Positions 1 to 64,000 of a stretch of 64,000 nt of DNA are shown here, in pieces. Positions within the stretch are counted from its first letter, which is position 1. The number at the start of each line of letters is the position of its first letter. The stretch is taken from NCBI GenBank assembly GCA_902774285.1, contig CACYHO010000001.1:266077-330076 (forward strand). Reading direction: 5' to 3'. A program made the position numbers and the translations under genes. The notes under the pieces were generated by a model. That model saw only the letters and a program-made list of their open reading frames with translations. It was not told the origin of the DNA and ran no database searches. Source of the DNA: an uncultured Pseudomonadota bacterium (GTDB lineage: Bacteria > Pseudomonadota > Alphaproteobacteria > Rs-D84).

Positions 1-219
1 GCAAAAAGATGGCTTGATGATAACAAAGATTTGATAGTTGGTGCTGGTGGCACAGCAGTAATATTTTTATGTATAATGGGACTTGTATATTTCAACAACA
101 AAGCCGCAAAAAATGAAAAACAAGAATTGAAACGTGAAATAATAAATGAAGTCATAGATTCTTTACACAAAGAACAACAAAAAACAATAAATTATAATGA
201 TTCTATAAAAACCAGATAA
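1..219 (+). CDS. Hypothetical protein with one membrane segment (5' truncated)
   Basis: The reading frame is open from the first base of the window (GCA AAA AGA TGG ...), so the gene starts upstream. The visible part is a short polar stretch, one hydrophobic segment (VGAGGTAVIFLCIMGLVYF) and a Lys/Glu-rich tail of about 40 residues likely to be helical. This looks like the C-terminal end of a membrane-anchored protein or a small single-pass protein with a cytoplasmic coiled tail. The TTG at base 31 has no ribosome-binding site, so I do not take it as the start. An intrinsic terminator follows directly. No family is recognised. Confidence 0.55.
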   Translation, partial: AKRWLDDNKDLIVGAGGTAVIFLCIMGLVYFNNKAAKNEKQELKREIINEVIDSLHKEQQKTINYNDSIKTR

Positions 220-221
220 AA

Positions 222-246
222 ACACCGCCCAAGTGGCGGTTTTTTA
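222..246. terminator. Bidirectional intrinsic terminator
   Basis: The stem ACCGCC/GGCGGT is followed by a run of T on the plus strand and by a T-rich stretch on the minus strand. It lies between two convergent genes and can end both. Confidence 0.85.
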
Positions 247-717
247 TATTCCGAATATCTGATGTGCAATTTCACCGATAAAAAAAGCAGTTATTGAAAC
301 AATTGTGCAAATGGAAAGCATTTCAAAAAAGTGATTGCGAAATATGCGTCCACGATAAAAAAACAGATTAAAGAAAAATATTATCAATATTGCCATTAAA
401 ACAACCATTGAAAGTGTTGTTATACGATTTTCAAAAATAAAAAAAGGCGATATTAATAAAATACAAGTAATCATATATGCGAAAAAAGTATACATTGCCG
501 ATTTTAATGCAATTTCGCGATTTACAGATTTCACCGCTAAATAATTCGCGGCCCCCATGGAAAGAGATGCTGTGATTGATGATATTATGCAAGATACGAT
601 AATTATATTGTTTTCGGTAAAGGCAAAAGAAAGTCCGGCAATCAATCCAGTCAAAGAAACGATTGCATCGTGCATGCCCAAAATAATTGCGGCCCGATAT
701 CCAGAATTTGTTTTCAT
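244..717 (-). CDS. VIT1/CCC1-family (DUF125) membrane protein, short form
   Basis: A 157-residue polytopic protein with about five hydrophobic segments. The N-terminal stretch GMHDAIVSLTGLIAGL and the later SMGAANYLAVKS match the two signature regions of the VIT1/CCC1 (DUF125) iron/manganese transporter family, which have the form D-G-x-V-S-x-x-G-L-x-x-G and S-M-G-A-x-x-Y-x-x-x-x-S. Family members are usually 220-240 residues and carry a cytoplasmic metal-binding helical region between TM2 and TM3. Here that region is only about 15 residues. Transport of Fe2+ or Mn2+ is therefore a family-based guess. A -10-like TATAAA (minus strand, 731-726) lies so close to the ATG that the mRNA may be leaderless. 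Confidence 0.7.
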   Translation of the reverse strand: MKTNSGYRAAIILGMHDAIVSLTGLIAGLSFAFTENNIIIVSCIISSITASLSMGAANYLAVKSVNREIALKSAMYTFFAYMITCILLISPFFIFENRITTLSMVVLMAILIIFFFNLFFYRGRIFRNHFFEMLSICTIVSITAFFIGEIAHQIFGI

Positions 718-843
718 TATGTGTGTTTATACATATTTCTGCTTTGTTTTGCCACAGGTATAAATTCAGAATATTTTTATTGATAATGCGAAAATATAGT
801 CTATGATAAATTGCGAGAGAGAACAAAATAAAGGTATACCAAA

Positions 844-1224
844 ATGAAAAAATTTGTTCTTTTGTCTTTGATTGTGTCAATGTTTTCCACAGTTGCAGTT
901 GCAGATGTTTACCGTGAATCTTTGAATACTTGCGATGAACACGAAATGCGTGCTGCGCTGGATCGTGCTGCTGCCACAAAACGTGCTGTTATCACGATTG
1001 TAGAATGCGATAATGGTATTGTTCGTACAATTGAAAAGCCTGCACCAAAGGCTGTAAAACCTTATAATACATGCGGTTGTGGTTGCGATAAAAAAGAAGA
1101 GGTTGTAAAACGTGAATATTTTGTTCGTGAAACAGTGCAACAATATGAACCAGTTGTTCAATATGTTCCAACAACAACATATACACGTGTAAAACCAGCA
1201 TGTAATCACGGTTGTAACAAATAA
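844..1224 (+). CDS. Small exported protein with Cys cluster
   Basis: A 126-residue protein. An N-terminal signal peptide (MKKFVLLSLIVSMFSTVAVA, cleavage after AVA) marks it as exported. The mature part has a helical segment with two Cys, a CGCGCDKKEE cluster in the middle, a Tyr/Val/Thr-rich stretch and a C-terminal CNHGCNK. The spaced cysteines suggest disulfides or metal binding. An AAGG ribosome-binding site precedes the ATG, and TATGAT about 35 bases upstream is a plausible -10. A large terminator-like hairpin follows. I do not recognise the family. Confidence 0.75.
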   Translation: MKKFVLLSLIVSMFSTVAVADVYRESLNTCDEHEMRAALDRAAATKRAVITIVECDNGIVRTIEKPAPKAVKPYNTCGCGCDKKEEVVKREYFVRETVQQYEPVVQYVPTTTYTRVKPACNHGCNK

Positions 1225-1245
1225 TAGTTATAATCGAATAAAATA

Positions 1246-1310
1246 AACCGCCCATTTGTCCCCTTTTTCGCGTATTTACGAAACGGAGGTAGAGATTGGG
1301 CGGTTTTTTG
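1246..1310. terminator. Long-loop bidirectional terminator or structured element
   Basis: ACCGCCCA and TGGGCGGT pair across about 40 bases and are followed by TTTTTT on the plus strand and TTTATTTTATT on the minus strand. Inside the loop a second stem (TTCG...CGAA) can form. It lies between two convergent genes and may end both. The loop is unusually long for a simple terminator. Confidence 0.55.
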
Positions 1311-1410
1311 CAACACCACTTTCCACAGTATGTGTGGGTATTGCTGGGTCCAGTCACTCAGGCTTCGTTGTGATACCTGCTGTGTCTTGAACAATAGCAT
1401 TATGTAATAT
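1311..1410. other. G+C-rich intergenic island, possible structured RNA
   Basis: About half of the bases in 1311-1400 are G or C, well above the AT-rich flanks, and no convincing ORF is present. A clear hairpin, CCACA-GTATG-TGTGG, sits within an outer GCAA/TTGC pairing, and GTCAC/GTGATAC can pair further on. This could be a small RNA gene on either strand or a 3'-UTR element of the PagL-like gene. It does not show the hallmark sequences of tmRNA, SRP RNA or RNase P RNA. The call is tentative. Confidence 0.25.
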
Positions 1411-1448
1411 TTTTTATACGATTGCTACAGGTACGTATTCTTAAAAGC

Positions 1449-2003
1449 CTAGAATTTATACCCAAGTCCAATACCAACGAAATTGAAGCCTTCGTTTTTA
1501 TTGGTAAAGTTGCCATTTGAAAAGTGAATGGTTGATATTTCAAAATTCCATCTTTCGTTTATGTTTTTTCCGATAAAGAATTTTTCTTCAAATACTAAAC
1601 GGCTTTCAACCCAATAATCCATTGAACCGCGCATAAAAGGTCCGATGCCGATACCCAGATACCATTCGTCGTATTGTAAAAGTGCGGTATCAATCGATAT
1701 ACCAATGCCAGTAAAAGACAAACCTTTGCTGGATTTGTATGCAAAATTATGCCCAATATTTAAATTTAATCTTGAATCAAGTCTAAAAAACTTCATTGGT
1801 TGGCTGTATTGAGCCATAAAGAAAGTTTGTGGATGAATGTCCCAAAGTCCGGGTTGCACAAGCTTCCAAAGTGTTCCAGAACCGGTAGATTGTGCGCCAT
1901 AAATTGTGATTGAATTAATATCTTCACCAAAGAACACATTGCTTTCTGCGAAAGCAGGTATTATTAATGCAAGCGCACATAAAAAAGCAGCGATTTTTTT
2001 CAT
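1449..2003 (-). CDS. PagL-like lipid A 3-O-deacylase (outer-membrane beta-barrel)
   Basis: A 184-residue protein with a signal peptide (MKKIAAFLCALALIIPAFA). The mature part alternates polar and hydrophobic residues, as in an eight-stranded barrel, and ends in an aromatic residue (GLGYKF), the usual outer-membrane barrel signature. Near the C-terminus IHFSNGNF carries the H-x-S-N motif of PagL, with His160 and Ser162 as the likely catalytic pair and Glu171 as the likely acidic partner. PagL removes the 3-O-acyl chain of lipid A. Spacing to the Glu differs slightly from Pseudomonas PagL, so exact activity is inferred. An AAGGATGG ribosome-binding site precedes the ATG. Confidence 0.65.
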   Translation of the reverse strand: MKKIAAFLCALALIIPAFAESNVFFGEDINSITIYGAQSTGSGTLWKLVQPGLWDIHPQTFFMAQYSQPMKFFRLDSRLNLNIGHNFAYKSSKGLSFTGIGISIDTALLQYDEWYLGIGIGPFMRGSMDYWVESRLVFEEKFFIGKNINERWNFEISTIHFSNGNFTNKNEGFNFVGIGLGYKF

Positions 2004-2093
2004 AATCCATCCTTTTTTGTGATTATAGTATTTTTGTTGTGCTTGTCTAATAAATTATATTTGGTTTTTGTGCGCTGATACATATTTTTATTG

Positions 2094-2122
2094 TTTACAC
2101 AGACAGCCAAAAATGTTATAAT
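2094..2122 (+). promoter_or_regulatory. Sigma-70-type promoter of the first Cys-rich gene
   Basis: TTTACA (2094-2099), a 17-base spacer and TATAAT (2117-2122). Transcription would start near 2129, leaving a leader of about 70 bases with a small hairpin (CCTGA/TCAGG) before the AGGAGA ribosome-binding site. Confidence 0.75.
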
Positions 2123-2201
2123 TTCCTTAAGTAAAGGAAGATTTTACGTAAAACGCCTGAAATCAGGGCGCTTTCGCGTGCATATATAACAGGAGAAAAT
2201 T

Positions 2202-4400
2202 ATGACATTTCGTATAAATGCAAATTCTTGCAAAAATGCAATGGGAACAGTGTTCTTGTTGGCTGCTGCGTTTTTTGTATGTTCGACATTTATATCAATG
2301 CGTTCGGTATTTGCAGACCCAATTGCGCCTGCGAATACATTGCCACAACGCAGTGGTCGTCTTAGTCCGCGCGCAACAGCGAATAATCGTGCAAATACAG
2401 CGCGCACAACAGTATCTCGTGCAACAGTTACACCAACAACACAAGCTACATCAAGAACATCTGCATCCCGTGGAAATGTTTCAAACAGAACTGTAACCCC
2501 ACGCGGAAATGCTTCGGTTCGTTCAATTAATACAACACCAACAACTGCATCTCGTGGTGTAACAGCACGCAGCCAGGTTGCCACAAATGCGCGTTCAGAT
2601 CGTGCGGTTCGTGCAAGAACGGCTGACACACCATCGCGTGTAAGTGCTACTGGATCGATGATCACTGGTAATCGTGCCACGACGTATTCGTATTTAAGTA
2701 GCAGTTTATACACCGGTTCATATTCAAACATAATTGATTCGTCGACTGGTTTGATATCTGCAGATGCATATTCAAATTGTATGGAAAGTTATTACACATG
2801 TATGGACGAAGTCTGTATGGCAAGAAGTGATACCAAGGGACGTTGTTCTTGCGCTGGTCGTGCAACAAATTTCTTGGAAGCAGAAACTTTGTTAGAAAAA
2901 GCAAATGAAGAATTGATTAAGTTGTCTGGTCAATTATCACTTTTAATTGCTACAAAAGGTAAAGGTGACGATTTAGAATCAGCGTTTTCATTAACAGATG
3001 CCGAAAAAGTTATGAATTGTGTTTCATATAAAGAAACAATGAATCAGTATGGAACAGGTTCAAAAACGGCAGACAAGGAAAAAGTAAAAGAATGGTGTCA
3101 TTCACACGGTGTTTATGCAGATACTTGTGCACAGCCGGATTATTGTACAAGTAATGATTTTGGTTTTGATATCAAAAATATCGACGGTTCATCATCTGAT
3201 ATCTTGGCACAGTTGAAAGCATGGGCAGATGCAAAAGATTTGGCAAAACAATATACTACAGAAAATACAAATGATTTGTTAAGCCAGTATACAACACTTG
3301 CGGGTGTTATTAACGGAATGTCTGGAATATCTGTCACTGTAGATACAGATAAAGCATCTCTTGATTCGTTGGCAAACAAATGGGGTTACGATTTGTTCCA
3401 ATATGCTCACAATAATGTTTGCGGACGTGTTCTTGATTCATGCTTTAATGGAATTTATGAAGCGTGTGGAACACCAAAAAATATAACAGAAGACGGTGTA
3501 AGTGTTCGTATTAAATGTGCAAATGGTGCAACATCAAATTGTCCGTTTAATTACAACAGTTATATTTCTGTTGATACAACCACAGGTGAAGTTAAATTGA
3601 GTGATCGCAGCGACAGTTCTAATGCATCTATAAATTCATCTGCAGCATGTTTTGGCTACACTGGTTCATCAACAGTGACAACAACACGTTCTGGTATTAC
3701 AACCACAACAACTGATCCATATGCAACATTACGTGGACCGGTTGCTGATGCGCGCAGATCCATTATGCAAAAGTATTTGTTGGATGCAAATGCCGCGTGC
3801 GATGTTTATGGTGCACAATTAAAACAAACTGCACAAAACATCAATTATCAAAAGATTGCGGCAGAACAAGCATTGCAACAAAAACGTTTGGAATTCAAAC
3901 AAGAAGAAGAAGCGTCTATACTTTCTGACGCGACAACGGCAATTAGTAATTTCAACGAATGTATCGGTGAAATTTGGGACTGCTATGAAGAATATGCAGA
4001 TGAAGAAAATTGGACATCTGCGCGTATCAAAGCATACTGTGCCCAAATATCCCAGGTTCCACATTGTTATGAAACTATGATTTGTTCACCATTAAAAACA
4101 CAGTATGTTGCTGTTGTTGATAAGCCTGATTCACAATCGTGCAAAATGGTTGAAAATGGGGCAACATATGATTACAGAAAAGATACATGTCGTAATGTCG
4201 TAACAATAAGTGAAATCTTGTATGGTACTGGCGAAGAAGCAGCGGATGCAGGTGATACATCTGGAAAATCTGCCGCTATACGTGAAGCTTGCTTGCAAGA
4301 AGCACTTAATTGTGGCGATAGCGCTTTGTACTCTGACGAAGGTGGTTGTTTACGTAGATGGAGTAAATCAAATAAAACCGCCAGTAATAGTAACGATTAA
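2202..4400 (+). CDS. Large exported Cys-rich protein with C-x6-C segments (copy 1)
   Basis: A 732-residue protein of no recognised family. The N-terminus has a long hydrophobic export signal (about residues 17-38). About 120 residues of Arg/Thr/Ser/Val/Asn-rich low-complexity sequence follow. The Cys-rich core begins at Cys193 with the pattern C-x6-C-x4-C-x9-C-x-C (Cys193-Cys217), identical in spacing to the protein at 7730-10033. Further C-x6-C pairs occur at Cys407/414, Cys587/594 and Cys697/704, each inside a predicted amphipathic helix. An Ala/Gln/Glu-rich helical stretch lies around residues 540-580. The even Cys content suggests periplasmic or surface disulfides. The ribosome-binding site is AGGAGA. 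A terminator follows, so it is probably monocistronic. Confidence 0.8.
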   Translation: MTFRINANSCKNAMGTVFLLAAAFFVCSTFISMRSVFADPIAPANTLPQRSGRLSPRATANNRANTARTTVSRATVTPTTQATSRTSASRGNVSNRTVTPRGNASVRSINTTPTTASRGVTARSQVATNARSDRAVRARTADTPSRVSATGSMITGNRATTYSYLSSSLYTGSYSNIIDSSTGLISADAYSNCMESYYTCMDEVCMARSDTKGRCSCAGRATNFLEAETLLEKANEELIKLSGQLSLLIATKGKGDDLESAFSLTDAEKVMNCVSYKETMNQYGTGSKTADKEKVKEWCHSHGVYADTCAQPDYCTSNDFGFDIKNIDGSSSDILAQLKAWADAKDLAKQYTTENTNDLLSQYTTLAGVINGMSGISVTVDTDKASLDSLANKWGYDLFQYAHNNVCGRVLDSCFNGIYEACGTPKNITEDGVSVRIKCANGATSNCPFNYNSYISVDTTTGEVKLSDRSDSSNASINSSAACFGYTGSSTVTTTRSGITTTTTDPYATLRGPVADARRSIMQKYLLDANAACDVYGAQLKQTAQNINYQKIAAEQALQQKRLEFKQEEEASILSDATTAISNFNECIGEIWDCYEEYADEENWTSARIKAYCAQISQVPHCYETMICSPLKTQYVAVVDKPDSQSCKMVENGATYDYRKDTCRNVVTISEILYGTGEEAADAGDTSGKSAAIREACLQEALNCGDSALYSDEGGCLRRWSKSNKTASNSND

Positions 4401-4404
4401 AAAT

Positions 4405-4428
4405 AACCGCCCAAACGGGCGGTTTTTT
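4405..4428 (+). terminator. Intrinsic terminator
   Basis: The stem AACCGCCC/GGGCGGTT is followed by TTTTTT, directly after the stop codon of the first Cys-rich gene. Confidence 0.9.
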
Positions 4429-4496
4429 ATTTGTAAAAAACATATCTTGACCCTTTACACAATATCTTTTTTATGATAAAATTAAGCTTAAGAGAG

Positions 4497-6830
4497 ATGA
4501 ATAAATTATCGCGCATTTTGACAATAATGCTCTGTTTTGCGCCGGTTGCGTTTGCATCGGCGGGGCCTGTCGCGACAACTGCGGGTTCTAATTTAACTGC
4601 GTATAATCCAAGTAATGCAAATAATAACCAATGGGCGACGATGTCCAATGGTCGTTATGATGGCAATAATGGCACGGCAAAGGCTGATTTTGGAAATTGT
4701 AATGCATTGATTTTGCGTTGTGCGCAACCAAAGTGCGCAAATGGTGGTTGTACCGATATGGCTATTGCGAACGCGATAGTTGCAGGGTGTGTGCAATCTA
4801 ATTCATCATGTAAACAGTATGGTGATGATTTGGTTTCTTATATGTCTGCGCAATTGGTGGCATCATCTAATGCAAAGATAAACGCACAAAATGCGGCGGC
4901 ACAACAAGCGGCAGCGGCAGCGGCGGCGCAGCAATCACAACAACAAATGCAAGAAATGCAGTATCAGATGCAGCAAATGCAACAGCAAATGGCCCAGCAA
5001 CAGGCACAGTCGCAACAACAATTACAAGAAGCGTTGGCACAACAGGCTGCACAAAGTCAGGCTGCGATTGAAAATATGAAATCTGCGGCAACCACGGCGG
5101 CAATGGAAAATGAAGCCGGCATATCTGCATATCAACAAGACGCGATTAATCGTGGAATTTCGGCTGATGTTTTGGAACGTCAAAAAATTACTGGTCAAAT
5201 TATGACTGAAATTGAAAATGCCGAAGTGTCTTTAAAGGAAGTTAAAATCGCAATGAATTCTGCATTTGAATACGCAAAATGTGATGTGCGTGGTAATAAT
5301 TGCGATGGTCCAAAACGTGTAAAAAAATGGCGTGAATTGGCAACGGACTTTTTGGAACCTTATGACAGAACAATTGACAAAGTATATGATGCATTGGAAT
5401 TGGCACAGATTGTTGGTGTAAATTTATCCGACATTTACATGATGTTAAATAATTCATGTAATCGTTGGGGACAATATATGTGTCCACGTATGGAGGGCGG
5501 TGAAATCGATTATTCTGACTCTTCAAATAGTCAAAAGGGAACACCACGGGTTTGTACGGGTGGTTTTAAAATAGACGATAGTTGCGCAAGAGATTGTTGG
5601 GCCAACAATAGTTGTGATACTGAAGATTGTTCAAATAATCCAGTATATAAGAATTGTTTAAATAATAGATGCTCATATAAAAAAGTTGGGCAAAATTGTC
5701 AACCTTGCACATTGTTAAAAGTATTAAGTAATGCTGATGAGGTTTATGAAGGTTGGGTAAATGCGGAATACAGTACAAATACCGGTAATACAACAGTTGT
5801 TGCGTGTGCATCTGGTGCGCTTGATTCTTCTGCATTGTTTGCACGCAGAACAAAAAATAAAAACGGTGCCGGTTTGGTTGATATTGATAAATTGGATATC
5901 TGGTTAAACCAAAATGAACCCCGTAGAGTTTCGGAGCGTTCCGATATTAAACCTTGGGATTATTGTGATGCAAGTGGTTATGAAGATGTTCTTGAAAAAT
6001 CAATGTTAAGCAGGGTTGTGCCAGAAAAAAATGTTAAATTGTGCGTTGATATAACAGATAAAAAAGGTAGAGATGCTAAAAATCTACCAGAAGATTCTGA
6101 TTGTGGTTTTATAAATCCAATATATGCAATTTGTGATGCGCATCGTTATAATATTGGTAATCAAGAATTGGGTACCACGTTTGAAACAGAAGACGAAGCA
6201 AAAAGTCGTTGTATAAAAGAATGTAGCGATGAAAATTCTGTTGTATGCAGAAATCTTAAAGACAAAGACGACAGAGAGTCTGCTATTAAAAAATGTGCAG
6301 AAACTAAATTAAAGAAAACAGATGCTAGTGCGATGAAGGAAATGCTTGCGTTAAAGACAACTGTTATTTCACAACAGATGTACAAGCAATATGAATACCT
6401 TAATGCGACATTACGCAGATTAAAAACAATGCTTGAAAAGGCTACATTAACCGCAAACCTGGAAGCCGCCGGTGCAAAATCAGATGATGATTCGTCTTCG
6501 TCTGGTTTGTTGGGGTCTTCGTCAAGATCTTCACAATATCGTGATTGTTCTGGTAAAAGCAAACAAGGTCTTCTTGAATGTATGCGCGAAAACTATTCGA
6601 TTTTAGCTACACAGATTAAAACAAATAAAAAATGTGACAGATATGCCAAAGAACAATTAACCAATGCTGTAACAAAGTTGAAAAGTTTAACGAAGCTTGA
6701 ATTGGTTTGTAAGACAGATACTGTAAAAGCATGTGGAGATTGTTTGGATTCTTATGATACAGGCTTGTCAGAATTAGATAGTATAATCCTGAAAGAAGAA
6801 AGCGAACGCCGTGGTTATGGTAGATATTAA
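4497..6830 (+). CDS. Large exported Cys-rich protein with Gln-rich coiled coil (copy 2)
   Basis: A 777-residue protein of no recognised family. I start at the ATG of MNKLSRILTIMLCFAPVAFA, a clean signal peptide preceded by AAGAGAG. The ATG 24 bases upstream overlaps a -10-like TATGATAAAAT. Cys68, 75, 80 and 85 give C-x6-C-x4-C-x4-C, sharing its first three spacings with the two sister proteins. Residues of roughly 130-200 are an Ala/Gln/Met-rich coiled coil (repeated QQM, QQQ and QAAA). Cys-rich loops occupy the middle, followed by charged helical segments and a Ser-rich linker near residue 665. It is the longest member of the local trio and probably forms an extended, disulfide-stabilised periplasmic or surface structure. 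Confidence 0.78.
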   Translation: MNKLSRILTIMLCFAPVAFASAGPVATTAGSNLTAYNPSNANNNQWATMSNGRYDGNNGTAKADFGNCNALILRCAQPKCANGGCTDMAIANAIVAGCVQSNSSCKQYGDDLVSYMSAQLVASSNAKINAQNAAAQQAAAAAAAQQSQQQMQEMQYQMQQMQQQMAQQQAQSQQQLQEALAQQAAQSQAAIENMKSAATTAAMENEAGISAYQQDAINRGISADVLERQKITGQIMTEIENAEVSLKEVKIAMNSAFEYAKCDVRGNNCDGPKRVKKWRELATDFLEPYDRTIDKVYDALELAQIVGVNLSDIYMMLNNSCNRWGQYMCPRMEGGEIDYSDSSNSQKGTPRVCTGGFKIDDSCARDCWANNSCDTEDCSNNPVYKNCLNNRCSYKKVGQNCQPCTLLKVLSNADEVYEGWVNAEYSTNTGNTTVVACASGALDSSALFARRTKNKNGAGLVDIDKLDIWLNQNEPRRVSERSDIKPWDYCDASGYEDVLEKSMLSRVVPEKNVKLCVDITDKKGRDAKNLPEDSDCGFINPIYAICDAHRYNIGNQELGTTFETEDEAKSRCIKECSDENSVVCRNLKDKDDRESAIKKCAETKLKKTDASAMKEMLALKTTVISQQMYKQYEYLNATLRRLKTMLEKATLTANLEAAGAKSDDDSSSSGLLGSSSRSSQYRDCSGKSKQGLLECMRENYSILATQIKTNKKCDRYAKEQLTNAVTKLKSLTKLELVCKTDTVKACGDCLDSYDTGLSELDSIILKEESERRGYGRY

Positions 6831-6853
6831 TTTTGTTTATTGTTAGATTTAGA

Positions 6854-6876
6854 CGCCCGTATGGGCGGTTTTTTAT
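6854..6876 (+). terminator. Intrinsic terminator
   Basis: CGCCC-GTAT-GGGCG is followed by TTTTTT, after the second Cys-rich gene. Confidence 0.88.
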
Positions 6877-6913
6877 AGTGGACACAATGTCATTTTCAGC
6901 AAACGATAAAACT

Positions 6914-6990
6914 ATTTGCATAAAATTTTCGACAAAATGGTTGACTTTTGATATTTGTAATGTATAATTTGCATAAAATATTCGACAAAA
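6914..6990 (+). repeat. Pair of 24-bp direct repeats flanking the rplU promoter
   Basis: The 24-base unit beginning ATTTGCATAAAA occurs at 6914-6937 and 6967-6990 with one mismatch (T/A at its 14th base). The copies are 53 bases apart start to start, close to five helical turns. One ends just before the -35 and the other begins on the last bases of the -10. This arrangement suggests two operator half-sites, or a duplicated promoter segment. Confidence 0.75.
6941..6968 (+). promoter_or_regulatory. rplU-rpmA promoter
   Basis: TTGACT (6941-6946), a 16-base spacer and TATAAT (6963-6968). The expected start is near 6975, giving a leader of about 57 bases that contains the second 24-bp repeat. Confidence 0.85.
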
Positions 6991-7031
6991 CGATATTTTA
7001 AGTTAACAAATAAAACAAAAGAGAAAGTATA

Positions 7032-7331
7032 ATGGCTACATTTGCAATCTTTCAAACCGGTGGCAAACAATATCGTGTAACAGAGGGCGATATCGTAAAA
7101 GTTGAAAAACTGAATGCAACTGGTTCGGTCACTTTCGACCAAGTTTTAATGGTTGGTGACAAAGTTGGCACACCTTTGTTGGCTGGTGCAACTGTTGTTG
7201 CTGATGTTATCGAACAAAAACGTGATGATAAAGTTTTGGTCTTCAAGAAAAAACGTCGTCAAAACTATCGCAGAACTGCCGGTCATCGTCAGTACATCAC
7301 TGTTTTAAAAATTAAATCAATCAAGGCCTAA
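7032..7331 (+). CDS. rplU: 50S ribosomal protein L21
   Basis: A 99-residue protein with the L21 fold: the start [16 protein letters not shown], the central [12 protein letters not shown] and the basic C-terminal [15 protein letters not shown] that binds 23S rRNA. It is a structural protein of the large subunit. It heads the conserved pair rplU-rpmA, with 29 bases between the genes and a shared promoter flanked by direct repeats. The length is normal. Confidence 0.97.
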
Positions 7332-7360
7332 GGCAGACCCACAAACGAAGGAGTTTAATT

Positions 7361-7627
7361 ATGGCACATAAGAAAGCGGGTACCGCAACATCAAACGGAC
7401 GCGATTCAGCCGGACGCAGATTGGGTGTAAAGAAAAGTGGCGGTGCCCACGTTATCCCAGGCAATATCATCATTCGTCAACGTGGTACAGCTGTACATCC
7501 AGGATTGAATGTTGGTATGGGTAAAGATCATACACTGTTCGCAAAAATCGCAGGTATCGTCACATTCAAACGTGGCAACGGCGACAGAAAAACAGTTTCT
7601 GTTGTCTCAGATACCGAATCAAAATAA
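7361..7627 (+). CDS. rpmA: 50S ribosomal protein L27
   Basis: An 88-residue protein starting [20 protein letters not shown], the classic L27 N-terminus that reaches the peptidyl-transferase centre. There is no Firmicutes-type N-terminal extension needing cleavage. GGAG lies nine bases before the ATG. It is cotranscribed with rplU. The obgE gene that often follows in other bacteria is absent; the next gene is a Cys-rich exported protein behind a terminator. Confidence 0.97.
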
Positions 7628-7650
7628 TAACGAATTATTTTGTTGTTTTC

Positions 7651-7677
7651 ACCCGTCGTTTCGACGGGTGTTTTTTT
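7651..7677 (+). terminator. rplU-rpmA terminator
   Basis: ACCCGTCG/CGACGGGT stem followed by a run of seven T. Confidence 0.92.
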
Positions 7678-7707
7678 GTAAATCTGCTTTTTTTTAATGT
7701 GTTTTTG

Positions 7708-7716
7708 TGGTATAAT
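7708..7716 (+). promoter_or_regulatory. Extended -10 promoter (TGGTATAAT)
   Basis: TATAAT (7711-7716) preceded by TG-G, with no good -35. The expected start near 7723 leaves only about seven untranslated bases, although AAGGA lies just before the ATG at 7730. Confidence 0.7.
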
Positions 7717-7729
7717 TGTATCCAAGGAA

Positions 7730-10033
7730 ATGAGAAAGTTTTCGAGTATATTTTTCATGGTTGCTTTGTGTACCGCAAATGTTTTTGCGGCAGAGTCTTC
7801 TATATCCCGCGTAATTCCAAATAAAAATGCAAAAACAGAAGGTGTAGAACGTGTTGAAAATTCAACTGTGAAAAATCGTGGTGCTGTATCGCGTGGTGTA
7901 TCGCGTCCTGTATCTGTCACAAAACCAAGCGCAGGTGTTGTATCGCGTTCTGTGGGCAATAGAACAAATGTTCAACATGCAACATTGGAATCAGGTGTAA
8001 ATACTGTTGGTCGTAATGCACGAACAGATGCGGCGAGTATAAATAATACTGCAGCATTGCGTCGTGCCGGAATCACATTGCGTGCATCTACTGCAGAAGT
8101 TGGTGGCCGTGCAACAATTGGAAATACTGGTGTTCAAACCGGTTCTAATATCGATGAACAAGTTCGTGGAATTCAATCACGTGCATCTATATTTGGTGGT
8201 CAAAAACAACAAAAAACTGTTACTGCGGAATCTTTGGCCGAAGCAAAAGATATTTTGGAAAAAACTTCTGATTTGAACAATACCTGTCAGGCACAATATA
8301 ATGAATGTATGGATCAGTTTTGTGCTGTGGTAGACGCAAACCAAAAAAGATGTTCTTGTTCTGCAAATCTGGCAAAATATGCCAAGGCTCAAAAGGCGGT
8401 CGAAGATGCGAATGTTGAATTGAATGATGTTGCGCAAAGGATTCGTTATGTTGGACTTTCTGCAGACGAAATTCGTGCAATTATGTCTGCAACAGAAGCA
8501 GAATTAGAAATGGGTAAAACAAAAGATAATACCCAAACACGTTCTATGTTGGATGATATTGCAGATATGATCAAAGATCCAACTTCGTCAACAATATTGA
8601 CTGGATCTGCAACGACAGATTCTTTGTTGGATATGGATTTAGATTTTTCATCTGATTCGTCTGATATGTTTTCGTTAGATATGTTTAATTCATCCGGTGG
8701 TGACATTTCTTCCAAGCGTGGGAAGGCGCTTTATAACGAAGCAAAAAAACGTTGCAAAACCGTGTTGAATCGTTGCAAGGATGCCGGTGGCATAGAAGAT
8801 CAAATTTCAGGTAATTATGATTTGGCGATTGATAAAGATTGTGTTGCCTATGAACAAGGTTTAATCAAATTAAACCAAACATTAACTAACAATGTGCGCA
8901 GTGCTAATTTGATGTTACAAAAAGCACGTTTGGCTGTTCTGCAAAATAAAAACGAATACGATATCAAAGAATGTGTTGGTGCACTGGAAAAATGTATGTT
9001 GGATGATATGGTTTGTGGTGATGATTATGTAAAGTGTTTGGATCCAACCAAAAAATATATCGATGAAAATGGTACTGTTGTGTTGGGTAAAAATATCGCA
9101 AATATAACAGCATTCTTGAATGATCCGTATGGTATAACTGAAAACAGTTATAACAATACAAAGATAAACGGTGATTTTATTAAAAATTCTGCGAACGATA
9201 CTATGTGCAGTACGCATGATGGCTCTTGTGTTGTTAATTATTTGATGAAAAAGATCGGAACTGGTGCGACTGTCAAAGACGGGGGGCTTTGTCGTGCTGT
9301 GTTGGATAAATGTCAAGATTACACATATAAACAAACTGGAAAGACTGCAACATACGATCCGTATAATGAAGTTGTTATAAATTATATTCAACGCGCTATG
9401 GTCAATATCAAAGCGGCCCAAGCAAGAATCATTTCCGATTATGCATCAAGTTGTATGTCAGATGTTCGGGACTGTTATAATCAACAAAATACACAAATTA
9501 CTTCTTGGACGTCGGCGGCATCAATCGACAATATCTATAAAGTTATGACAGGTGCTTGTTATAATGTTGCTTTGACCTGTGGTTATGCTGTGTTCGCATA
9601 TGACAGCGATATGGGAACAAAAATAAGCAATATAACGTGCGAATCTATTGGTTGTGGTACAACAGCCCAAGATGGCACGTGTCCTACAAATTCTTGTACA
9701 GGATTGTTGGAATCCAAAAGACAGAACGAGTTGATAAACGGAATATCTGAATTGTTCTATCAATCATTATTGTGCCCAGAAAAATCTTCGTTTGATGCGA
9801 CTTATCGTGAAATTAGTCCAAATAGAACAATAGAAGGTTATGTAAATAATCATTGTAAATGTTACAGCGGATATACTGTATGGGGTGGGACTTGTGTAGC
9901 AAGTTGTGCATCAAGCGAATATAGAAATGATTCTGGTGTATGTAAAGCATGTGCAACGGGGACAGAATTATCAGGTGGAGATACCGATACAGAACCAAAT
10001 GCGTGTGTGGATGTTTCTGTCAGTGCACCTTAA
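7730..10033 (+). CDS. Large exported Cys-rich protein with C-x6-C segments (copy 3)
   Basis: A 767-residue protein of no recognised family. I start at ATG 7730, which follows AAGGA and begins a signal peptide (MRKFSSIFFMVALCTANVFA). An ATG at 7697 lies upstream of the -10. An Arg/Val/Ser/Asn-rich low-complexity region follows to about residue 165. The core opens at Cys186 with C-x6-C-x4-C-x9-C-x-C, the same spacing as the gene at 2202. C-x6-C pairs recur at Cys342/349, 415/422, 521/528 and 575/582. The last 80 residues are a compact Cys-rich EGF-like tail (HCKCYSGYTVWGGTC). It is probably secreted or surface exposed and disulfide-linked. Confidence 0.8.
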   Translation: MRKFSSIFFMVALCTANVFAAESSISRVIPNKNAKTEGVERVENSTVKNRGAVSRGVSRPVSVTKPSAGVVSRSVGNRTNVQHATLESGVNTVGRNARTDAASINNTAALRRAGITLRASTAEVGGRATIGNTGVQTGSNIDEQVRGIQSRASIFGGQKQQKTVTAESLAEAKDILEKTSDLNNTCQAQYNECMDQFCAVVDANQKRCSCSANLAKYAKAQKAVEDANVELNDVAQRIRYVGLSADEIRAIMSATEAELEMGKTKDNTQTRSMLDDIADMIKDPTSSTILTGSATTDSLLDMDLDFSSDSSDMFSLDMFNSSGGDISSKRGKALYNEAKKRCKTVLNRCKDAGGIEDQISGNYDLAIDKDCVAYEQGLIKLNQTLTNNVRSANLMLQKARLAVLQNKNEYDIKECVGALEKCMLDDMVCGDDYVKCLDPTKKYIDENGTVVLGKNIANITAFLNDPYGITENSYNNTKINGDFIKNSANDTMCSTHDGSCVVNYLMKKIGTGATVKDGGLCRAVLDKCQDYTYKQTGKTATYDPYNEVVINYIQRAMVNIKAAQARIISDYASSCMSDVRDCYNQQNTQITSWTSAASIDNIYKVMTGACYNVALTCGYAVFAYDSDMGTKISNITCESIGCGTTAQDGTCPTNSCTGLLESKRQNELINGISELFYQSLLCPEKSSFDATYREISPNRTIEGYVNNHCKCYSGYTVWGGTCVASCASSEYRNDSGVCKACATGTELSGGDTDTEPNACVDVSVSAP

Positions 10034-10035
10034 TA

Positions 10036-10065
10036 AAAAAACCGAACATTTTGTTCGGTTTTTTT
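10036..10065. terminator. Bidirectional intrinsic terminator
   Basis: AACCGAACA/TGTTCGGTT stem with A-run before and T-run after, between convergent genes. It serves both the Cys-rich gene and dnaQ. Confidence 0.92.
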
Positions 10066-10747
10066 ATTCTGCATTTAATAATTTTTCCATAAACTGATTA
10101 TGAATTTCCAGTTCGTCAGCCGGAATTTCAAAAGAACGTTTTGGAAAATCATTTCCAATCTTTGGCGTTTTCAAAAAATCTTCGTGTTGTTTTGCAACCA
10201 ATTCATTTATATCAATTGCCGGGGCAGTGTTTTCCAATTCGTTATAAACATGTGCCAGAATTTCTGCGTCAATTAACGCACCATGCGCATCTGCACGGGC
10301 GGTCAAAGAAACACCAAACCATTTTGCCAACGCGTCCAGTGTGTAAGATTTAGGCCCGTAAACACGGTTTCTTGCGATAACAATGCTGTCCAACATTTGT
10401 GAGCGTGGAATTGGTTTCAAATGCAGTTTTTCTAATTCGTAATTAATAAAAGGAAAGTCAAAGTCCAAACCATTATGTGCAACAATTTGTGCATCCCCAA
10501 TAAATTCTAAAAATTTAGGTGCAATTTCAGACATTTTTGGTTTGTCTTCCAAAAATGCATTAGATATTTTATGTACCATATATGTTTCTGGGGGAATTAT
10601 TTTTCCTTCGGGATTTATATATTCGTGGAATGTTCTGTCTGTTAATTTACCATCTATTAATTCAACGGCGCCGATTTCGATACAGCGATCGCCACGCATG
10701 TATTCAAAGCCTGTTGTTTCAATATCAAAGCAAATTATTCGTCCCAT
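10064..10747 (-). CDS. dnaQ: DNA polymerase III epsilon subunit (3'-5' proofreading exonuclease)
   Basis: A 227-residue DEDDh exonuclease. ExoI is FDIETTGF with the catalytic Asp and Glu close to the N-terminus, ExoII is AHNGLDFDFPFINYEL, and ExoIII is HGALIDAEILAHVY with the catalytic His and Asp. The C-terminal tail (ELEIHNQFMEKLLNAE) fits the segment that binds the alpha subunit. The start is MGRIICFDIETTG; an ORF extension upstream adds 38 residues not found in the family. It proofreads replication within Pol III core and is divergent from uvrD. Confidence 0.93.
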   Translation of the reverse strand: MGRIICFDIETTGFEYMRGDRCIEIGAVELIDGKLTDRTFHEYINPEGKIIPPETYMVHKISNAFLEDKPKMSEIAPKFLEFIGDAQIVAHNGLDFDFPFINYELEKLHLKPIPRSQMLDSIVIARNRVYGPKSYTLDALAKWFGVSLTARADAHGALIDAEILAHVYNELENTAPAIDINELVAKQHEDFLKTPKIGNDFPKRSFEIPADELEIHNQFMEKLLNAE

Positions 10748-10778
10748 AAAACCCGTCCGTATTTTTATAACAAAATGA

Positions 10779-10807
10779 TTGTATAGAAATCTTTTATAAA
10801 TTACAAT
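10779..10807 (+). promoter_or_regulatory. Candidate uvrD promoter
   Basis: TTGTAT (10779-10784), a 17-base spacer and TACAAT (10802-10807). The predicted leader is only about ten bases and has no Shine-Dalgarno sequence. Confidence 0.55.
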
Positions 10808-10822
10808 ATGGAAAATTAAAAA

Positions 10823-12898
10823 ATGTCCATAGATTATATGTCTGATTTGAACGAACAACAAAAACAGGCCGTAACCACGCTTGATGGGCCGCTTTTGGTG
10901 TTGTCAGGGGCGGGAACCGGAAAAACACGCGTTTTAACATCACGTGTAGCACATATCTTATATGGTGGGCACGCATATCCATGGCAAATACTTGCATTGA
11001 CATTTACTAACAAGGCCGCAAACGAAATGCGTTTTCGTGTTGCACAATACAGTGAAATATCTCATTTGTGTGGTGATTTATGGATGGGGACTTTTCATTC
11101 AATGTGTTTGCGTATTTTGCGCAGTAATTATGATGTGGCTGGATTGCGACGTGATTTCCTTATTTATGGCGAAGATGATCAAAAGGCAGTACTTAAACGT
11201 GTTATTGTGAATTTAGGATTTGATACAAAAGAGTTTAATCCGTCTGATTGGGTTGAAAAAATATCAAATATCAAAGATAAAGGTGTAACTGATTTTGCTA
11301 AAATGGATTTATCGCCAAATACACAAAAAATATTAAATGCTTATAATGCAGAACTAACAAATCTTGGTGCAATAGATTTTGGTGATATTATTTTATTTGT
11401 TTTAAGATTATTTGAAAAAAATCATGATATTTTAAACAAATATCAAAATCAGTTTAAATATATACTGGTTGATGAATTCCAAGATACCAATGCGGCACAA
11501 ATGAATTTGTTAAAGATGTTAACAGCAGATAAAGTATGTCCAAATATTTGTTGTGTTGGCGATGATGATCAATCAATATATTCATGGCGTGGTGCAGAAA
11601 TAAGAAATATTTTGCAGTTTGAACAAACTTATCCAGATGCAAAAATAATTCGACTTGAAACTAATTATCGCAGTACTGCCAATATACTTGGTGCGGCAAA
11701 TTCTTTGATTAAAAATAATATGGGGCGCCTTGGTAAAGATTTACATGCTGCACCTGGTGTTGATGGTGGCGAACCAGTTTATATATTAACTGTGCCGTCT
11801 GATTGGGATGAAGCACAATTTGTAGCAAAAACAATCGCACGCAATTCAAAGAATAATTTTTCATCTTTTGCAATATTGATTCGTATGGGATCGTTATCGC
11901 GGACTTTTGAAGAAGAATTTACATCGCATAAAATCCCGTACAGATTGGTTGGGACAACAAAGTTTTATGATCGTGCAGAAATTCGTGATGCGATTGCATA
12001 TATAAGATTGTTGGTTTATCCATTTGATAATATATCTTTTGAAAGAATTATTTCAAAGCCGCGTCGTGGTTTCGGCGAAGGCGCAATTGCTAAATTACGT
12101 GAAACCGGAAAAAGTTTGATGGATGCGTTAAAGATTGCAAAATTATCAACTAAACAAGAAGTTGCTGCGACTGAATTTTTATCTGCATTTGATTTTGATT
12201 GGAAAAATACACCGCCAAAAGATGCTGTGCAACAATTATTGGAAAATAGCGGCTATTTGAAAATGTGGCGTGAATCTAAAGATGTGGATGCCCCAGAGCG
12301 ATTAGAACATATTCGTGAACTAATAACCAGTGTTGTTGCAAAATATAATACTTTGCCAGAGTTTTTGGAACACGCTGCATTGATGATGACAGATGATAAT
12401 GACAGTGAACAGGACGGTAAAAATTTGGTTTCTATTATGACTATACATGCCGCCAAGGGTTTAGAATTTGATACTGTATTTTTGCCTGCGTGGGAAGAAG
12501 GCATTTTTCCAAATGAAAAGAAGGCAGATTCAGATATAGAAGAAGAAAGACGTTTGGCTTATGTTGCGATTACGCGCGCAAAAACACGTGCAATAATTAC
12601 TAACGCAATGGTCAGAACGGTGTTTGGCCAAAGACTATACCAAAGCCCATCACGATTTGTTAATGAAATCGATAAAAGATATGTAAGTTTTAATGGTGAT
12701 GAACAACCAAAACAAACTTATTCTTCACAAAAAGTAGATAAACCAAAATTTAAAACAACATCTGTAGTTGGAAAAATGGTGTCACATTCAGAAATGGGGA
12801 CAGGTGTAATTATAAGCGAAGATGACAATATTTTGACCGTTGCTTTTAAAACGCGTGGCATTAAAAAAGTTGCGCGTGACTTTGTAAAATTTATCTAG
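10823..12898 (+). CDS. uvrD: UvrD/PcrA-family superfamily 1 DNA helicase
   Basis: A 691-residue 3'-5' helicase. Motifs in order: Q motif (LNEQQKQAV), Walker A GAGTGKT, motif Ia LTFTNKAANEM, motif II LVDEFQDTN, motif III GDDDQSIYSWRGA, motif IV LETNYRS, motif V TIHAAKGLEFDTVFLP and motif VI RRLAYVAITRAK. The last 80 residues form a Tudor-like tail (VGKMVSHSEMGTGVI) as in PcrA/UvrD, which binds RNA polymerase in other species. It acts in nucleotide excision and mismatch repair and removes stalled complexes. It could start at ATG 10838 instead. It ends two bases from the convergent VirB6-like operon with no terminator between. Confidence 0.93.
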   Translation: MSIDYMSDLNEQQKQAVTTLDGPLLVLSGAGTGKTRVLTSRVAHILYGGHAYPWQILALTFTNKAANEMRFRVAQYSEISHLCGDLWMGTFHSMCLRILRSNYDVAGLRRDFLIYGEDDQKAVLKRVIVNLGFDTKEFNPSDWVEKISNIKDKGVTDFAKMDLSPNTQKILNAYNAELTNLGAIDFGDIILFVLRLFEKNHDILNKYQNQFKYILVDEFQDTNAAQMNLLKMLTADKVCPNICCVGDDDQSIYSWRGAEIRNILQFEQTYPDAKIIRLETNYRSTANILGAANSLIKNNMGRLGKDLHAAPGVDGGEPVYILTVPSDWDEAQFVAKTIARNSKNNFSSFAILIRMGSLSRTFEEEFTSHKIPYRLVGTTKFYDRAEIRDAIAYIRLLVYPFDNISFERIISKPRRGFGEGAIAKLRETGKSLMDALKIAKLSTKQEVAATEFLSAFDFDWKNTPPKDAVQQLLENSGYLKMWRESKDVDAPERLEHIRELITSVVAKYNTLPEFLEHAALMMTDDNDSEQDGKNLVSIMTIHAAKGLEFDTVFLPAWEEGIFPNEKKADSDIEEERRLAYVAITRAKTRAIITNAMVRTVFGQRLYQSPSRFVNEIDKRYVSFNGDEQPKQTYSSQKVDKPKFKTTSVVGKMVSHSEMGTGVIISEDDNILTVAFKTRGIKKVARDFVKFI

Positions 12899-12900
12899 AT

Positions 12901-14187
12901 TTATTTTTTCTTTGCTAATGCACTAAATACTTTACCACCAAATCCTTTGATGTTGTTCCAAAGTGTTTTCGAATCGTTCTTTAATTGTTCGCCAAATGAA
13001 TTATCAATTTTTCCACCAATATCTGTTGCCAGTTTATCTGATTGTCCGGCCATATAGAATATTAGTGATGCACATAATATGGTTGTCATTGCAGAACCAA
13101 CGGCATAAGTGTTTTGTCCACTGACAGATACGATATTTGTTAGCAGTGCCGCACATATAGCAATTACTATTGCAAGTGATACAAAATATATTGTGGCATT
13201 TATAAATACAGATATAACATCAGATATTTTTTTAGCGCTGAATAATTTTAATAAACCACTGTATATTCGACCTGGAATGTTTTTATCATCAGAAGTTGCA
13301 GGCATTGCTTCTGCAAGGGCTGTAAACGGCAACATTAATAATGTTAAAAACAGATTCGCGACAACACCCAATGTCATAAATGCATATTTGAATATGCAGC
13401 CAATAAACAGAACTATGCAAGCGGCACCAACAACAACCATTGTTGCGCTTTTTCCAAAACCGTTTATCATCCATTCAAATGCAGCGGCAGTTGCATGATA
13501 AAAATATACAGAAAGACGTGCAGGCAAACACATAATATTCGCGGCCGCATCAGCGTTTATTAAAAGTTGATCTGATGTGTTTGCGTTAACATATTGGTGT
13601 ATTGTCGCGCATGTGTCAGGTATATTCACATTATATGCCTGCGCAACCGCATCAAGAATGAAATCTGAAAGATATACACCGACTGATATAATCGGGGTTA
13701 TAACCAATGTAAATAATTTAGCAGGACCATAATTTAATATTATTACCCATACTGCGATAGTTATACCTTTGATAAATACATCGTATAAAACTTTTTTGTA
13801 ATCTGTCGATTCGCGAATCATTTTATATGCTTCCAACCCAACCCAAAATACATACATAAGGAATAAAAATAGAATCGTGAAGCGGACCAATGAATTTTGC
13901 AGAATTGTATCAATAGAAGAAAGAGCCTTCATAAATACTAAACCAATTTTAACTTCTATTGGGATAAAATTTTTATCATGAAGATTTGTTTGAAAAGTTT
14001 GTTGGAAACTTTTTGCATCGCTTTTTAAACCAGAATTATATTGTTCCATATTGTCGACTGTTATCCAATTTCCATATTCGCCAATATCACCATATGGAAC
14101 ATTCCCAGCCGCATATGAAGCGCCGACAAGTGCAGTTGCACAAAAAATGCAAATCAATAAATATTTTAAAATTTTGCGAATTTGCAT
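12901..14187 (-). CDS. VirB6/TrbL-like polytopic membrane protein (cluster member 5)
   Basis: A 428-residue protein. The N-terminus is a signal-like segment ending in SYAAG, followed by a periplasmic stretch of about 70 residues and six or more long hydrophobic segments. The organisation and the C-terminal cytoplasmic helix (KNDSKTLWNNIKGF) match its operon mates. Topology and the Gly/Pro-containing transmembrane helices fit the VirB6/TrbL group, which forms the inner-membrane channel platform of type IV secretion systems. Sequence similarity is diffuse, so the assignment rests on topology and the five-gene arrangement. It is last in a tight four-gene operon, one base after its neighbour. Confidence 0.6.
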   Translation of the reverse strand: MQIRKILKYLLICIFCATALVGASYAAGNVPYGDIGEYGNWITVDNMEQYNSGLKSDAKSFQQTFQTNLHDKNFIPIEVKIGLVFMKALSSIDTILQNSLVRFTILFLFLMYVFWVGLEAYKMIRESTDYKKVLYDVFIKGITIAVWVIILNYGPAKLFTLVITPIISVGVYLSDFILDAVAQAYNVNIPDTCATIHQYVNANTSDQLLINADAAANIMCLPARLSVYFYHATAAAFEWMINGFGKSATMVVVGAACIVLFIGCIFKYAFMTLGVVANLFLTLLMLPFTALAEAMPATSDDKNIPGRIYSGLLKLFSAKKISDVISVFINATIYFVSLAIVIAICAALLTNIVSVSGQNTYAVGSAMTTILCASLIFYMAGQSDKLATDIGGKIDNSFGEQLKNDSKTLWNNIKGFGGKVFSALAKKK

Positions 14188-14188
14188 T

Positions 14189-15649
14189 TTATTTTCCTTC
14201 TTTAATTTTATCTCGTACTTTTGTGTAAATATTTACTGGTGCGTTATAAACAGTTTTTCCAAAATCTTTTATCCATTGCCCATAATCAAAAGGTTCTTTG
14301 CTTGTCGATCCAATTAATTTATCAATCTGTGGTGAAACAATCCAGAAATATAGTATGAATACGCCCAACATAAACAACAAGAAGTCAAAGCCATCATCCA
14401 TAAAATCGAATGCACCAGGATATTTTTGTTCGACCAGATTTTTTTGTGTTTTAAAACATGCTGTGAATTTTTCTTTGTTCATTTCGCCATTAATCAAAGA
14501 TACGCGTTCACAAGTAGAAAATACATTCATTACAGACATAGTTTTTGCATCCATGTTTTCTTGTTTTACCGTGGACATGAACGGTGGCAATATGCTTGTA
14601 AAATTATCTTCTGGGCCTGGGTAATATTGATCGGCTGCAAAATATACAACTGCATAAATAATGGTTATTTTTAAACTTATTTTTAATATATCTATTACAG
14701 AGTTAAGTAATTTGTCTACGGCTGAGTTTAGTAATCCTTTGGCTAAGCTCCATACCTGTTCAAACGCAGCGGCCGCAATCAACAGTGGCATAAATATAAT
14801 GATAAATATTAATTTAAAGAACACACTTAATATTTGGAATAATAAATCAAATCCCATTACCAAGAAAAGTATCACCAGTGCAAGCCCTGCGATCCATGTG
14901 AACACACCGCCGGAATGATCATTCAAATCAAGCCACGAATAATTCATTAATGCGAACCCGCCACCAGCGCCCGCCAACATTACAGTATTTAAATTACCCA
15001 TAACACACATAAATGGATGAAGCACAGGTGTTAATATATCTTCCGCTTTATCTGTAGTTTCCGGTATTTCACATTTCACACCACTTATGACACCTGTCGC
15101 CATCATTGAAAGATTTGATCCAAGATACAAAACAGGTGTAACGGTGACATTTGTTACTGCTTTTAATGTTGTTGTGCCTGACCAATTTAATGCCCCAATC
15201 AATGCACCAGCAATAAGAATACGCATACCTGTTTTCCATACTTTTTCAAACCATTTTTTGAAATCGAGTTTTATTTCTTTGTCTGACAGGTCTTTGATAT
15301 CTTTAGATTTTGCTTGTTCATTAATAAATTGGAAAGTATGTGATATTATAAATATACCAAAACCAATTGCCATAAGTATCCACAAATTGTGGACTATACC
15401 ATTCCAGAACATTTCTGTTGCGCGTCCAAGAACAGCAAATAAATCCCCAATATAAGAGCATAAAAAGCATCCGTTGACAGACGATACATCGCCATTACCT
15501 GTGCCAATTTGCTGCATAAAAGCATCAACGCTGGTATAAGAAAGAGACGCGCCACCAATAGAACTGCTGAGATACCAAATACCGACCCCCAACGCAATTG
15601 CGCCCATTAAAAGTTTTAGTCCTTGTTCTATCAGCCACTTTTTTATCAT
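14189..15649 (-). CDS. VirB6/TrbL-like polytopic membrane protein (cluster member 4)
   Basis: A 486-residue protein with an N-terminal membrane segment, then NGCFLCSYIGDLF (Cys61, Cys64), the CxxC block shared with two other members. A cytoplasmic charged loop (KDIKDLSDKEIKLDFKKW) separates the first helices from a large block of very hydrophobic segments. A periplasmic loop of about 100 residues with three Cys follows, then a final helix and a charged tail (QWIKDFGKTVYNAP). It fits a VirB6/TrbL-type inner-membrane protein. Third gene of the minus-strand operon, five bases after the preceding one. Confidence 0.6.
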   Translation of the reverse strand: MIKKWLIEQGLKLLMGAIALGVGIWYLSSSIGGASLSYTSVDAFMQQIGTGNGDVSSVNGCFLCSYIGDLFAVLGRATEMFWNGIVHNLWILMAIGFGIFIISHTFQFINEQAKSKDIKDLSDKEIKLDFKKWFEKVWKTGMRILIAGALIGALNWSGTTTLKAVTNVTVTPVLYLGSNLSMMATGVISGVKCEIPETTDKAEDILTPVLHPFMCVMGNLNTVMLAGAGGGFALMNYSWLDLNDHSGGVFTWIAGLALVILFLVMGFDLLFQILSVFFKLIFIIIFMPLLIAAAAFEQVWSLAKGLLNSAVDKLLNSVIDILKISLKITIIYAVVYFAADQYYPGPEDNFTSILPPFMSTVKQENMDAKTMSVMNVFSTCERVSLINGEMNKEKFTACFKTQKNLVEQKYPGAFDFMDDGFDFLLFMLGVFILYFWIVSPQIDKLIGSTSKEPFDYGQWIKDFGKTVYNAPVNIYTKVRDKIKEGK

Positions 15650-15654
15650 TTATC

Positions 15655-16842
15655 TTATTTCTTTTCTTCTGTTTCTTTTTTTACACTTTCTGGATTAATA
15701 ATTGTTTTTGCCAAATCTTTTGTTTTTTGTGCGACAATTTGTGTCAATTGTAATACATTTTTGCCCATTTCTGTTGAAAGCGCATCTTCTTGTTTGATGT
15801 TGAATACAGATAATATTTTTTCGGTTATTTTAGGAATTTGACCTGCGATATAATTTATTACATAAACCAACACTATTGCGCCGGCAAATGTTATTTGCAT
15901 TGCGCTGGAATTTTCAAGATCAAAATCAAACAAAGATTCCGTTGTGTTTTGTATTGAATCTGCGTTAACACCATTTGCATCTAAGAATCCACGTATAATT
16001 AGCATGATAACCGTATATGTAAGAATTGTAGAAGCAACCGATACGATAGCATTTATTAATTTTTTTATTTGCCCACCACCAAGGTTTGATCCAAGATTTT
16101 TCATCCATCCAGGAATATCTGATGCGCCCCTGAATATAAATAACACAACAGATAAAGGGAAAAAGAATGCAAACATTGCCATTGCGAAAATAACATCCAT
16201 AAAACAAAACGAATATTTTATGAATAATTTTACAAAATTATATGTTAAAAATATCCCAATAAAACAAATAATAATGTGTTTGATAAGTGTGCCGATACCA
16301 AGCAAGGCTTTTAAAGTGAACGCTTCGTCTATAATCGCAATTCCTATTTTGATGTATACTTGGAAATTGGCTATGCTTGTTTCAAGAATCTGTATAATTG
16401 TATCGCGTAACTGCGGATTAAAGAATCCGTCATTACCAAGTTGGATTGCATTTTCATATGCAGGAATTACATAATCAGATGGCAACATAGCCTTTGAATA
16501 TTGTAATGTCATTATGGCCGCTGGTTCGAAAGTTATCATTGAAATAAAACGCGGAACGACCAATCCCATTCCCAATAAACTGATCGCAATTAACGATTTT
16601 ATTAATACCGGTCTAAGATTTTTATCAAACAAAGAATCTTTGCCACCGTTTTTAATATTTTCCCATGCAACATTTGTAGCATAGAAAGCAAACAAAACAC
16701 CAAATATAACCAGACTGAACAAACACAATCGTTGATATGCAGCTGCCGCTGTATTAGAGATTATAGCAAACAAATTGTCAAATACTGGACAAGTCCAACA
16801 TTGGATGCTGCTGTCTATTAAAGAGTTTGCCAATTCTTGCAT
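15655..16842 (-). CDS. VirB6/TrbL-like polytopic membrane protein (cluster member 3)
   Basis: A 395-residue protein. It has no signal peptide but opens with QCWTCPVFDNLF (Cys15, Cys18), nearly the same as SCWTCQIFSDVM in the divergent gene at 18216. Six or seven hydrophobic segments follow, with amphipathic loops rich in Ile, Asn and Lys, and an acidic/basic tail ending KKETEEKK. The CxxC block just before the first membrane span is the best sequence evidence that these genes are paralogs. Probable role: inner-membrane channel component of a type IV secretion-like apparatus. Second gene of the operon, three bases after the first. Confidence 0.6.
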   Translation of the reverse strand: MQELANSLIDSSIQCWTCPVFDNLFAIISNTAAAAYQRLCLFSLVIFGVLFAFYATNVAWENIKNGGKDSLFDKNLRPVLIKSLIAISLLGMGLVVPRFISMITFEPAAIMTLQYSKAMLPSDYVIPAYENAIQLGNDGFFNPQLRDTIIQILETSIANFQVYIKIGIAIIDEAFTLKALLGIGTLIKHIIICFIGIFLTYNFVKLFIKYSFCFMDVIFAMAMFAFFFPLSVVLFIFRGASDIPGWMKNLGSNLGGGQIKKLINAIVSVASTILTYTVIMLIIRGFLDANGVNADSIQNTTESLFDFDLENSSAMQITFAGAIVLVYVINYIAGQIPKITEKILSVFNIKQEDALSTEMGKNVLQLTQIVAQKTKDLAKTIINPESVKKETEEKK

Positions 16843-16845
16843 TTG

Positions 16846-18147
16846 TTATTTCTTTATTTTGTCTTTGATCCCAATAATGTTTTTTATTGTATCTGGTGTT
16901 GATTTGACTTTGCCCCATAAAGTTTTTGCATCACCCATTACATTGTTGTACAAATCGCGCGATGTGCCTTTTGTATACAAATCTAATCTGTCGCGTGTCA
17001 TTTTGAATATGTTTTGCATTAAAAAGAATGTTAAAAGCGCAGATATCCACAATATAGAATGTTGACCAAAATTCATTGCACTATTTGTAATAGATGGAAT
17101 GTTTGATGTGGAAACGCCGCCGGCAGATACAACAAATACAGATGAAGACCAATTAAACAATGCACGCACAACCGCTATGTTTACACACAGTATAAAGGCA
17201 CATGCAATCATGGTGATAATTAAATTCTTTAACGCGTCTATGATTTGTGAAAATGCTGGCAGAACATCAAACCACTTATCAGATTTTTTGGCAACCCAGG
17301 CCAACACATTAAATGGATACATAATAAGCGATAAACAAAAATCAAATATTGCCTGTATAATCAATAATGCCATAAAAACATTCGCTGATATGAACGCAAA
17401 AAGTAGTAAGATACCGGTTATTATATTTAATAAATCTTCACCGCCGTGTGGTATTAGTGTCATCATACTACGAAAACCTTTTTTCAGAAAATCAAAACCA
17501 TATTTAATAACCTTGTTGTTTTCTTGTGAAATTATATAAACAGGTTTAACCAAGAAATCACAACTGCGTTTTGAAATCCATCCAGATTCTTCAATGGAAG
17601 CTGGACATACGGGCGCTTCGGCAGTATCAATTTTTGAATTGTTAATATTCACAAGAATTTGTTCTGTGTAAAAAGAACCAAATTCCAAGAACGGATTTAC
17701 CAACCATTCTGTTACATAAACAGGTTTTATTTGTAACAAAAATACCCCGGCAATAATAGCGCGAACACAAGGTTTTAAAACGTTTTCAGATATTTTCCAT
17801 GCGTCTATTTTCTTTTCCCACATTTCGCCGCCGTCTGAAAAGCCTAAAAAAGACAACCAATCTTTTGGAAAATGCATTTTGACAAGATATAAACCAATGT
17901 AAAACCCAAGGAAAGCATAGATGAATATGTAAATTATTCCTGTTCCGTTACCAACAAAGAAATTGTATAGAGATGTCGCGATATTCATCATAGTTTCTAA
18001 CACAAGCGGAACAAAAGGTGCCAGGTTATAAGCATCAAGAATATCTGCATGTGCAGAATTTGTAAATAAAGCACACAAAACAAACACCCCAAACAAAGTT
18101 TGGGCGCGACCAAACAAGCGCAATATCACAGGTTTTTGTGTGTGCAT
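16846..18147 (-). CDS. VirB6/TrbL-like polytopic membrane protein (cluster member 2)
   Basis: A 433-residue protein. A basic N-terminus and hydrophobic segment end in NSAHA, a likely signal peptide. A glycine-containing membrane pair follows (NFFVGNGTGIIYIFIYAFLG), then a cytoplasmic loop with WEKKIDAWK, further membrane segments and the C-terminal helix MGDAKTLWGKVKS. That helix closely resembles KNDSKTLWNNIKG in member 5 and KNDLNIIWENLKK in member 1. It is first in the operon. AAGAGAGA precedes the ATG, with an extended -10 (TGATATAAT on the minus strand, -10 at 18180-18175) upstream. Confidence 0.6.
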   Translation of the reverse strand: MHTQKPVILRLFGRAQTLFGVFVLCALFTNSAHADILDAYNLAPFVPLVLETMMNIATSLYNFFVGNGTGIIYIFIYAFLGFYIGLYLVKMHFPKDWLSFLGFSDGGEMWEKKIDAWKISENVLKPCVRAIIAGVFLLQIKPVYVTEWLVNPFLEFGSFYTEQILVNINNSKIDTAEAPVCPASIEESGWISKRSCDFLVKPVYIISQENNKVIKYGFDFLKKGFRSMMTLIPHGGEDLLNIITGILLLFAFISANVFMALLIIQAIFDFCLSLIMYPFNVLAWVAKKSDKWFDVLPAFSQIIDALKNLIITMIACAFILCVNIAVVRALFNWSSSVFVVSAGGVSTSNIPSITNSAMNFGQHSILWISALLTFFLMQNIFKMTRDRLDLYTKGTSRDLYNNVMGDAKTLWGKVKSTPDTIKNIIGIKDKIKK

Positions 18148-18174
18148 TCTCTCTTTTTATTTTTTATATATTGA

Positions 18175-18208
18175 ATTATATCACATTTAACATAATTTGT
18201 GGTATAAT
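18175..18208. promoter_or_regulatory. Back-to-back promoters of the VirB6-like locus
   Basis: The minus strand has TGATATAAT with its -10 at 18180-18175, and the plus strand has TGGTATAAT with its -10 at 18203-18208. Both are extended -10 elements without good -35 boxes, and their cores lie 22 bases apart. The plus-strand start is predicted at about 18215, one base before the ATG, so that transcript would be leaderless. Confidence 0.6.
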
Positions 18209-18215
18209 TAAAATT

Positions 18216-19508
18216 ATGAAAGCATTAAAAAAATTTTGGGTGTGGTTTGTTGCGATGTTACCATTTTCTTCATGGGCGGTTTCGCCGTTGGTAATTGGTG
18301 GGGCGGCTGTCGGGGTTGGTATTATCGGTGTTTCAGTATGGCGAACTGTTGCACCGGTTGATATGAAAGATGCGCTTGATTTCTTCACATCATGTTGGAC
18401 ATGTCAAATTTTTTCAGATGTTATGATTTCTATGTCTGATTTGTTGCCAAAGGTTTATTCTGCGTTGGCACGCGTTGTGATACCAATGTCGGCAACATTG
18501 TTAGCATTATTTATTGCTTGGAATTTCCTTTCAAATGCACTGAATAACAAGATGGACAGCGCATCAAAGATAATGGGACATTTTGGAACACATGTATTTA
18601 GATTAAGTGTTTTGATTATATTACTGTTATTACCTTTGCCCAGATTGATAACGAATGCATTGGTTGAACCTGCGCTGGTTATAGGAACATCTTTCGATTA
18701 TGTGGTTTCTGATAATAATAAGTTTTCAGAATGTATGGTTGCGACAGCAATAGCGGATCCTGTAAGCATATCGGCGGACGCATCGGCTTATGGTGCTTTT
18801 TCTCCAAAGTTAAGACACCAATTGGCTTGCGAGGTGGCAAATGTTCATCAAATAACAGGATTGGGTATGACTGTTGGTTGGACAATGATGAATATGGCTT
18901 TTAATTCAGATTACATGCATAAAATATTAGCCAATGTGCCGATATTTCCAAATATTCCAATCTTTTTTGTCGGGCTTTTGATATTGGTTTTGTTCTTTTA
19001 TGCTCTTTTACCGATACCGTTATATTTTTTAGAGATATTTGTGACATTATCATTAGATTTAATAATGTTGCCGTTAATGTTGATGTCTTGGATGTTTGAT
19101 GATGAAGATTTTGCTTTGTTCCCAAAAGGCGGTAAAACGATTCGCCAAATGATAGACGATGTTATAAAAGCCGTGGTTGGAATTGCTTTGACTGTGGTAT
19201 TTTTGACTTTCTCTATAATGTTTCTTAACGCTGCATTTGGCAGTTGGCAAGGTGCAAATATTTTACAGCAAGCAATTATTAATAACGATTCGAAAATATT
19301 GATGGATGGCTTGGTTTTCCATAATGACAGCCTTATAACTGTCATTTTAATGGGTATATTCATTGCTATGTTTATGACCATGATTCCACAGTTAACAAAG
19401 ATGCTTTTCAATATTCAAATATCGGATAAATACTATCAGACAGCGAAAAACGATTTAAATATCATATGGGAAAACCTTAAAAAATGGGCGTCAGCAATAA
19501 AAAAATAA
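18216..19508 (+). CDS. VirB6/TrbL-like polytopic membrane protein (cluster member 1, divergent)
   Basis: A 430-residue protein read away from the other four. The start is ATG 18216, predicted at the very 5' end of the mRNA; an ORF extension to 18138 runs through the promoter. A hydrophobic N-terminus (FVWFVAMLPFSSWA) and a second segment precede SCWTCQIFSDVM (Cys60, Cys63). Several membrane spans follow, then a loop with MFDDEDFALFPKGGK and the terminal helix KNDLNIIWENLKKWASAIKK. It shares the CxxC block and tail with members 2, 3 and 5. Probable inner-membrane channel subunit of a type IV secretion-like machine. No VirB4, VirB8-11 or VirD4 gene lies in the window. Confidence 0.62.
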   Translation: MKALKKFWVWFVAMLPFSSWAVSPLVIGGAAVGVGIIGVSVWRTVAPVDMKDALDFFTSCWTCQIFSDVMISMSDLLPKVYSALARVVIPMSATLLALFIAWNFLSNALNNKMDSASKIMGHFGTHVFRLSVLIILLLLPLPRLITNALVEPALVIGTSFDYVVSDNNKFSECMVATAIADPVSISADASAYGAFSPKLRHQLACEVANVHQITGLGMTVGWTMMNMAFNSDYMHKILANVPIFPNIPIFFVGLLILVLFFYALLPIPLYFLEIFVTLSLDLIMLPLMLMSWMFDDEDFALFPKGGKTIRQMIDDVIKAVVGIALTVVFLTFSIMFLNAAFGSWQGANILQQAIINNDSKILMDGLVFHNDSLITVILMGIFIAMFMTMIPQLTKMLFNIQISDKYYQTAKNDLNIIWENLKKWASAIKK

Positions 19509-19559
19509 AAAATCAAGTGGTTTATTTAACAAAGTGCACTTTTTTATTGGTTCCGAATC

Positions 19560-19568
19560 TGGTATAAT
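19560..19568 (+). promoter_or_regulatory. Extended -10 promoter (TGGTATAAT)
   Basis: TATAAT at 19563-19568 is preceded by TGG. The predicted start is at about 19574-19575, within three bases of the ATG at 19577, implying a leaderless mRNA. Confidence 0.65.
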
Positions 19569-19576
19569 TCCTTGTG

Positions 19577-20086
19577 ATGAGTAAAATTCCGATTCTTTAT
19601 TGGCCACACAAAACAAACGGTAATGCTGATTACCAATTGTCGCGCAAGGTTATAAATAACCTGACCGGACAAATGCCGGAAGTTGTTTTGGAAGATTTGG
19701 ATATTAGAGCGATATTCCAAGAAAAACAAGATGCTGTTATTTATTATCCGGTGTTATGTGAATCTACTGGATGGTGGGGCGAATTGTTGGGTGGCGATGG
19801 TGTAATTGTCGAAAAGATTATTGTTTCCCCAGAATGTCAATTGATGGTTATTGTCCCATCACAAAGCGCCAATTTACATGGCAAGAACCAATTATTAGCC
19901 GCAGAAATAAGACCTTCTAGCGGTTTTTTCAAGAAAATGAATTCTTCAATTGCCACTGTGTCTGATATGTTGGCAACCGATGCTGGAACTATTTTGGCAT
20001 TGTTTTCCGGTAATAATCAAAATCAATTTATAAACGTTATCGAATCGACTGGTAATTCTTATTTGGGGTGCATTGGTCAATATTAA
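19577..20086 (+). CDS. Hypothetical cytoplasmic protein
   Basis: A 169-residue soluble protein without signal peptide or membrane segment. Notable stretches are ILYWPHKTNGNADYQLSR at the start, GWWGELLGGDGVIVEKI in the middle and a Gly/Asn-rich end. The alternating hydrophobic pattern suggests a mixed alpha/beta fold. I do not recognise the family. The start is ATG 19577, or the in-frame GTG at 19574; both lie at the predicted 5' end of the transcript. The gene sits alone between the VirB6-like locus and rpmE. Confidence 0.7.
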   Translation: MSKIPILYWPHKTNGNADYQLSRKVINNLTGQMPEVVLEDLDIRAIFQEKQDAVIYYPVLCESTGWWGELLGGDGVIVEKIIVSPECQLMVIVPSQSANLHGKNQLLAAEIRPSSGFFKKMNSSIATVSDMLATDAGTILALFSGNNQNQFINVIESTGNSYLGCIGQY

Positions 20087-20110
20087 ACCCCTTGAAACAA
20101 CAACTTTATC

Positions 20111-20138
20111 TTGATTTTAATAAAAAAGCAGGTATAAT
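20111..20138 (+). promoter_or_regulatory. rpmE promoter
   Basis: TTGATT (20111-20116), a 16-base spacer and TATAAT (20133-20138). The leader is about 34 bases and contains an AAAGGA ribosome-binding site. Confidence 0.75.
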
Positions 20139-20178
20139 CTTCGGGCTATTTAGGTAATTTAAAACAAAGGACGATACG

Positions 20179-20391
20179 ATGAAAAAAGGAATTCATCCAG
20201 AATATCATGAAATTAACGTCACAACAACTGACGGTAAAACAGTGAAAATGTATTCTTCTGTTAAGAAAGATTTGGTTTTGTCTACTGACAATTTGAATCA
20301 TCCTGCGTGGACTGGTCAACGTAATAACGAAGGTGCCAAAGGTAAACGTGCAGAAGAATTCAAAAGCAAATTTGCTGGATTTAAATTTTAA
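20179..20391 (+). CDS. rpmE: 50S ribosomal protein L31, zinc-free form
   Basis: A 70-residue protein opening MKKGIHPEYHEI, as in L31. HPAWTGQ matches the HPFYTG block. The four zinc-binding Cys of the C+ form are absent; there is no Cys at all. The shape (KKGIHPEYH, a short insert, then a basic tail) is like L31 of many Alphaproteobacteria. It is a structural protein at the subunit bridge of the 50S. AAAGGA precedes the ATG. The SuhB-like gene follows after 27 bases and is probably cotranscribed. Confidence 0.93.
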   Translation: MKKGIHPEYHEINVTTTDGKTVKMYSSVKKDLVLSTDNLNHPAWTGQRNNEGAKGKRAEEFKSKFAGFKF

Positions 20392-20418
20392 TAATCTTTT
20401 AAACCAAAAGGCGCCATT

Positions 20419-21129
20419 ATGGATTTGCTGATTAAAGGTTCAACAGAACTAAATAAAATGTTCGCGGCTTTGCAGAATACTGCAACCGGTCTGCGACATG
20501 ATTTTGGCGAAGTTGAAAATTTACAGCAATCACTTAAAAGTGCGCGCGATTTTGTTTCCAAAGCATCTGCCAGAATTGAAGAAAGCATATTAAACGATTT
20601 GCAGTTGGTTCGCCCAAGTGCTGGTTTGTTGACACCAGACGTGTCAAAATCTGGTGACGGTCGTGACGAATTTGTTTTGGCGCTTTCTGGTGCGGCTAAT
20701 TTTGTTCGTGGAAATGCACATTTTGCAATTTCTTTGGCTTTGCGCAGTAATAGTGAAACAAAAATTGCTTTGGTGTATTCACCAATAGATGAAAGATTAT
20801 ATTATGCAGAAGCAGGCAAGGGTGCATATGTGTTTTCTGCATATCATTCTGAAAAAATTCGCGTATCTAATTTAAGTGAAGCCGCAGATTTGACAATTGG
20901 TTATAATACAAAAGGTATTCGTCCAATCATCGCAGGTAATGCACGCGAAACGGGATGCCCAGCGTTAGATTTGGCTTGGGTCGCTGCGGGTAAATTGGAT
21001 GCATTTATTTCTGATCCAATTGATTATGCCGAAATTGCAGCCGGAGAATTATTGGTTAATGAAGCCGGTGGAAAATTTTCAATGGATACTGGTGATGTAA
21101 TCGCAACCAATGGCAAAGTAGAATTATAA
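20419..21129 (+). CDS. SuhB-like inositol monophosphatase family protein lacking metal-site residues
   Basis: A 236-residue protein that aligns along its length with SuhB/IMPase: RETGCPALDLAWVAAGKLDAF and IAAGELLVNEAGG are family signatures, and GNAHFAISLAL matches the segment after motif A. The catalytic positions are changed. Motif A, normally D-P-L-D-G-T-x-N-F, reads LALSGAANF (residues 87-95), so both Asp are lost. The E-E-S-G block is missing, and W-D-x-A-A-G reads A-E-I-A-A-G. It is probably not a phosphatase. E. coli SuhB also acts in rRNA antitermination without needing catalysis, so a structural or RNA-polymerase-linked role is possible. It sits downstream of rpmE. Confidence 0.8.
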   Translation: MDLLIKGSTELNKMFAALQNTATGLRHDFGEVENLQQSLKSARDFVSKASARIEESILNDLQLVRPSAGLLTPDVSKSGDGRDEFVLALSGAANFVRGNAHFAISLALRSNSETKIALVYSPIDERLYYAEAGKGAYVFSAYHSEKIRVSNLSEAADLTIGYNTKGIRPIIAGNARETGCPALDLAWVAAGKLDAFISDPIDYAEIAAGELLVNEAGGKFSMDTGDVIATNGKVEL

Positions 21130-21132
21130 AAA

Positions 21133-21155
21133 GAACCGGCATCGCCGGTTTTTTT
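21133..21155 (+). terminator. Intrinsic terminator
   Basis: AACCGGC-ATC-GCCGGTT followed by a T-run, after the rpmE operon. Confidence 0.9.
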
Positions 21156-21166
21156 AATTCGTAAAC

Positions 21167-21195
21167 TTGCATTGTTGGAATATTTAGAATAAAAT
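21167..21195 (+). promoter_or_regulatory. PBP1A gene promoter (leaderless)
   Basis: TTGCAT (21167-21172), a 17-base spacer and TAAAAT (21190-21195). The predicted start is about 21202, one base before ATG 21203. The ATG at 21194 would lie inside the -10 and is rejected. Confidence 0.6.
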
Positions 21196-21202
21196 GTTTT
21201 TT

Positions 21203-23251
21203 ATGAAATTTAAAAAGTATTTTCGTATATTTATTAATTTTATTTTCTGGTGCATTGTTGCTGCTATTGCTGGTTTGGCTGTGCTGGTTTTAATTTATGG
21301 TCATGATTTACCAGATTATAAAAATTTAGCAACATATACGCCGCCTGTGGCAACACGTTTGTATGCAAGCGATGGGTCGTTGCTTATTGAATATGCCGAA
21401 GAAAGACGTGTGTTCATTGATTTTGAAGACATGCCACCACAATTGATTAATGCCTTTATTGCAGCCGAAGATCAAAATTTCTGGACACATCCGGGAATTG
21501 ATATTCAAGGTATTGTTCGCGCAAGTCTTAATAACGGTATGCGTTTGATGGGTTTTGATACAAAATTTACTGGTGCTTCTACCATAACGCAACAGGTTGC
21601 AAAGAATTTCTTTTTATCATCAGACAGAACTATTTCCAGAAAAGTTAAAGAAGCGATTTTAGCTTTGCGTTTGGAACGTGGTTTTTCTAAAAAACACATA
21701 ATGACACTTTATTTAAATGAAATATTTTTGGGTGCGCGCGCGTATGGTGTTGGATCTGCTGCGTTAATGTATTTCAATAAGCCTGTAAAAGATTTAAGTC
21801 TGTCTGAATGTGCTTTTCTTGCATCTTTGCCAAAGGCACCAAACGACAGAAATCGTGCTGTGGAACGTCGTAATTATGTTTTGCGTCGTATGGTTGATGA
21901 TGGTTATATAACACAAGAAATGGCAGATGCGGCAATGGCCGAACCATTGAATATTAATTCTGGTTTTACAGCGCAGATGGATATGGATTTCCAATATTTT
22001 GCAGAAGATGTTCGTCGTCGTTTGTTGGAAAATATTGGCCGCGAAACTTTGTATAACCAAGGCCTTTATATAAAAACAACTATCAATCCTGAACTTCAAC
22101 GTGCCGCCGCTGCTGCACTGGCCAAAGAATTAGATGAATTTAATAAAAACAAGTCGGTTTCAGAACCTAAATTACAGGGTGCGATTATTGCAATGAATCC
22201 GCATACTGGACGTATTGTTGCAATGACAGGGGGGCGTTCTTTCAAAGAAAGTTCTTTTAATCGTGCAACCCAGGCTTACCGTCAAATCGGATCTACAATA
22301 AAGCCTTTTGTGTATTTGGCAGCGCTTGAAAAAGGGTATAGTCCAGAAAGTTTAATATTAGATGCTCCTATTGTTGGATGGCGCGAAAATAACAAAGAAT
22401 GGAAACCTGAAAATTATGACAGAAAATTTTTGGGGAATATACCACTTCGTTTCTCGCTTGAAACATCCCGTAATGTGCCAACTGTTCGTTTGGTTGAACA
22501 AATAGGTGTACAGGATGCTATTGAAGCCGCGCAAAGATTCGGTGTGTACCCAAAAGATTTAAAACAAATGAATGAATCTATGGCGTTGGGCAGTGGCGAA
22601 ACAACATTGCAAAAATTGGTGTTGGGGTATTCTGCATTCATAAATGGTGGTCGTGCGATTGAACCAAGAATGGTTGATTATATCGAAGACAGATATGGCA
22701 ATTTATTAAGTGGACAAAAACACCAACAAATTGAATGGGAAGAAGGTATGTTGCCACCAATGGAAGAAGAAAAATCAGAACCTCTTTCTGATCCGCAAAG
22801 TTTGTATCAAATAGTTTCTATTTTACAGGGAGCTGTTGAACGCGGAACGGGTAAACAAGCACGTGTGGCGGGTCATACAATTGCTGGTAAAACAGGAACA
22901 ACAAACATGGTCAAAGATGTTTGGTTTATCGGTTTTTCTAAAAACTTAATTGCTGGTGTTTATTTGGGATACGATACTCCAAAACCTTTGGGCAAGGGTG
23001 CGGGATCGCATATGGCGGCACGTGTGTTTGCAGATTTTATGAAGGTCGCTTTGAAAGATGAAAGCAATCAACCTTTCTCTGTGCCAGACGGTTTAACTTT
23101 TGTTCGTGTTAACAGAAGTAATGGTGTTGCAGCATCACAGGATCCAGATGGTATGATAATCAATGAAGTTTTTAAGCCTGGTCAATCGCCTAACAAGGCG
23201 CAAAACAGCGAAAAACAAGACGATAAAGCTGTTGTTGGTGGTATCTTTTAA
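21203..23251 (+). CDS. mrcA: Penicillin-binding protein 1A (glycosyltransferase and transpeptidase)
   Basis: A 682-residue bifunctional class A PBP with one N-terminal membrane anchor (about residues 10-32). The GT51 domain has EDQNFWTHPGID (catalytic Glu89) and GASTITQQVAKN, and polymerises lipid II glycan chains. The transpeptidase domain has SxxK at STIK (Ser364), SRN as the second motif and KTGTT (Lys563), and crosslinks stem peptides. The order and spacing are normal. The short linker lacks the OB-like insert of E. coli PBP1A, and the C-terminal tail is polar. It shares peptidoglycan synthesis with the mraY-ftsW-murG operon that follows. Confidence 0.93.
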   Translation: MKFKKYFRIFINFIFWCIVAAIAGLAVLVLIYGHDLPDYKNLATYTPPVATRLYASDGSLLIEYAEERRVFIDFEDMPPQLINAFIAAEDQNFWTHPGIDIQGIVRASLNNGMRLMGFDTKFTGASTITQQVAKNFFLSSDRTISRKVKEAILALRLERGFSKKHIMTLYLNEIFLGARAYGVGSAALMYFNKPVKDLSLSECAFLASLPKAPNDRNRAVERRNYVLRRMVDDGYITQEMADAAMAEPLNINSGFTAQMDMDFQYFAEDVRRRLLENIGRETLYNQGLYIKTTINPELQRAAAAALAKELDEFNKNKSVSEPKLQGAIIAMNPHTGRIVAMTGGRSFKESSFNRATQAYRQIGSTIKPFVYLAALEKGYSPESLILDAPIVGWRENNKEWKPENYDRKFLGNIPLRFSLETSRNVPTVRLVEQIGVQDAIEAAQRFGVYPKDLKQMNESMALGSGETTLQKLVLGYSAFINGGRAIEPRMVDYIEDRYGNLLSGQKHQQIEWEEGMLPPMEEEKSEPLSDPQSLYQIVSILQGAVERGTGKQARVAGHTIAGKTGTTNMVKDVWFIGFSKNLIAGVYLGYDTPKPLGKGAGSHMAARVFADFMKVALKDESNQPFSVPDGLTFVRVNRSNGVAASQDPDGMIINEVFKPGQSPNKAQNSEKQDDKAVVGGIF

Positions 23252-23321
23252 AAATATATAGATATTCGTTTTTTTTAGTCTTTTTTTATGATAAAATAAC
23301 CAGTATAAAAAGGAGATTTTT

Positions 23322-24425
23322 ATGCTGACTGATTTCTTGATAAGCCATGGGATTCAATTCTTTGCAAGTGGTTGGACACAATTCGCCGCATCTTTTGGAA
23401 TGGCCTTTTTGATAATGATTGTTTTTGGACGCGGATTTATCAGATTGATGCATAAAATTCAGGGTAAAGGTCAACCAATCAGCGAAAATGTTCCGGCTGA
23501 ACACAGAAAGAAAGCGGGAACACCATCGATGGGCGGTATTTTGATTTTAATTTCTATTTTTACTGCGGCACTTTTGTTTATGCCAATGCATAATTCAACA
23601 GGATGGATAGCACTTGCTTCGTTATTGATGTTTGGTGCAATTGGTTTTGTTGATGATTATAAAAAAATAAGCAGCCAATCTAAAAAAGCATCTAATGGTT
23701 TATCGCCATCTATGCGTTTGGGACTGGAAGCAATTTGTGTTGGTATTTTGGCGTATTTGATAAATAAAACAATGCCAGGATATGTTCCAAATTTATCTAT
23801 TGTTTTGGGATCAAGTATAGAATTACCTTTGGCAGCATGGGGTGTTGGATTTTTGTATTATGTGTTTGCGTATTTTGTGATATGTGGTTCTGCAAATGCG
23901 ACAAATATCACAGATGGTTTAGACGGTATGCTTTCTAAACTTTATTTGCCTGTTTTGGTCGTTTTGGTTGTCGCATTATATGGTGCTACACGTACAGGTT
24001 TTATGGACGCAGTTATATTCTTGCCACAAACCAGTGCTCTTTATGGTGTGCTGGGTGCAGTATTTGGTGGTGTTCTTGGTTTCTTGTGGTTTAATGCAAA
24101 GCCTGCAAGTATATTTATGGGCGATGTCGGATCGCTTGCGTTGGGTGGTTTTATGGGAACGGTTGCAATGTTGCTTAAATCTGAAATTATTATGGGTGTT
24201 GCTGCGGGTATGATGGTTCTGATTTTGTTATCTTCATTCTTTCAAACAATGTTCTTTAAAATAACGCGTAAAATAACAGGGGAAGGAAAAAGAATATTTT
24301 TACGTGCACCGTTACACCATCATTTTGAAGAAATGGGGTGGCCAGAAACAAAAATAGTGGACAGATTTTTTATAATATCAATATTGTTTTCTGGTTTGGC
24401 GTTGGTATTGTTAAAATTTGCATAA
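23322..24425 (+). CDS. mraY: Phospho-N-acetylmuramoyl-pentapeptide transferase
   Basis: A 367-residue integral membrane enzyme with about ten spans. It transfers phospho-MurNAc-pentapeptide to undecaprenyl phosphate, giving lipid I. Signatures: the N-terminal KKAGTPSMGG, FVDDYKK with the catalytic Asp pair, NATNITDGLDG and the C-terminal RAPLHHHFEE. The start is ATG 23322 after AAGGAG, with a TATGAT -10 near 23287. It heads an operon with ftsW 12 bases downstream; murD, which usually sits between them, is absent. Confidence 0.97.
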   Translation: MLTDFLISHGIQFFASGWTQFAASFGMAFLIMIVFGRGFIRLMHKIQGKGQPISENVPAEHRKKAGTPSMGGILILISIFTAALLFMPMHNSTGWIALASLLMFGAIGFVDDYKKISSQSKKASNGLSPSMRLGLEAICVGILAYLINKTMPGYVPNLSIVLGSSIELPLAAWGVGFLYYVFAYFVICGSANATNITDGLDGMLSKLYLPVLVVLVVALYGATRTGFMDAVIFLPQTSALYGVLGAVFGGVLGFLWFNAKPASIFMGDVGSLALGGFMGTVAMLLKSEIIMGVAAGMMVLILLSSFFQTMFFKITRKITGEGKRIFLRAPLHHHFEEMGWPETKIVDRFFIISILFSGLALVLLKFA

Positions 24426-24437
24426 TGGGTGTAATAG

Positions 24438-25583
24438 ATGTTAAGAATTACGCGTGGCGAAGAAAGTAAATTAACAAGTTGGTATTTTGAAATAGACAGA
24501 AGTTTGTTGGGAATGATTCTGTTATTGATAGGTGTCGGCCTTATTACAATGATAACGGCCGGTTCGGCAGACGCAGCCCGTTTGGGTAAACCATGGTTTT
24601 CTTATATCCTGCAAGGTTTTGTTCCATATACTATTGGTATATTTTGTTTGTTTGGTTTTAGTATGTTGGACAAAAAGCAAATAATAAAAATATCTATAGT
24701 CGGTTTAATTGCTGGTATTTGTGCATTGTTATTTACGTTTGTTCATCCAATCTATATTAATAGATCTGCACGTTGGGTAGTTTTGCCTGGCTTTACATTT
24801 ATGCCATCAGATATTTTAAAACCTTTTTTTATAATTATAACAGCGTGGTTTTTATCTTATATGCACAAAATATATGGCAGTGATATATTTCTTAATCGCG
24901 AAGCATGGCGCGCTAAATTGCAAAGTTGGTGGCCGTATTTATTAGTGTTTTTGATATGTACGGCATTAATATTTAAGCATCCTGATGTTGGAACTGCGGT
25001 GTTATATGTTGGGGTTTTGTTTGTTATGCTTTTTGTAGCTGGTTTTCCATGGAAATTCATGCCTGCAATGTTGGGTGTTGTGGGTATTTTGGCTGCTTTG
25101 GCAATAACATTTATGCCGCATATTCGTTCGCGCGCTGCACATATTTTTGATATTGTTCCGCGAACACAGGCATGGTATTCAATAAATTCAATAAAACATG
25201 GTGGGTTATTTGGTAGTGGTGATGAAGCGTATGTTAAAGATGTTTTACCGGAATCTATAAATGACTTTGTTTATGCTTCTATTGCAGAAGATTGGGGTGC
25301 CATAGGCGCGTGCGCATTATTATTATTATTATTCCTTGTGTTAAGCAAATTAATTCAGCACGCATCATCTGCCAAAGATAATTTTGTCGTGTATTCTCTT
25401 GCAGGTGCAACGGCACTGTTTGGCGGGCAAATATGTTTTAATTTGATGACGGCACTTCATTTGTTTATAGACAAAGGAATGACGTTACCGTTTGTTTCTT
25501 ATGGTGGGGTTTCATTTATAACTTTTTGTGTGTTGTTCGGAATAGTTTTGGCGCTTATACGCGAAGACACGTGGAACAGTTAA
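24438..25583 (+). CDS. ftsW: SEDS-family glycosyltransferase FtsW
   Basis: A 381-residue SEDS protein with about ten membrane spans. The conserved tail SYGGVSFITFCVLFGIVLAL and the ARWVVLPGFTFMPSDILKP block are typical of FtsW/RodA. HPDVGTAV carries the invariant Asp of the polymerase active site. Its place between mraY and murG favours FtsW (divisome) over RodA. In the cell it polymerises lipid II together with a class B PBP. It lies 12 bases after mraY and 16 before murG. Confidence 0.92.
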   Translation: MLRITRGEESKLTSWYFEIDRSLLGMILLLIGVGLITMITAGSADAARLGKPWFSYILQGFVPYTIGIFCLFGFSMLDKKQIIKISIVGLIAGICALLFTFVHPIYINRSARWVVLPGFTFMPSDILKPFFIIITAWFLSYMHKIYGSDIFLNREAWRAKLQSWWPYLLVFLICTALIFKHPDVGTAVLYVGVLFVMLFVAGFPWKFMPAMLGVVGILAALAITFMPHIRSRAAHIFDIVPRTQAWYSINSIKHGGLFGSGDEAYVKDVLPESINDFVYASIAEDWGAIGACALLLLLFLVLSKLIQHASSAKDNFVVYSLAGATALFGGQICFNLMTALHLFIDKGMTLPFVSYGGVSFITFCVLFGIVLALIREDTWNS

Positions 25584-25599
25584 TATCAAGGGGGCAAAT

Positions 25600-26646
25600 A
25601 TGAAAATATGGATTGCAACAGGTGGAACGGGTGGACATGTGTTTCCTGCACTTAGTGTGGCAAAAGAATTGGAAAGACGTGGGCACAAAATAACGATTTC
25701 CACAGATGGCCGTGTTATGAAAATGGTCAAAGACGGGAAACCAAGTAAAGCGCGTGTTGCATTTATTTGGGCGGCTGGTGTTGGTGCAAAATCAAAAATC
25801 AAGCAAATGATCGCTTTGGCAAAGATAGGTGTGTCTGCTGTTGCATTGATACTACGTTTTATTTTTTTGCGTCCTGATAAATTGGTTGCTTTTGGTGGGT
25901 ATGCTTCTGTGCCAGCTGTGTTTGCGGCACATGTGTGGAAAATACCTACATATTTGCACGAACAAAATGCGGCCATTGGTCGTGCTAATAAATTTTCTAT
26001 GCGCTGGGTTAAAACTTTGATGACAAGTTTTGAACACGTTGATGGCATACCGGGTAAGACAAATGTGCATGTGGTTTATACAGGATTACCTGTAAGAGAT
26101 GATTTTATAAAAAATGCGAACGCACCGTTGAAACATGAAAATAAAATTTTGGTTACCGGGGGGTCTTTGGGTGCACAAATATTAGATGAAATTGTTCCGA
26201 TGGCGATTGCAGGTATGAAAAACAAGAAAATATTCATAACACATCAAACCCGTCCTGAAAATGTGGAAAAATTACAGCGGTTTTATGCATCGCACAAAAT
26301 TCATGCAAATGTTTTATCTTTTATTCGTGATATGGCTTCATCAATTATAGATGCAGACTTGGTAATAGGACGCAGTGGTGCCAGCACAGTTGTTGAATTG
26401 GAAACAATAGGGCGTCCTGCTATATTAGTTCCGTTGAATATTAACCCAGATCAGGCGGCAAATGCATCGTCTTTTGCCAAATTAGGTGGCGGTTTTAATA
26501 TTGAACAAAGCAAATTTACAGCCAAATGGTTGACGGCTACATTGGATGATTTGTTTGATAATCCGACCCGTCTTGATAAAATGGCGAAGAAGTCTTATGT
26601 GGAAAATTTAGCTGTTCAAAATATAGCTGATACGATTATAAAATAA
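25600..26646 (+). CDS. murG: UDP-GlcNAc:lipid I N-acetylglucosaminyltransferase
   Basis: A 348-residue GT-B enzyme that adds GlcNAc to lipid I, giving lipid II, on the inner face of the membrane. Motifs: the N-terminal glycine loop GGTGGHVFPALSVA, YLHEQNAAIGRAN, LVTGGSLGAQ and the donor-binding GRSGASTVVELETIGRPAILVP. The length is normal. The operon stops here with a strong terminator, so the usual murC, murB, ddl and ftsQAZ genes do not follow. Confidence 0.97.
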   Translation: MKIWIATGGTGGHVFPALSVAKELERRGHKITISTDGRVMKMVKDGKPSKARVAFIWAAGVGAKSKIKQMIALAKIGVSAVALILRFIFLRPDKLVAFGGYASVPAVFAAHVWKIPTYLHEQNAAIGRANKFSMRWVKTLMTSFEHVDGIPGKTNVHVVYTGLPVRDDFIKNANAPLKHENKILVTGGSLGAQILDEIVPMAIAGMKNKKIFITHQTRPENVEKLQRFYASHKIHANVLSFIRDMASSIIDADLVIGRSGASTVVELETIGRPAILVPLNINPDQAANASSFAKLGGGFNIEQSKFTAKWLTATLDDLFDNPTRLDKMAKKSYVENLAVQNIADTIIK

Positions 26647-26649
26647 AAA

Positions 26650-26671
26650 ATGCCCGTTTGGGCATTTTTTT
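26650..26671 (+). terminator. mraY-ftsW-murG terminator
   Basis: ATGCCC-GTTT-GGGCAT followed by a T-run. Confidence 0.9.
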
Positions 26672-26673
26672 AC

Positions 26674-26703
26674 TTGCTCCCGATTCGTGATTTGTTCTAT
26701 GAT
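26674..26703 (+). promoter_or_regulatory. Promoter of the OmpA-like/comF pair
   Basis: TTGCTC (26674-26679), an 18-base spacer and TATGAT (26698-26703), followed by a purine-rich GGAAGGAAAGGA ribosome-binding region. Confidence 0.6.
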
Positions 26704-26722
26704 TGATTAAGGAAGGAAAGGA

Positions 26723-27964
26723 ATGAAATATTTTTCGTCATCTTTAATCGTGTATTTTATGTGCTTGAATGCCGGGATTTGTGCGTATTTGCCGGTTGTT
26801 GATGTGTCGCGTGGGGACGTGTCTGCGCGTGCCGCATTCGGTGAAGAAATTGTTTCTAAAAAATCAGTTGCTGTTGCACCTGTTGCAAAATCTGAAAAGA
26901 AAGTTGTTGCACGCAGTGCTAAAAAAATATCTGTTCCGGTAATAACTACAGATGTTTTGCAACCAAATCGTCCAAGTTCAGATTTGTGGGCGCGCAATTC
27001 AGATGTGCCACTTCGTATGCCACGTATGGATGAAATTGCAGTTATAAGATCTGACGCAGTTTTACCAGAAGAGTCTTTAGATGGTAACAGTGTTGAAATT
27101 GCTGAAGTACAAAAATCTGTTGTTGAACGTGTCGCTAGAGACGAAGCTTTAAGCGAATTAAAACAGTTGCGTGCAGAAGTTGCGCGTTTGTCACAATTAC
27201 AGCAAGAGTCTCAAATAGCAAATGCTCGTCCTGTCACTGTGCGGACACCAATTGCTGGGGCTGCAAATGTTATGACCAAACCTGTTGTTGAAAAAACTGG
27301 TGATGTATCTGTGCGCCGCAATGTTGTTTCTATGGATACAGAAAAACAAATTGCAAATCGTGGCGCAGTAAGTATTGCAGAACCTAAAATATCATCTGTT
27401 AAAAATGATATGACAAAGATGTCGCCAAATGAATTGAAAAAAGCTTTTAAAAAGACTTATTTGTCAGAAAATAAACATTTATCTACGTACCAAGTTGATG
27501 ACAGATTTGATGCAGTAAGTGATATGTCTTTTAATAATGAGGGCTTTTCCGCTGCGCGTGATTTATCAGAAATGGATGGTGGTGTACGTCCAATGGAAAT
27601 AAAGATATCTTTCCTTAATGGAGACAGTGGTTTATCACGTGAAAATTATAATTTATTGGTAGAAACAGCATCCATAGTTGTAAACAATCCAAAACGTGCA
27701 ATTCAAATTGCTATACCAGAATCTGTAACACATGATAAAGATGGTCGTAAATTGGCAGCAAAACGTTTGGCCATTGTAGAACAAGTTTTGCGTGATGCTG
27801 GAATTGCAGATCAACGTATTATACCTGTGTTATCACAACGTGATAGTGATGAATTTGTTTTGCGCATAATTTCTGGTGATATGTTTGAATCTTTGCGTCA
27901 ACAAAAACGCAATATGTTTGGTGATACAGTGTCTACAAAAACATACAAAAGTATGTCGTGGTAA
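26723..27964 (+). CDS. Exported coiled-coil protein with divergent OmpA-like C-terminal domain
   Basis: A 413-residue protein. A signal peptide (SSLIVYFMCLNAGICA) is followed by about 110 residues of Val/Ala/Arg/Ser-rich low complexity, similar in flavour to the Cys-rich proteins at 2-10 kb. A short coiled coil (ALSELKQLRAEVARLSQLQ) follows. The C-terminal 120 residues resemble an OmpA domain: SRENYNLLVETASIVVNNP, then KLAAKRLAIVEQVLRDAGI as the Ra-x-x-V-x-x-x-L helix. The Asp and Arg that bind diaminopimelate are not clearly kept. It may be a periplasmic peptidoglycan-associated protein. comF overlaps its end by seven bases. Confidence 0.65.
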   Translation: MKYFSSSLIVYFMCLNAGICAYLPVVDVSRGDVSARAAFGEEIVSKKSVAVAPVAKSEKKVVARSAKKISVPVITTDVLQPNRPSSDLWARNSDVPLRMPRMDEIAVIRSDAVLPEESLDGNSVEIAEVQKSVVERVARDEALSELKQLRAEVARLSQLQQESQIANARPVTVRTPIAGAANVMTKPVVEKTGDVSVRRNVVSMDTEKQIANRGAVSIAEPKISSVKNDMTKMSPNELKKAFKKTYLSENKHLSTYQVDDRFDAVSDMSFNNEGFSAARDLSEMDGGVRPMEIKISFLNGDSGLSRENYNLLVETASIVVNNPKRAIQIAIPESVTHDKDGRKLAAKRLAIVEQVLRDAGIADQRIIPVLSQRDSDEFVLRIISGDMFESLRQQKRNMFGDTVSTKTYKSMSW

Positions 27965-28680
27965 ATTTATTAAAATCTTTTGTGAATTTTATATACCCGC
28001 CGGTTTGTCCTGTGTGTAGCGATTTGGTAGAATCGCATGGAAGTTTGTGTGCACAATGTTGGGCGCATTTTAATTGGATATCAAATCCAAAATGTTTTAA
28101 GTGCGGGTATCCGTTTCCTGCGGATTTAGATTTGGGACCAAAGCCACTTTGCCCACATTGCGCCAGCGGTGAATGTGATTTAGATTTTATCAGATCTGCA
28201 TGTGTCTATGACGATGTATCAAAGAATATAATGTTGCCATTTAAACACGCATCACAATTGAAATATCAAACTTTGATGTCAAATTCCATGATAAATTGTT
28301 TACGTGATTTAAATTTAGATATAGATGTTGTTTTGCCAGTTCCATTGGCATATAAACGTTTGTTCAAGCGTGGGTATAATCAGGCAACGCTTTTGGCGCG
28401 TCCGATTGCAAAGCATTTTAATGCGGTTTTAGATGTGGATAGTGTGGCACGTAAATATAAACAAGATATGGGACATAAAAATGCAAAACAAAGACGCGAA
28501 AATGTTCGTGGTGTATTTAATATCAAAAAATTAGACAATATTCGGGATAAGAAAATTTTGCTGGTTGATGATGTTATGACAAGTGGTGCAACTTTTTATG
28601 AATTAAATCGTATTTTGCGCAAAGCCGGGGCATCTGCAGTATACGCCGTTTCGTTCTGTCGTGTTGTTCATGCAATTTAG
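27958..28680 (+). CDS. comF: ComF-family phosphoribosyltransferase-like protein
   Basis: A 240-residue protein. The N-terminus holds two zinc-ribbon-like Cys pairs (CPVCSDL, CAQCW, then CFKCGYPF and CPHCASG). The C-terminal half is a type I phosphoribosyltransferase fold with the PRPP loop ILLVDDVMTSGAT. KRGYNQATLLA and RRENVRGVF are ComF signatures. In competent bacteria ComF helps internalised DNA become single-stranded and recombine. Translation starts at GTG 27958, overlapping the stop of the upstream gene and suggesting coupling. comEC lies about 25 kb away in the same window. Confidence 0.9.
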   Translation: MVNLLKSFVNFIYPPVCPVCSDLVESHGSLCAQCWAHFNWISNPKCFKCGYPFPADLDLGPKPLCPHCASGECDLDFIRSACVYDDVSKNIMLPFKHASQLKYQTLMSNSMINCLRDLNLDIDVVLPVPLAYKRLFKRGYNQATLLARPIAKHFNAVLDVDSVARKYKQDMGHKNAKQRRENVRGVFNIKKLDNIRDKKILLVDDVMTSGATFYELNRILRKAGASAVYAVSFCRVVHAI

Positions 28681-29039
28681 TGTTTTATATTACACAAAGA
28701 TTGTTGCAGAAAATTTGCTAATTCTAATTCGGTGCTATTCATTGTTTGGGCTGTTTCTTGTAAATCTGTTTTTTCTTTACAAGCGTTTATAATATCGACC
28801 ATATCTTTTTGATCACTGGTTAATGGTTTTGAATTTGTCTGATCCCAATGGACAGATAATATGTTTTTATTGTTAACAAAGATGCTATAGTTGTTTGTGG
28901 CCCAACCATTTATGACTGTAAGTATTTCACGTCCGTTTTTATCGAATACAGTGTATTTATCACCGATATTTAATGCCTTGTGATGAATACGGTTATTGTG
29001 AATGGTTTCTTTGATAAGCATTTTGATAATTTTATTCAT
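28677..29039 (-). CDS. Hypothetical protein
   Basis: A 120-residue soluble protein without signal peptide. The first half looks like a small beta-barrel (ALNIGDKYTVFDKNGREILTVINGW), with an alternating pattern and a D-x-N-G turn. The second half is helical and polar (TSDQKDMVDIINACKE). I do not recognise the family. It converges on comF with a four-base overlap and has a GGA-type ribosome-binding site before the ATG, with TATAAA about 16 bases upstream. Confidence 0.6.
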   Translation of the reverse strand: MNKIIKMLIKETIHNNRIHHKALNIGDKYTVFDKNGREILTVINGWATNNYSIFVNNKNILSVHWDQTNSKPLTSDQKDMVDIINACKEKTDLQETAQTMNSTELELANFLQQSLCNIKH

Positions 29040-29117
29040 GATTTTTCCGTTTTTTATACGAAAATCATACGCCTTTTATGGTGTTTTTGCACTAGGAACG
29101 TTTTTCCTTTCATTTAC

Positions 29118-29145
29118 TTGATTTTATGTTTTTATTGTGTAAAAT
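29118..29145 (+). promoter_or_regulatory. valS promoter
   Basis: TTGATT (29118-29123), a 16-base spacer and TAAAAT (29140-29145). The leader is about 18 bases, too short for a T-box or long attenuator. Confidence 0.65.
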
Positions 29146-29169
29146 TTGACAAGTAAAATAGAGGTAATC

Positions 29170-31569
29170 ATGAACATCGAATTAGGTAAAAATATAGATA
29201 CGCGTGAATTAGAAACCAAAATTCAAAAATTCTGGGATGATAACCATTTTTGGGATAATGATGTTAATTCTGATAAAAAGTCTTTTTGTATAATGATGCC
29301 ACCACCAAATGTGACTGGTAATTTGCATATGGGACACGCGTTGGACAATGTATTAACAGATATTGTTTGTCGCTATAAACGTATGGCTGGTTTTGATGTT
29401 TTATGGCAACCTGGAACAGATCATGCTTCTATTGCTACACAGTTATTGGTTGAACGTGATTTGTCTAAACGTGGAATCAATCCAAATGCTTTGAGTTTGG
29501 ATGAAAAATTAAATGCTGCTTGGGCTTGGAAAGCAGACAAGGGTGGTCAGATTATGAATCAATTGCACATCCTTGGTGTAACACCTGTTTGGAAACGCGA
29601 AAGATTTACAATGGACGAAGGTTTGTCGCGTGCGGTTACAAAATTATTCGTGAAAATGTATAACGAAGGTTTAATATATCGCGAAAAACGTCTTGTGAAT
29701 TGGTGTCCAAAACAACAAACATCTGTTTCTGATTTGGAAATTGATACGCGCGAAGAACACGGTAAATTTTATTATTTCAATTATCCATTGGTTGATGGTG
29801 GGTTTGTTGAAATCGCAACTACGCGTCCTGAAACTTTGTTTGGCGATAAAGCAATCGCAGTTCATCCTGAAAACGAAAAATTAAAACATTTGATTGGTAA
29901 GAAAGCGATTATACCATTAACTGATATTGAAATTCCAATTGTAGGTGACGAACACGCTGATCCTGAAAAGGGGACCGGTGCTGTTAAGATTACACCTGCA
30001 CATGACTTTGATGACTTTGAAGTTGGTTTGCGCCATAATCTTGAACCTGTTTGTATATTAACAAACGATGCTAAATTGAATAACGAAAGTGTTGTGCCAG
30101 AAAAATATCGTGGCATGGATAGATATGTTGCACGTAAGGCTGTTATTGAAGATTTGGAAGCTGCTGGTTTAATGGTAAAAATAGAAGATAAAGTTATTCC
30201 AACGCCATATTCAGAACGTGGAAATGTACCTGTTGAACCAATGTTAACAACGCAATGGTTTGTTGATGCTGAAAAATTGGCAATGCCTGCGATTAAGGCT
30301 GTGGAAGAAGGTAAAATTAAATTCTTGCCAGATCACAGATATAATTTGTTTATGTCTTGGATGAAAAATATTCGTCCATGGACTATTTCACGTCAATTAT
30401 GGTGGGGACATCATATACCTGCATGGTATGACGACGAAGGAAATGTTTATGTTGCAGAAACAGAAGAAGAAGCAATTAAACAATCTGGTGGTAAAACTTT
30501 AACACGCGATAACGATGTTTTAGATACTTGGTTTTCGTCTGGTCTTTGGCCGTTTTCAACACTGGGATGGCCAGATGATACATTGGAATTGAAAAAATAC
30601 TATCCAACAGATTTGTTATACACTGGTGCAGACATTATATTCTTTTGGGTGGCACGTATGATAATGATGGGAATTTATGTAATGGGCGATGTCCCTTTCC
30701 ATACTGTAAATTTCCATGGACTTGTTTTAGATTCCAAGGGACAAAAGATGTCAAAGACCAAGGGTAATGGTACAGACCCGTTGATTTCTGTTGATAAATT
30801 TGGTGCTGACGCGTTGCGTTATTGGATTGCCACTGCGCCAATTGGAACAAGTTTAAGATACAGTGATGATGAAGTTAAACGTGGTTCAAGATTATTGACT
30901 AAACTTTGGAATGCATCAAAATATGTTTTGATGAATTTAACAGATTTTGATCCAAAGACTACACAACAAATACCTGTTTCTGAAAGATTTGTTGAAGACC
31001 GTTGGGTGTTGTCGGAATTGAATAAAACAATTGCAGAAACACGTAAGAATTTGGATAAATATGATAACTATAATTCACGTGCTGCGATTGACACATTCTT
31101 CTGGGATATATTCTGTGATCAATATTTGGAATTCATCAAAGACAGATTCTGGGCGCCTGAAAAATATAGCGCAGAATCTAAATTGTCCGCACAATGGACA
31201 TTGTATACAGTATTGCGTGCAATAATCGGTTTGTATGCACCGTTTATCCCGTTTGTTACCGAAGAATTATGGCAAAAGATTTATAAAGATTTTGAAGGTG
31301 GCGAAACTTTGCATTTGACAGCATATCCAGAAGTCAGAGAAGAATACAATACAGATGTATCGCAAATGAATATTGCTTTGGATATTTTGAAAAATGTTCG
31401 TGGACTTCGCACTGAAAGAAAAATCGGTAATGGTGCAAAACTGGAAACTTTGACTATTCCATCTGATACACCAGAAATTCTGCATGGGTTGATTAAATCT
31501 GCGGCACGTGCAAATGAAATTATTTTGGGAAAAGAAACCGATTTTGTTGTTGTTCAAAACAATGAATAA
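29170..31569 (+). CDS. valS: Valyl-tRNA synthetase (short form)
   Basis: A 799-residue class Ia synthetase that charges tRNA-Val. The HIGH-type motif is PPPNVTGNLHMGHAL and the KMSKS loop is GQKMSKTKGNG. The CP1 editing domain has TTRPETLFGD and GTGAVKITPAHDFDDFEVG. ISRQLWWGHHIPAWY and DTWFSSGLWPFSTLGWPD confirm Val specificity. It is about 150 residues shorter than E. coli ValRS and has no long C-terminal coiled-coil arm; the insert after KMSKS is also short. This form is known from Rickettsiales and archaea. I start at ATG 29170 after AGAGG, not at 29146. Confidence 0.96.
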   Translation: MNIELGKNIDTRELETKIQKFWDDNHFWDNDVNSDKKSFCIMMPPPNVTGNLHMGHALDNVLTDIVCRYKRMAGFDVLWQPGTDHASIATQLLVERDLSKRGINPNALSLDEKLNAAWAWKADKGGQIMNQLHILGVTPVWKRERFTMDEGLSRAVTKLFVKMYNEGLIYREKRLVNWCPKQQTSVSDLEIDTREEHGKFYYFNYPLVDGGFVEIATTRPETLFGDKAIAVHPENEKLKHLIGKKAIIPLTDIEIPIVGDEHADPEKGTGAVKITPAHDFDDFEVGLRHNLEPVCILTNDAKLNNESVVPEKYRGMDRYVARKAVIEDLEAAGLMVKIEDKVIPTPYSERGNVPVEPMLTTQWFVDAEKLAMPAIKAVEEGKIKFLPDHRYNLFMSWMKNIRPWTISRQLWWGHHIPAWYDDEGNVYVAETEEEAIKQSGGKTLTRDNDVLDTWFSSGLWPFSTLGWPDDTLELKKYYPTDLLYTGADIIFFWVARMIMMGIYVMGDVPFHTVNFHGLVLDSKGQKMSKTKGNGTDPLISVDKFGADALRYWIATAPIGTSLRYSDDEVKRGSRLLTKLWNASKYVLMNLTDFDPKTTQQIPVSERFVEDRWVLSELNKTIAETRKNLDKYDNYNSRAAIDTFFWDIFCDQYLEFIKDRFWAPEKYSAESKLSAQWTLYTVLRAIIGLYAPFIPFVTEELWQKIYKDFEGGETLHLTAYPEVREEYNTDVSQMNIALDILKNVRGLRTERKIGNGAKLETLTIPSDTPEILHGLIKSAARANEIILGKETDFVVVQNNE

Positions 31570-31595
31570 TTACCCATAATATTAGGAGAGTAACC

Positions 31596-32324
31596 ATGGC
31601 AACAAAACTGATTGAAGAACACACATTAAAATCGTATCAATGTGACAGATACGGTTTAATGCGCCCAATCATGTTAATGAATGAATTGCAAGGATTGGCG
31701 GGAAAGCATGCTGATCTTTTGGGGGCGGGGCGTGAATATTGTTTTGCGCATAATGTTGCATGGGTTGTGACACATATGTTTGTTGATATTATCGATATGC
31801 CACGTGCAAAAGAAAAATTAACATATACAACATGGCCAACTGTTCCTGGTGGTGTGCGCAGCGAACGTGATTTTGAAATTCGTGATGAACATGGTAATTT
31901 AAAAATTCGTGCGATATCCCAATGGGTTTTAATAAATCTTGAAACGCGTCGTCCTGTGCGTATAAGTGAATATATCCCAGATTGGAATGGTATTGATGAA
32001 CGTGTTTGGGATCGTGATTTTGATAAATGTCCTGATTTTATTCCAACTAAATCACATGTTATGGCATGTCGTTTTGATGATATTGATGTTAATCAACATA
32101 TTAATAATGCGGTATATACTGTTTGGGCAACAGAAAGTGTTGGTTTTCAATATCGTAACGAACACAAATTGCGTGGCATAGATGTATATTTTGAACACGA
32201 AATAAATCCAAACACACCAACTGTGCGTATAGAGGTTGCTTTTGATGGTGATGTATCACGTCACAAAATTATGACCGATGAAATTGAACATGCAAAGATA
32301 GTGTGTCATTGGGAAAAGCAATAA
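31596..32324 (+). CDS. Acyl-ACP thioesterase family protein
   Basis: A 242-residue double hot-dog protein of the FatA/acyl-ACP thioesterase family (PF01643). The N-terminal hot-dog has the helix NELQGLAGKHADLLG and the strand VAWVVTHMFVDI. The C-terminal half has DIDVNQHINNAVYTVWATES, the D-x-N-x-H-x-N-N-x-x-Y segment carrying the catalytic Asn and His. It would release free fatty acids from acyl-ACP in the cytoplasm. AGGAG precedes the ATG. It follows valS by 26 bases and may be read through from it. Confidence 0.85.
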   Translation: MATKLIEEHTLKSYQCDRYGLMRPIMLMNELQGLAGKHADLLGAGREYCFAHNVAWVVTHMFVDIIDMPRAKEKLTYTTWPTVPGGVRSERDFEIRDEHGNLKIRAISQWVLINLETRRPVRISEYIPDWNGIDERVWDRDFDKCPDFIPTKSHVMACRFDDIDVNQHINNAVYTVWATESVGFQYRNEHKLRGIDVYFEHEINPNTPTVRIEVAFDGDVSRHKIMTDEIEHAKIVCHWEKQ

Positions 32325-32326
32325 TT

Positions 32327-32355
32327 TTGTTTAATATTGCTTTTTGTGATATGAT
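32327..32355 (+). promoter_or_regulatory. Promoter of the YjbR-like gene (leaderless)
   Basis: TTGTTT (32327-32332), a 17-base spacer and TATGAT (32350-32355). The predicted start is about 32362, next to ATG 32363. Confidence 0.6.
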
Positions 32356-32362
32356 ATAAATC

Positions 32363-32737
32363 ATGGAAAAATCATTTCGCAAAGATGTTTTAAAATTTGT
32401 AAAACAGAAATATAAAATTTCTGGGGATGCGCCATGGGCCAAATATCCTGACTTTATTGTGTTAAGGCATACGGATAACCGAAAATGGTTTGGTTTGCTG
32501 ATGAATCTGCCTAAATCTAAATTGGGGTTAAAAGGTGATAAATATGTTGATATCTTAAATCTTAAGGTGGATCCAATTGTTATTGGTGGTTTTATACATC
32601 AAGTCGGGATAATGCCGGCATATCATATGAACAAAGCATCGTGGGTGTCGGTATTATTAGATGGCAGTGTCCCTTTAAATGACATAGAATTTCTTTTAAA
32701 TGTTTCTTTTGAATTAACAAAAAATAAAAAGGGGTAA
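32363..32737 (+). CDS. MmcQ/YjbR (DUF419) family protein
   Basis: A 124-residue protein with the YjbR fold, a double-wing CyaY-like DNA-binding domain. WFGLLMNLPKSKLGL and HMNKASWVSVLLDGSVPLNDIEFLLNVSFEL match the family's two conserved blocks. The molecular role is unknown; DNA binding is suggested only by structure. There is no Shine-Dalgarno sequence, and the promoter lies directly upstream, which suggests a leaderless mRNA. The TM2 gene starts three bases after its stop. Confidence 0.85.
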   Translation: MEKSFRKDVLKFVKQKYKISGDAPWAKYPDFIVLRHTDNRKWFGLLMNLPKSKLGLKGDKYVDILNLKVDPIVIGGFIHQVGIMPAYHMNKASWVSVLLDGSVPLNDIEFLLNVSFELTKNKKG

Positions 32738-32740
32738 AAT

Positions 32741-33046
32741 ATGGCGATGATTTATTGCCGTGAATGTGGTGCGCGTCATTCTGATAAGGCGAAAGCTTGT
32801 CCAAAATGTGGTTATGTTGAATATGATTTAACAAAATCAACAGTTGTGTATCTATTATTATTATGGTTTTTCGGTTTGATCGGTGCCCATCGTTTTTATG
32901 CAGGCAAAACAGCTTCTGGTGTTGTGATGTTAATTTTGACTTGCACACTGTATGGAATTTTAATCACTGGTATTTGGTGGATAATAGATTTAATTTATGC
33001 AGTATGTAATTTGGGTAAACCAGAAAATATATTTGCAAAAAAATAA
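32741..33046 (+). CDS. Zinc-ribbon TM2-domain membrane protein
   Basis: A 101-residue protein. The N-terminal zinc ribbon has CRECGARHSDKAKACPKCGY (two CxxC pairs). It is followed by a TM2 domain: a first span, the turn GAHRFYAGKTASG and a second span ending GIWWIIDLIYAV, the hallmark D-x-[IL] end. TM2 proteins are small inner-membrane proteins of unclear function. It could start at 32741 or at the Met two codons later. It is transcribed with the YjbR-like gene. Confidence 0.88.
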   Translation: MAMIYCRECGARHSDKAKACPKCGYVEYDLTKSTVVYLLLLWFFGLIGAHRFYAGKTASGVVMLILTCTLYGILITGIWWIIDLIYAVCNLGKPENIFAKK

Positions 33047-33053
33047 ATAAAAA

Positions 33054-33076
33054 AATCGCCAATCGGCGATTTTTTA
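33054..33076. terminator. Bidirectional intrinsic terminator
   Basis: ATCGCC-AATC-GGCGAT with an A-run before and a T-run after. It lies between the TM2 gene and the convergent rpmH. Confidence 0.88.
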
Positions 33077-33098
33077 AATTCTTTCGATAACCATCATC

Positions 33099-33251
33099 TT
33101 AGTTAACGGCAGATACGGCCAAACGTTTACGACCACATGCGCGACGACGATTCAAAACATCGCGTCCAGATTTAGTTGCCATTTTTTCACGAAAACCGTG
33201 TGTTTTTACACGACGTGTTTTAGATGGTTGATATGTTCTTTTTGTTGCCAT
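33099..33251 (-). CDS. rpmH: 50S ribosomal protein L34
   Basis: A 50-residue, very basic protein: [14 protein letters not shown] at the start, then [20 protein letters not shown] and a GRKRL block before the end. This is L34, a structural protein of the large subunit. AAAGGAT precedes the ATG. The partner genes rnpA and yidC that nearly always follow rpmH are missing; a terminator shared with the TM2 gene comes next. The ORF is below 60 codons. Confidence 0.96.
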
Positions 33252-33311
33252 TGTTTTTATCCTTTTGACTGAACCTTATTTAATCATATGTTTTTTAAAA
33301 ACGCAACTATT

Positions 33312-33422
33312 TTATTTGCTTTTTACTAAACCAAGCTTTTTAAGGCCTTCGACAAACAGATACCATGTAAAAATCGCAGCAAATAATTGCCAAAATGGTA
33401 AAAATACACCAGTTGTTTTCAT
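33312..33422 (-). CDS. 36-residue single-span membrane peptide
   Basis: A small ORF, MKTTGVFLPFWQLFAAIF at the start, then TWYLFVEGLKKLGLVKSK. It has one aromatic-rich hydrophobic segment and a basic C-terminus. AAAGGAC lies eight bases before the ATG, and a near-consensus promoter sits 30 bases further up, so translation is well supported despite its size. A longer in-frame ORF reaches 33605 but overlaps the gyrA start. The function is unknown. It resembles small stress or complex-associated membrane proteins only in general features. Confidence 0.55.
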   Translation of the reverse strand: MKTTGVFLPFWQLFAAIFTWYLFVEGLKKLGLVKSK

Positions 33423-33450
33423 GTTGTTTGTCCTTTTGTTTATATGTTTT

Positions 33451-33478
33451 ATTTTAATACACAAACATGTTTTGTCAA
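33451..33478 (-). promoter_or_regulatory. Promoter of the 36-residue peptide gene
   Basis: Minus strand: TTGACA (33478-33473), a 16-base spacer and TAAAAT (33456-33451). This is one of the best -35/-10 pairs in the window. Confidence 0.75.
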
Positions 33479-33524
33479 GCAGTATTATGGTATTAATTTT
33501 TTTGCTGTTTTTGTGCTTTATTTC

Positions 33525-33554
33525 TTGACCGAAAGACCATTTTTTTGCTATGTT
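33525..33554 (+). promoter_or_regulatory. gyrA promoter
   Basis: TTGACC (33525-33530), an 18-base spacer and TATGTT (33549-33554), with a leader of about 23 bases. Confidence 0.55.
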
Positions 33555-33583
33555 TTTACTATCGAAAAACAAGGGAAAAAGCA

Positions 33584-36352
33584 ATGTCAGAAATAATCGA
33601 AACAAATGAAATAAATGAAGTAAAAGTTCCTACTTCTCCTATTGAACATGAAATGCGAACATCGTTTCTTGATTATGCGATGTCTGTTATTGTGGACCGC
33701 GCATTGCCTGATGTTCGTGATGGATGTAAACCAGTGCATCGTCGTATTTTATATGTTATGAACGAAGTTGCGCCTGCTACAAAATCAACAGTGAAATCTG
33801 CGCGTATCGTTGGTGACGTTATGGGGCGTTATCATCCACACGGAGATTCTTCGATTTATGAAGCTATGGCACGTATGGCACAAGACTTTTCTATGGGTGA
33901 AATGTTGGTTCAAGGTCAAGGTAACTTTGGTTCGCGTGACGGCGATAAACCTGCTGCTATGCGTTATACAGAAGCACGCCTTTCAAAATTGGGTGCATCG
34001 TTAATGGAAGATTTGGACAAAGATACTGTTGATTGGCAACCAAACTTTGACGGTACATTACAAGAACCAATTGTTTTGCCAACTAAATTCCCTAACTTTT
34101 TGGTTAATGGTGGTTCTGGTATTGCTGTTGGTATGGCAACAAATGTTCCAACCTATAATTTGGGTGAAGTTTGCAACGGTATTTTGGCTGTTTTGGATAA
34201 TAAAGACATTACAGATGATGAATTGTTCGGAATTATCCCAGGACCAGATTTCCCAACAGGTGGAATTATTATGGGGCATGCTGGTGCTTACAAGGCACAC
34301 ACAACAGGTCGCGGTTCAATAATTGTTCGTTCAAAAACTCATTTCGAAACTGTTCATGATCATCAAGCGATAATTGTTGATGAATTACCATACCAGGTTA
34401 ACAAATCACAATTGATTATCAAAATTGCTGAATTGGTCAAAGATAAAAGAATCGAAGGTATCACAGATATTCGTGATGAATCATCAAAAGAAGGCTTGCG
34501 TGTTGTTATTGAATTAAAACGCGACACAATGCCAGAAGTTGTATTGAATCATTTGTTCCAAGATACAGAAATGCAATCTAATTTCCCTGTGAATATGATG
34601 GCATTGAATCGTGGTCGTCCAATGTTGTTCACTGTTCGTACGGTTTTGGATGCTTTTATCGAATTCCGTGAAGAAGTTATTCGCCGCAGAACAATATTTG
34701 ATTTGAACAAGGCGCGTAATCGTGCACATACATTACTTGGTTTGTCTGTTGCATGTGGTAATTTGGATGAAGTTATCAAATTGATTAAAGAATCTGCAAA
34801 TCCGGACGATGCAAAGGCTGCATTGCTTTCACGTGGTTGGGCTGCATCTGATATCGAAAGTTATATTAATTTGATTGATGATCCAAATACAGAATACAAG
34901 GACGGTATGTTCTATATGTCTGAAGATCAAGCGAAAGCAATTTTGGAATTGCAATTGCATCGTTTAACAGGTTTGGAACGCGATAAGATTCATAATGATT
35001 TAACAGACCTTGGTGCAACAATTAAAGATTTGTTGGCGATTTTAAGCAGCCACGAACGTATTGTTCAAATTATCCGTGAAGAAACAGCAGCGGTTCGTGA
35101 TAACTGGTCACAACCAAGACGTACAGAAATATCTGATGCAGAAATCGATATTGATATCGAAGATTTGATTGCACGTGAAGATATGGTTGTAACAGTTTCT
35201 AATACTGGATATATCAAACGTGTTGCGCTGGATACTTATCGTGCACAAAAACGTGGTGGCAAAGGACGTAATGCAATGACAACAAAAGATGATGATTATG
35301 TTGTAAATGTATTCGTTGCAAATACTCATACACCTTTGTTGTTCTTCTCTTCCAAGGGATTGTGCTATAAATTGAAAACTTATAAATTACCAGAAGCAAA
35401 CGCAGCAGCCAAGGGACGTCCATTGGTTAACTTGTTGCCTTTGACCGAAGGTGAAACAATCACTGCAATTTTGCCAGTGCCAGAAGACGAAGTTAAACGC
35501 GTTGCAGAATCAGGTGTTGAACATTTCTTGATGTTTGCAACTGCATCTGGAACTGTCCGCAGAAATCGTATGTCTGATTTTGATTCTATCCGTGCAAATG
35601 GAAAGATTGCAATGAAATTGGACGAAGGTGATTCTTTGATTTCGGTGTTGCCTTGCACAGAAGATCAAGATGTGTTCTTGTCCACATATCGTGGCCGTTG
35701 CATAAGATTTGCGGTTCCAGAAATTCGTATATTTGCTGGACGTAATTCAACGGGTGTTCGCGGGCTTTCATTACAGAAAGATGATTACATCATCGGTATG
35801 GCAATGTTGAATCATGGTGAATCTGATTCTGTTGTTCGTGCTGCATATGTAAAACAAAGTCGTGCATTACGTCGTGCAGCAACTGGTATCGAAGAAGAAG
35901 CGGATGCAGAAGAAGAAAATACAACACTTGTATTAAGTGATGAACAAATGGCAAAAATGGCGTTAACAGAAGAATTCATTTTGACTATTTCTGAAAACGG
36001 ATTTGGTAAACGTACATCATCTTATGAATATCGTTTGACACATCGTGGCGGTAATGGATTTACCAATATTAAATTGGGTGGTAAAAATACTGCGGTTGCT
36101 GGTTCATTCCCAGTAAAAGATGGTCAAGATATTATGATGGTCACAAACGGTGGTAAGATTATCAGAACGCCTGTGGCTGATGTTCGTATCGCAGGTCGTT
36201 CAACCGCAGGTGTAACATTGTTCAGAACTGCAGAAGGTGAAAAGGTTGTATCTGCGATCGCGATTGATCACGAAGAAGAAAGTGAAGAAACAATTGTCGA
36301 AGAATCAACCAATACAGTAGAAACTGTGGCTGATAACGAAAACGCAGAATAA
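33584..36352 (+). CDS. gyrA: DNA gyrase subunit A
   Basis: A 922-residue type IIA topoisomerase subunit that cuts and rejoins DNA during negative supercoiling with GyrB. The breakage-reunion domain has [20 protein letters not shown] (quinolone-resistance region with Ser at the E. coli 83 position and Glu at the 87 position) and [10 protein letters not shown] with the catalytic Tyr. The GyrA box QKRGGKGR is present, so it is gyrase rather than ParC. Six-bladed C-terminal repeats and an acidic tail end the protein. I start at ATG 33584 ([13 protein letters not shown]), which is supported by AGGGAAAAAG upstream. Confidence 0.97.
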
Positions 36353-36370
36353 AATTAGAAGTGCAGGCAC

Positions 36371-36757
36371 ATGGAAAATAAAAACGAATTTTTTGTTCCG
36401 ATAAATGAAGTCGCCAAAGAATTGGATGTGCCTGCACATACTCTGCGTTATTGGGAAAAACAATTTGCGGGTGCAATTCGTCCGGTAACCGGTGCGGGTA
36501 ATCGTCGTTATTACAGACGTGAAACAATTGAAAAATTACGTTCGATAAAATCATTGCTTTATGACAAAGGTATGACGATTGCAGGTGTAAAAAAGATTTT
36601 ACATAATGGAACATTTAGCGCAGAAACAAATGTTGAAAAAACACCGGTAAATGCCGGGGTAAAAAAGGTCGAATCGTCACCAATTAAAAGCATTAACAGT
36701 GACGATATTGATATTGCAATCAATCTGTTAAAACAAGCCAAAATGTTCCTGGATTAA
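36371..36757 (+). CDS. MerR-family transcriptional regulator
   Basis: A 128-residue protein. The N-terminal winged helix (FFVPINEVAKELDVPAHTLRYWEKQF, then RRYYRRETIEKLRSIKSLL) is a MerR DNA-binding domain. A short linker and a C-terminal helix (IDIAINLLKQAKMFL) follow. There is no effector-binding Cys cluster. Small MerR proteins of this type often follow ihfA in Alphaproteobacteria, but here it is 18 bases downstream of gyrA and probably transcribed with it. The target is unknown. Confidence 0.88.
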   Translation: MENKNEFFVPINEVAKELDVPAHTLRYWEKQFAGAIRPVTGAGNRRYYRRETIEKLRSIKSLLYDKGMTIAGVKKILHNGTFSAETNVEKTPVNAGVKKVESSPIKSINSDDIDIAINLLKQAKMFLD

Positions 36758-36767
36758 AAATTAAAAA

Positions 36768-36794
36768 AACACCGGCAAATGCCGGTATTTTTTT
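36768..36794 (+). terminator. gyrA operon terminator
   Basis: ACCGGC-AAAT-GCCGGT stem preceded by A-run and followed by T-run. Confidence 0.9.
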
Positions 36795-36804
36795 ATTATT
36801 TTTA

Positions 36805-36879
36805 TGGCACTCCCAATGGGAATCGAACCCATATTGTCAGAATGAGAATCTGGTGTCCTAACCGTTAGACGATGGGAGC
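36805..36879 (-). tRNA. tRNA-Glu (CTC)
   Basis: A full cloverleaf on the minus strand: acceptor GCTCCCA/TGGGAGT, discriminator G and an encoded CCA. The D arm has TCTAACGGTTAGGA, and the T arm is ATGGG-TTCGATT-CCCAT. The anticodon loop TTCTCAT between CAGA and TCTG gives anticodon CTC, reading GAG. The last anticodon-stem pair is a C-A mismatch. GAG codons are rare here compared with GAA, so this is the minor Glu tRNA. Confidence 0.93.
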
Positions 36880-36888
36880 ATGCTTCAT

Positions 36889-36917
36889 ATTTTATACTTA
36901 TAAATCAGCTTTTTCAA
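36889..36917 (-). promoter_or_regulatory. tRNA-Glu promoter inside the upstream gene
   Basis: Minus strand: TTGAAA (36917-36912), a 17-base spacer and TAAAAT (36894-36889). The -35 lies within the last codons of the DUF5662-like gene, and the predicted start is a few bases before the tRNA. Confidence 0.6.
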
Positions 36918-37431
36918 GTATGGGTTGCCAAATCTTTGTTATGGTTTCAATATCTGTATTTTTATCTATGATATCAAATGATTTGGTGATTATTTCCAAT
37001 TGATGGTCGCTCCATCCCTGATTGGCCATTTTATTATTAAACCATGTTTGTATTTGGACTGATTCTGGATCGTGAATTATATTCATTTGTTCAAAATTAG
37101 CAGATGCCCAATCTGCAACCATTTCATAAAGATTGATATCAGGAATTTCTGTTGCGTCTTTATAATGTTGAATATGGTGTGTTGCGTACGCATGATGCAA
37201 ATTTACAGCATCGCGACACAGCGCTTCGTGTTCCGCCGTTGGGTGAAAGTTTTTATGATATGTTTTATAGAATATATATGAATAGCCTGTACGAATTGGT
37301 TCGCGGACTTTGTCACTGTCATGTTCTGGGAAATGGTATCCCAAAAGTGATGCGAAATAATTCATAGATTCCACATGGCATTTAATGCGCAATTCATAAA
37401 AATCAAAAATATCATTTACGTTTATGTTCAT
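36898..37431 (-). CDS. DUF5662-like helical protein
   Basis: A 177-residue, all-helical, His-rich protein. HVESMNYFASLLGYHFPEHDSDKV, then a Tyr-rich stretch, AEHEALCRDAVNLHHAYATHHIQHY and MVADWASANFEQ match the H...HD-x-S-K...HH...D-W pattern of DUF5662. That group looks like a small metal-dependent HD-type fold of unknown activity. Its ATG overlaps the stop of the M23 peptidase gene (ATGA), so the two are translationally coupled. The tRNA-Glu follows 18 bases downstream. Confidence 0.65.
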   Translation of the reverse strand: MNINVNDIFDFYELRIKCHVESMNYFASLLGYHFPEHDSDKVREPIRTGYSYIFYKTYHKNFHPTAEHEALCRDAVNLHHAYATHHIQHYKDATEIPDINLYEMVADWASANFEQMNIIHDPESVQIQTWFNNKMANQGWSDHQLEIITKSFDIIDKNTDIETITKIWQPILEKADL

Positions 37432-38294
37432 TTTTTTGTCCCCATAAAATATGCCGGATCAATAGATTTATTATTTGAAAAACCATGTTTGATTGTTATT
37501 CCAGATACAGAATTTTCTTTGCCACTGTAATGCATTTCATAATGCAGGTGTGAAATGTTTTTGTTCATGGTTGGATAATCTGTTTGCTGTGTGTTTTTAA
37601 ACGCTTTCGCACCGCCTGTATTACCGATAGTTCCAATTTGACAACCAGCAGATACATGTTGGCCTTGATGCACCAAAACTTGATTTAAATGCATATAATA
37701 TGTTGTAAACCCATTTCCATGATTTATACGAATGTAATTTCCGGCAGAACTACCTTTCTTGTTATGTTTTACTGTATCTACTGTGCCGTCAGCAGTTGCA
37801 AAAACAGGTCTGTCATAATGCCTTTCTGTGCATCCTATATCAAAACCATAATGGTTATCCCATTTTGGTTGATCTTTTGTTCCAAAGTTTCTTTGACCAT
37901 ATCCAGAACAATATGTGTAATCTGATTCTAATACCGGCTTACCAATCGGAACAGTTTGCCCAGATTTAATTGATGGATTTGTTAAAGTGCATGAAGCGTT
38001 TGATGTGCTGATGACAGGGATTGTGTTGCCGGTTTGATTCGTTTGTTGTATTGTTTCATTTTGTGCGATTTCTTCAGCAGCATCTTGGTCAGTATAAACG
38101 ATATTTAATTGTTCGTATGCATTTAAGTCTGCGAACAGGGCATAATCTTCTGATTTAAATTCTTGTTTTGCAGAAAAACTTAAATCATTAAAAGTTGTCG
38201 GGAATTTTTGTGCCGATAAAAAACTGTCCGCCAATGCAGCAGAAAAACCAACCATAAACAAAGATAATAATAGTGTTTTTTTCATTATATACAT
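37428..38294 (-). CDS. Exported M23 (LytM-type) metallopeptidase
   Basis: A 288-residue protein. A signal peptide (LLLSLFMVGFSAALA) and a polar linker precede the peptidase domain. The domain has YCSGYGQRNFG, HYGFDIGC (first zinc ligands, H-x-x-x-D) and ISHLHYEMHY (H-x-H), all LytM zinc-site residues. It would cleave peptidoglycan crosslinks in the periplasm. Insertions with Cys residues suggest a disulfide. Two starts are possible: ATG 38294 lies at the predicted 5' end of the mRNA (-10 TATAAT at 38308-38303, minus strand), and ATG 38285 begins a more standard signal peptide. It is coupled to the DUF5662-like gene. Confidence 0.9.
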   Translation of the reverse strand: MYIMKKTLLLSLFMVGFSAALADSFLSAQKFPTTFNDLSFSAKQEFKSEDYALFADLNAYEQLNIVYTDQDAAEEIAQNETIQQTNQTGNTIPVISTSNASCTLTNPSIKSGQTVPIGKPVLESDYTYCSGYGQRNFGTKDQPKWDNHYGFDIGCTERHYDRPVFATADGTVDTVKHNKKGSSAGNYIRINHGNGFTTYYMHLNQVLVHQGQHVSAGCQIGTIGNTGGAKAFKNTQQTDYPTMNKNISHLHYEMHYSGKENSVSGITIKHGFSNNKSIDPAYFMGTKK

Positions 38295-38349
38295 TTTTCC
38301 ATATTATACCCCAAAATCGCACTAAAAGATAGTTTTTATTCGCTTTTTG

Positions 38350-38358
38350 TGATATAAT
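38350..38358 (+). promoter_or_regulatory. Extended -10 promoter (TGATATAAT)
   Basis: TG-A-TATAAT with the -10 at 38353-38358, upstream of the PQ-loop gene, followed by a strong AAAAGGGGGG ribosome-binding site. Confidence 0.6.
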
Positions 38359-38385
38359 TCCTCTTTGAAAAAAGGGGGGTATATT

Positions 38386-38679
38386 ATGCGTGAGTTAATC
38401 GCTTTTTGTTTGTTATCAGTTGTCACGGTCTTGGAATTATTTGCGTACCTTCCACAAATTATTCAGTTAATAAAAACTAAATCGGCAGATGATTTAAGTT
38501 TAGCTAGTTGGTTTACTTGGTTGTTTTCTGATGTATGCTATTTGGTTTATGTATTAATGGAAAGTCCAGAATTTGGTGTTGTGTTTTTAGCGAGCCTTAG
38601 TTTGTTTCTTGTATTGTTGGTATATGTTTTGACGATTTATTACCAAAAACACGGTAAAAAAAGTATCGCAGATAAATAA
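38386..38679 (+). CDS. Small PQ-loop (SemiSWEET-like) membrane protein
   Basis: A 97-residue protein with three membrane spans. AYLPQIIQLIKTKSADDLSLASW contains the PQ motif and the following S-A-x-x-x-S-x-x-x-W pattern of PQ-loop/MtN3 proteins. A single three-helix unit is the size of bacterial SemiSWEET sugar transporters, which work as dimers. The substrate cannot be told from sequence. The start is ATG 38386 after AAAAGGGGGG; an ATG 21 bases upstream lies before that site. Confidence 0.85.
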   Translation: MRELIAFCLLSVVTVLELFAYLPQIIQLIKTKSADDLSLASWFTWLFSDVCYLVYVLMESPEFGVVFLASLSLFLVLLVYVLTIYYQKHGKKSIADK

Positions 38680-38717
38680 AACTGATATTATGATTAAAAT
38701 GGAATAGGGGCGCAAAT

Positions 38718-39392
38718 ATGGTAGATATTATTAAATCACAAGGTTGGAATTGGGAAATTGTTTCTGATGAATTTGCAGATGTTTGGAAAAATCCAGCACC
38801 AGAATCTTTCTATCTTTTACATCGTTGGAAAAAACAACATAAGAAAAATTTCTTAGATCTTGGCTGCGGCCTTGGGCGTCATACTGTTTTGTTTGCTTCA
38901 AATGGTTTTGATGTGTCTGCGTTTGATATAAGTGAAAACGCGATAGAACGCACAAGTAATTGGGTAAAAGAATTGGGTTTAAATGTAAATATTAAACAAG
39001 GTGATATGTTAAATATACCTTTTGATAACGAAAGTATAGATTGTATTTTGTGTATGAATGTAATTTCGCATACTGATACAAACGGCACATATAAAATCGC
39101 AGACGAATTGAAACGTGTTCTGAAAGCTGGTGGTGAATGTTATTTAACTTTGGGTTCAAAAGAAACCTGGGGTTTTAAACAAAATTGGCCGATGGTTGAT
39201 GCAAATACAAAACTGCGTGATGAACAGGGACCGGAATATATGATTCCTCATTTTTATGCAGATTATGATTTGATATTTAAAATCTTCAAAGATTTTGAGA
39301 TTGTTGATATAAAACATATCGGAACATATTACACCAAAGATAATAAAACATACGAAAGTTATCATTGGCATATTTTGATAAAAAAGAAATAA
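38718..39392 (+). CDS. SAM-dependent class I methyltransferase
   Basis: A 224-residue protein with a Rossmann-type methyltransferase core. FLDLGCGLGRHTVLFA is motif I for SAM binding, VSAFDISENAIERT is the acidic motif after strand 2, and DCILCMNVISHTD is motif IV. The C-terminal part is likely to hold the substrate-binding strands (ADYDLIFKIFKDF). The substrate is unknown; it resembles the UbiE/TehB-like group of small-molecule methyltransferases. A GGGGCG-type ribosome-binding site precedes the ATG. Confidence 0.88.
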   Translation: MVDIIKSQGWNWEIVSDEFADVWKNPAPESFYLLHRWKKQHKKNFLDLGCGLGRHTVLFASNGFDVSAFDISENAIERTSNWVKELGLNVNIKQGDMLNIPFDNESIDCILCMNVISHTDTNGTYKIADELKRVLKAGGECYLTLGSKETWGFKQNWPMVDANTKLRDEQGPEYMIPHFYADYDLIFKIFKDFEIVDIKHIGTYYTKDNKTYESYHWHILIKKK

Positions 39393-39424
39393 AAAACCGT
39401 CCTTTTGGACGGTTTGTTTTTTTT
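39393..39424. terminator. Bidirectional intrinsic terminator
   Basis: AAACCGTCC-TTTT-GGACGGTTT with A-run before and T-run after. It ends the methyltransferase gene and the convergent arginine operon. Confidence 0.9.
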
Positions 39425-41450
39425 ATCGTGCTTGTGTTTGGACCAGGGAAGATTTGATTATTTCTAATGCTTTCTTCAATGTAACCAAAGGGATATTCAA
39501 TGCAGGAAGTAATCTTACTTTGTCTTTTGCTGTTAAACAAAGAACGCCTTGTTCCATACATTGTTTTACAACTTCTGCTGCGGTTTTATGTGCTGGTTTA
39601 ATACCAACCATCAAACCGATACCAGATATTTGTTCAACATTTGGATCGTTTTTGAAAAATTCTTTGATGAATTTTCCTTTTTGTTTTACTTCATCAAGCA
39701 TTTTTTGATCGATTCTTTTGACAATTGAAACCGCACCCGCCGCTGCAACAGGGTTTCCACCAAATGTTGATCCGTGATCGCCAAATGCAAAAACATCTTT
39801 TACTTTTTCACCCAACATTGTTGCACCCATAGGCAGACCACCAGCAAGACCCTTGGCCGTGCTGACAATATCTGGTTTAACACCGTAATTCATATAGGAA
39901 TAAAATTCCCCGGTTCTGCCATTACCAGTTTGAACTTCATCTACAATTAAAAGAATATTGTTTTGTTTGCAATAATCTTCGATTGCTTTGACATATTCTT
40001 TTGGCAAGACATTTACACCACCTTCGCCTTGGATACATTCAATCATAATGGCGGCAGTTGTTTTTGGATCAACTGATTTTAATTCTTTGATATCACCAAC
40101 ATGAATATGTTTGAACCCTTGTGTCAAAGGTTGGAAAAGTTCATGATAATGTTCTTGTCCTGTGGCGGCCAATGTTGTTAATGTGCGTCCATGGAAACCA
40201 TTCCAAAGTGTGACAATATTGTAACAAGCGGCACCTTTCTTTTCGCTTGCATATTTTCTGGCTGCTTTGATTGCGCATTCATTTGCTTCGGCCCCAGAAT
40301 TAGAAAAGAACACTTTGGACATACCTGTTTTTTTGGTTAACAATTCTGCCAATTTTGCACATGGTTCTGTGTAATAAAGATTGGAAGTATGTTGCACCAA
40401 ATGAATTTGTTCTGTGATTGCGTCTTGCCACATATCATCACAATAACCAAAACTTGTTACACCAATTCCGGTTCCCATATCAATATATTGTTTACCTTGA
40501 TCATCAACAGCAATTGAACCTTTGCCTGAAACGATAGTTACAGGAAATCTGTTATATGTTGATGCAATATATTTTTTATCCATTTCTTGAATGTTCATTT
40601 TTTTATCCTTGGTAATAGTTGTTCCTGTTCCTTTATCTGCCATTAATTCTTTAAGAATTGAATGTGGAACACGTCCATCTATGATGGCGACATTATTAAC
40701 ACCTGCATTAACGGCTTTCACTGCACATTCAACCTTTGGTATCATGCCACCAGAAATTATTCCGTCTTGTTTCAAATTCGCAGATTCCGAAACAGAAATT
40801 TCAGAAATCAGTGTAGATGGATCATCTTTGTCTTTTAATATTCCGGCAATGTCGGTCATCATAATTAATCTTTCTGCGTTCAATGCGCCCGCGATATAAC
40901 AAGTGGCGGTGTCACCATTAATGTTATAAGCATTGCCTTTTTCGTCTGCGCCAATTGTTGAGATTACAGGTATATAACCTTTTTCGATTGAATCAAGGAT
41001 AATTTGTGGATTGACTTTTGCTACATCGCCAACAAAACCCAATCTTTCATCTTTTTGTTTGCACATCAAAAGACCGCCGTCCATACCAGACAAACCGATT
41101 GCTTTGATGCCGTTTTTATTAAGTAGATTTACTAAACCTTTGTTCACTTTTCCGGCCAAAACCATTTGAACGATATCAACAGTTTCTTTATCTGTGACAC
41201 GCAACCCATCAACAAATTCTGGCACCTTGCCAAGTCTTTCCATCAAAGAATTTATTTCAGGACCACCGCCATGAACCAAAACAACCTTTACCCCCATGGA
41301 CCACAACAATGAAATGTCTTCCATGACCTGTTGTTTTAATTCTTCGCTTTTCATGGCATTACCGCCATATTTCACAACCACTATTTTATCTTTATAGCGT
41401 TTAAGATATGGCGATACCTGTTTTATAATTTCTGATTTATCTGTATTCAT
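39423..41450 (-). CDS. argBD: ArgB-ArgD fusion: acetylglutamate kinase and acetylornithine aminotransferase
   Basis: One 675-residue ORF covers two arginine enzymes. Residues 1-284 are a complete N-acetylglutamate kinase: VVKYGGNAMK, LVHGGGPEIN, YNINGDTATCYIAGAL and GGMIPKVECAV. From Met285 (MNIQEMDKKY) a complete PLP-dependent acetylornithine aminotransferase follows: SNSGAEANECAIKAARKY, WNGFHGRTLTTLAATG, LLIVDEVQTGNGRTG and STAKGLAGGLPMG with the PLP lysine. The joint lies in a run of seven A, directly after an AAGGA that could act as a ribosome-binding site for a separate ArgD. One A fewer would give a normal ATGA overlap of two genes. Third in the operon argC-argJ-argBD. Confidence 0.9.
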   Translation of the reverse strand: MNTDKSEIIKQVSPYLKRYKDKIVVVKYGGNAMKSEELKQQVMEDISLLWSMGVKVVLVHGGGPEINSLMERLGKVPEFVDGLRVTDKETVDIVQMVLAGKVNKGLVNLLNKNGIKAIGLSGMDGGLLMCKQKDERLGFVGDVAKVNPQIILDSIEKGYIPVISTIGADEKGNAYNINGDTATCYIAGALNAERLIMMTDIAGILKDKDDPSTLISEISVSESANLKQDGIISGGMIPKVECAVKAVNAGVNNVAIIDGRVPHSILKELMADKGTGTTITKDKKMNIQEMDKKYIASTYNRFPVTIVSGKGSIAVDDQGKQYIDMGTGIGVTSFGYCDDMWQDAITEQIHLVQHTSNLYYTEPCAKLAELLTKKTGMSKVFFSNSGAEANECAIKAARKYASEKKGAACYNIVTLWNGFHGRTLTTLAATGQEHYHELFQPLTQGFKHIHVGDIKELKSVDPKTTAAIMIECIQGEGGVNVLPKEYVKAIEDYCKQNNILLIVDEVQTGNGRTGEFYSYMNYGVKPDIVSTAKGLAGGLPMGATMLGEKVKDVFAFGDHGSTFGGNPVAAAGAVSIVKRIDQKMLDEVKQKGKFIKEFFKNDPNVEQISGIGLMVGIKPAHKTAAEVVKQCMEQGVLCLTAKDKVRLLPALNIPLVTLKKALEIIKSSLVQTQAR

Positions 41451-41472
41451 TTTATATAACCATTGTTAATTT

Positions 41473-42687
41473 TTAGGTTCTGTAATCCCCGTTAATTTTT
41501 ACATAATCATATGTTAAATCACAACCATATGCAGTTGCCGAAGCATCTCCGGAATTCAAAGATACCAAGATTTCGATTTCGTCTTCTAACAAAATTTCTT
41601 TTGCGATTTCTTCAGAGAAAGGAACCCCAGCACCGTCTTTGCAAACTTCGATGCTGCCTTTGTCACTTTTGAAAGAAACATCAACTTTTGTGACATCAAC
41701 ATCTGCACCGCTGTATCCAATCGCACAAAGAACACGACCCCAGTTAGCGTCAGAACCAAACATAGCGGCCTTTACCAATGAAGAACAAATAACACTTTTT
41801 GCAACTGTTCTTGCGATCTCTTTTGTTTTTGCACCAGAAACTTTGCATTCCAATAATTTGGTTGCACCTTCGCCGTCTTTTGCGATTCTTCTGCAAAGGT
41901 AGACCATCAATTCATTCAATGCATTTTGAAAAATATGATAATCTGCATTTTCTTCCGTGATTCTTGTGTTGCCGGCCATACCATTTGCCATAATTGCAAC
42001 AGTATCATTTGTAGATGTGTCACCATCAACAGAAATCATATTGAAAGTATCTGCAACAGTATCGCTTAATGCTTTTTGCAAAAGCTTAGAATCAATGTTC
42101 ACATCTGATGTGATATAAACCAACATGGTTGCCATATTTGGATGAATCATACCGCTGCCTTTTGCGATACCACCAATGTGGCAAGATTTTCCATCGATTT
42201 CAAATTCGAAAGCGATTTCTTTTAATTTCGTATCGGTTGTCATGATACCCAATGCGGCATCTTGGCTTCCTTCGGCGGTTAATCCTGCAACCAAGGCAGG
42301 AATGCCGTTTTTAAATGGTTCAATGCTCATTGGTTGACCAATAACACCAGTAGAACCAACGATAACATCTTTTTTATTTATATGAAGTTCATCTGCAAGC
42401 AGTTTGCATGTTTCTTCGGCAATTTCGATGCCGTTTGCATTGCAAGTATTTGCATTACCGCTGTTGCAAATAATTGCTTGGGCTTTACCATCTTTTAAAT
42501 GTTCTTTTGTAACAAGTAATGGTGCGCCTTTAACTAAATTGGTTGTAAATACGGCAGCCGCATCAGCAAGCACATCAGAAAAAATTAAAGATAAATCTTG
42601 TTTTGTTTTATTTTTTCTTATTCCACAATGCATACCGTATGCTTTAAATCCGGTAGAGGCACATACACCCCAATCAACTCTTTTCAT
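41473..42687 (-). CDS. argJ: Glutamate N-acetyltransferase / amino-acid acetyltransferase
   Basis: A 404-residue Ntn-type enzyme that self-cleaves into two chains. The cleavage and nucleophile segment KGSGMIHPNMATMLVYITSD is intact, with Thr as the nucleophile. The N-terminal GFKAYGMHCGIRK, IICNSGNANTC and VGSTGVIGQP, and the C-terminal DLTYDYVKINGDYRT, are family blocks. It moves acetyl from N-acetylornithine to glutamate, allowing the cyclic pathway. It may also use acetyl-CoA; sequence cannot decide. It lies one base after argC. Confidence 0.95.
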   Translation of the reverse strand: MKRVDWGVCASTGFKAYGMHCGIRKNKTKQDLSLIFSDVLADAAAVFTTNLVKGAPLLVTKEHLKDGKAQAIICNSGNANTCNANGIEIAEETCKLLADELHINKKDVIVGSTGVIGQPMSIEPFKNGIPALVAGLTAEGSQDAALGIMTTDTKLKEIAFEFEIDGKSCHIGGIAKGSGMIHPNMATMLVYITSDVNIDSKLLQKALSDTVADTFNMISVDGDTSTNDTVAIMANGMAGNTRITEENADYHIFQNALNELMVYLCRRIAKDGEGATKLLECKVSGAKTKEIARTVAKSVICSSLVKAAMFGSDANWGRVLCAIGYSGADVDVTKVDVSFKSDKGSIEVCKDGAGVPFSEEIAKEILLEDEIEILVSLNSGDASATAYGCDLTYDYVKINGDYRT

Positions 42688-42688
42688 A

Positions 42689-43630
42689 TTATCTTTCTCC
42701 TTTTGTTGTTGTTACCAGTCCGGTATATTTTTTTAATCCCATAACAATGTTCATATTTTCAATTGCAGAACCAGATGCCCCTTTGCCAAGGTTATCGAAT
42801 CTTGAAACCAGGGTGATTCTGTCATTGTTTCCAAATACGGACACTTCCATGTCATCGCGACCCGCGAATGCAGATGCAGACATAAAACCATTTTCATCAT
42901 TGTTTTCAGCAAAATGAACCAAACCATTTACATATAATGATTTATATGTTTGTTTGATATCTTCGATATTACCACGCAATGCATTTGCTGGTAAAAACAC
43001 AACAGTTGTCATTCCTTTGTAAAAAGAAGAAACAATTGGTGAAAACAAGGGGGCATTTTTCAAACCACAAACCTTTGTCATTTCTGGCAAATGTTTATGA
43101 TTTTGTGTTAAGCCATAAATTCTTGGTGCTTCAAACAGGTCTGGTCTGTTATCAGATTCATATTCTGCAATCATTTTCTTTCCACCACCAGAATATCCGG
43201 TCAAAGAATATGCAGACAATATTGTATCCGCAGATATCAATCTTTGATATACCAATGGTGCGACCAATGCGATAAATCCACTGGCATGGCAACCAGGGTT
43301 TGCGATTCTTTTAGAATTTCTTATTTTATATTCTTGGTTAGGCAATTCAGCAAAACCGTAAGTCCAATTGTCATTTGTTCTGTGTGCGGTTGATGCATCA
43401 ATAATAACAGTATTTTTATTTTCAACCATTTTGACGGCTTCGATACTTTCCGCATCAGGCAAACACAAAAAAGCAATATCAGATGAATTTAAGGCTTCTT
43501 TTCTCGCATCTGGCGATTTTCTAAGTTCTTCGGGCAGCGTGATTAATTCAATATCTTTTCTCTTTGAAAGCCTTTCAAAGATTTGCAGACCTGTCGTTCC
43601 TTTGCTGCCGTCTATAAATATCTTATACAT
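42689..43630 (-). CDS. argC: N-acetyl-gamma-glutamyl-phosphate reductase, type 2
   Basis: A 313-residue enzyme of the short type 2 class. The N-terminal NADP-binding segment is IFIDGSKGTTGLQI, the catalytic Cys lies in ANPGCHASGF, and YSLTGYSGGGKKMI is the substrate-binding loop. It reduces N-acetylglutamyl phosphate to the semialdehyde, the third step of arginine synthesis. It is first in the minus-strand arginine operon; CGGAG precedes the ATG. Confidence 0.95.
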   Translation of the reverse strand: MYKIFIDGSKGTTGLQIFERLSKRKDIELITLPEELRKSPDARKEALNSSDIAFLCLPDAESIEAVKMVENKNTVIIDASTAHRTNDNWTYGFAELPNQEYKIRNSKRIANPGCHASGFIALVAPLVYQRLISADTILSAYSLTGYSGGGKKMIAEYESDNRPDLFEAPRIYGLTQNHKHLPEMTKVCGLKNAPLFSPIVSSFYKGMTTVVFLPANALRGNIEDIKQTYKSLYVNGLVHFAENNDENGFMSASAFAGRDDMEVSVFGNNDRITLVSRFDNLGKGASGSAIENMNIVMGLKKYTGLVTTTKGER

Positions 43631-43769
43631 ATAACCGGTCTCCGTTTTTTAAGCGACATTATGGGACATTTTTGCATAAAAAACAAAAAGGTCAAGTAAA
43701 TATAAGGTATTAGTTCATATGTTCTGATATTGGTTTGTTGTTGATAAAAAAGCATTAAAGATAATTTTA

Positions 43770-43797
43770 TTGCAAAAATTTAGTATAAATATATAAT
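43770..43797 (+). promoter_or_regulatory. tRNA-Gln promoter
   Basis: TTGCAA (43770-43775), a 16-base spacer and TATAAT (43792-43797). The predicted 5' leader is only about six bases. Confidence 0.65.
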
Positions 43798-43808
43798 AAG
43801 GCTTACAT

Positions 43809-43882
43809 TGGAGCGTCGTCTAATGGTAGGACAAGAGATTTTGGTTCTCTTTATCATGGTTCGAATCCGTGCGCTCCAACCA
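43809..43882 (+). tRNA. tRNA-Gln (TTG)
   Basis: A complete cloverleaf: acceptor TGGAGCG/CGCTCCA, discriminator A and an encoded CCA. The D arm is GTCTAATGGTAGGAC. The anticodon stem-loop AGAGA-TTTTGGT-TCTCT gives anticodon TTG, and the T arm is CATGG-TTCGAAT-CCGTG. The gene stands alone between the arginine and efflux operons, with its own promoter and terminator. Confidence 0.96.
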
Positions 43883-43889
43883 AGAAATC

Positions 43890-43917
43890 TGCCGGTTTTA
43901 GACCGGTTTTTTATTTT
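43890..43917 (+). terminator. tRNA-Gln terminator
   Basis: CCGGT-TTTAG-ACCGG followed by TTTTTTA and a second T-run. Confidence 0.85.
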
Positions 43918-43992
43918 TTTAATAACAAAATCTCGATTCGGTTTTACATAAGCGCGCGGATTCTTTTGCAAGCGGAATGTTTTATAAAAATT

Positions 43993-44008
43993 ATTAAATT
44001 TTTTAATA
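43993..44008. promoter_or_regulatory. Inverted-repeat operator site 1 of the MarR operon
   Basis: A 16-base AT-rich imperfect palindrome, ATTAAATTTTTTAATA, placed nine bases upstream of the -35. It differs from site 2 at one base. It is a likely binding site for the MarR protein encoded just downstream. Confidence 0.55.
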
Positions 44009-44016
44009 TTTTAGTC

Positions 44017-44044
44017 TTGACTTTATTCTGGGTATGAATATAAT
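44017..44044 (+). promoter_or_regulatory. Promoter of the MarR-TolC-adaptor-RND operon
   Basis: TTGACT (44017-44022), a 16-base spacer and TATAAT (44039-44044). It is bracketed by two matching inverted repeats. The leader is about 46 bases, with AAGGGG before the ATG. Confidence 0.8.
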
Positions 44045-44045
44045 C

Positions 44046-44061
44046 ATTAAAGTTTTTAATA
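44046..44061. promoter_or_regulatory. Inverted-repeat operator site 2 of the MarR operon
   Basis: ATTAAAGTTTTTAATA, one mismatch from site 1 and 53 bases downstream of it. It covers the expected transcription start, where a bound repressor would block RNA polymerase. Confidence 0.55.
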
Positions 44062-44096
44062 ATTCGTATTTTTTAGTAATTACCAAGGGGTGTTTT

Positions 44097-44546
44097 ATGA
44101 CACATACAGAAGTGACAGAATTAATGGCAGAAAATATGCGCATTATGGGACGTCTGTCCAGCAGGTTACAACCTTTGTTGGAAGACAATTCTAAAAATTC
44201 CAGACAGCAAATGTCTGTTTTAGTTCGTCTTTATTTAGCGGGCAAAATCAAATTGAAAGATTTTGCAAATCGTGAAGTTATATCTACGGCTAATCTTTGT
44301 GCTGTATTTCGCAAATTGGAACAAGACAAATTGGTCGTGCGTTCTATTGATGAAAATGATCATCGTGATACTTGGTATGAAGTGACAAAATTAGGCAAAG
44401 CTTTGGCTGAAAAATTAATTGATAAATTTATGCAAGGTCTTGAATCTTTGTGCAAGGTTTTACCACGTGAAGACGAAGATAAATTGGCGAATACTGTTAA
44501 AACTATAAATGAAATTCTGAAAAAGATGGAGGTTTTGAATGCGTAA
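44097..44546 (+). CDS. MarR-family transcriptional regulator
   Basis: A 149-residue winged-helix regulator. The core is QQMSVLVRLYLAGKIKLKDFAN, the recognition helix STANLCAVFRKLEQDKLV and the wing RSIDENDHRDTWYEVTKLGKAL with the D-x-x-D-x-R type pattern. N- and C-terminal helices form the dimer interface. It heads the efflux operon and most likely represses it through the two inverted repeats around its promoter. I start at ATG 44097 after AAGGGG; the ORF start at 44034 lies over the -10. Confidence 0.92.
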   Translation: MTHTEVTELMAENMRIMGRLSSRLQPLLEDNSKNSRQQMSVLVRLYLAGKIKLKDFANREVISTANLCAVFRKLEQDKLVVRSIDENDHRDTWYEVTKLGKALAEKLIDKFMQGLESLCKVLPREDEDKLANTVKTINEILKKMEVLNA

Positions 44547-45849
44547 ATTATTTTGTGCGTTTTTATGTGCGCTGATGGTTATTCCAAATGCTTTTGGTAT
44601 AGAATTATCGTTGAAAGATGCTGTTGATAAAATTGTTGCAGAATCTAATGATGTAAAAAAAGCAGACGCAAATTTAAAAAAAGCAAAAGCCCAATTGGAT
44701 ACGATAAATGCAAATCGTTGGATGTCAATAGAAAGTACACTGTCTTATATGAATTTGATAGATCCAAAACATCCAACCAGTTCCAAAGGAATCACAATTC
44801 CATCTGAGATTGGTGCTATCTTAGAACATTCACCAATACAATTCGGAGAGATTCCGGATAATATTTTTATGGCCGGGGTTCAAGTGACACAACCTATTTA
44901 TACATTTGGAAAAATTGGCAATGCGGTTGATGCAATGCACGATGCAATTGATATGTCTAAGTCCGCAAAAGAATTAACTTTGCGTGAAGTCAAATATGCT
45001 GCTGCTAATCTTTATTGGACTGCAAAAATGACAGATGAAATTGTAGCGGCCAGTGAAAAAAATCTTAAGAATGCACGTGCGGCAAAAAAGAAATTAACAG
45101 CGGCCGGTCGTGCAAATCGTAGTAATTTGATCAAGATTGAATCTGATATAGCAATAAAAGAAATAAATTTATCTGATGCTATGTTTGATCGTGATACTGC
45201 ATACAGTATGTTAAAAATTATGGCAGGTATCGATGAAACCGAAGAAGTTGTTTTAACAGATAATTTCCCAGATAAATTTGAAGTCATAAATGTAAAAGAA
45301 TTAAAATCTAATCCGCAATGGGATATTTATCAAAAACAAGTGAAAATGTATGAATCAAATGCACGATCAAAACGTGCCGGTGGATATCCGACATTGGCAG
45401 CCGTCGGTGCATATGATTATTATTCTTTGGGCACAGATGTTGGTAATATATTTAGTAAAGAAGGCAGTCAATCTGCTTATGTTGGACTGGCTTTAAAGGT
45501 TCCGTTATTCAGTGGTGGTTTGCATTCTGCAAATGCAACAATTGAAGCGATGAATGCAGAAGCCGCACATCAAGAATTGGATAAGTCTAAGAAATTGATA
45601 CGTCATGAATATAATACAGCAGTAAGAAAATATAAACATCTTTGTGATGATTTGGGTAAATTAAAAGATGCGCATAATTTAGCACAAAAAGCATATGATG
45701 TATCTGTAAATCGTTTCGCAGCAGGTCAAACATCTGCCATTGAGTTGTCTGATGTTTCTGGTGCGTTGTATCAAATGGATATGGCATTGATAAGTGCGAA
45801 ATATAATATTTTGATGGCTGGCGAATCTGTAAAAAAATTGGGTGAATAA
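44539..45849 (+). CDS. TolC-family outer-membrane efflux protein
   Basis: A 436-residue protein with a signal peptide (FCAFLCALMVIPNAFG). Two related halves of long coiled helices follow (ADANLKKAKAQLDTINANRW; KLTAAGRANRSNLIKIESDIA and, in the second half, NRFAAGQTSAIELSDVSGALYQ). This is the TolC/OEP repeat with its A-G-x-x-[ST]-x-[IL]-[ED] motif. It forms a trimeric duct through the outer membrane. It overlaps the MarR gene by eight bases and has GGAGGT upstream. Confidence 0.93.
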   Translation: MRKLFCAFLCALMVIPNAFGIELSLKDAVDKIVAESNDVKKADANLKKAKAQLDTINANRWMSIESTLSYMNLIDPKHPTSSKGITIPSEIGAILEHSPIQFGEIPDNIFMAGVQVTQPIYTFGKIGNAVDAMHDAIDMSKSAKELTLREVKYAAANLYWTAKMTDEIVAASEKNLKNARAAKKKLTAAGRANRSNLIKIESDIAIKEINLSDAMFDRDTAYSMLKIMAGIDETEEVVLTDNFPDKFEVINVKELKSNPQWDIYQKQVKMYESNARSKRAGGYPTLAAVGAYDYYSLGTDVGNIFSKEGSQSAYVGLALKVPLFSGGLHSANATIEAMNAEAAHQELDKSKKLIRHEYNTAVRKYKHLCDDLGKLKDAHNLAQKAYDVSVNRFAAGQTSAIELSDVSGALYQMDMALISAKYNILMAGESVKKLGE

Positions 45850-45850
45850 A

Positions 45851-46477
45851 ATGGTTAAATTAACAAAAACAGAAATTATAGAAAATATAGTAAAAAAACT
45901 TAAAACACGCAGATCCAAAGCGATTATTTATACAGTGTTTTTGGTATTGGTTGCTTGCGCTTTTGCAAATCGTTTTTACGCGGTAACCCAAGAAAATAAT
46001 TTTGAAGTTTTTAATATTATTCGTCATAACAATCAAAATGGAGTCCCTGTTCGTGTGTTAGAAATGCAAAAAACAGATGGTGTTTTATATGAACCAATAA
46101 CAATTAAAAATAATCGCGGATATGTTTCCGGGGCACGTTTAAATTATTTCAAAGCAGGGCAAAAAATAGGAAATTGTAAAATTGTTTCTGTATCGCGTAA
46201 CATAGATTTAGATACGGGTATGCACGTTATAAAAACATCTGGTTGTGCAAATGGTTTGCAATATGTTGAAAATAAAAAGAATGGTTTTTATGTCCCTGTA
46301 TCTGCGTTACACGGATTTTCTGTATATATTGTGAATAATGGCATTGCCGAAAAACGAGATGTTGTTATAGAAAATCGTGATTTGGACAATGCATTAATTA
46401 AATCGGGAATCAATGCGGGTGATATACTTATCTTATCTAATATTCAAAACGGTGAAAAAATCAAAGTAGAAAAGTAA
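45851..46477 (+). CDS. Truncated periplasmic adaptor (MFP-like) of an RND pump
   Basis: A 208-residue protein with one N-terminal membrane anchor (IIYTVFLVLVACAFANRFY). The part after it resembles the membrane-proximal and beta-barrel domains of RND adaptors: GFYVPVSALHGFSVYIVNNGIAEKR matches the vvP...Al......Vyvv...g.a..r consensus, and LIKSGINAGDILILS matches GL..GD.Vv. Adaptors are usually 350-400 residues, with an alpha-helical hairpin and lipoyl domain. The hairpin is missing and the lipoyl part is short. Its place between tolC and the RND gene supports the role. It begins two bases after the tolC stop. Confidence 0.7.
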   Translation: MVKLTKTEIIENIVKKLKTRRSKAIIYTVFLVLVACAFANRFYAVTQENNFEVFNIIRHNNQNGVPVRVLEMQKTDGVLYEPITIKNNRGYVSGARLNYFKAGQKIGNCKIVSVSRNIDLDTGMHVIKTSGCANGLQYVENKKNGFYVPVSALHGFSVYIVNNGIAEKRDVVIENRDLDNALIKSGINAGDILILSNIQNGEKIKVEK

Positions 46478-46488
46478 AGGAAATCAAA

Positions 46489-49400
46489 ATGTTAAAGTTC
46501 TTTATTCGTAAACCTGTCACAACAATTATGTTTGTTTTGTTCTTTGTGATATTGGGAATAGTTTCTTTCCCAAAGATGAACATAGAACGTACACCGTCTG
46601 TTGATTTTCCTTATGTGACAGTGACATTTATTTATCCTGGGGCAACACCAGAAGAAATAGAAAATCAAGTTGTAAAAAAAGCGGAAAACGCTGTGTCCGA
46701 AGTGTCAGGATTGAAAAAGATCACTTCCCAGGTTTATGAAAATTCTGCATTTGTGATTTCTGAATTTAATTTGGGTGTTAATGTTGATGATAAAGCAAAC
46801 GAAGTAAAGGCAAAGATAGACGGACTTGCCAATGAATTTCCTGATGATTTGAAACAACCTGTTATTGCAAAATTAAATCCGTTACAAACTTCTGTTTTAG
46901 ACATTGTTATAAAAGGTGGCAATCCGCGTGATGTTGAAAAATATGTATCAGATACGCTTTCAAATAAAATAACCGCAGTGAAAGGTGTTGCTTCTGTTAA
47001 TACTTTTGGTGGTTTGCAACGTGCTGTTCGTATCGCGATGGATCCAGATTTAATGGCGGCGCACGGTGTTACGATAACGGATATTGTAAGTTCTATTGCG
47101 ACACATAATTTAAATGTTCCTGGTGGAAAAATTGAAACATCTATTAATTCGGAAAATGTACGTTTCATTGGTGAATTTAAAGATGTAAAAGCCATTTCAA
47201 ATCTTGAAATCACAACAGTCGAAGGAGAAACTTTTAAATTATCAGATGTTGCAAGCATAACAGATGCTGCGCGTGATATTGAAAAAGGTGCGCTTTTTAA
47301 TGGTGAAAATGTTGTTATTTTGTCTGTTGTAAAATCTTCTGATGGTAATGCGATTAAAATTTCTAGGGCTTTGAACAAAAAAATGGCAGAATTTGAAAGT
47401 GAGCTTAAAACCAAATTCCCAGATGCAACAATGCAAATAGTATCTGATTCATCAACGCATGTATCAGAAGATACTAACGATACAATCAATGGTATTATAT
47501 TGGGTGTTATATTTACAATCATTGTTTTGTTGGCATTTACGCGTAATTGGCGTTCAACAATTATAGCGGGGGTTGTAATACCTGCGTCTTTGTTGTCAGG
47601 TTTCTTCCTTATGGATGGATCTGGGTTTACAATTAATTCAATGACTTTATTAGCATATGCAACGGCGCTTGGTACGCTTGTGTCAAATGCTATTATTTTG
47701 ATTGAATCTGCATTAACAGAATTGCGTGCTGGTAAAACACCAGAACAGGCTGCAGAAGACGGAACGCGTAATGTTGCTGTTCCTGTGTTGGCAGGTGTCG
47801 GAACCAATGTGGTTGTGTTTTTGCCTTTGGCATTTATGGGCGGCATTGTCGGTCAATTTATGTTACAGTTTGGTATGACAGTTGTTTATTTAACTTTATT
47901 GTCTTTGTTGTTTTCTTTTACGTTAACGCCTATGATGATCGCAAAGTTATTAAGATTGCCACGTAAGATTCAAACTAAACGAGATATTAAAGAAATAGAA
48001 GAGCACAACAATCAATCGCGTTTACACAGTTGGTATCAATATCAAATCCGTCATCCTTTCATCGTTATTATAGGTGCTTTTGCTGTATTAATAATGTCTG
48101 CGCAATTGATGAAGTTTGTTGGAAATGAATTTTCACCATCAACAGATGCGAATGAAATAACAATTATTGCGCGTGCGCCAATGGGTAGTGTGTATGCTAA
48201 ATCTGAAGCCATTGCACGTGAAATTGATAAACGTGTAAAAGAATTTCCAGAAGTAGAATCTACAACAATCAAGATAGGCGACAACGGACTGCAAAATATC
48301 GATGTAAAAGTTACATTGGTTGATGTAGAAAAACGTGATATTAGTGATAAAAAATTGGCACAAAAAATGTTGCCAAGATTGTCTGATATCGTAGATGCAG
48401 AAATACAAATTCGTGCTGGTGAAAATATCAGTGGATCTGGGATAAAATCGGATATGCAGTTGAATATTTATGGTGAAGATGATGCAAAACGTAATGCCTA
48501 TGCCAATCAAATAATTGATATAATAAACAACATTGATGCAGTTCAAAGTGCTGTTTTGGCACAACAAGTACCAGCAAATGAAATTCGTTTTGTTCCAGAT
48601 AGTGAAAAAATGAATTTTTGGGGTGTAAAAAACGTGTCTGCAGGTTCAACATTACGTACAGCATTGTTTGGTAATGATAGTTATAAATATAAAGAAAAGG
48701 GCGATGAATATCCAATCATTTTGGAATTTGAAAAACAGTTCAAAAAACAATCCATGTTTGACAGTGTTTATGTGAATTCTCAAAAGGGTATGGTTGCGCT
48801 TTCTCAATTAGGAATATTGGAAAACGTGCCCGCTACATCTAATATTTATCGTATCAATAAAAATCGTGTGACAGAAATCGATATTAATATTGGTAAATCT
48901 ACAGTTGGACCCGTTCAAGCACAAATACAAAAACAATTAGATATGATAAATTGGGAGCCGGGTTACAGTGCTTCTTTTGCTGGTATGTCGGAAATTCAAG
49001 ACGAATCAACATCTGAAATTGCCCAGGCTTTCTTGTTGGCAACCATACTAACATTTATGTTGTTGGCGGCAATTATGAATTCTTTTATACACCCATTCAC
49101 AATAGCAACTTCTATTGTCACAAGTTTTGCCGGGGTGTTTGTGGCATTATTCTTGTCAGGTGCGTCGTTTAATGTTGGAGCCATGCTTGCTTTTATTATG
49201 TTGGTTGGTTTGGTGGTTAATAACAATATTTTGGTGTTGGAACCAACGGTTGTTCGCGTGCAAAATGGGGAAGAAGCTAAAAAAGTGTTGTGGGAAGAAT
49301 TGATGGATAAAAAACGTATGATTTGGATGACCACAATAGCTGTTGTTGCCGGTATGATACCACAATTATGGTCTAATGACGGTTTAAAAGTTGCGATGGG

Positions 49401-49512
49401 TGCGGTTATGATCGGTGGTATGTGCGCTTCTTTGATATGGACATTTACTTTGACACCATCTTTGTTCTTTGTAATGGAAAGATTACGCAAGAAAATATAC
49501 AGAAATAAATAA
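46489..49512 (+). CDS. RND-family efflux permease with altered proton-relay residues
   Basis: A 1007-residue RND (HAE1-like) protein with 12 membrane spans and two large periplasmic loops. The N-terminus MLKFFIRKPVTTIMF, IYPGATPEEIENQVVKKAE and the duplicated second half are typical. In AcrB, TM4 carries Asp407-Asp408 for proton transfer; here the same place reads LVSNA (Ser399, Asn400). The TM10 Lys940 position reads N (VVNNNILVLE). Coupling to the proton gradient is therefore doubtful or uses other residues. The substrate is unknown. It is last in the MarR-TolC-adaptor-RND operon, 11 bases after the adaptor. Confidence 0.9.
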   Translation: MLKFFIRKPVTTIMFVLFFVILGIVSFPKMNIERTPSVDFPYVTVTFIYPGATPEEIENQVVKKAENAVSEVSGLKKITSQVYENSAFVISEFNLGVNVDDKANEVKAKIDGLANEFPDDLKQPVIAKLNPLQTSVLDIVIKGGNPRDVEKYVSDTLSNKITAVKGVASVNTFGGLQRAVRIAMDPDLMAAHGVTITDIVSSIATHNLNVPGGKIETSINSENVRFIGEFKDVKAISNLEITTVEGETFKLSDVASITDAARDIEKGALFNGENVVILSVVKSSDGNAIKISRALNKKMAEFESELKTKFPDATMQIVSDSSTHVSEDTNDTINGIILGVIFTIIVLLAFTRNWRSTIIAGVVIPASLLSGFFLMDGSGFTINSMTLLAYATALGTLVSNAIILIESALTELRAGKTPEQAAEDGTRNVAVPVLAGVGTNVVVFLPLAFMGGIVGQFMLQFGMTVVYLTLLSLLFSFTLTPMMIAKLLRLPRKIQTKRDIKEIEEHNNQSRLHSWYQYQIRHPFIVIIGAFAVLIMSAQLMKFVGNEFSPSTDANEITIIARAPMGSVYAKSEAIAREIDKRVKEFPEVESTTIKIGDNGLQNIDVKVTLVDVEKRDISDKKLAQKMLPRLSDIVDAEIQIRAGENISGSGIKSDMQLNIYGEDDAKRNAYANQIIDIINNIDAVQSAVLAQQVPANEIRFVPDSEKMNFWGVKNVSAGSTLRTALFGNDSYKYKEKGDEYPIILEFEKQFKKQSMFDSVYVNSQKGMVALSQLGILENVPATSNIYRINKNRVTEIDINIGKSTVGPVQAQIQKQLDMINWEPGYSASFAGMSEIQDESTSEIAQAFLLATILTFMLLAAIMNSFIHPFTIATSIVTSFAGVFVALFLSGASFNVGAMLAFIMLVGLVVNNNILVLEPTVVRVQNGEEAKKVLWEELMDKKRMIWMTTIAVVAGMIPQLWSNDGLKVAMGAVMIGGMCASLIWTFTLTPSLFFVMERLRKKIYRNK

Positions 49513-49567
49513 TATTTGACGAAATATGCTTTAGGTATTAAGCTGTAGGTTGTAAAAAAGGCAAAAT

Positions 49568-50212
49568 ATGACAAACAATAAAATTGTTTCAGATATTAAA
49601 AAAGCAGGATTGGTCACAACCGCTGTTTTTACATTGAATGCGTGTGGCAATAAACAATTGTCGGAAAGCCAAATGCAAATCGCTCAAGCCAAAACAGATA
49701 GTACTTTGGCTGTTCATCATGAATACAGAATGGCAAAAGCGGCCGTCGATTTCGGTGAAACAAAGATTAACGAGTATCGTAATGCCAATAAAAATTTAGT
49801 TAAGATGTATGCAGAAAATTATATCAAATCTAGTATAACAGATATTGCTTTGCGCAGATTTATGTTGAATGCGATTGATAATGAATCTGTATTGTTTGCG
49901 TTGGATAACGAAGATGTAGAAAATGATACAATTTCAGTTAACACATTGACTACAATGCGTTATGTTCGTCGTACACAAAGATGGTTCAATGATATGATAT
50001 TATATTTAACAGATAAATATACAGAACAACAATTGTTAAACAGTGAATTTTTTAATGTTATTAACAATCCAAAATTAAAAAGAAAATTTGAATATAATAC
50101 AAAACAAATAGAATATTTGAATTCTTGTATAGAATTCCCATTGAAACGTGAAAACGCTATTAAAACTGAAGTATTAAATAAATATGTAAAAGAAGCAAAA
50201 AGACAAAGATAA
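49568..50212 (+). CDS. Putative lipoprotein, function unknown
   Basis: A 214-residue protein. The N-terminus has a basic stretch, a short hydrophobic segment and TLNAC, a loose lipobox with Cys27. The rest is helical and charged, without transmembrane segments (QMQIAQAKTDSTLAV, YVRRTQRWFNDMILYLTDKY). It may be anchored in the inner or outer membrane. I do not recognise the family. It follows the RND gene by 55 bases, within which TTGACG may be a -35. The HAD gene starts four bases after its stop. Confidence 0.6.
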   Translation: MTNNKIVSDIKKAGLVTTAVFTLNACGNKQLSESQMQIAQAKTDSTLAVHHEYRMAKAAVDFGETKINEYRNANKNLVKMYAENYIKSSITDIALRRFMLNAIDNESVLFALDNEDVENDTISVNTLTTMRYVRRTQRWFNDMILYLTDKYTEQQLLNSEFFNVINNPKLKRKFEYNTKQIEYLNSCIEFPLKRENAIKTEVLNKYVKEAKRQR

Positions 50213-50216
50213 CCAC

Positions 50217-50816
50217 ATGTTAAAGAAAGTAGATGTTGTAGTTTTTGATTTTGATGGGACGCTTTCGGCCAGTGATTCAAATTACGAATTTTTCAAGTAT
50301 TGCTTTAAGCATTCAATACGTCCTTGGTTGTTTTTACCATGTGTTTTGGCTGGTGCTATCGGTTCTTTTTTGAATCATGATGGAATATGGTGGCGTGAAA
50401 CAATTCGTAATTTTATAACACCAAAAATGGTTGATGATTATTCTGTGGCGGTTCTAAAATTGCACAGACAAAAACGTTTTGGGTGGGCAAAAGAAGTTGT
50501 ATCTAAAGAACATGCCAAGGGTAATAAGGTACTTTTGATTTCCGCTTCGCCCGACTATTTAATCCCGTTTTTGGTAAGTGATATGAAATTTGATGCTGTC
50601 TTTTGTTCAAAAATGGAAAAAGAAAAACCATATAAGTATAAATTCTTATGTTGGGGTAAAAACAAAGTAATCGCATTAGATAATTGGGCGATAGAGCATA
50701 AATATATTCCAAATGTTGTTCGTGCTTATTCAGACAGCAAGAGCGATATGCCAATAATGGAAATAGCAAAAGAACAAGTTTGGATAGATAAGAAAACAGG
50801 TTTAAGAAAATTATAA
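50217..50816 (+). CDS. HAD-IB family phosphatase (PgpC/SerB-like)
   Basis: A 199-residue HAD hydrolase. Motif I is VVFDFDGTLSASD with the nucleophile Asp, motif II is LLISASPDYL, motif III uses the Lys in KMEKEKPYKYK, and motif IV is AYSDSKSDMPIME. A helical cap follows motif I. The layout is closest to PgpC (phosphatidylglycerophosphate phosphatase) and the SerB group. The substrate is inferred only. It is transcribed with the upstream lipoprotein gene. Confidence 0.85.
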   Translation: MLKKVDVVVFDFDGTLSASDSNYEFFKYCFKHSIRPWLFLPCVLAGAIGSFLNHDGIWWRETIRNFITPKMVDDYSVAVLKLHRQKRFGWAKEVVSKEHAKGNKVLLISASPDYLIPFLVSDMKFDAVFCSKMEKEKPYKYKFLCWGKNKVIALDNWAIEHKYIPNVVRAYSDSKSDMPIMEIAKEQVWIDKKTGLRKL

Positions 50817-50844
50817 AAACACCGGCATTTGCCGGTGTTTTTTT
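50817..50844. terminator. Bidirectional intrinsic terminator
   Basis: ACACCGGC-ATTT-GCCGGTGT with A-run before and T-run after. It serves the HAD gene and the convergent rmuC. Confidence 0.92.
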
Positions 50845-51721
50845 AATCTTCTCCGAAATCCATATCGCGTAATTTTTCGGCACGTGGTGATATTTTAGAA
50901 ATAGATGTTTTAATCTGTTCTATATCGTTTTGTGCCATATCAAAATGTTGCGCGACTTTTGATGTGCGTTCATCAAGACGTGAAAGGTCGGTTAACAATA
51001 AATCTAATTCCCTTTTTATTTTGCCCGCTACGCGTTTGATTTTGATATCTGAAAGGACCGCACGAATTGTATTCAATGTTGCCCACAATGTTGATGGCGA
51101 TACAATGAATACTTTTTTGTGTGCGGCATATTCGATTGTGTCTGGGAATTTGGTGTGTAATTCCATAAATATAGATTCCGATGCAATAAACATCATTGCG
51201 CTTTCTGCTGTTGTGCCCGGGATAATATATTTTTCGGCAATCGCGTCAATGTGTTTGCGAACGTCTAATTCGAATTGTTTGCGTGCCATACCGTCATTTT
51301 TATCCTGTAAAATACGATTATAACTTTCCAATGGGAATTTGCTGTCGATAATCATATCGCCAGGAGGGTATGGCAATCTGATAATACAATCTGGGCGAAC
51401 CCCCGTTGATAATACTTTTTGAAATTCATAAGTTTCTGGGGGCATAATATCTGCGACCAAATCAGCCAATTGGCGTTCGCCAAATGTTCCGCGCGCTTGT
51501 TTATTGCCCATCAAAATATCTTTGAAATTGGCTATGTCAGAACTTATGTTCTTTAATTCAATCGCGTTTTGCGACAACATACCCAATCTTTCCGCCAATC
51601 TTTCGCGTAATCTGGCATTGTCTTCGCGCAAAGTCGATAAATCAATAGTGTTTTTCCGAAAAACCAGTATCAAAAGTAATACTGTGATAATAATCAAAAG
51701 GGCGAAAATATAAGTTGTCAT
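50843..51721 (-). CDS. rmuC: DNA recombination protein RmuC
   Basis: A 292-residue protein. An N-terminal membrane anchor and a coiled coil (LREDNARLRERLAERLGML) precede the RmuC domain: GTFGERQLADLVADIMP, RPDCIIRLPYPPGDMIIDSKFPLESY and VFIVSPSTLWATLNTIRAV. The D-x-K within IIDSKFP is part of the PD-(D/E)XK-like nuclease core. It limits inversions at short repeats. It is shorter than E. coli RmuC (475), which has longer coiled coils. I start at ATG 51721 after AAGGAAA. Confidence 0.93.
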   Translation of the reverse strand: MTTYIFALLIIITVLLLILVFRKNTIDLSTLREDNARLRERLAERLGMLSQNAIELKNISSDIANFKDILMGNKQARGTFGERQLADLVADIMPPETYEFQKVLSTGVRPDCIIRLPYPPGDMIIDSKFPLESYNRILQDKNDGMARKQFELDVRKHIDAIAEKYIIPGTTAESAMMFIASESIFMELHTKFPDTIEYAAHKKVFIVSPSTLWATLNTIRAVLSDIKIKRVAGKIKRELDLLLTDLSRLDERTSKVAQHFDMAQNDIEQIKTSISKISPRAEKLRDMDFGED

Positions 51722-51773
51722 TTGAATTTCCTTTGCTACAATCAACCATACAGATTATAAAAAGGTTTTATAA

Positions 51774-52277
51774 ATGTTGCAAATGAAACTTTGTGGTGAT
51801 TTGGTTTTACGTGAAAAATGCACGCCTGTATCCGATATCACGCCAGAATTATTAAATACCATGAATGAAATGGTAAAAATGATGGCGGATCAGAACGGGG
51901 TTGGACTTGCCGCGCCACAGGTTGGCATCACACAAAGATTCTTGGTCATGATGGATCCAGATACTAACCATGTTTATCGCATGATAAATCCAAAGATTTT
52001 ATCAAAAAGCGATGAAACATGTGTTATGGAAGAGGGCTGCTTGTCAGTCTTGGGTTCTGATGGTTTGCCTGTTTATTCAAATGTTCGTCGCCCAGCATCT
52101 GTGGATGTGGAATGGATGGATGAAAACGGCAAAATATTGTGTGCAAAAATGTCTGGGGTTCCAGCGCGCATTGTGCAACATGAAACAGATCATTTGGATG
52201 GTGTTTTATTTATTGATTACTTATCTGGTGTAAAACGTGAAATGTTAATGCGCAAAGTTAATCGGGGGCACAAATAA
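51774..52277 (+). CDS. def: Peptide deformylase
   Basis: A 167-residue metalloenzyme that removes formyl from the starting Met of new proteins. All three motifs are intact: GVGLAAPQVG, EEGCLSV (metal Cys) and QHETDHLDG (metal His pair and catalytic Glu). A start at Met 51783 is also possible; ATG 51774 has AAAGG at suitable distance. It is followed directly by fmt with a one-base overlap (TAATG), the usual def-fmt pair. Confidence 0.96.
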   Translation: MLQMKLCGDLVLREKCTPVSDITPELLNTMNEMVKMMADQNGVGLAAPQVGITQRFLVMMDPDTNHVYRMINPKILSKSDETCVMEEGCLSVLGSDGLPVYSNVRRPASVDVEWMDENGKILCAKMSGVPARIVQHETDHLDGVLFIDYLSGVKREMLMRKVNRGHK

Positions 52278-53089
52278 TGAAACTGATTTTAATGGGAACA
52301 AATGATTTTGTTGTTCCTGTATTTGACAGCCTTGCAAACAAGCACGATATTATCGCGGTATTTACGCGTGCACCAAAACCAATGGGACGTAAACATATTT
52401 TAACACCTTCGCCAGTACATCAATGGGCTGAAAAACGTGGGTTAAATGTGCACACCTCTATTAAAGAATTTGATAGTGTGTCTGAAAAACCAGATATGAT
52501 AGTTGTGTTTTCTTATGGGGTTATTTTGCGTGATAATGTATTAAATACCGCACCTTGTATAAATATTCATCCAAGTTCATTACCAAAATACCGTGGTCCA
52601 TCACCAATAAGAACAGCGATATTAAATGGTGATAAAGATATGGATGTGTGTTTGATGGCCATGACTGCCGAAATGGATGCTGGCGATATTTATATGCGTA
52701 AAAACATCGTAATCGAAGAAAACGATACCAATGAAACCGTTGAAGAAAAAGTATCAAATGTTGCAATAGCAATATTAGACGAATATATGCAAAATCCAAA
52801 TTCTTATATTGCGCAACCACAAATTGGCGAACCAACTTTTACACGAAAATTTATCGGCGATGATGAAATCATAGATTGGAATAAAACACCATTACAAATT
52901 CACAATCAGATTCGTGCGCTGGGGTGTGGCAGAACCAAGATAAATGGTATCGATGTGAAAATCTTGGAAACTAAAATAGAAGATAATGAGTTGAGAATTG
53001 TAAAAATTCAACCAGCAGGAAAAAATCCGATGGATTGGAAAAGTTTTATAAATGGTCTGCATGGTGCCGAAATAAAATATGGAGAATAA
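52277..53089 (+). CDS. fmt: Methionyl-tRNA formyltransferase
   Basis: A 270-residue enzyme that formylates Met-tRNAi. The catalytic segment INIHPSSLPKYRGPSPI carries the Asn and His, and MDAGDIY the Asp. The formyl-tetrahydrofolate-binding N-terminal domain is complete. The C-terminal tRNA-binding domain is shorter than usual: the protein is about 40 residues under the E. coli length (315). It is coupled to def at its start; the short Cys-rich gene begins two bases after its stop. Confidence 0.94.
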   Translation: MKLILMGTNDFVVPVFDSLANKHDIIAVFTRAPKPMGRKHILTPSPVHQWAEKRGLNVHTSIKEFDSVSEKPDMIVVFSYGVILRDNVLNTAPCINIHPSSLPKYRGPSPIRTAILNGDKDMDVCLMAMTAEMDAGDIYMRKNIVIEENDTNETVEEKVSNVAIAILDEYMQNPNSYIAQPQIGEPTFTRKFIGDDEIIDWNKTPLQIHNQIRALGCGRTKINGIDVKILETKIEDNELRIVKIQPAGKNPMDWKSFINGLHGAEIKYGE

Positions 53090-53090
53090 A

Positions 53091-53393
53091 ATGTGTAATG
53101 TGAATTATACTTTTGAAATGAAAAATAACACACAAAATCATAATAACTATAATGACGATCCAAGAAGAGACAGTTCAAAAGAAAAAGGTAATTGTCATTC
53201 ATGCATCTTTAGTGGTGAGAACGAAAGCTTTTCTAAACGTCGTTTGTGTGTGGAAACAATATCTGAAATTGCAGAAGTTGATGGCAATGGATATTGTGAT
53301 AAATGCAAACCAGCATGGCATTGGTATAATCAAATTAACCCGATAAAAAAATGGTTGCTGGAACGTACAGGTTTTAAATTTAAAAACAGATAA
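53091..53393 (+). CDS. Small Cys-rich protein, possible zinc-binding
   Basis: A 100-residue cytoplasmic protein. CHSCIF, a single Cys further on and CDKCKP give a C-x2-C...C...C-x2-C array that could bind zinc. The N-terminus is Asn-rich, and the C-terminal helix is basic (INPIKKWLLERTGFKFKNR). It begins two bases after fmt, with GGAG eight bases before the ATG, and ends three bases before truA, so it belongs to the def-fmt-truA operon. I do not recognise the family. Confidence 0.65.
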   Translation: MCNVNYTFEMKNNTQNHNNYNDDPRRDSSKEKGNCHSCIFSGENESFSKRRLCVETISEIAEVDGNGYCDKCKPAWHWYNQINPIKKWLLERTGFKFKNR

Positions 53394-53396
53394 ATA

Positions 53397-54143
53397 ATGA
53401 CGCGTTATAAAATAAATATTGAATATGATGGGACTGATTTAATTGGTTGGCAAGAAAACCAACATGGGCCATCTGTACAATCTTTATTACAAGACGCGAT
53501 ATTCAAATTTTGTGGTGAAAAAGTAATTGTATATGGCGCGGGTCGCACTGATGCCGGTGTTCATGCGATAAATATGGTTGCGCATTTTGATTTAGACAAA
53601 GAACAAAACTCTGAAACAGTTATGCGTGCAATGAATTTTTATTTGGTTAATGGACCTGTGGCTGTTTTGAATTGTGAAAAAGTCAGTGATGATTTTCACG
53701 CACGTTTTTCATGTGTACAAAGGCACTATAAATATGTCGTTTTAAATCGTTCTGCACCTGTTGTATTGGAAAGAAATCGTGTTTGGTGGGTGCCACAAAA
53801 ATTAGATATAGAAAAAATGAAAGTAGCCGCAAAAAAATTAATTGGCAAACACGATTTTACTTCTTTTCGTTCAATACAATGTCAATCTAAATCACCAATC
53901 AAAACGTTAGATTTCGTTAATATAATTCAAGATGGCGATAAAGTAATATTTGAATTTTCTGCGCGTTCTTTTTTACATCATCAGGTTCGTAATATGGTTG
54001 GCACATTGGTTGAAATTGGTATCGGAAAAGATTTAGATATTGATAAAATTTTTGAAGCGAAAAACCGAAGCGCAGCCGGTGTTAATGCACCAGCATCAGG
54101 TTTGTTCTTTGTCAGTGCTGATTATGCCACGGACGCCGATTAA
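53397..54143 (+). CDS. truA: tRNA pseudouridine(38-40) synthase
   Basis: A 248-residue enzyme modifying U38, U39 and U40 in tRNA anticodon stems. The catalytic Asp is in GAGRTDAGVHA. YDGTDLIGWQENQHGPSVQ opens the protein, and SARSFLHHQVRNMVGTLVEIG is the C-terminal conserved block. Normal length. It is last gene of the def-fmt operon, and its 3' end overlaps the convergent comEC by 32 bases. Confidence 0.96.
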   Translation: MTRYKINIEYDGTDLIGWQENQHGPSVQSLLQDAIFKFCGEKVIVYGAGRTDAGVHAINMVAHFDLDKEQNSETVMRAMNFYLVNGPVAVLNCEKVSDDFHARFSCVQRHYKYVVLNRSAPVVLERNRVWWVPQKLDIEKMKVAAKKLIGKHDFTSFRSIQCQSKSPIKTLDFVNIIQDGDKVIFEFSARSFLHHQVRNMVGTLVEIGIGKDLDIDKIFEAKNRSAAGVNAPASGLFFVSADYATDAD

Positions 54144-56061
54144 TAATTTCTGTAACTTTTCCATTTTGATAAATCATCAAACCATTATTAAGAATTTTAC
54201 CATGACAGTTTGGTGATTTTGTTTCGAATGTTGTGACAATATAGTCAATGTTTTTATCTGCACATGCGTTTTCAATATTATTTAATATAGATGTGAAATT
54301 TTGCATATAAACTAAATTCCATTTTGGTGTTTTATATACACAAAAACCATGATCACATTTATATCTTTTATTTTTATTCGGCTGAATTTCGTTATTATTT
54401 TGATACCACGAATTAAAAGCAAAATAGTGATGTGATGCACGAGATTTATTAAATTGTAATTTATTGTTCACATTAAACGCGACTAATTCGTGATCTTCGG
54501 TTGCGTAAAACAAAGGTTTCGTTTGTGTGGCGTATATTGTGGTTCCAATTAATATACATAAAATACATAAACAATAATTTATGTTTTTTATAAAGAATTT
54601 TTTTGAATCTGGTTTTGCGGTCAGAATCAAAAATAACAATCCAAGAACAGTAAATATTAAAACTGTGTTTGACATATTTGGAACCGATAAATTTGCGTAT
54701 GGTAAATTTGATATATAATTAGCAATAGATAATGCAAAATCATAAATGTCAGTTGTTAAATGCAAAACAAAATGATTCCCAAACAATGCAAAAATTGTTC
54801 CGATTAAAACCATAGGCATAATTGCGATTGAAAATATTGGTAACAGAATAATATTACCAATCAAACTGTAAAGTGGAATATACCCGAAGTGCGCGATTAT
54901 AAAAGGCAATGTAAAGACAGTTGCTATAAACGCTGTTGTGAATAAGAGATTTATATAATGTGCAATTCTTTTTATGTATGTTCGTTTAATATATTGCGTA
55001 TCATTGAAGAACCAAATTAAACCGAATATAGCAGCAAATGATAATTGAAAGCCTGCATTCATAACGGCGTATGGATTTATCAGGAATATTATTAAAAATG
55101 CCAATGCTGCATTACGTAATGATAAAACACTGCGTCCCAAAAGTGTTGCTGCGAATACAAGCGAAGCCATCAAAAAAGCACGTGTTGTGGCAACGCTTAT
55201 TCCGGATATATACAAATAAAGAAATAAACACAACCATGCACAAATAATTGCAGGATATTTTGCTGGTATACGTTTGGTTATGTATGGTATTGAACGGGAC
55301 AATAAATAAAATAATGCAAATAACCATCCCCCAATAAGTGTCATATGAAAACCACTTATTGACCAAACGTGTCCAACACCAACAGATTTCCAAATAAAAC
55401 TTTGTGATTCTGGTATAACTTTTTTGTATCCAAGTACAAGAGCGTCTGTTAATACAGAATTTGCTTTGTTATGAATATATGTGCGAATGGTATTTTGTTG
55501 GTTTGCTTGTGTGATATCATAAGTTTCAAAAAATCCAGTGCCAGATATTTTTGAAAAATATGCCCAACGTGCAAAATCAAAAGATTCCGTAGTGTATTTA
55601 GGTGACAGATGAAATATTTTTATATTACCGTTTATTGTGTCACCAATATCTGGAATGTTTTCTGTTAACGATACGCGGATATTTAAATTCTGGTTTGGTA
55701 AATCTTTATCAATTTGTTGTGCGTTTATACTTAATAAAACACGTGTTGAGTCAGGTGTAAAATCAACATCTTTCACAACAGCATTTACAGAAACAAAATC
55801 GAAAGAATCTTTAATTTGTGGTGTGTCGATTATATGTGTAAAAGACATTGCATAAAAGAACCCGAATAAAAACAAAGTTAAGGTACGAACAAATATGTTT
55901 TTATACTTATAAAAAATTCCACAAATAAGCGCTGTTATAATAATTGGAAAATGAAAGTCAGGTTCGATGCCAAGCGAAAAATATAAAGCGGCACCAAAGG
56001 CCACAACGAAAGGCGCCCAAAGAAATACATTTTTATATTGATATTGCAGGATTTCTTTCAT
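54112..56061 (-). CDS. comEC: ComEC/Rec2-type DNA uptake channel protein without beta-lactamase domain
   Basis: A 649-residue membrane protein. N-terminal spans and a soluble OB-like region (SVNAVVKDVDFTP...) lead into the competence domain with HVWSISGFHMTLIGGWLFAL, STAP-like ISVATTRAFLMASL and further membrane helices. ComEC imports single-stranded DNA across the inner membrane. The C-terminus (about 150 residues) does not show the H-x-H-x-D-H metallo-beta-lactamase motif found in Bacillus ComEC. The start is ATG 56061, at the predicted 5' end of the transcript (-10 at 56073-56068); the ORF extension overlaps the promoter. comF is also in this window. Confidence 0.85.
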   Translation of the reverse strand: MKEILQYQYKNVFLWAPFVVAFGAALYFSLGIEPDFHFPIIITALICGIFYKYKNIFVRTLTLFLFGFFYAMSFTHIIDTPQIKDSFDFVSVNAVVKDVDFTPDSTRVLLSINAQQIDKDLPNQNLNIRVSLTENIPDIGDTINGNIKIFHLSPKYTTESFDFARWAYFSKISGTGFFETYDITQANQQNTIRTYIHNKANSVLTDALVLGYKKVIPESQSFIWKSVGVGHVWSISGFHMTLIGGWLFALFYLLSRSIPYITKRIPAKYPAIICAWLCLFLYLYISGISVATTRAFLMASLVFAATLLGRSVLSLRNAALAFLIIFLINPYAVMNAGFQLSFAAIFGLIWFFNDTQYIKRTYIKRIAHYINLLFTTAFIATVFTLPFIIAHFGYIPLYSLIGNIILLPIFSIAIMPMVLIGTIFALFGNHFVLHLTTDIYDFALSIANYISNLPYANLSVPNMSNTVLIFTVLGLLFLILTAKPDSKKFFIKNINYCLCILCILIGTTIYATQTKPLFYATEDHELVAFNVNNKLQFNKSRASHHYFAFNSWYQNNNEIQPNKNKRYKCDHGFCVYKTPKWNLVYMQNFTSILNNIENACADKNIDYIVTTFETKSPNCHGKILNNGLMIYQNGKVTEIINRRPWHNQH

Positions 56062-56067
56062 ATTTGG

Positions 56068-56097
56068 ATTATAGGATTTTATTTGCTTGACGTGCAA
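56068..56097 (-). promoter_or_regulatory. comEC promoter (leaderless)
   Basis: Minus strand: TTGCAC (56097-56092), an 18-base spacer and TATAAT (56073-56068). The expected start coincides with ATG 56061. It overlaps the pyrG promoter on the other strand. Confidence 0.6.
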
Positions 56098-56116
56098 CCT
56101 ATAATTTTTGTATTCT
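56087..56116 (+). promoter_or_regulatory. pyrG promoter
   Basis: TTGACG (56087-56092), an 18-base spacer and TATTCT (56111-56116), with a leader of about 17 bases containing AAGGAGA. The -35 boxes of pyrG and comEC share a base, so the promoters probably compete. Confidence 0.6.
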
Positions 56117-56139
56117 AATTGAGCATAAGGAGAAAGCTT

Positions 56140-57708
56140 ATGCCAAGATATATTTTTGTTACTGGCGGGGTTGTATCGAGTTTAGGAAAGGGCGTTTCAG
56201 CGGCATCGTTGGGCGCCCTTCTTCAATCCCGTGGATATAGTGTTCATGTTCGTAAATTTGACCCATATTTAAATATTGATCCGGGAACAATGTCCCCGTT
56301 ACAACATGGTGAAGTTTATGTGACCAATGATGGGTTTGAAACAGACCTTGATTTGGGATATTACGAAAGATTCTTGGGGATAAAATTATCGCGAAATGAT
56401 TCTTGTTCTGGTGGGCGAATTTATTGGGAGGTTTTAAATGCCGAACGTCGTGGTGATTATTTGGGTGCAACTGTTCAAATGATTCCACATGTTTCAAATA
56501 AAATTAAAGAACACATCGCATTGCCAACAGATACTGATTTTGTGATTTGTGAAATAGGTGGAACAGTTGGCGATATTGAACAGAAAATATTCTTGGAATC
56601 TATACGTCAATTTGCAAACGATGTTGGTCGGCGAAATGTTTTGTTTGCCCATCTAGCATTGGCGCCATATTTGGAACAAAGTGGTGAATTGAAAACAAAA
56701 CCAACACAAATGTCTGTGCGCAGATTATTGGAAAATGGAATTCAGGCGGATATGTTGTTTGTGCGTTCTCCGCGTATGTTAACCAGTGAAGAACGTGCAA
56801 AAATAGGTATGTTCTGTAATTTGCCAGCGAAAAATGTTATAACCAGTATGAACGTAGATAACATTTATAAAATACCAATTGTATATGATGAACAAGATGT
56901 CTTTGCAATAATGGCAGAACATTTTGGTTTGCCAAATGCAAATGGCGATATGTCAAAATTAAAAAAGATAGAACATCATTTGAATGCTGATTTGCCAACA
57001 TGTACAATTGGTGTTGTTGGTAAATATTTTGATGTTGCCGATGCATATAAATCTTTAAATGAAGCCTTGTTCCATGCATCTGTTCAAAACAATGTGCATT
57101 TGAAAATAAAAAAGATAGACGCAGAACATTTTACACCAGAAGACTGTGCAGATGTTGATGGTATTTTGATACCTGGTGGTTTTGGTACACGTGGGGTTGA
57201 TGGAAAAATAGCCGCCGCAACATATGCGCGCGAAAACAATATTCCGTTTATGGGGATTTGTTTAGGAATGCAGGTTGCTGTTATAGAATTTATGCGAAAT
57301 GTTGTTGGTGATAAAAACGCCAATTCAACAGAATTTGCAAAAAATTGCACGCCTGTAATCGATATTATGGCAGATTGCGACAAAGAAAATATGGGCGGAA
57401 CACTTCGTTTGGGTGCGTATCCATGTGAAATAAAACCGGGGACTTTAGCAGAAAAAATATGGGGTTCAACCAGCATATCCGAACGTCATCGCCACAGATA
57501 CGAAGTGAATATAAAATACAAAGATGAATTGGAAAAGGCGGGTATGATAATATCTGGAATTTCACCAGACGGTAAATTACCGGAAATAATTGAAATACCA
57601 TCGCACCCGTTCTTTATTGCGGGACAATTCCATCCGGAATTTCAAAGCAGCCCATTTAGTGGTCATCCGATGTTTAATGCATTTATAGCAGCTGCAAAAA
57701 GGAAGTAA
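56140..57708 (+). CDS. pyrG: CTP synthase
   Basis: A 522-residue enzyme making CTP from UTP, ATP and glutamine. The amidoligase domain starts MPRYIFVTGGVVSSLGKG and has DPYLNIDPGTMSP and CEIGGTVGDIE. The glutaminase domain has PGGFGTRG, the nucleophile elbow GICLGMQVAVIEF with catalytic Cys, and HPEF near the C-terminus. The start is ATG 56140 after AAGGAG. Confidence 0.97.
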   Translation: MPRYIFVTGGVVSSLGKGVSAASLGALLQSRGYSVHVRKFDPYLNIDPGTMSPLQHGEVYVTNDGFETDLDLGYYERFLGIKLSRNDSCSGGRIYWEVLNAERRGDYLGATVQMIPHVSNKIKEHIALPTDTDFVICEIGGTVGDIEQKIFLESIRQFANDVGRRNVLFAHLALAPYLEQSGELKTKPTQMSVRRLLENGIQADMLFVRSPRMLTSEERAKIGMFCNLPAKNVITSMNVDNIYKIPIVYDEQDVFAIMAEHFGLPNANGDMSKLKKIEHHLNADLPTCTIGVVGKYFDVADAYKSLNEALFHASVQNNVHLKIKKIDAEHFTPEDCADVDGILIPGGFGTRGVDGKIAAATYARENNIPFMGICLGMQVAVIEFMRNVVGDKNANSTEFAKNCTPVIDIMADCDKENMGGTLRLGAYPCEIKPGTLAEKIWGSTSISERHRHRYEVNIKYKDELEKAGMIISGISPDGKLPEIIEIPSHPFFIAGQFHPEFQSSPFSGHPMFNAFIAAAKRK

Positions 57709-57710
57709 TA

Positions 57711-58025
57711 CTATTTTCCAAAAATAAAATCTGGGTTTGATGATATTGCGATTATTGTATCGATATCATCGTCTGGTGCGGAATGTTGTTTAATTGTTTT
57801 GCCACACTTTTCGCATTTGTGAGTTATTATATACCCGCCTTTGTCTGGTGCAACAGATATAGGACGCATCATTCCGCCACAATCAGACATTCTGTCGCCC
57901 GGCATATTATCAACATGTTTCGACCATAAACATTTTGGGCAGTGGTTAGTATAACCATTGCCTAAAACATCTGCGCCACAATGGGCGCAGGTGAAATTTT
58001 CAATACGTTTTGTGAATCTTTTCAT
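57711..58025 (-). CDS. RNHCP-domain zinc-ribbon protein
   Basis: A 104-residue protein with three Cys pairs: CAHCGADV, NHCPKCLWSKHVDNMPGDR with CGGMM, and HKCEKCGKTI. This is the RNHCP domain pattern; the R of R-N-H-C-P is T here. It probably binds zinc; the molecular role is unknown. It starts directly at the stop of gapR (no gap), so both are in one operon. It ends two bases from pyrG, convergent, without a clear terminator. Confidence 0.85.
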   Translation of the reverse strand: MKRFTKRIENFTCAHCGADVLGNGYTNHCPKCLWSKHVDNMPGDRMSDCGGMMRPISVAPDKGGYIITHKCEKCGKTIKQHSAPDDDIDTIIAISSNPDFIFGK

Positions 58026-58274
58026 TTATAAACCCAATGCGTCACGATACATTTTTGTTAATTCATCTGCTTCATCCAATTCATCTGGGTCCAATTTACG
58101 CAAACGTATCATTTGACGAATGTATTTTGGATCATACCCTGCAGATTTTGCTTCGCTGTAAACTTCTTTGATGTCGGCAGCAATCGCGGCAGTGTCTTCA
58201 TTTAATTTTTCAATACGTTCAATAATACTGATTAATTGAGCGTTATCAATTGCACCATGGTTTGCGTTTTTCAT
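58026..58274 (-). CDS. gapR: GapR-like (DUF2312) nucleoid-associated protein
   Basis: An 82-residue protein. LISIIERIEKLNEDTAAIAADIKEVYSEAKSAGYDPK matches the DUF2312/GapR core and MIRLRKLDPDELDEADEL its second helix. In Caulobacter, GapR encircles overtwisted DNA ahead of replication and transcription and helps gyrase and topo IV. The family is almost restricted to Alphaproteobacteria, a good taxonomic marker here. I start at ATG 58274 after GAGGGA; the ORF extends 15 codons upstream without support. Confidence 0.92.
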   Translation of the reverse strand: MKNANHGAIDNAQLISIIERIEKLNEDTAAIAADIKEVYSEAKSAGYDPKYIRQMIRLRKLDPDELDEADELTKMYRDALGL

Positions 58275-58365
58275 ATTATCCCTCTTGTTTTTTGTATAAA
58301 CTATATGATATATTAACAATTAGAAAAATCAAATCATTTTATGTCATAAAACGCAGGAGAGAGCA

Positions 58366-59736
58366 TTGACAAGATTTACTAAAATTACAGCGTCTATCGG
58401 GCCAAATTGTGATACGCGCGAAATTCTTACCAAAATGATAAAATCTGGGGTAAATGTGTGTCGCCTTAATTTCAGTCATGATACTGGCGATGTTCAGGGT
58501 GCTAAGATAGATTTAATACGTTCTGTAAGTGCTGAATTAAATATTCCTGTGGCAATTATGATTGATATTCAAGGGCCAAAACACAGAATAGGCGCATTTG
58601 AAACCGAAAATCATTATCCATTAAAAGTGGGGCAAAAATTCATACTTGATTCTGACCCAACCCCTGGTAATGAAGTTCGAGTCCAGTTGCCCGACGCAGA
58701 TGTTATGAAATCGCTTAATGTTGGTGACAGGGTTTTATTGAATGATGGCAAAATAGAACTAAAAGTAGATGCTGTGTTCGATGATAAAATTGAAACAACC
58801 GTTGTGCGTGGTGATGAAATTTGGTCGCGTCGCGGTTTTAATTTGCCAGATACAGATATAGATACAGAAATTTTAACAGCAAAAGATAAAGCTGATCTTG
58901 AATATGCGATTACAAAGAAACCAGATTATGTTGCGCTTTCTTTTGTGCAAAGGGCGGAAGATGTCGCTTTTGTTCGTGACTTTATCACGCAACGCACATC
59001 GCACCCAATAAAAATTATAGCAAAAATAGAACGTCCAAACGCAGTTGAAAGAATTGTTGATATTGCAACTGCCGCCGATGGTATTATGATTGCGCGTGGC
59101 GATTTGGCTGTGGAATTACCTTTTGAAATGGTTCCAGCTGTATCACGTCAAATTATTCGCGAATGCAGAAAACTAAATCGTCCAGTTATTATGGCTACAC
59201 AGATGTTGTCCAGTATGGTGCATGGTGAATTTCCAACCCGTGCGGAAGTTTCAGATGTTGCAAATGCAGCATATTTACGCACTGATTCTACAATGACATC
59301 AGAAGAAACCACAATCGGTGATAATCCTGTGAATGTTATAGAGACCATGAATAAAATTTTGTCTTATACAGATGCCGATACTATTGCAAATCCATATGAT
59401 TGGTCGCGCATAGATAATGTCCCAGAAAATGATTGGTCTCGTTCTGTATCGTCGATGGCTTATTTGAATAAGGCTGTTGCAATAGTTGTGTTTGCGCGAG
59501 ATACAGAAATTGCAACACAAATAGCGTGCCGTCGTCCTGATATTCCGATTGTTGCAGTATGTGGTGATGAAACCGTTGCAAACCAATTAAGTCTGGTTCG
59601 CGGTGTATTCTCGCTGTTTGATTCTTATTTGTTCGGTCAAAGATTAGCATTTGAATCTGTTCGTAAATTCGGTATAGGAATTGGTAAATTGGTTATAGTA
59701 GATGATGACAAGATAAGTTTGAGAACATTAGATTAA
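58366..59736 (+). CDS. pyk: Pyruvate kinase
   Basis: A 456-residue glycolytic enzyme that turns phosphoenolpyruvate and ADP into pyruvate and ATP. Motifs: KITASIGPNC, CRLNFSHD, MIDIQGPKHRIG, IIAKIERPNAVE with the catalytic Lys, MIARGDLAVELP and PVIMATQMLSSM. The C-terminal allosteric domain is present, with ERVLGxxD-type sequences less clear. Translation starts at TTG 58366, preceded by AGGAGAGA; there is no in-frame ATG nearby. Confidence 0.95.
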   Translation: MTRFTKITASIGPNCDTREILTKMIKSGVNVCRLNFSHDTGDVQGAKIDLIRSVSAELNIPVAIMIDIQGPKHRIGAFETENHYPLKVGQKFILDSDPTPGNEVRVQLPDADVMKSLNVGDRVLLNDGKIELKVDAVFDDKIETTVVRGDEIWSRRGFNLPDTDIDTEILTAKDKADLEYAITKKPDYVALSFVQRAEDVAFVRDFITQRTSHPIKIIAKIERPNAVERIVDIATAADGIMIARGDLAVELPFEMVPAVSRQIIRECRKLNRPVIMATQMLSSMVHGEFPTRAEVSDVANAAYLRTDSTMTSEETTIGDNPVNVIETMNKILSYTDADTIANPYDWSRIDNVPENDWSRSVSSMAYLNKAVAIVVFARDTEIATQIACRRPDIPIVAVCGDETVANQLSLVRGVFSLFDSYLFGQRLAFESVRKFGIGIGKLVIVDDDKISLRTLD

Positions 59737-59740
59737 ATAA

Positions 59741-59771
59741 AAAAACTCGGATTAAATCCGAGTTTTTTTAT
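59741..59771. terminator. Bidirectional intrinsic terminator
   Basis: ACTCGGAT-TAA-ATCCGAGT stem with A-run before and T-run after. It ends pyk and the convergent small membrane gene. Confidence 0.9.
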
Positions 59772-59776
59772 TTTTC

Positions 59777-60025
59777 TTATTTTCCAAATATTTTTTTGTT
59801 TTCCAAATGTTGTATATATTTATTTTGTTTGTTGACACTTTGATACATTTCGTAAGCGCTTCCGACGGCAACAGTTGCGGTCATTAAAACAAGCATCGTT
59901 TTAAACCAATTTGGTGTAATATCGGAATTTGCCAATGTTTCCACTGTTGTTGCTGTGGAAGAACCGAAAATTATCCCCCAGATTGCTGGTTCCCATACAT
60001 TAATATAGCTTTTGTGTTTTTTCAT
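59777..60025 (-). CDS. Small two-span membrane protein, function unknown
   Basis: An 82-residue protein. Two hydrophobic segments (PAIWGIIFGSSTATTVETL and MLVLMTATVAVGSAYEMY) are joined by a short polar loop, with a basic N-terminus and a charged C-terminal helix (NKQNKYIQHLENKKIFGK). This looks like a small inner-membrane protein with both ends in the cytoplasm. The family is not recognised. It sits alone between pyk and the carboxypeptidase gene. Confidence 0.6.
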   Translation of the reverse strand: MKKHKSYINVWEPAIWGIIFGSSTATTVETLANSDITPNWFKTMLVLMTATVAVGSAYEMYQSVNKQNKYIQHLENKKIFGK

Positions 60026-60102
60026 GTTTTACAACCTTTTTACTTAATGTTTTTATAGTCCAGAAGTACATAAATGTCAAAGTGTTTTATTTATTTTTCA
60101 TA

Positions 60103-60132
60103 TTGACCGAATTATAGGATTTTTACTATGAT
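60103..60132 (+). promoter_or_regulatory. Promoter of the D,D-carboxypeptidase gene (nearly leaderless)
   Basis: TTGACC (60103-60108), an 18-base spacer and TATGAT (60127-60132). The predicted start is about three bases before ATG 60142, and there is no Shine-Dalgarno sequence. Confidence 0.65.
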
Positions 60133-60141
60133 TTATATATT

Positions 60142-61272
60142 ATGAAGAGACTTTTATCGTTTATTGCTTCGTTGTTCTTGTTTTGTGGTGCGGTTAATGC
60201 TGCACAGTACAAGGCTGTGTTGGTTGCAGATATTGATTCTGGGCGTGTTTTATATCAAGAAAACGCTAATCAATTAAATTACCCGGCATCTCTAACAAAA
60301 ATAATGACTTTATATCTGACTTTCGATGCTTTGGAACACAAAAGATTACATCTGGATGATTATTTGATTGTTTCTAATTATGCCGCAAATGCGCAACCTG
60401 TAAAATTGGGTTTGACAGCAGGCAGCAAGATAAAAGTAGAAGATGCTATCAAAGCGGTTGCGGTTCATTCTGCGAATGATGTAGCGCGTGTTTTGGCGGA
60501 AAATTTACAAGGCGGCAAAGAAGGCAATTTTGCAAATCTTATGACGCGTGTCGCAAATGAAATAGGATTACAAAATACAAATTTTGAAAACTCATCAGGT
60601 CTGCCAAATGATGATCATATGTCAACAGCACGTGATATTGCATTATTATCTATGGCTGTTTATAGACATTTTCCACAATATTGGAAATATTTCGGGATTA
60701 AATCGTGGACTTATGATGGTAAAACATATACAAACGGTAACAGGTTGTTGGGGAATTATCCTGGATGCGATGGTATGAAAACAGGTTTTACAAATAAATC
60801 AAAATATTCTTTGGTCGCAACCGCTAAACGCGATGGGCATCATTTGATGGTTGTCGTTTTGGGGGCAGAAACCAAAGATGTTCGTGCCAATGTTGCAACA
60901 AAAATGTTAAATCTTGGTTTTTCAAAGTACGGTAAATCAGATGCTGTTTATGTTGTGCCACAACAGCATACAGAAACACCAACTGTTGCGAATCCTATTA
61001 CAAAATATGCCACAGATAAAAAGTCAGAACAAACATTTAAATCGGTTGTTTCCACTAGTGGTGCAGGGGTGCAATTTGGTGCGTTTTCTTCGTATCAATC
61101 TGCACAAAATCAGGCGAAGAAAGTAAAAGATGCAACAGGTCTTAGTGCAGATATACAACAAAATGAAAATGGTCTTTATCGTGTGCGTGTAAATGGGATT
61201 TCGGAAAGTGCAGCACAAAATGCTAAAAATGCGGCAATAGCACATGGTATAGATTGTTATGTGTTTCATTAA
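60142..61272 (+). CDS. D-alanyl-D-alanine carboxypeptidase with C-terminal SPOR domain
   Basis: A 376-residue S11-type enzyme (DacA/DacC family). Signal peptide FIASLFLFCGAVNA; catalytic triad of motifs SLTK (Ser50, Lys53), SAN (Ser110) and KTG (Lys213). It trims the terminal D-Ala of peptidoglycan stem peptides in the periplasm. The usual DacA C-terminal membrane-anchoring domain is absent. A linker and a SPOR domain (about residues 305-376, VQFGAFSSYQSAQNQAKKVK and YRVRVNGISESAAQN) take its place; SPOR domains bind denuded glycan at the septum. This architecture is common in Alphaproteobacteria. Confidence 0.94.
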   Translation: MKRLLSFIASLFLFCGAVNAAQYKAVLVADIDSGRVLYQENANQLNYPASLTKIMTLYLTFDALEHKRLHLDDYLIVSNYAANAQPVKLGLTAGSKIKVEDAIKAVAVHSANDVARVLAENLQGGKEGNFANLMTRVANEIGLQNTNFENSSGLPNDDHMSTARDIALLSMAVYRHFPQYWKYFGIKSWTYDGKTYTNGNRLLGNYPGCDGMKTGFTNKSKYSLVATAKRDGHHLMVVVLGAETKDVRANVATKMLNLGFSKYGKSDAVYVVPQQHTETPTVANPITKYATDKKSEQTFKSVVSTSGAGVQFGAFSSYQSAQNQAKKVKDATGLSADIQQNENGLYRVRVNGISESAAQNAKNAAIAHGIDCYVFH

Positions 61273-61283
61273 AGACAATAATT

Positions 61284-61874
61284 ATGAATATAAAGATAGA
61301 AAAACTTATTAAACAATTTGCAAAATTACCACGTGTTGGGACACGTGCTGCAACGCGTATTGTTATTGGTTTGTTACAAGATAAAACAGGGCGTGCAGAA
61401 TCTTTAGCAAATGCATTATTAGATGCTTCAAAATCAATACACCCTTGTTCTGTATGTGGTGTGTTAACAGATGGAGATGTTTGCGAATATTGTTCAGACA
61501 GTGTGCGTAAAAACGGACAATTATGCATGGTTCGCGATTTGTCTGATGTGTTGGTGATTGAAAAATCTGGTGTGTTTCATGGAAGATATCATGTTTTGGG
61601 TGGTAGTTTATCTGGTGTAAATGGTGTTACCCCAGATGATTTAAATATTGCAAATATACCGGCGCGTATAAAAAATGAAAATATAGAAGAAATAATATTT
61701 GCATTACCTAATACTGTTGAAGGAAAAACAACGCAACAATATATAATTTCATCAATTGGTAATATGGGTGTATCTTTTTCTGAATTAGCATCAGGCGTCC
61801 CACTTGGTGGTGATTTAGACTATATTGATGATGGAACTTTGACATTGGCATTCGGGGGACGCAAAAAATTATGA
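61284..61874 (+). CDS. recR: Recombination mediator RecR
   Basis: A 196-residue protein. The helix-hairpin-helix start is FAKLPRVGTRAATRI, the zinc finger CSVCGVLTDGDVCEYC and the TOPRIM domain VIEKSGVFHGRYHVLGGSLSGVNGV. It helps load RecA on gapped DNA with RecO. I start at ATG 61284 (MNIKIEKLIKQF), 11 bases after the carboxypeptidase gene. Its stop overlaps the rsmA start (ATGA). The dnaX and ybaB genes that often precede recR are not here. Confidence 0.95.
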   Translation: MNIKIEKLIKQFAKLPRVGTRAATRIVIGLLQDKTGRAESLANALLDASKSIHPCSVCGVLTDGDVCEYCSDSVRKNGQLCMVRDLSDVLVIEKSGVFHGRYHVLGGSLSGVNGVTPDDLNIANIPARIKNENIEEIIFALPNTVEGKTTQQYIISSIGNMGVSFSELASGVPLGGDLDYIDDGTLTLAFGGRKKL

Positions 61875-62704
61875 CAGATAAAATTGTGTCTTTGCCGCCT
61901 GTATCAGAAATGATGCGCGAAAGCGGTTTGGAACCAAAGAAGCAATTTGGTCAAAATTTTTTGTTCGATTTAAATTTAACATCGCGTATTGCACGTAATA
62001 TTCCAGATATAGAAAACACAACTGTTGTTGAAGTTGGACCCGGGCCTGGTGGTTTGACGCGTGCCATATTAATGTCTGGGGTAAAAAAATTAATTGCGAT
62101 AGAAAAAGATAAAACCACAGAACCAATTTTATCAAAAATAATAGATGCATCTGATGGCAGATTGGAAGTTATTTATGGCGATGCTTTGAAAACAAATTTA
62201 TCGAATGTCGATAAAGACGGTTTTGCCATTTGTTCAAATTTACCATACAATGTTGGTACAGAATTGTTAATTGGTTGGATGCACAAAATTGCAAGTGGTG
62301 AAAAAATAAAATCTTTAACTTTAATGTTTCAAAAAGAAGTTGCACAACGTATTGTGGCAAAGGTTGGTGATACGCAATACGGCAGATTATCTGTATTGTG
62401 CAATTTAATTGCAGATACAAAAATATTATTTGATGTTCCAAACACTGCATTCGTTCCACGTCCAAAGGTTCAATCTGCGGTTGTTCAAATTATTCCTAAT
62501 AAAAACAAGATAAATAAAATAGACGATGTTTCTGTATTAGAAAAATTAACTGCAAAATTATTTGGACAACGTCGTAAAATGATACGTGGAATTATAAAAA
62601 CAGATTGGGCACAATATGGATTAACAGGGACAGAACGTGCGGAAGAAATTTCACCAGAATTATTCTTAAAAATTTCGCACAATATTGATGTAAATCTGTT
62701 ATAA
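61871..62704 (+). CDS. rsmA: 16S rRNA dimethyladenosine transferase
   Basis: A 277-residue KsgA enzyme that dimethylates the two adjacent adenines near the 3' end of 16S rRNA. KKQFGQNFLFD is the N-terminal block, VVEVGPGPGGLTRAIL binds SAM and CSNLPYNVGTELL is the catalytic N-L-P-Y motif. FVPRPKVQSAVVQI and KLFGQRRKMIRG follow in the C-terminal domain. Normal length. It is translationally coupled to recR by a four-base overlap. Confidence 0.97.
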   Translation: MTDKIVSLPPVSEMMRESGLEPKKQFGQNFLFDLNLTSRIARNIPDIENTTVVEVGPGPGGLTRAILMSGVKKLIAIEKDKTTEPILSKIIDASDGRLEVIYGDALKTNLSNVDKDGFAICSNLPYNVGTELLIGWMHKIASGEKIKSLTLMFQKEVAQRIVAKVGDTQYGRLSVLCNLIADTKILFDVPNTAFVPRPKVQSAVVQIIPNKNKINKIDDVSVLEKLTAKLFGQRRKMIRGIIKTDWAQYGLTGTERAEEISPELFLKISHNIDVNLL

Positions 62705-62727
62705 TATAACTGAAACGGAGAGAGAAC

Positions 62728-64000
62728 ATGTCAACAGCAACACTTATATTTTTCGCAATAGCATTTGTCGCAGTATTTTTTATGCGTCTTTTTAAGATGG
62801 GGACTTTATTAGCGTTTTTATTGACAGGTATTTTGGCTGGACAGCATGTTTTGGGATTGTTTGAATTATCTGGAACATGGAATTTTTTGGGCGAATTGGG
62901 CATAATGTTTTTGTGGTTTAATATTGGTTTGCAAATCAATATGCAAAGACTTTGGCAATTAAGACACACCATTTTCGGACTGGGCGCATCCCAGGTGTTA
63001 ATGGTGGCGGTTATGCTTTTCCCGATGCTTGTTGGAATTACATCATGGTCTTTGATTGGGACAGCGATGATATCTTTGATTTTGGCGATGTCCAGTACGT
63101 CTGAAGATTTACAGATATTAATCGACAGAAACCAATTACAAACAAATATGGGGCGTCAAACATTTTCTATTTTATTATTTCAAGATTTATTATCAATTCC
63201 ATTACTTGCGATGTTGCCAATTATGGCGGGCAAATCTATAAACCTTGGTGCGTCTGCAATTGATATTTTGGTAATGTCATTGGGTTTAATATTGGGGGTA
63301 GTAATCGTTTCAAAATTTATTATAAATCCATTGATGCGTGTTGTTGCACGTATAAAATCTACCGAAGCATTTGTTTTGGCGATAATGGTAAATATCGCGG
63401 TATGGGCTGTTGTTTTAAATTTGATGGGATTACCACCGGCATTGGGGGCGTTCTTGGCTGGTATGTTAATGTCGGAAACAGTTTACAGACACCAGGTAAA
63501 TGCAGCCATCGAACCATATTCAATGTTGTTCTTGTCTTTCTTTTTCATTGTTTTGGGCATGGAAATAAATTTACCATTCTTGATAGATCATTGGGATATG
63601 GTTTTAATCGGTGTTGCTGGATTGGTTTTTATCAAATTTTTCGCTTTATATATCGTTGCACGTGTGCGTCATGTCCAATCACGTGAAGCAACATTAATGT
63701 CTCTTATTTTGGCCCAGGGCGGTGAATTTGGATTGTTGATTTTACAAACAATGAAAATAAACGGTATTTCTGCGATTCCAGCAGAACATCAGGAAATTTT
63801 AACTGCTATAATCATAGTTTCTATTATGATGACACCAATATTATTGCTATTATATGACCAATTATTAAAAGCTGGCAAAATATTTAATGGGTCACGTAAT
63901 AAAAAATTGTCAGAACAAATCAAAGTAGAAACACCAAGTGTTATAATTTGTGGTTTTGGCCGTATGGGTCAAATTGTCGCACAGATGTTGGAATCGGAAC
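62728..64000 (+). CDS. KefB/KefC-type monovalent cation:proton antiporter (3' truncated)
   Basis: The gene runs off the window; 424 residues are visible. ATG 62728 follows GGAGAGA. The N-terminal part holds a CPA2-type transport domain with about 12 spans, including FLWFNIGLQINMQRLW, ILAMSSTSEDLQIL, LLFQDLLSIPLLAML and LILAQGGEFGLLIL. The end starts a cytoplasmic RCK/TrkA-N domain with the dinucleotide loop ICGFGRMGQIVAQ. This layout fits KefB/KefC potassium efflux systems. Gln/Asp details of the ion site and the regulator KefG/F cannot be judged here. It lies 23 bases after rsmA. Confidence 0.9.
   Translation, partial: MSTATLIFFAIAFVAVFFMRLFKMGTLLAFLLTGILAGQHVLGLFELSGTWNFLGELGIMFLWFNIGLQINMQRLWQLRHTIFGLGASQVLMVAVMLFPMLVGITSWSLIGTAMISLILAMSSTSEDLQILIDRNQLQTNMGRQTFSILLFQDLLSIPLLAMLPIMAGKSINLGASAIDILVMSLGLILGVVIVSKFIINPLMRVVARIKSTEAFVLAIMVNIAVWAVVLNLMGLPPALGAFLAGMLMSETVYRHQVNAAIEPYSMLFLSFFFIVLGMEINLPFLIDHWDMVLIGVAGLVFIKFFALYIVARVRHVQSREATLMSLILAQGGEFGLLILQTMKINGISAIPAEHQEILTAIIIVSIMMTPILLLLYDQLLKAGKIFNGSRNKKLSEQIKVETPSVIICGFGRMGQIVAQMLESE

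What the first reader, a model, noticed from the sequence alone, without database searches (positions are those of the whole stretch)
2202..10033. A trio of large exported proteins with repeated C-x6-C helical segments
Three genes (2202-4400, 4497-6830, 7730-10033) encode exported proteins of 732-777 residues that I cannot place in a family. Copies 1 and 3 share the exact pattern C-x6-C-x4-C-x9-C-x-C (Cys193-217 and Cys186-210). Copy 2 shares the first three spacings (Cys68/75/80). Additional C-x6-C pairs, often of the form C-x-x-x-[IL]-x-x-C, recur across copy 1 (407/414, 587/594, 697/704) and copy 3 (342/349, 415/422, 521/528, 575/582). A Cys pair seven residues apart lies on the same face of a helix two turns on, which suggests stacked disulfide-linked helices. 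The Arg/Thr/Ser-rich leader and Gln-rich coiled coil fit a surface fibre or periplasmic scaffold. This looks like an undescribed repeat family.
Basis: partly seen in the sequence, partly recalled or inferred. Interest (0 to 1): 0.75.

Follow-up and report, generated by a model that had tools for sequence, protein, structure and literature searches.

The report
Cysteine-laddered helical proteins of gut bacteria
Two of the three proteins belong to an unnamed family of cysteine-rich, likely exported proteins, found in five or six copies in each of three small genomes of gut bacteria read here, which likely form disulfide-braced helical rods in the cell envelope, perhaps around a predicted type IV secretion machine; the third protein is unrelated to them.

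Summary
The cysteine observation is right; the "trio" is not. Copies 1 and 3 (p1, p3) are paralogues in a family with no hit above a Pfam or NCBIfam cut-off: five genes in the window's incomplete genome, six in each of two relatives. Thirteen cysteines are invariant in 17 sequences from six paralogue groups. C-x6-C pairs are 4-5 times commoner than chance, usually with a hydrophobic residue at i+4 (72-79% against 26%). A family profile matches 124 of 124 sampled genomes of the window's bacterial family and 13 of 18 from other families of the order; class-wide 4 of 289 match, all in this order. Copy 2 (p2) is unrelated: profile comparison finds only the signal peptide. In 11 of 19 relatives read p2 is two adjacent genes; in one genome these directly follow virB8-virB9-virB10. 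The window's genome has VirB3, B4, B8, B9 and B10 homologues and, in the window, five multi-pass membrane proteins related to one another. Best reading: p1/p3 are disulfide-laddered helical envelope scaffolds, likely accessory to this chromosomal type IV secretion system, resembling Helicobacter CagY in principle but not members of it. The scaffold is predicted; the secretion link rests on gene neighbourhood, seen for p2 in 3 of 19 genomes and weak for p1/p3.

The parts
2202..4400 (+). p1: 732-aa protein with a signal-peptide-type N-terminus, family member (orthologue group 1)
2778..2852 (+). p1 signature C-x6-C-M-D-x2-C-x9-C-x-C (Cys193-217)
   Evidence: these five Cys invariant in 17 of 17 family rows
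2268..2777 (+). p1 leader, residues 23-192: 20 Arg, 0 Lys, 28 Ser, 28 Thr, net charge +15; predicted disordered by analogy with p3
   Evidence: composition; low pLDDT of the same region in p3
4497..6830 (+). p2: 777-aa protein with a signal-peptide-type N-terminus, a separate family; here one ORF that in 11 of 19 relatives read is two adjacent ORFs (p2N + p2C)
7730..10033 (+). p3: 767-aa protein with a signal-peptide-type N-terminus, family member with nine C-x6-C pairs and a Cys-rich C-terminal part predicted as strands
8285..8359 (+). p3 signature C-x6-C-M-D-x2-C-x9-C-x-C (Cys186-210)
   Evidence: these five Cys invariant in 17 of 17 family rows
7032..7331 (+). rplU (ribosomal protein L21), between p1/p2 and p3
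   Evidence: Pfam PF00829
7361..7627 (+). ORF read by eye as rpmA (ribosomal protein L27), between rplU and p3
   Evidence: name recalled, no family search
12901..14187 (-). m1: multi-pass membrane protein, possible VirB6-like paralogue (no Pfam match)
14189..15649 (-). m2: multi-pass membrane protein, possible VirB6-like paralogue (no Pfam match)
15655..16842 (-). m3: multi-pass membrane protein, possible VirB6-like paralogue (no Pfam match)
16846..18147 (-). m4: multi-pass membrane protein, possible VirB6-like paralogue (no Pfam match)
18207..19508 (+). m5: multi-pass membrane protein, possible VirB6-like paralogue (no Pfam match); the longest ORF begins at 18138

Best explanation
p1 and p3 belong to an order-restricted family of cysteine-rich, likely exported proteins, predicted to be mostly helical, that likely act as rigid envelope scaffolds braced by disulfides between C-x6-C helices, and likely serve as accessory parts of the bacterium's predicted chromosomal type IV secretion system. 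Shown: 13 invariant cysteines, C-x6-C excess with a hydrophobic i+4 residue, six separate paralogue groups, and no match outside this order in the class sample. Predicted: N-terminal signal peptides (hydropathy and eye), and a helical core with two cysteines per helix face, which cannot bond within one helix and so would bridge neighbouring helices, with DsbA-type oxidation. Inferred: a cationic Arg/Ser/Thr leader tethering the acidic core (to the wall, to lipopolysaccharide or to another copy). Inferred from neighbourhood: p2 is a component of the VirB8-VirB9-VirB10 machine, and p1 works beside p2 and beside the five VirB6-like membrane proteins m1-m5. My own odds by step: family as described 0.97; disulfide-braced helical scaffold 0.7; p2 a secretion-system part 0.65; p1/p3 accessory to the same machine 0.4.
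For: Family: (22 invariant columns in the 17-row alignment A1, 13 of them Cys); order tally 137 of 142 genomes, that is 124 of 124 in the window's family and 13 of 18 in others; six paralogue groups as separate clades, p1, D, E and F at 100/100, C at 98/90, p3 at 84/99, with long-branch warnings for the rows of other families. Disulfide design; model of p3 with block means of pLDDT 90-94 at residues 411-450 and 541-580; C186-193, C415-422 and C575-582 lie wholly in helix, C342-349 and C610-617 in all but one residue; cysteines 342/415/528 and 422/521 come and go together between paralogue groups; a DSBA homologue in 8 of 8 genomes searched. Secretion system: VirB3, VirB4, VirB8, CagX/VirB9 and TrbI/VirB10 above Pfam cut-offs in the window's own genome; VirB4 in 7 of 8 genomes and in 17 of 18 genomes of other families of the order. 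p2: virB8-virB9-virB10-p2N-p2C contiguous on one strand in G284 (L208), and virB genes on the same strand in the same 20-kb stretch in G220 and G268. p1-p2: p2 downstream of p1 in 18 of 82 loci (gap under 1.5 kb in 17, one of these beyond rplU) and upstream, as p2N-p2C-p1, in 2 (L071, L094); p2 lies 1.5 kb from a family member in G235 (L241). p1 and m1-m5: m1 in the same locus in 42 of 82, the block being on the other side of p1 in L070.
Against: Only 3 of 19 p2 neighbourhoods read outside the window hold virB genes and only 2 of 19 a p-family gene; a commoner neighbour looks like lpxD (8 of 19, by eye). The p1-to-m1 synteny also carries unrelated genes (rplU, an exonuclease-like gene, a uvrD-like gene), so it is weak evidence. 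No p-family gene lies in the virB stretches read, and genomes G195, G205, G209 and G213 have VirB4 but no detectable p-family member. m1-m5 do not match the VirB6/TrbL Pfam model (0 of 8 genomes). The whole p3 model is only moderate (mean pLDDT 69.5, pTM 0.47), and two of its nine C-x6-C pairs (422/429, 493/500) lie mostly outside helix. No disulfide was measured. p1 and p3 are less conserved than housekeeping neighbours (median identity 49% and 47% against 65% for the uvrD-like and 78% for the exonuclease-like gene over 39 loci), as a surface protein would also be.
Confidence: 0.42

Rival explanations
1. p1/p3 and their paralogues are surface adhesins or fibres that hold on to host or prey cells; the disulfide helical core is the stalk and the C-terminal Cys-rich part is the tip.
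Confidence: 0.25
2. A general envelope stabiliser: a disulfide-linked protein lattice like the cysteine-rich envelope proteins of Chlamydia (recalled), with no tie to secretion.
For: Paralogues are spread over the genome beside genes that look like housekeeping genes (by eye); family rows in other bacterial families show no virB gene nearby; a cationic leader plus acidic core could self-associate.
Against: A published analysis reports rod-shape and peptidoglycan genes (PMC12306168), so a wall is expected; p1 and p2 are neighbours in two different orders.
Confidence: 0.2
3. They are substrates or effectors of the type IV secretion system that leave the cell, rather than structural parts.
For: Several copies, order-restricted, less conserved than neighbours; they coexist with a chromosomal T4SS.
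Against: Signal-peptide-type N-termini suggest entry to the periplasm by the general route; no enzymatic domain is recognised above a cut-off.
Confidence: 0.08

Closest known systems
CagY repeat region (Helicobacter pylori Cag T4SS)
   Same: Helical array with many regularly placed cysteines, modelled as disulfides between neighbouring helices, on a type IV secretion machine (passages of PMC10706595, and PMC2581425).
   Different: CagY is one VirB10-type protein with tandem repeats (38-39 aa for its A motif); p1/p3 are separate genes without the VirB10 domain and without internal repeats. VirB10 here is its own gene, with one or two C-x6-C pairs in the four genomes looked at.
Helicobacter cysteine-rich proteins / Sel1-like repeats
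   Same: Disulfide-bridged helix pairs (described in passages of PMC2581425).
   Different: No Sel1 hit in the ten family members scanned with Pfam; no PDB sequence match at E <= 1.
Rickettsia Rvh T4SS with five VirB6 paralogues
   Same: A chromosomal Vir-type system broken into islets with five VirB6-like membrane proteins in a reduced alphaproteobacterial genome (passages of PMC2653234).
   Different: Rickettsia VirB6 proteins match PF04610 (same passages); m1-m5 do not. Nothing like p1/p3 was seen in those passages.
F-type TraN / TraU cysteine-rich transfer proteins (recalled)
   Same: Large exported cysteine-rich proteins beside a T4SS (recalled).
   Different: No such Pfam family is listed for p1, p2 or p3 at E <= 1.

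Membership tests
New p-family (CxxxxxxCM[DN]xxC...CxC) | Signature C-x6-C-x4-C-x9-C-x-C plus eight further invariant cysteines | tested here: met
   p1 and p3 with 15 others, 17 of 17 rows, all from the window's genus; in rows of other bacterial families the signature varies and is not found by the pattern in several
New p-family (CxxxxxxCM[DN]xxC...CxC) | p2 shares this family | tested here: not met
   No BLASTP hit; hhalign probability 7% over 22 signal-peptide columns
CagY / VirB10 sheath | C-terminal VirB10/TrbI domain | tested here: not met
   No PF03743 hit in p1 or p3; TrbI sits in a separate gene
CagY / VirB10 sheath | Tandem sequence repeats within one chain | tested here: not met
   No off-diagonal self-BLASTP match in p1 or p3 at E <= 1
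CagY / VirB10 sheath | Helix-to-helix disulfides | not testable with these tools
   No coordinates returned; indirect support only
Sel1-like / Hcp | Sel1 repeat profile | tested here: not met
   No such Pfam hit in ten members scanned
VirB6/TrbL (m1-m5) | Match to PF04610 | tested here: not met
   No hit at E <= 1 in hmmscan of all five; 0 of 8 genomes at E <= 0.001
VirB6/TrbL (m1-m5) | Several membrane-spanning segments | tested here: met
   5-7 hydrophobic segments each by hydropathy; location itself not tested
Vir-type T4SS in the genome | VirB3, VirB4, VirB8, VirB9, VirB10 | tested here: met
   All five above Pfam cut-offs
Vir-type T4SS in the genome | VirD4, VirB11, VirB2, VirB5 | not tested
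Known solved fold (p3) | Structural match to a solved protein | tested here: inconclusive

The most novel reading that the evidence does not exclude
A whole order of gut Alphaproteobacteria has surrounded a chromosomal type IV secretion machine with a set of six or more paralogous disulfide-laddered helical proteins, a separately evolved counterpart of the CagY sheath of Helicobacter, together with a second new component family (p2) and five VirB6-like paralogues: an expanded secretion system of a type not yet described, possibly the route by which these nutrient-dependent bacteria reach partner cells.
Probability: 0.27. Interest if true: 0.82.

Novelty: new variant of a known kind. Interest (0 to 1): 0.58.

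Why it matters
Six of these genes take up some 15 kb of a roughly 0.9-Mb genome (six ORFs of 717-1,090 aa in G068), kept in a group described as lacking much of its metabolism (PMC12306168). How these bacteria obtain what they lack is open; that paper suggests intercellular connections. Two uncharacterised protein families with likely envelope location, one of them found next to VirB8-VirB9-VirB10 genes in one genome, give a concrete set of genes to test. The cysteine-hydrophobic-cysteine rule at i, i+4, i+7 is also a simple design motif for a disulfide-braced helix.

Tried and rejected
One family for all three genes: rejected. p2 as a local insertion peculiar to the window's lineage: rejected, since it is present in 20 of 21 genomes searched of the family. 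TFIIA hit in p2 (E 2.8e-4, 21.4 bits against a cut-off of 36.2; the same domain is precomputed for a number of the listed p2 relatives): rejected as a match of the Gln-rich low-complexity stretch. PF09479 is precomputed for one of the 120 listed p1 relatives (P0087); p1 itself has no such hit. DUF5039 in one paralogue (21.7 bits, cut-off 25): below cut-off, not used. The three genes near paralogue D (L028, 298/364/568 aa) as family members: rejected. Spectrin, CorA and receptor fold matches and p2 matches: all weak; absence of a fold match shows nothing. Family genes in the virB3-virB4 stretches: not found.

Limits: match counts per genome are not gene counts (at most seven candidates scored per genome; three). 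Only 80 of 177 p1 places were kept, and 120 of 1,188 and of 1,321 hits were listed. The C-x6-C counts include a few pairs in N-terminal stretches; one search leaves them out with the same result. Gene names such as lpxD, fabZ, rpmA, argJ, uvrD and exonuclease are read by eye.

Full report
Observation. The three ORFs and every cysteine position quoted are correct. C-x6-C pairs exceed chance in p1 (4 vs 1.0, P 0.016) and strongly in p3 (9 vs 1.4, 0 of 20,000 shuffles), but not in p2 (3 vs 1.5, P 0.20). p1 and p3 do share C-x6-C-x4-C-x9-C-x-C.

A family, not a trio. A genome search with p1 over 190 genomes of the class matched 3, the window's own and two congeners, each at five places. Reading those places gave five family genes in G000 (77% complete) and six each in G068 and G188, scattered and in largely the same gene neighbourhoods (by eye). 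They form six groups in a tree (p1, D, E and F at 100/100, C at 98/90, p3 at 84/99). Over 17 sequences, 22 columns are invariant, 13 of them cysteine, from residue 186 to 617 of p3. Order-wide, a profile of the family matches 137 of 142 genomes: 124 of 124 in the window's family and 13 of 18 in other families. In those other families the open frames at the matches run from 244 to 1,006 aa, and members stand in rows in several stretches. In a class-wide sample 4 of 289 genomes match, all from this order (at most three candidates scored per genome). A large protein search gave 1,188 proteins related to p1 among 7,992 scored. Pfam, NCBIfam and PDB sequences give nothing above a cut-off. Of 177 places found in named genomes 80 were kept; many titles name rumen or gut samples and two bear the name Candidatus Enterousia.

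The C-x6-C design. Counted over sets of members, pairs seven residues apart occur 29 times against 6.3 expected (G000), 35 vs 8.4 (G068), 35 vs 8.0 (G188) and 74 vs 15.6 (other families), with 0 of 2,000 shuffles reaching any of these; spacings of 3 and 4 are rarer than expected. Leaving out the first 40 residues changes little (29, 35, 34 and 72). The fourth residue between the cysteines is hydrophobic in 79%, 77% and 72% of pairs in the three sets counted (G000, G068, other families), background 26%. That is one helix face. Two cysteines two turns apart cannot bond to each other (general knowledge), so they would bond to other helices. In the p3 model (mean pLDDT 69.5, pTM 0.47; ten-residue means of 68-94 from residue 331 on, except 58 at 591-600) most of the region is helical up to about residue 680, then strands in a cysteine-rich end. 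Of the nine pairs in p3, three lie wholly in helix, two more all but one residue, two (429/436, 521/528) six of eight residues, and 422/429 and 493/500 mostly outside. Cysteines 342, 415 and 528 are missing together in p1 and present in the other five groups, and 422 and 521 occur together only in p3 and C, a pattern expected of bonded pairs, though six groups are few. A DSBA homologue is present in 8 of 8 genomes. Between signal peptide and core lies a leader rich in Arg, Ser and Thr with net charge +15 in p1 and +10 in p3, while the rest is acidic (-25 and -20).

p2. It is a second conserved family (1,321 proteins among 7,994 scored), with no profile similarity to the first beyond the signal peptide. 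It is present in 20 of 21 genomes searched of the window's family (not G188) and in 0 of 8 from others. In 11 of 19 neighbourhoods read outside the window it is two adjacent ORFs, p2N and p2C (13 if two are counted whose second piece only one search shows); in the window and some others it is one ORF. In G284 the order on one strand is virB8, virB9, virB10, p2N, p2C without a gene between. In G220 and G268 virB genes lie on the same strand in the same 20-kb stretch. In the other 16 of 19 no virB gene was found. A commoner neighbour looks like lpxD (8 of 19, by eye). The p2 model gave no useful fold match.

The secretion system. The window's genome encodes VirB3 and VirB4 together and VirB8, VirB9 and VirB10 together, the latter beginning 3.5 kb past the end of the window. 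VirB4 occurs once in 7 of 8 genomes and once in 17 of 18 of other families; TrbI/VirB10 once in 8 of 8. Inside the window, m1-m5 (12901-19508) each have 5-7 hydrophobic segments. Three pairs compared by profile are related (m1-m4 probability 96, m3-m5 98, m2-m5 84), and the m5 profile also finds m4 (E 5e-6), which ties the five together. They do not match the VirB6/TrbL model, so VirB6-like remains a reading. The arrangement recalls the Rickettsia system with five VirB6 copies in scattered islets (passages of PMC2653234).

Linking p1/p3 to it. p2 lies downstream of p1 in 18 of 82 loci (one of them 5.5 kb away, one beyond rplU) and upstream in 2. m1 is in the p1 locus in 42 of 82; the block is downstream of p1 except in L070, where it is upstream. 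These are hints only: the same block carries rplU and a uvrD-like gene, and four genomes of other families have VirB4 but no detectable family member.

How it most likely works. Shown: cysteine-patterned, multi-copy proteins found only in this order in the samples searched. Predicted: exported, helical, disulfide-braced. Inferred: a rigid scaffold in the envelope, with the cationic leader as tether, working beside the T4SS. The principle resembles CagY, where modelled disulfides bridge a short and a long helix in each repeat (passages of PMC10706595; PMC2581425), but membership fails: no VirB10 domain and no internal repeats.

Literature. PMC12306168 (whole text) describes these small-genome bacteria and speaks of hypothetical membrane-bound proteins for transport or contact, without naming a T4SS. 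Searches for Rs-D84 with Alphaproteobacteria (6 papers), Enterousia with secretion system (1 paper) and cysteine-rich with T4SS terms (4 papers) listed no paper whose title or abstract start concerns this family; most subscription papers are not in the library.

Noticed in passing
window 12901-19508: Five multi-pass membrane proteins tied together by profile comparison, with cysteines, without any Pfam match; candidate VirB6-like set.
   Followed up: partly
window 1449-2003: PagL-type lipid A deacylase (PF09411) next to p1; found in 54 of 82 p1 loci.
   Followed up: partly
L200:8099-11212, L201:2381-5539, L203:3130-6243, L204:2301-5429: Another protein of 1,037-1,052 aa with 36-38 cysteines near p2 (one ORF between); not hit by either family profile.
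   Followed up: no
L018:7705-8223, L025:6705-7262, L027:8148-8663: Small protein with a CAVC or CPVC motif two genes upstream of paralogue E in all three genomes read; possible redox partner (no Pfam match at E <= 0.1 for the one scanned).
   Followed up: no
L210:7862-10018 and rows in L210-L211: Rows of family members in another bacterial family; one ends in a glycine-zipper segment (Pfam Gly-zipper 23.9 bits, cut-off 27).
   Followed up: partly
L219, L221, L223: Rows of family members beside an ORF related by profile (9e-15) to an ORF of L028 that reads by eye like a prepilin peptidase.
   Followed up: no
window 39423-41450: One 675-aa ORF that reads like acetylglutamate kinase joined to an acetylornithine aminotransferase, followed by what look like argJ and argC genes; by eye only.
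   Followed up: no
L133:7811-8425: 204-aa protein after virB4; a relative is found in 12 of 20 virB4-bearing stretches read, several of them cut short; no Pfam match and no NCBIfam hit above a cut-off.
   Followed up: no
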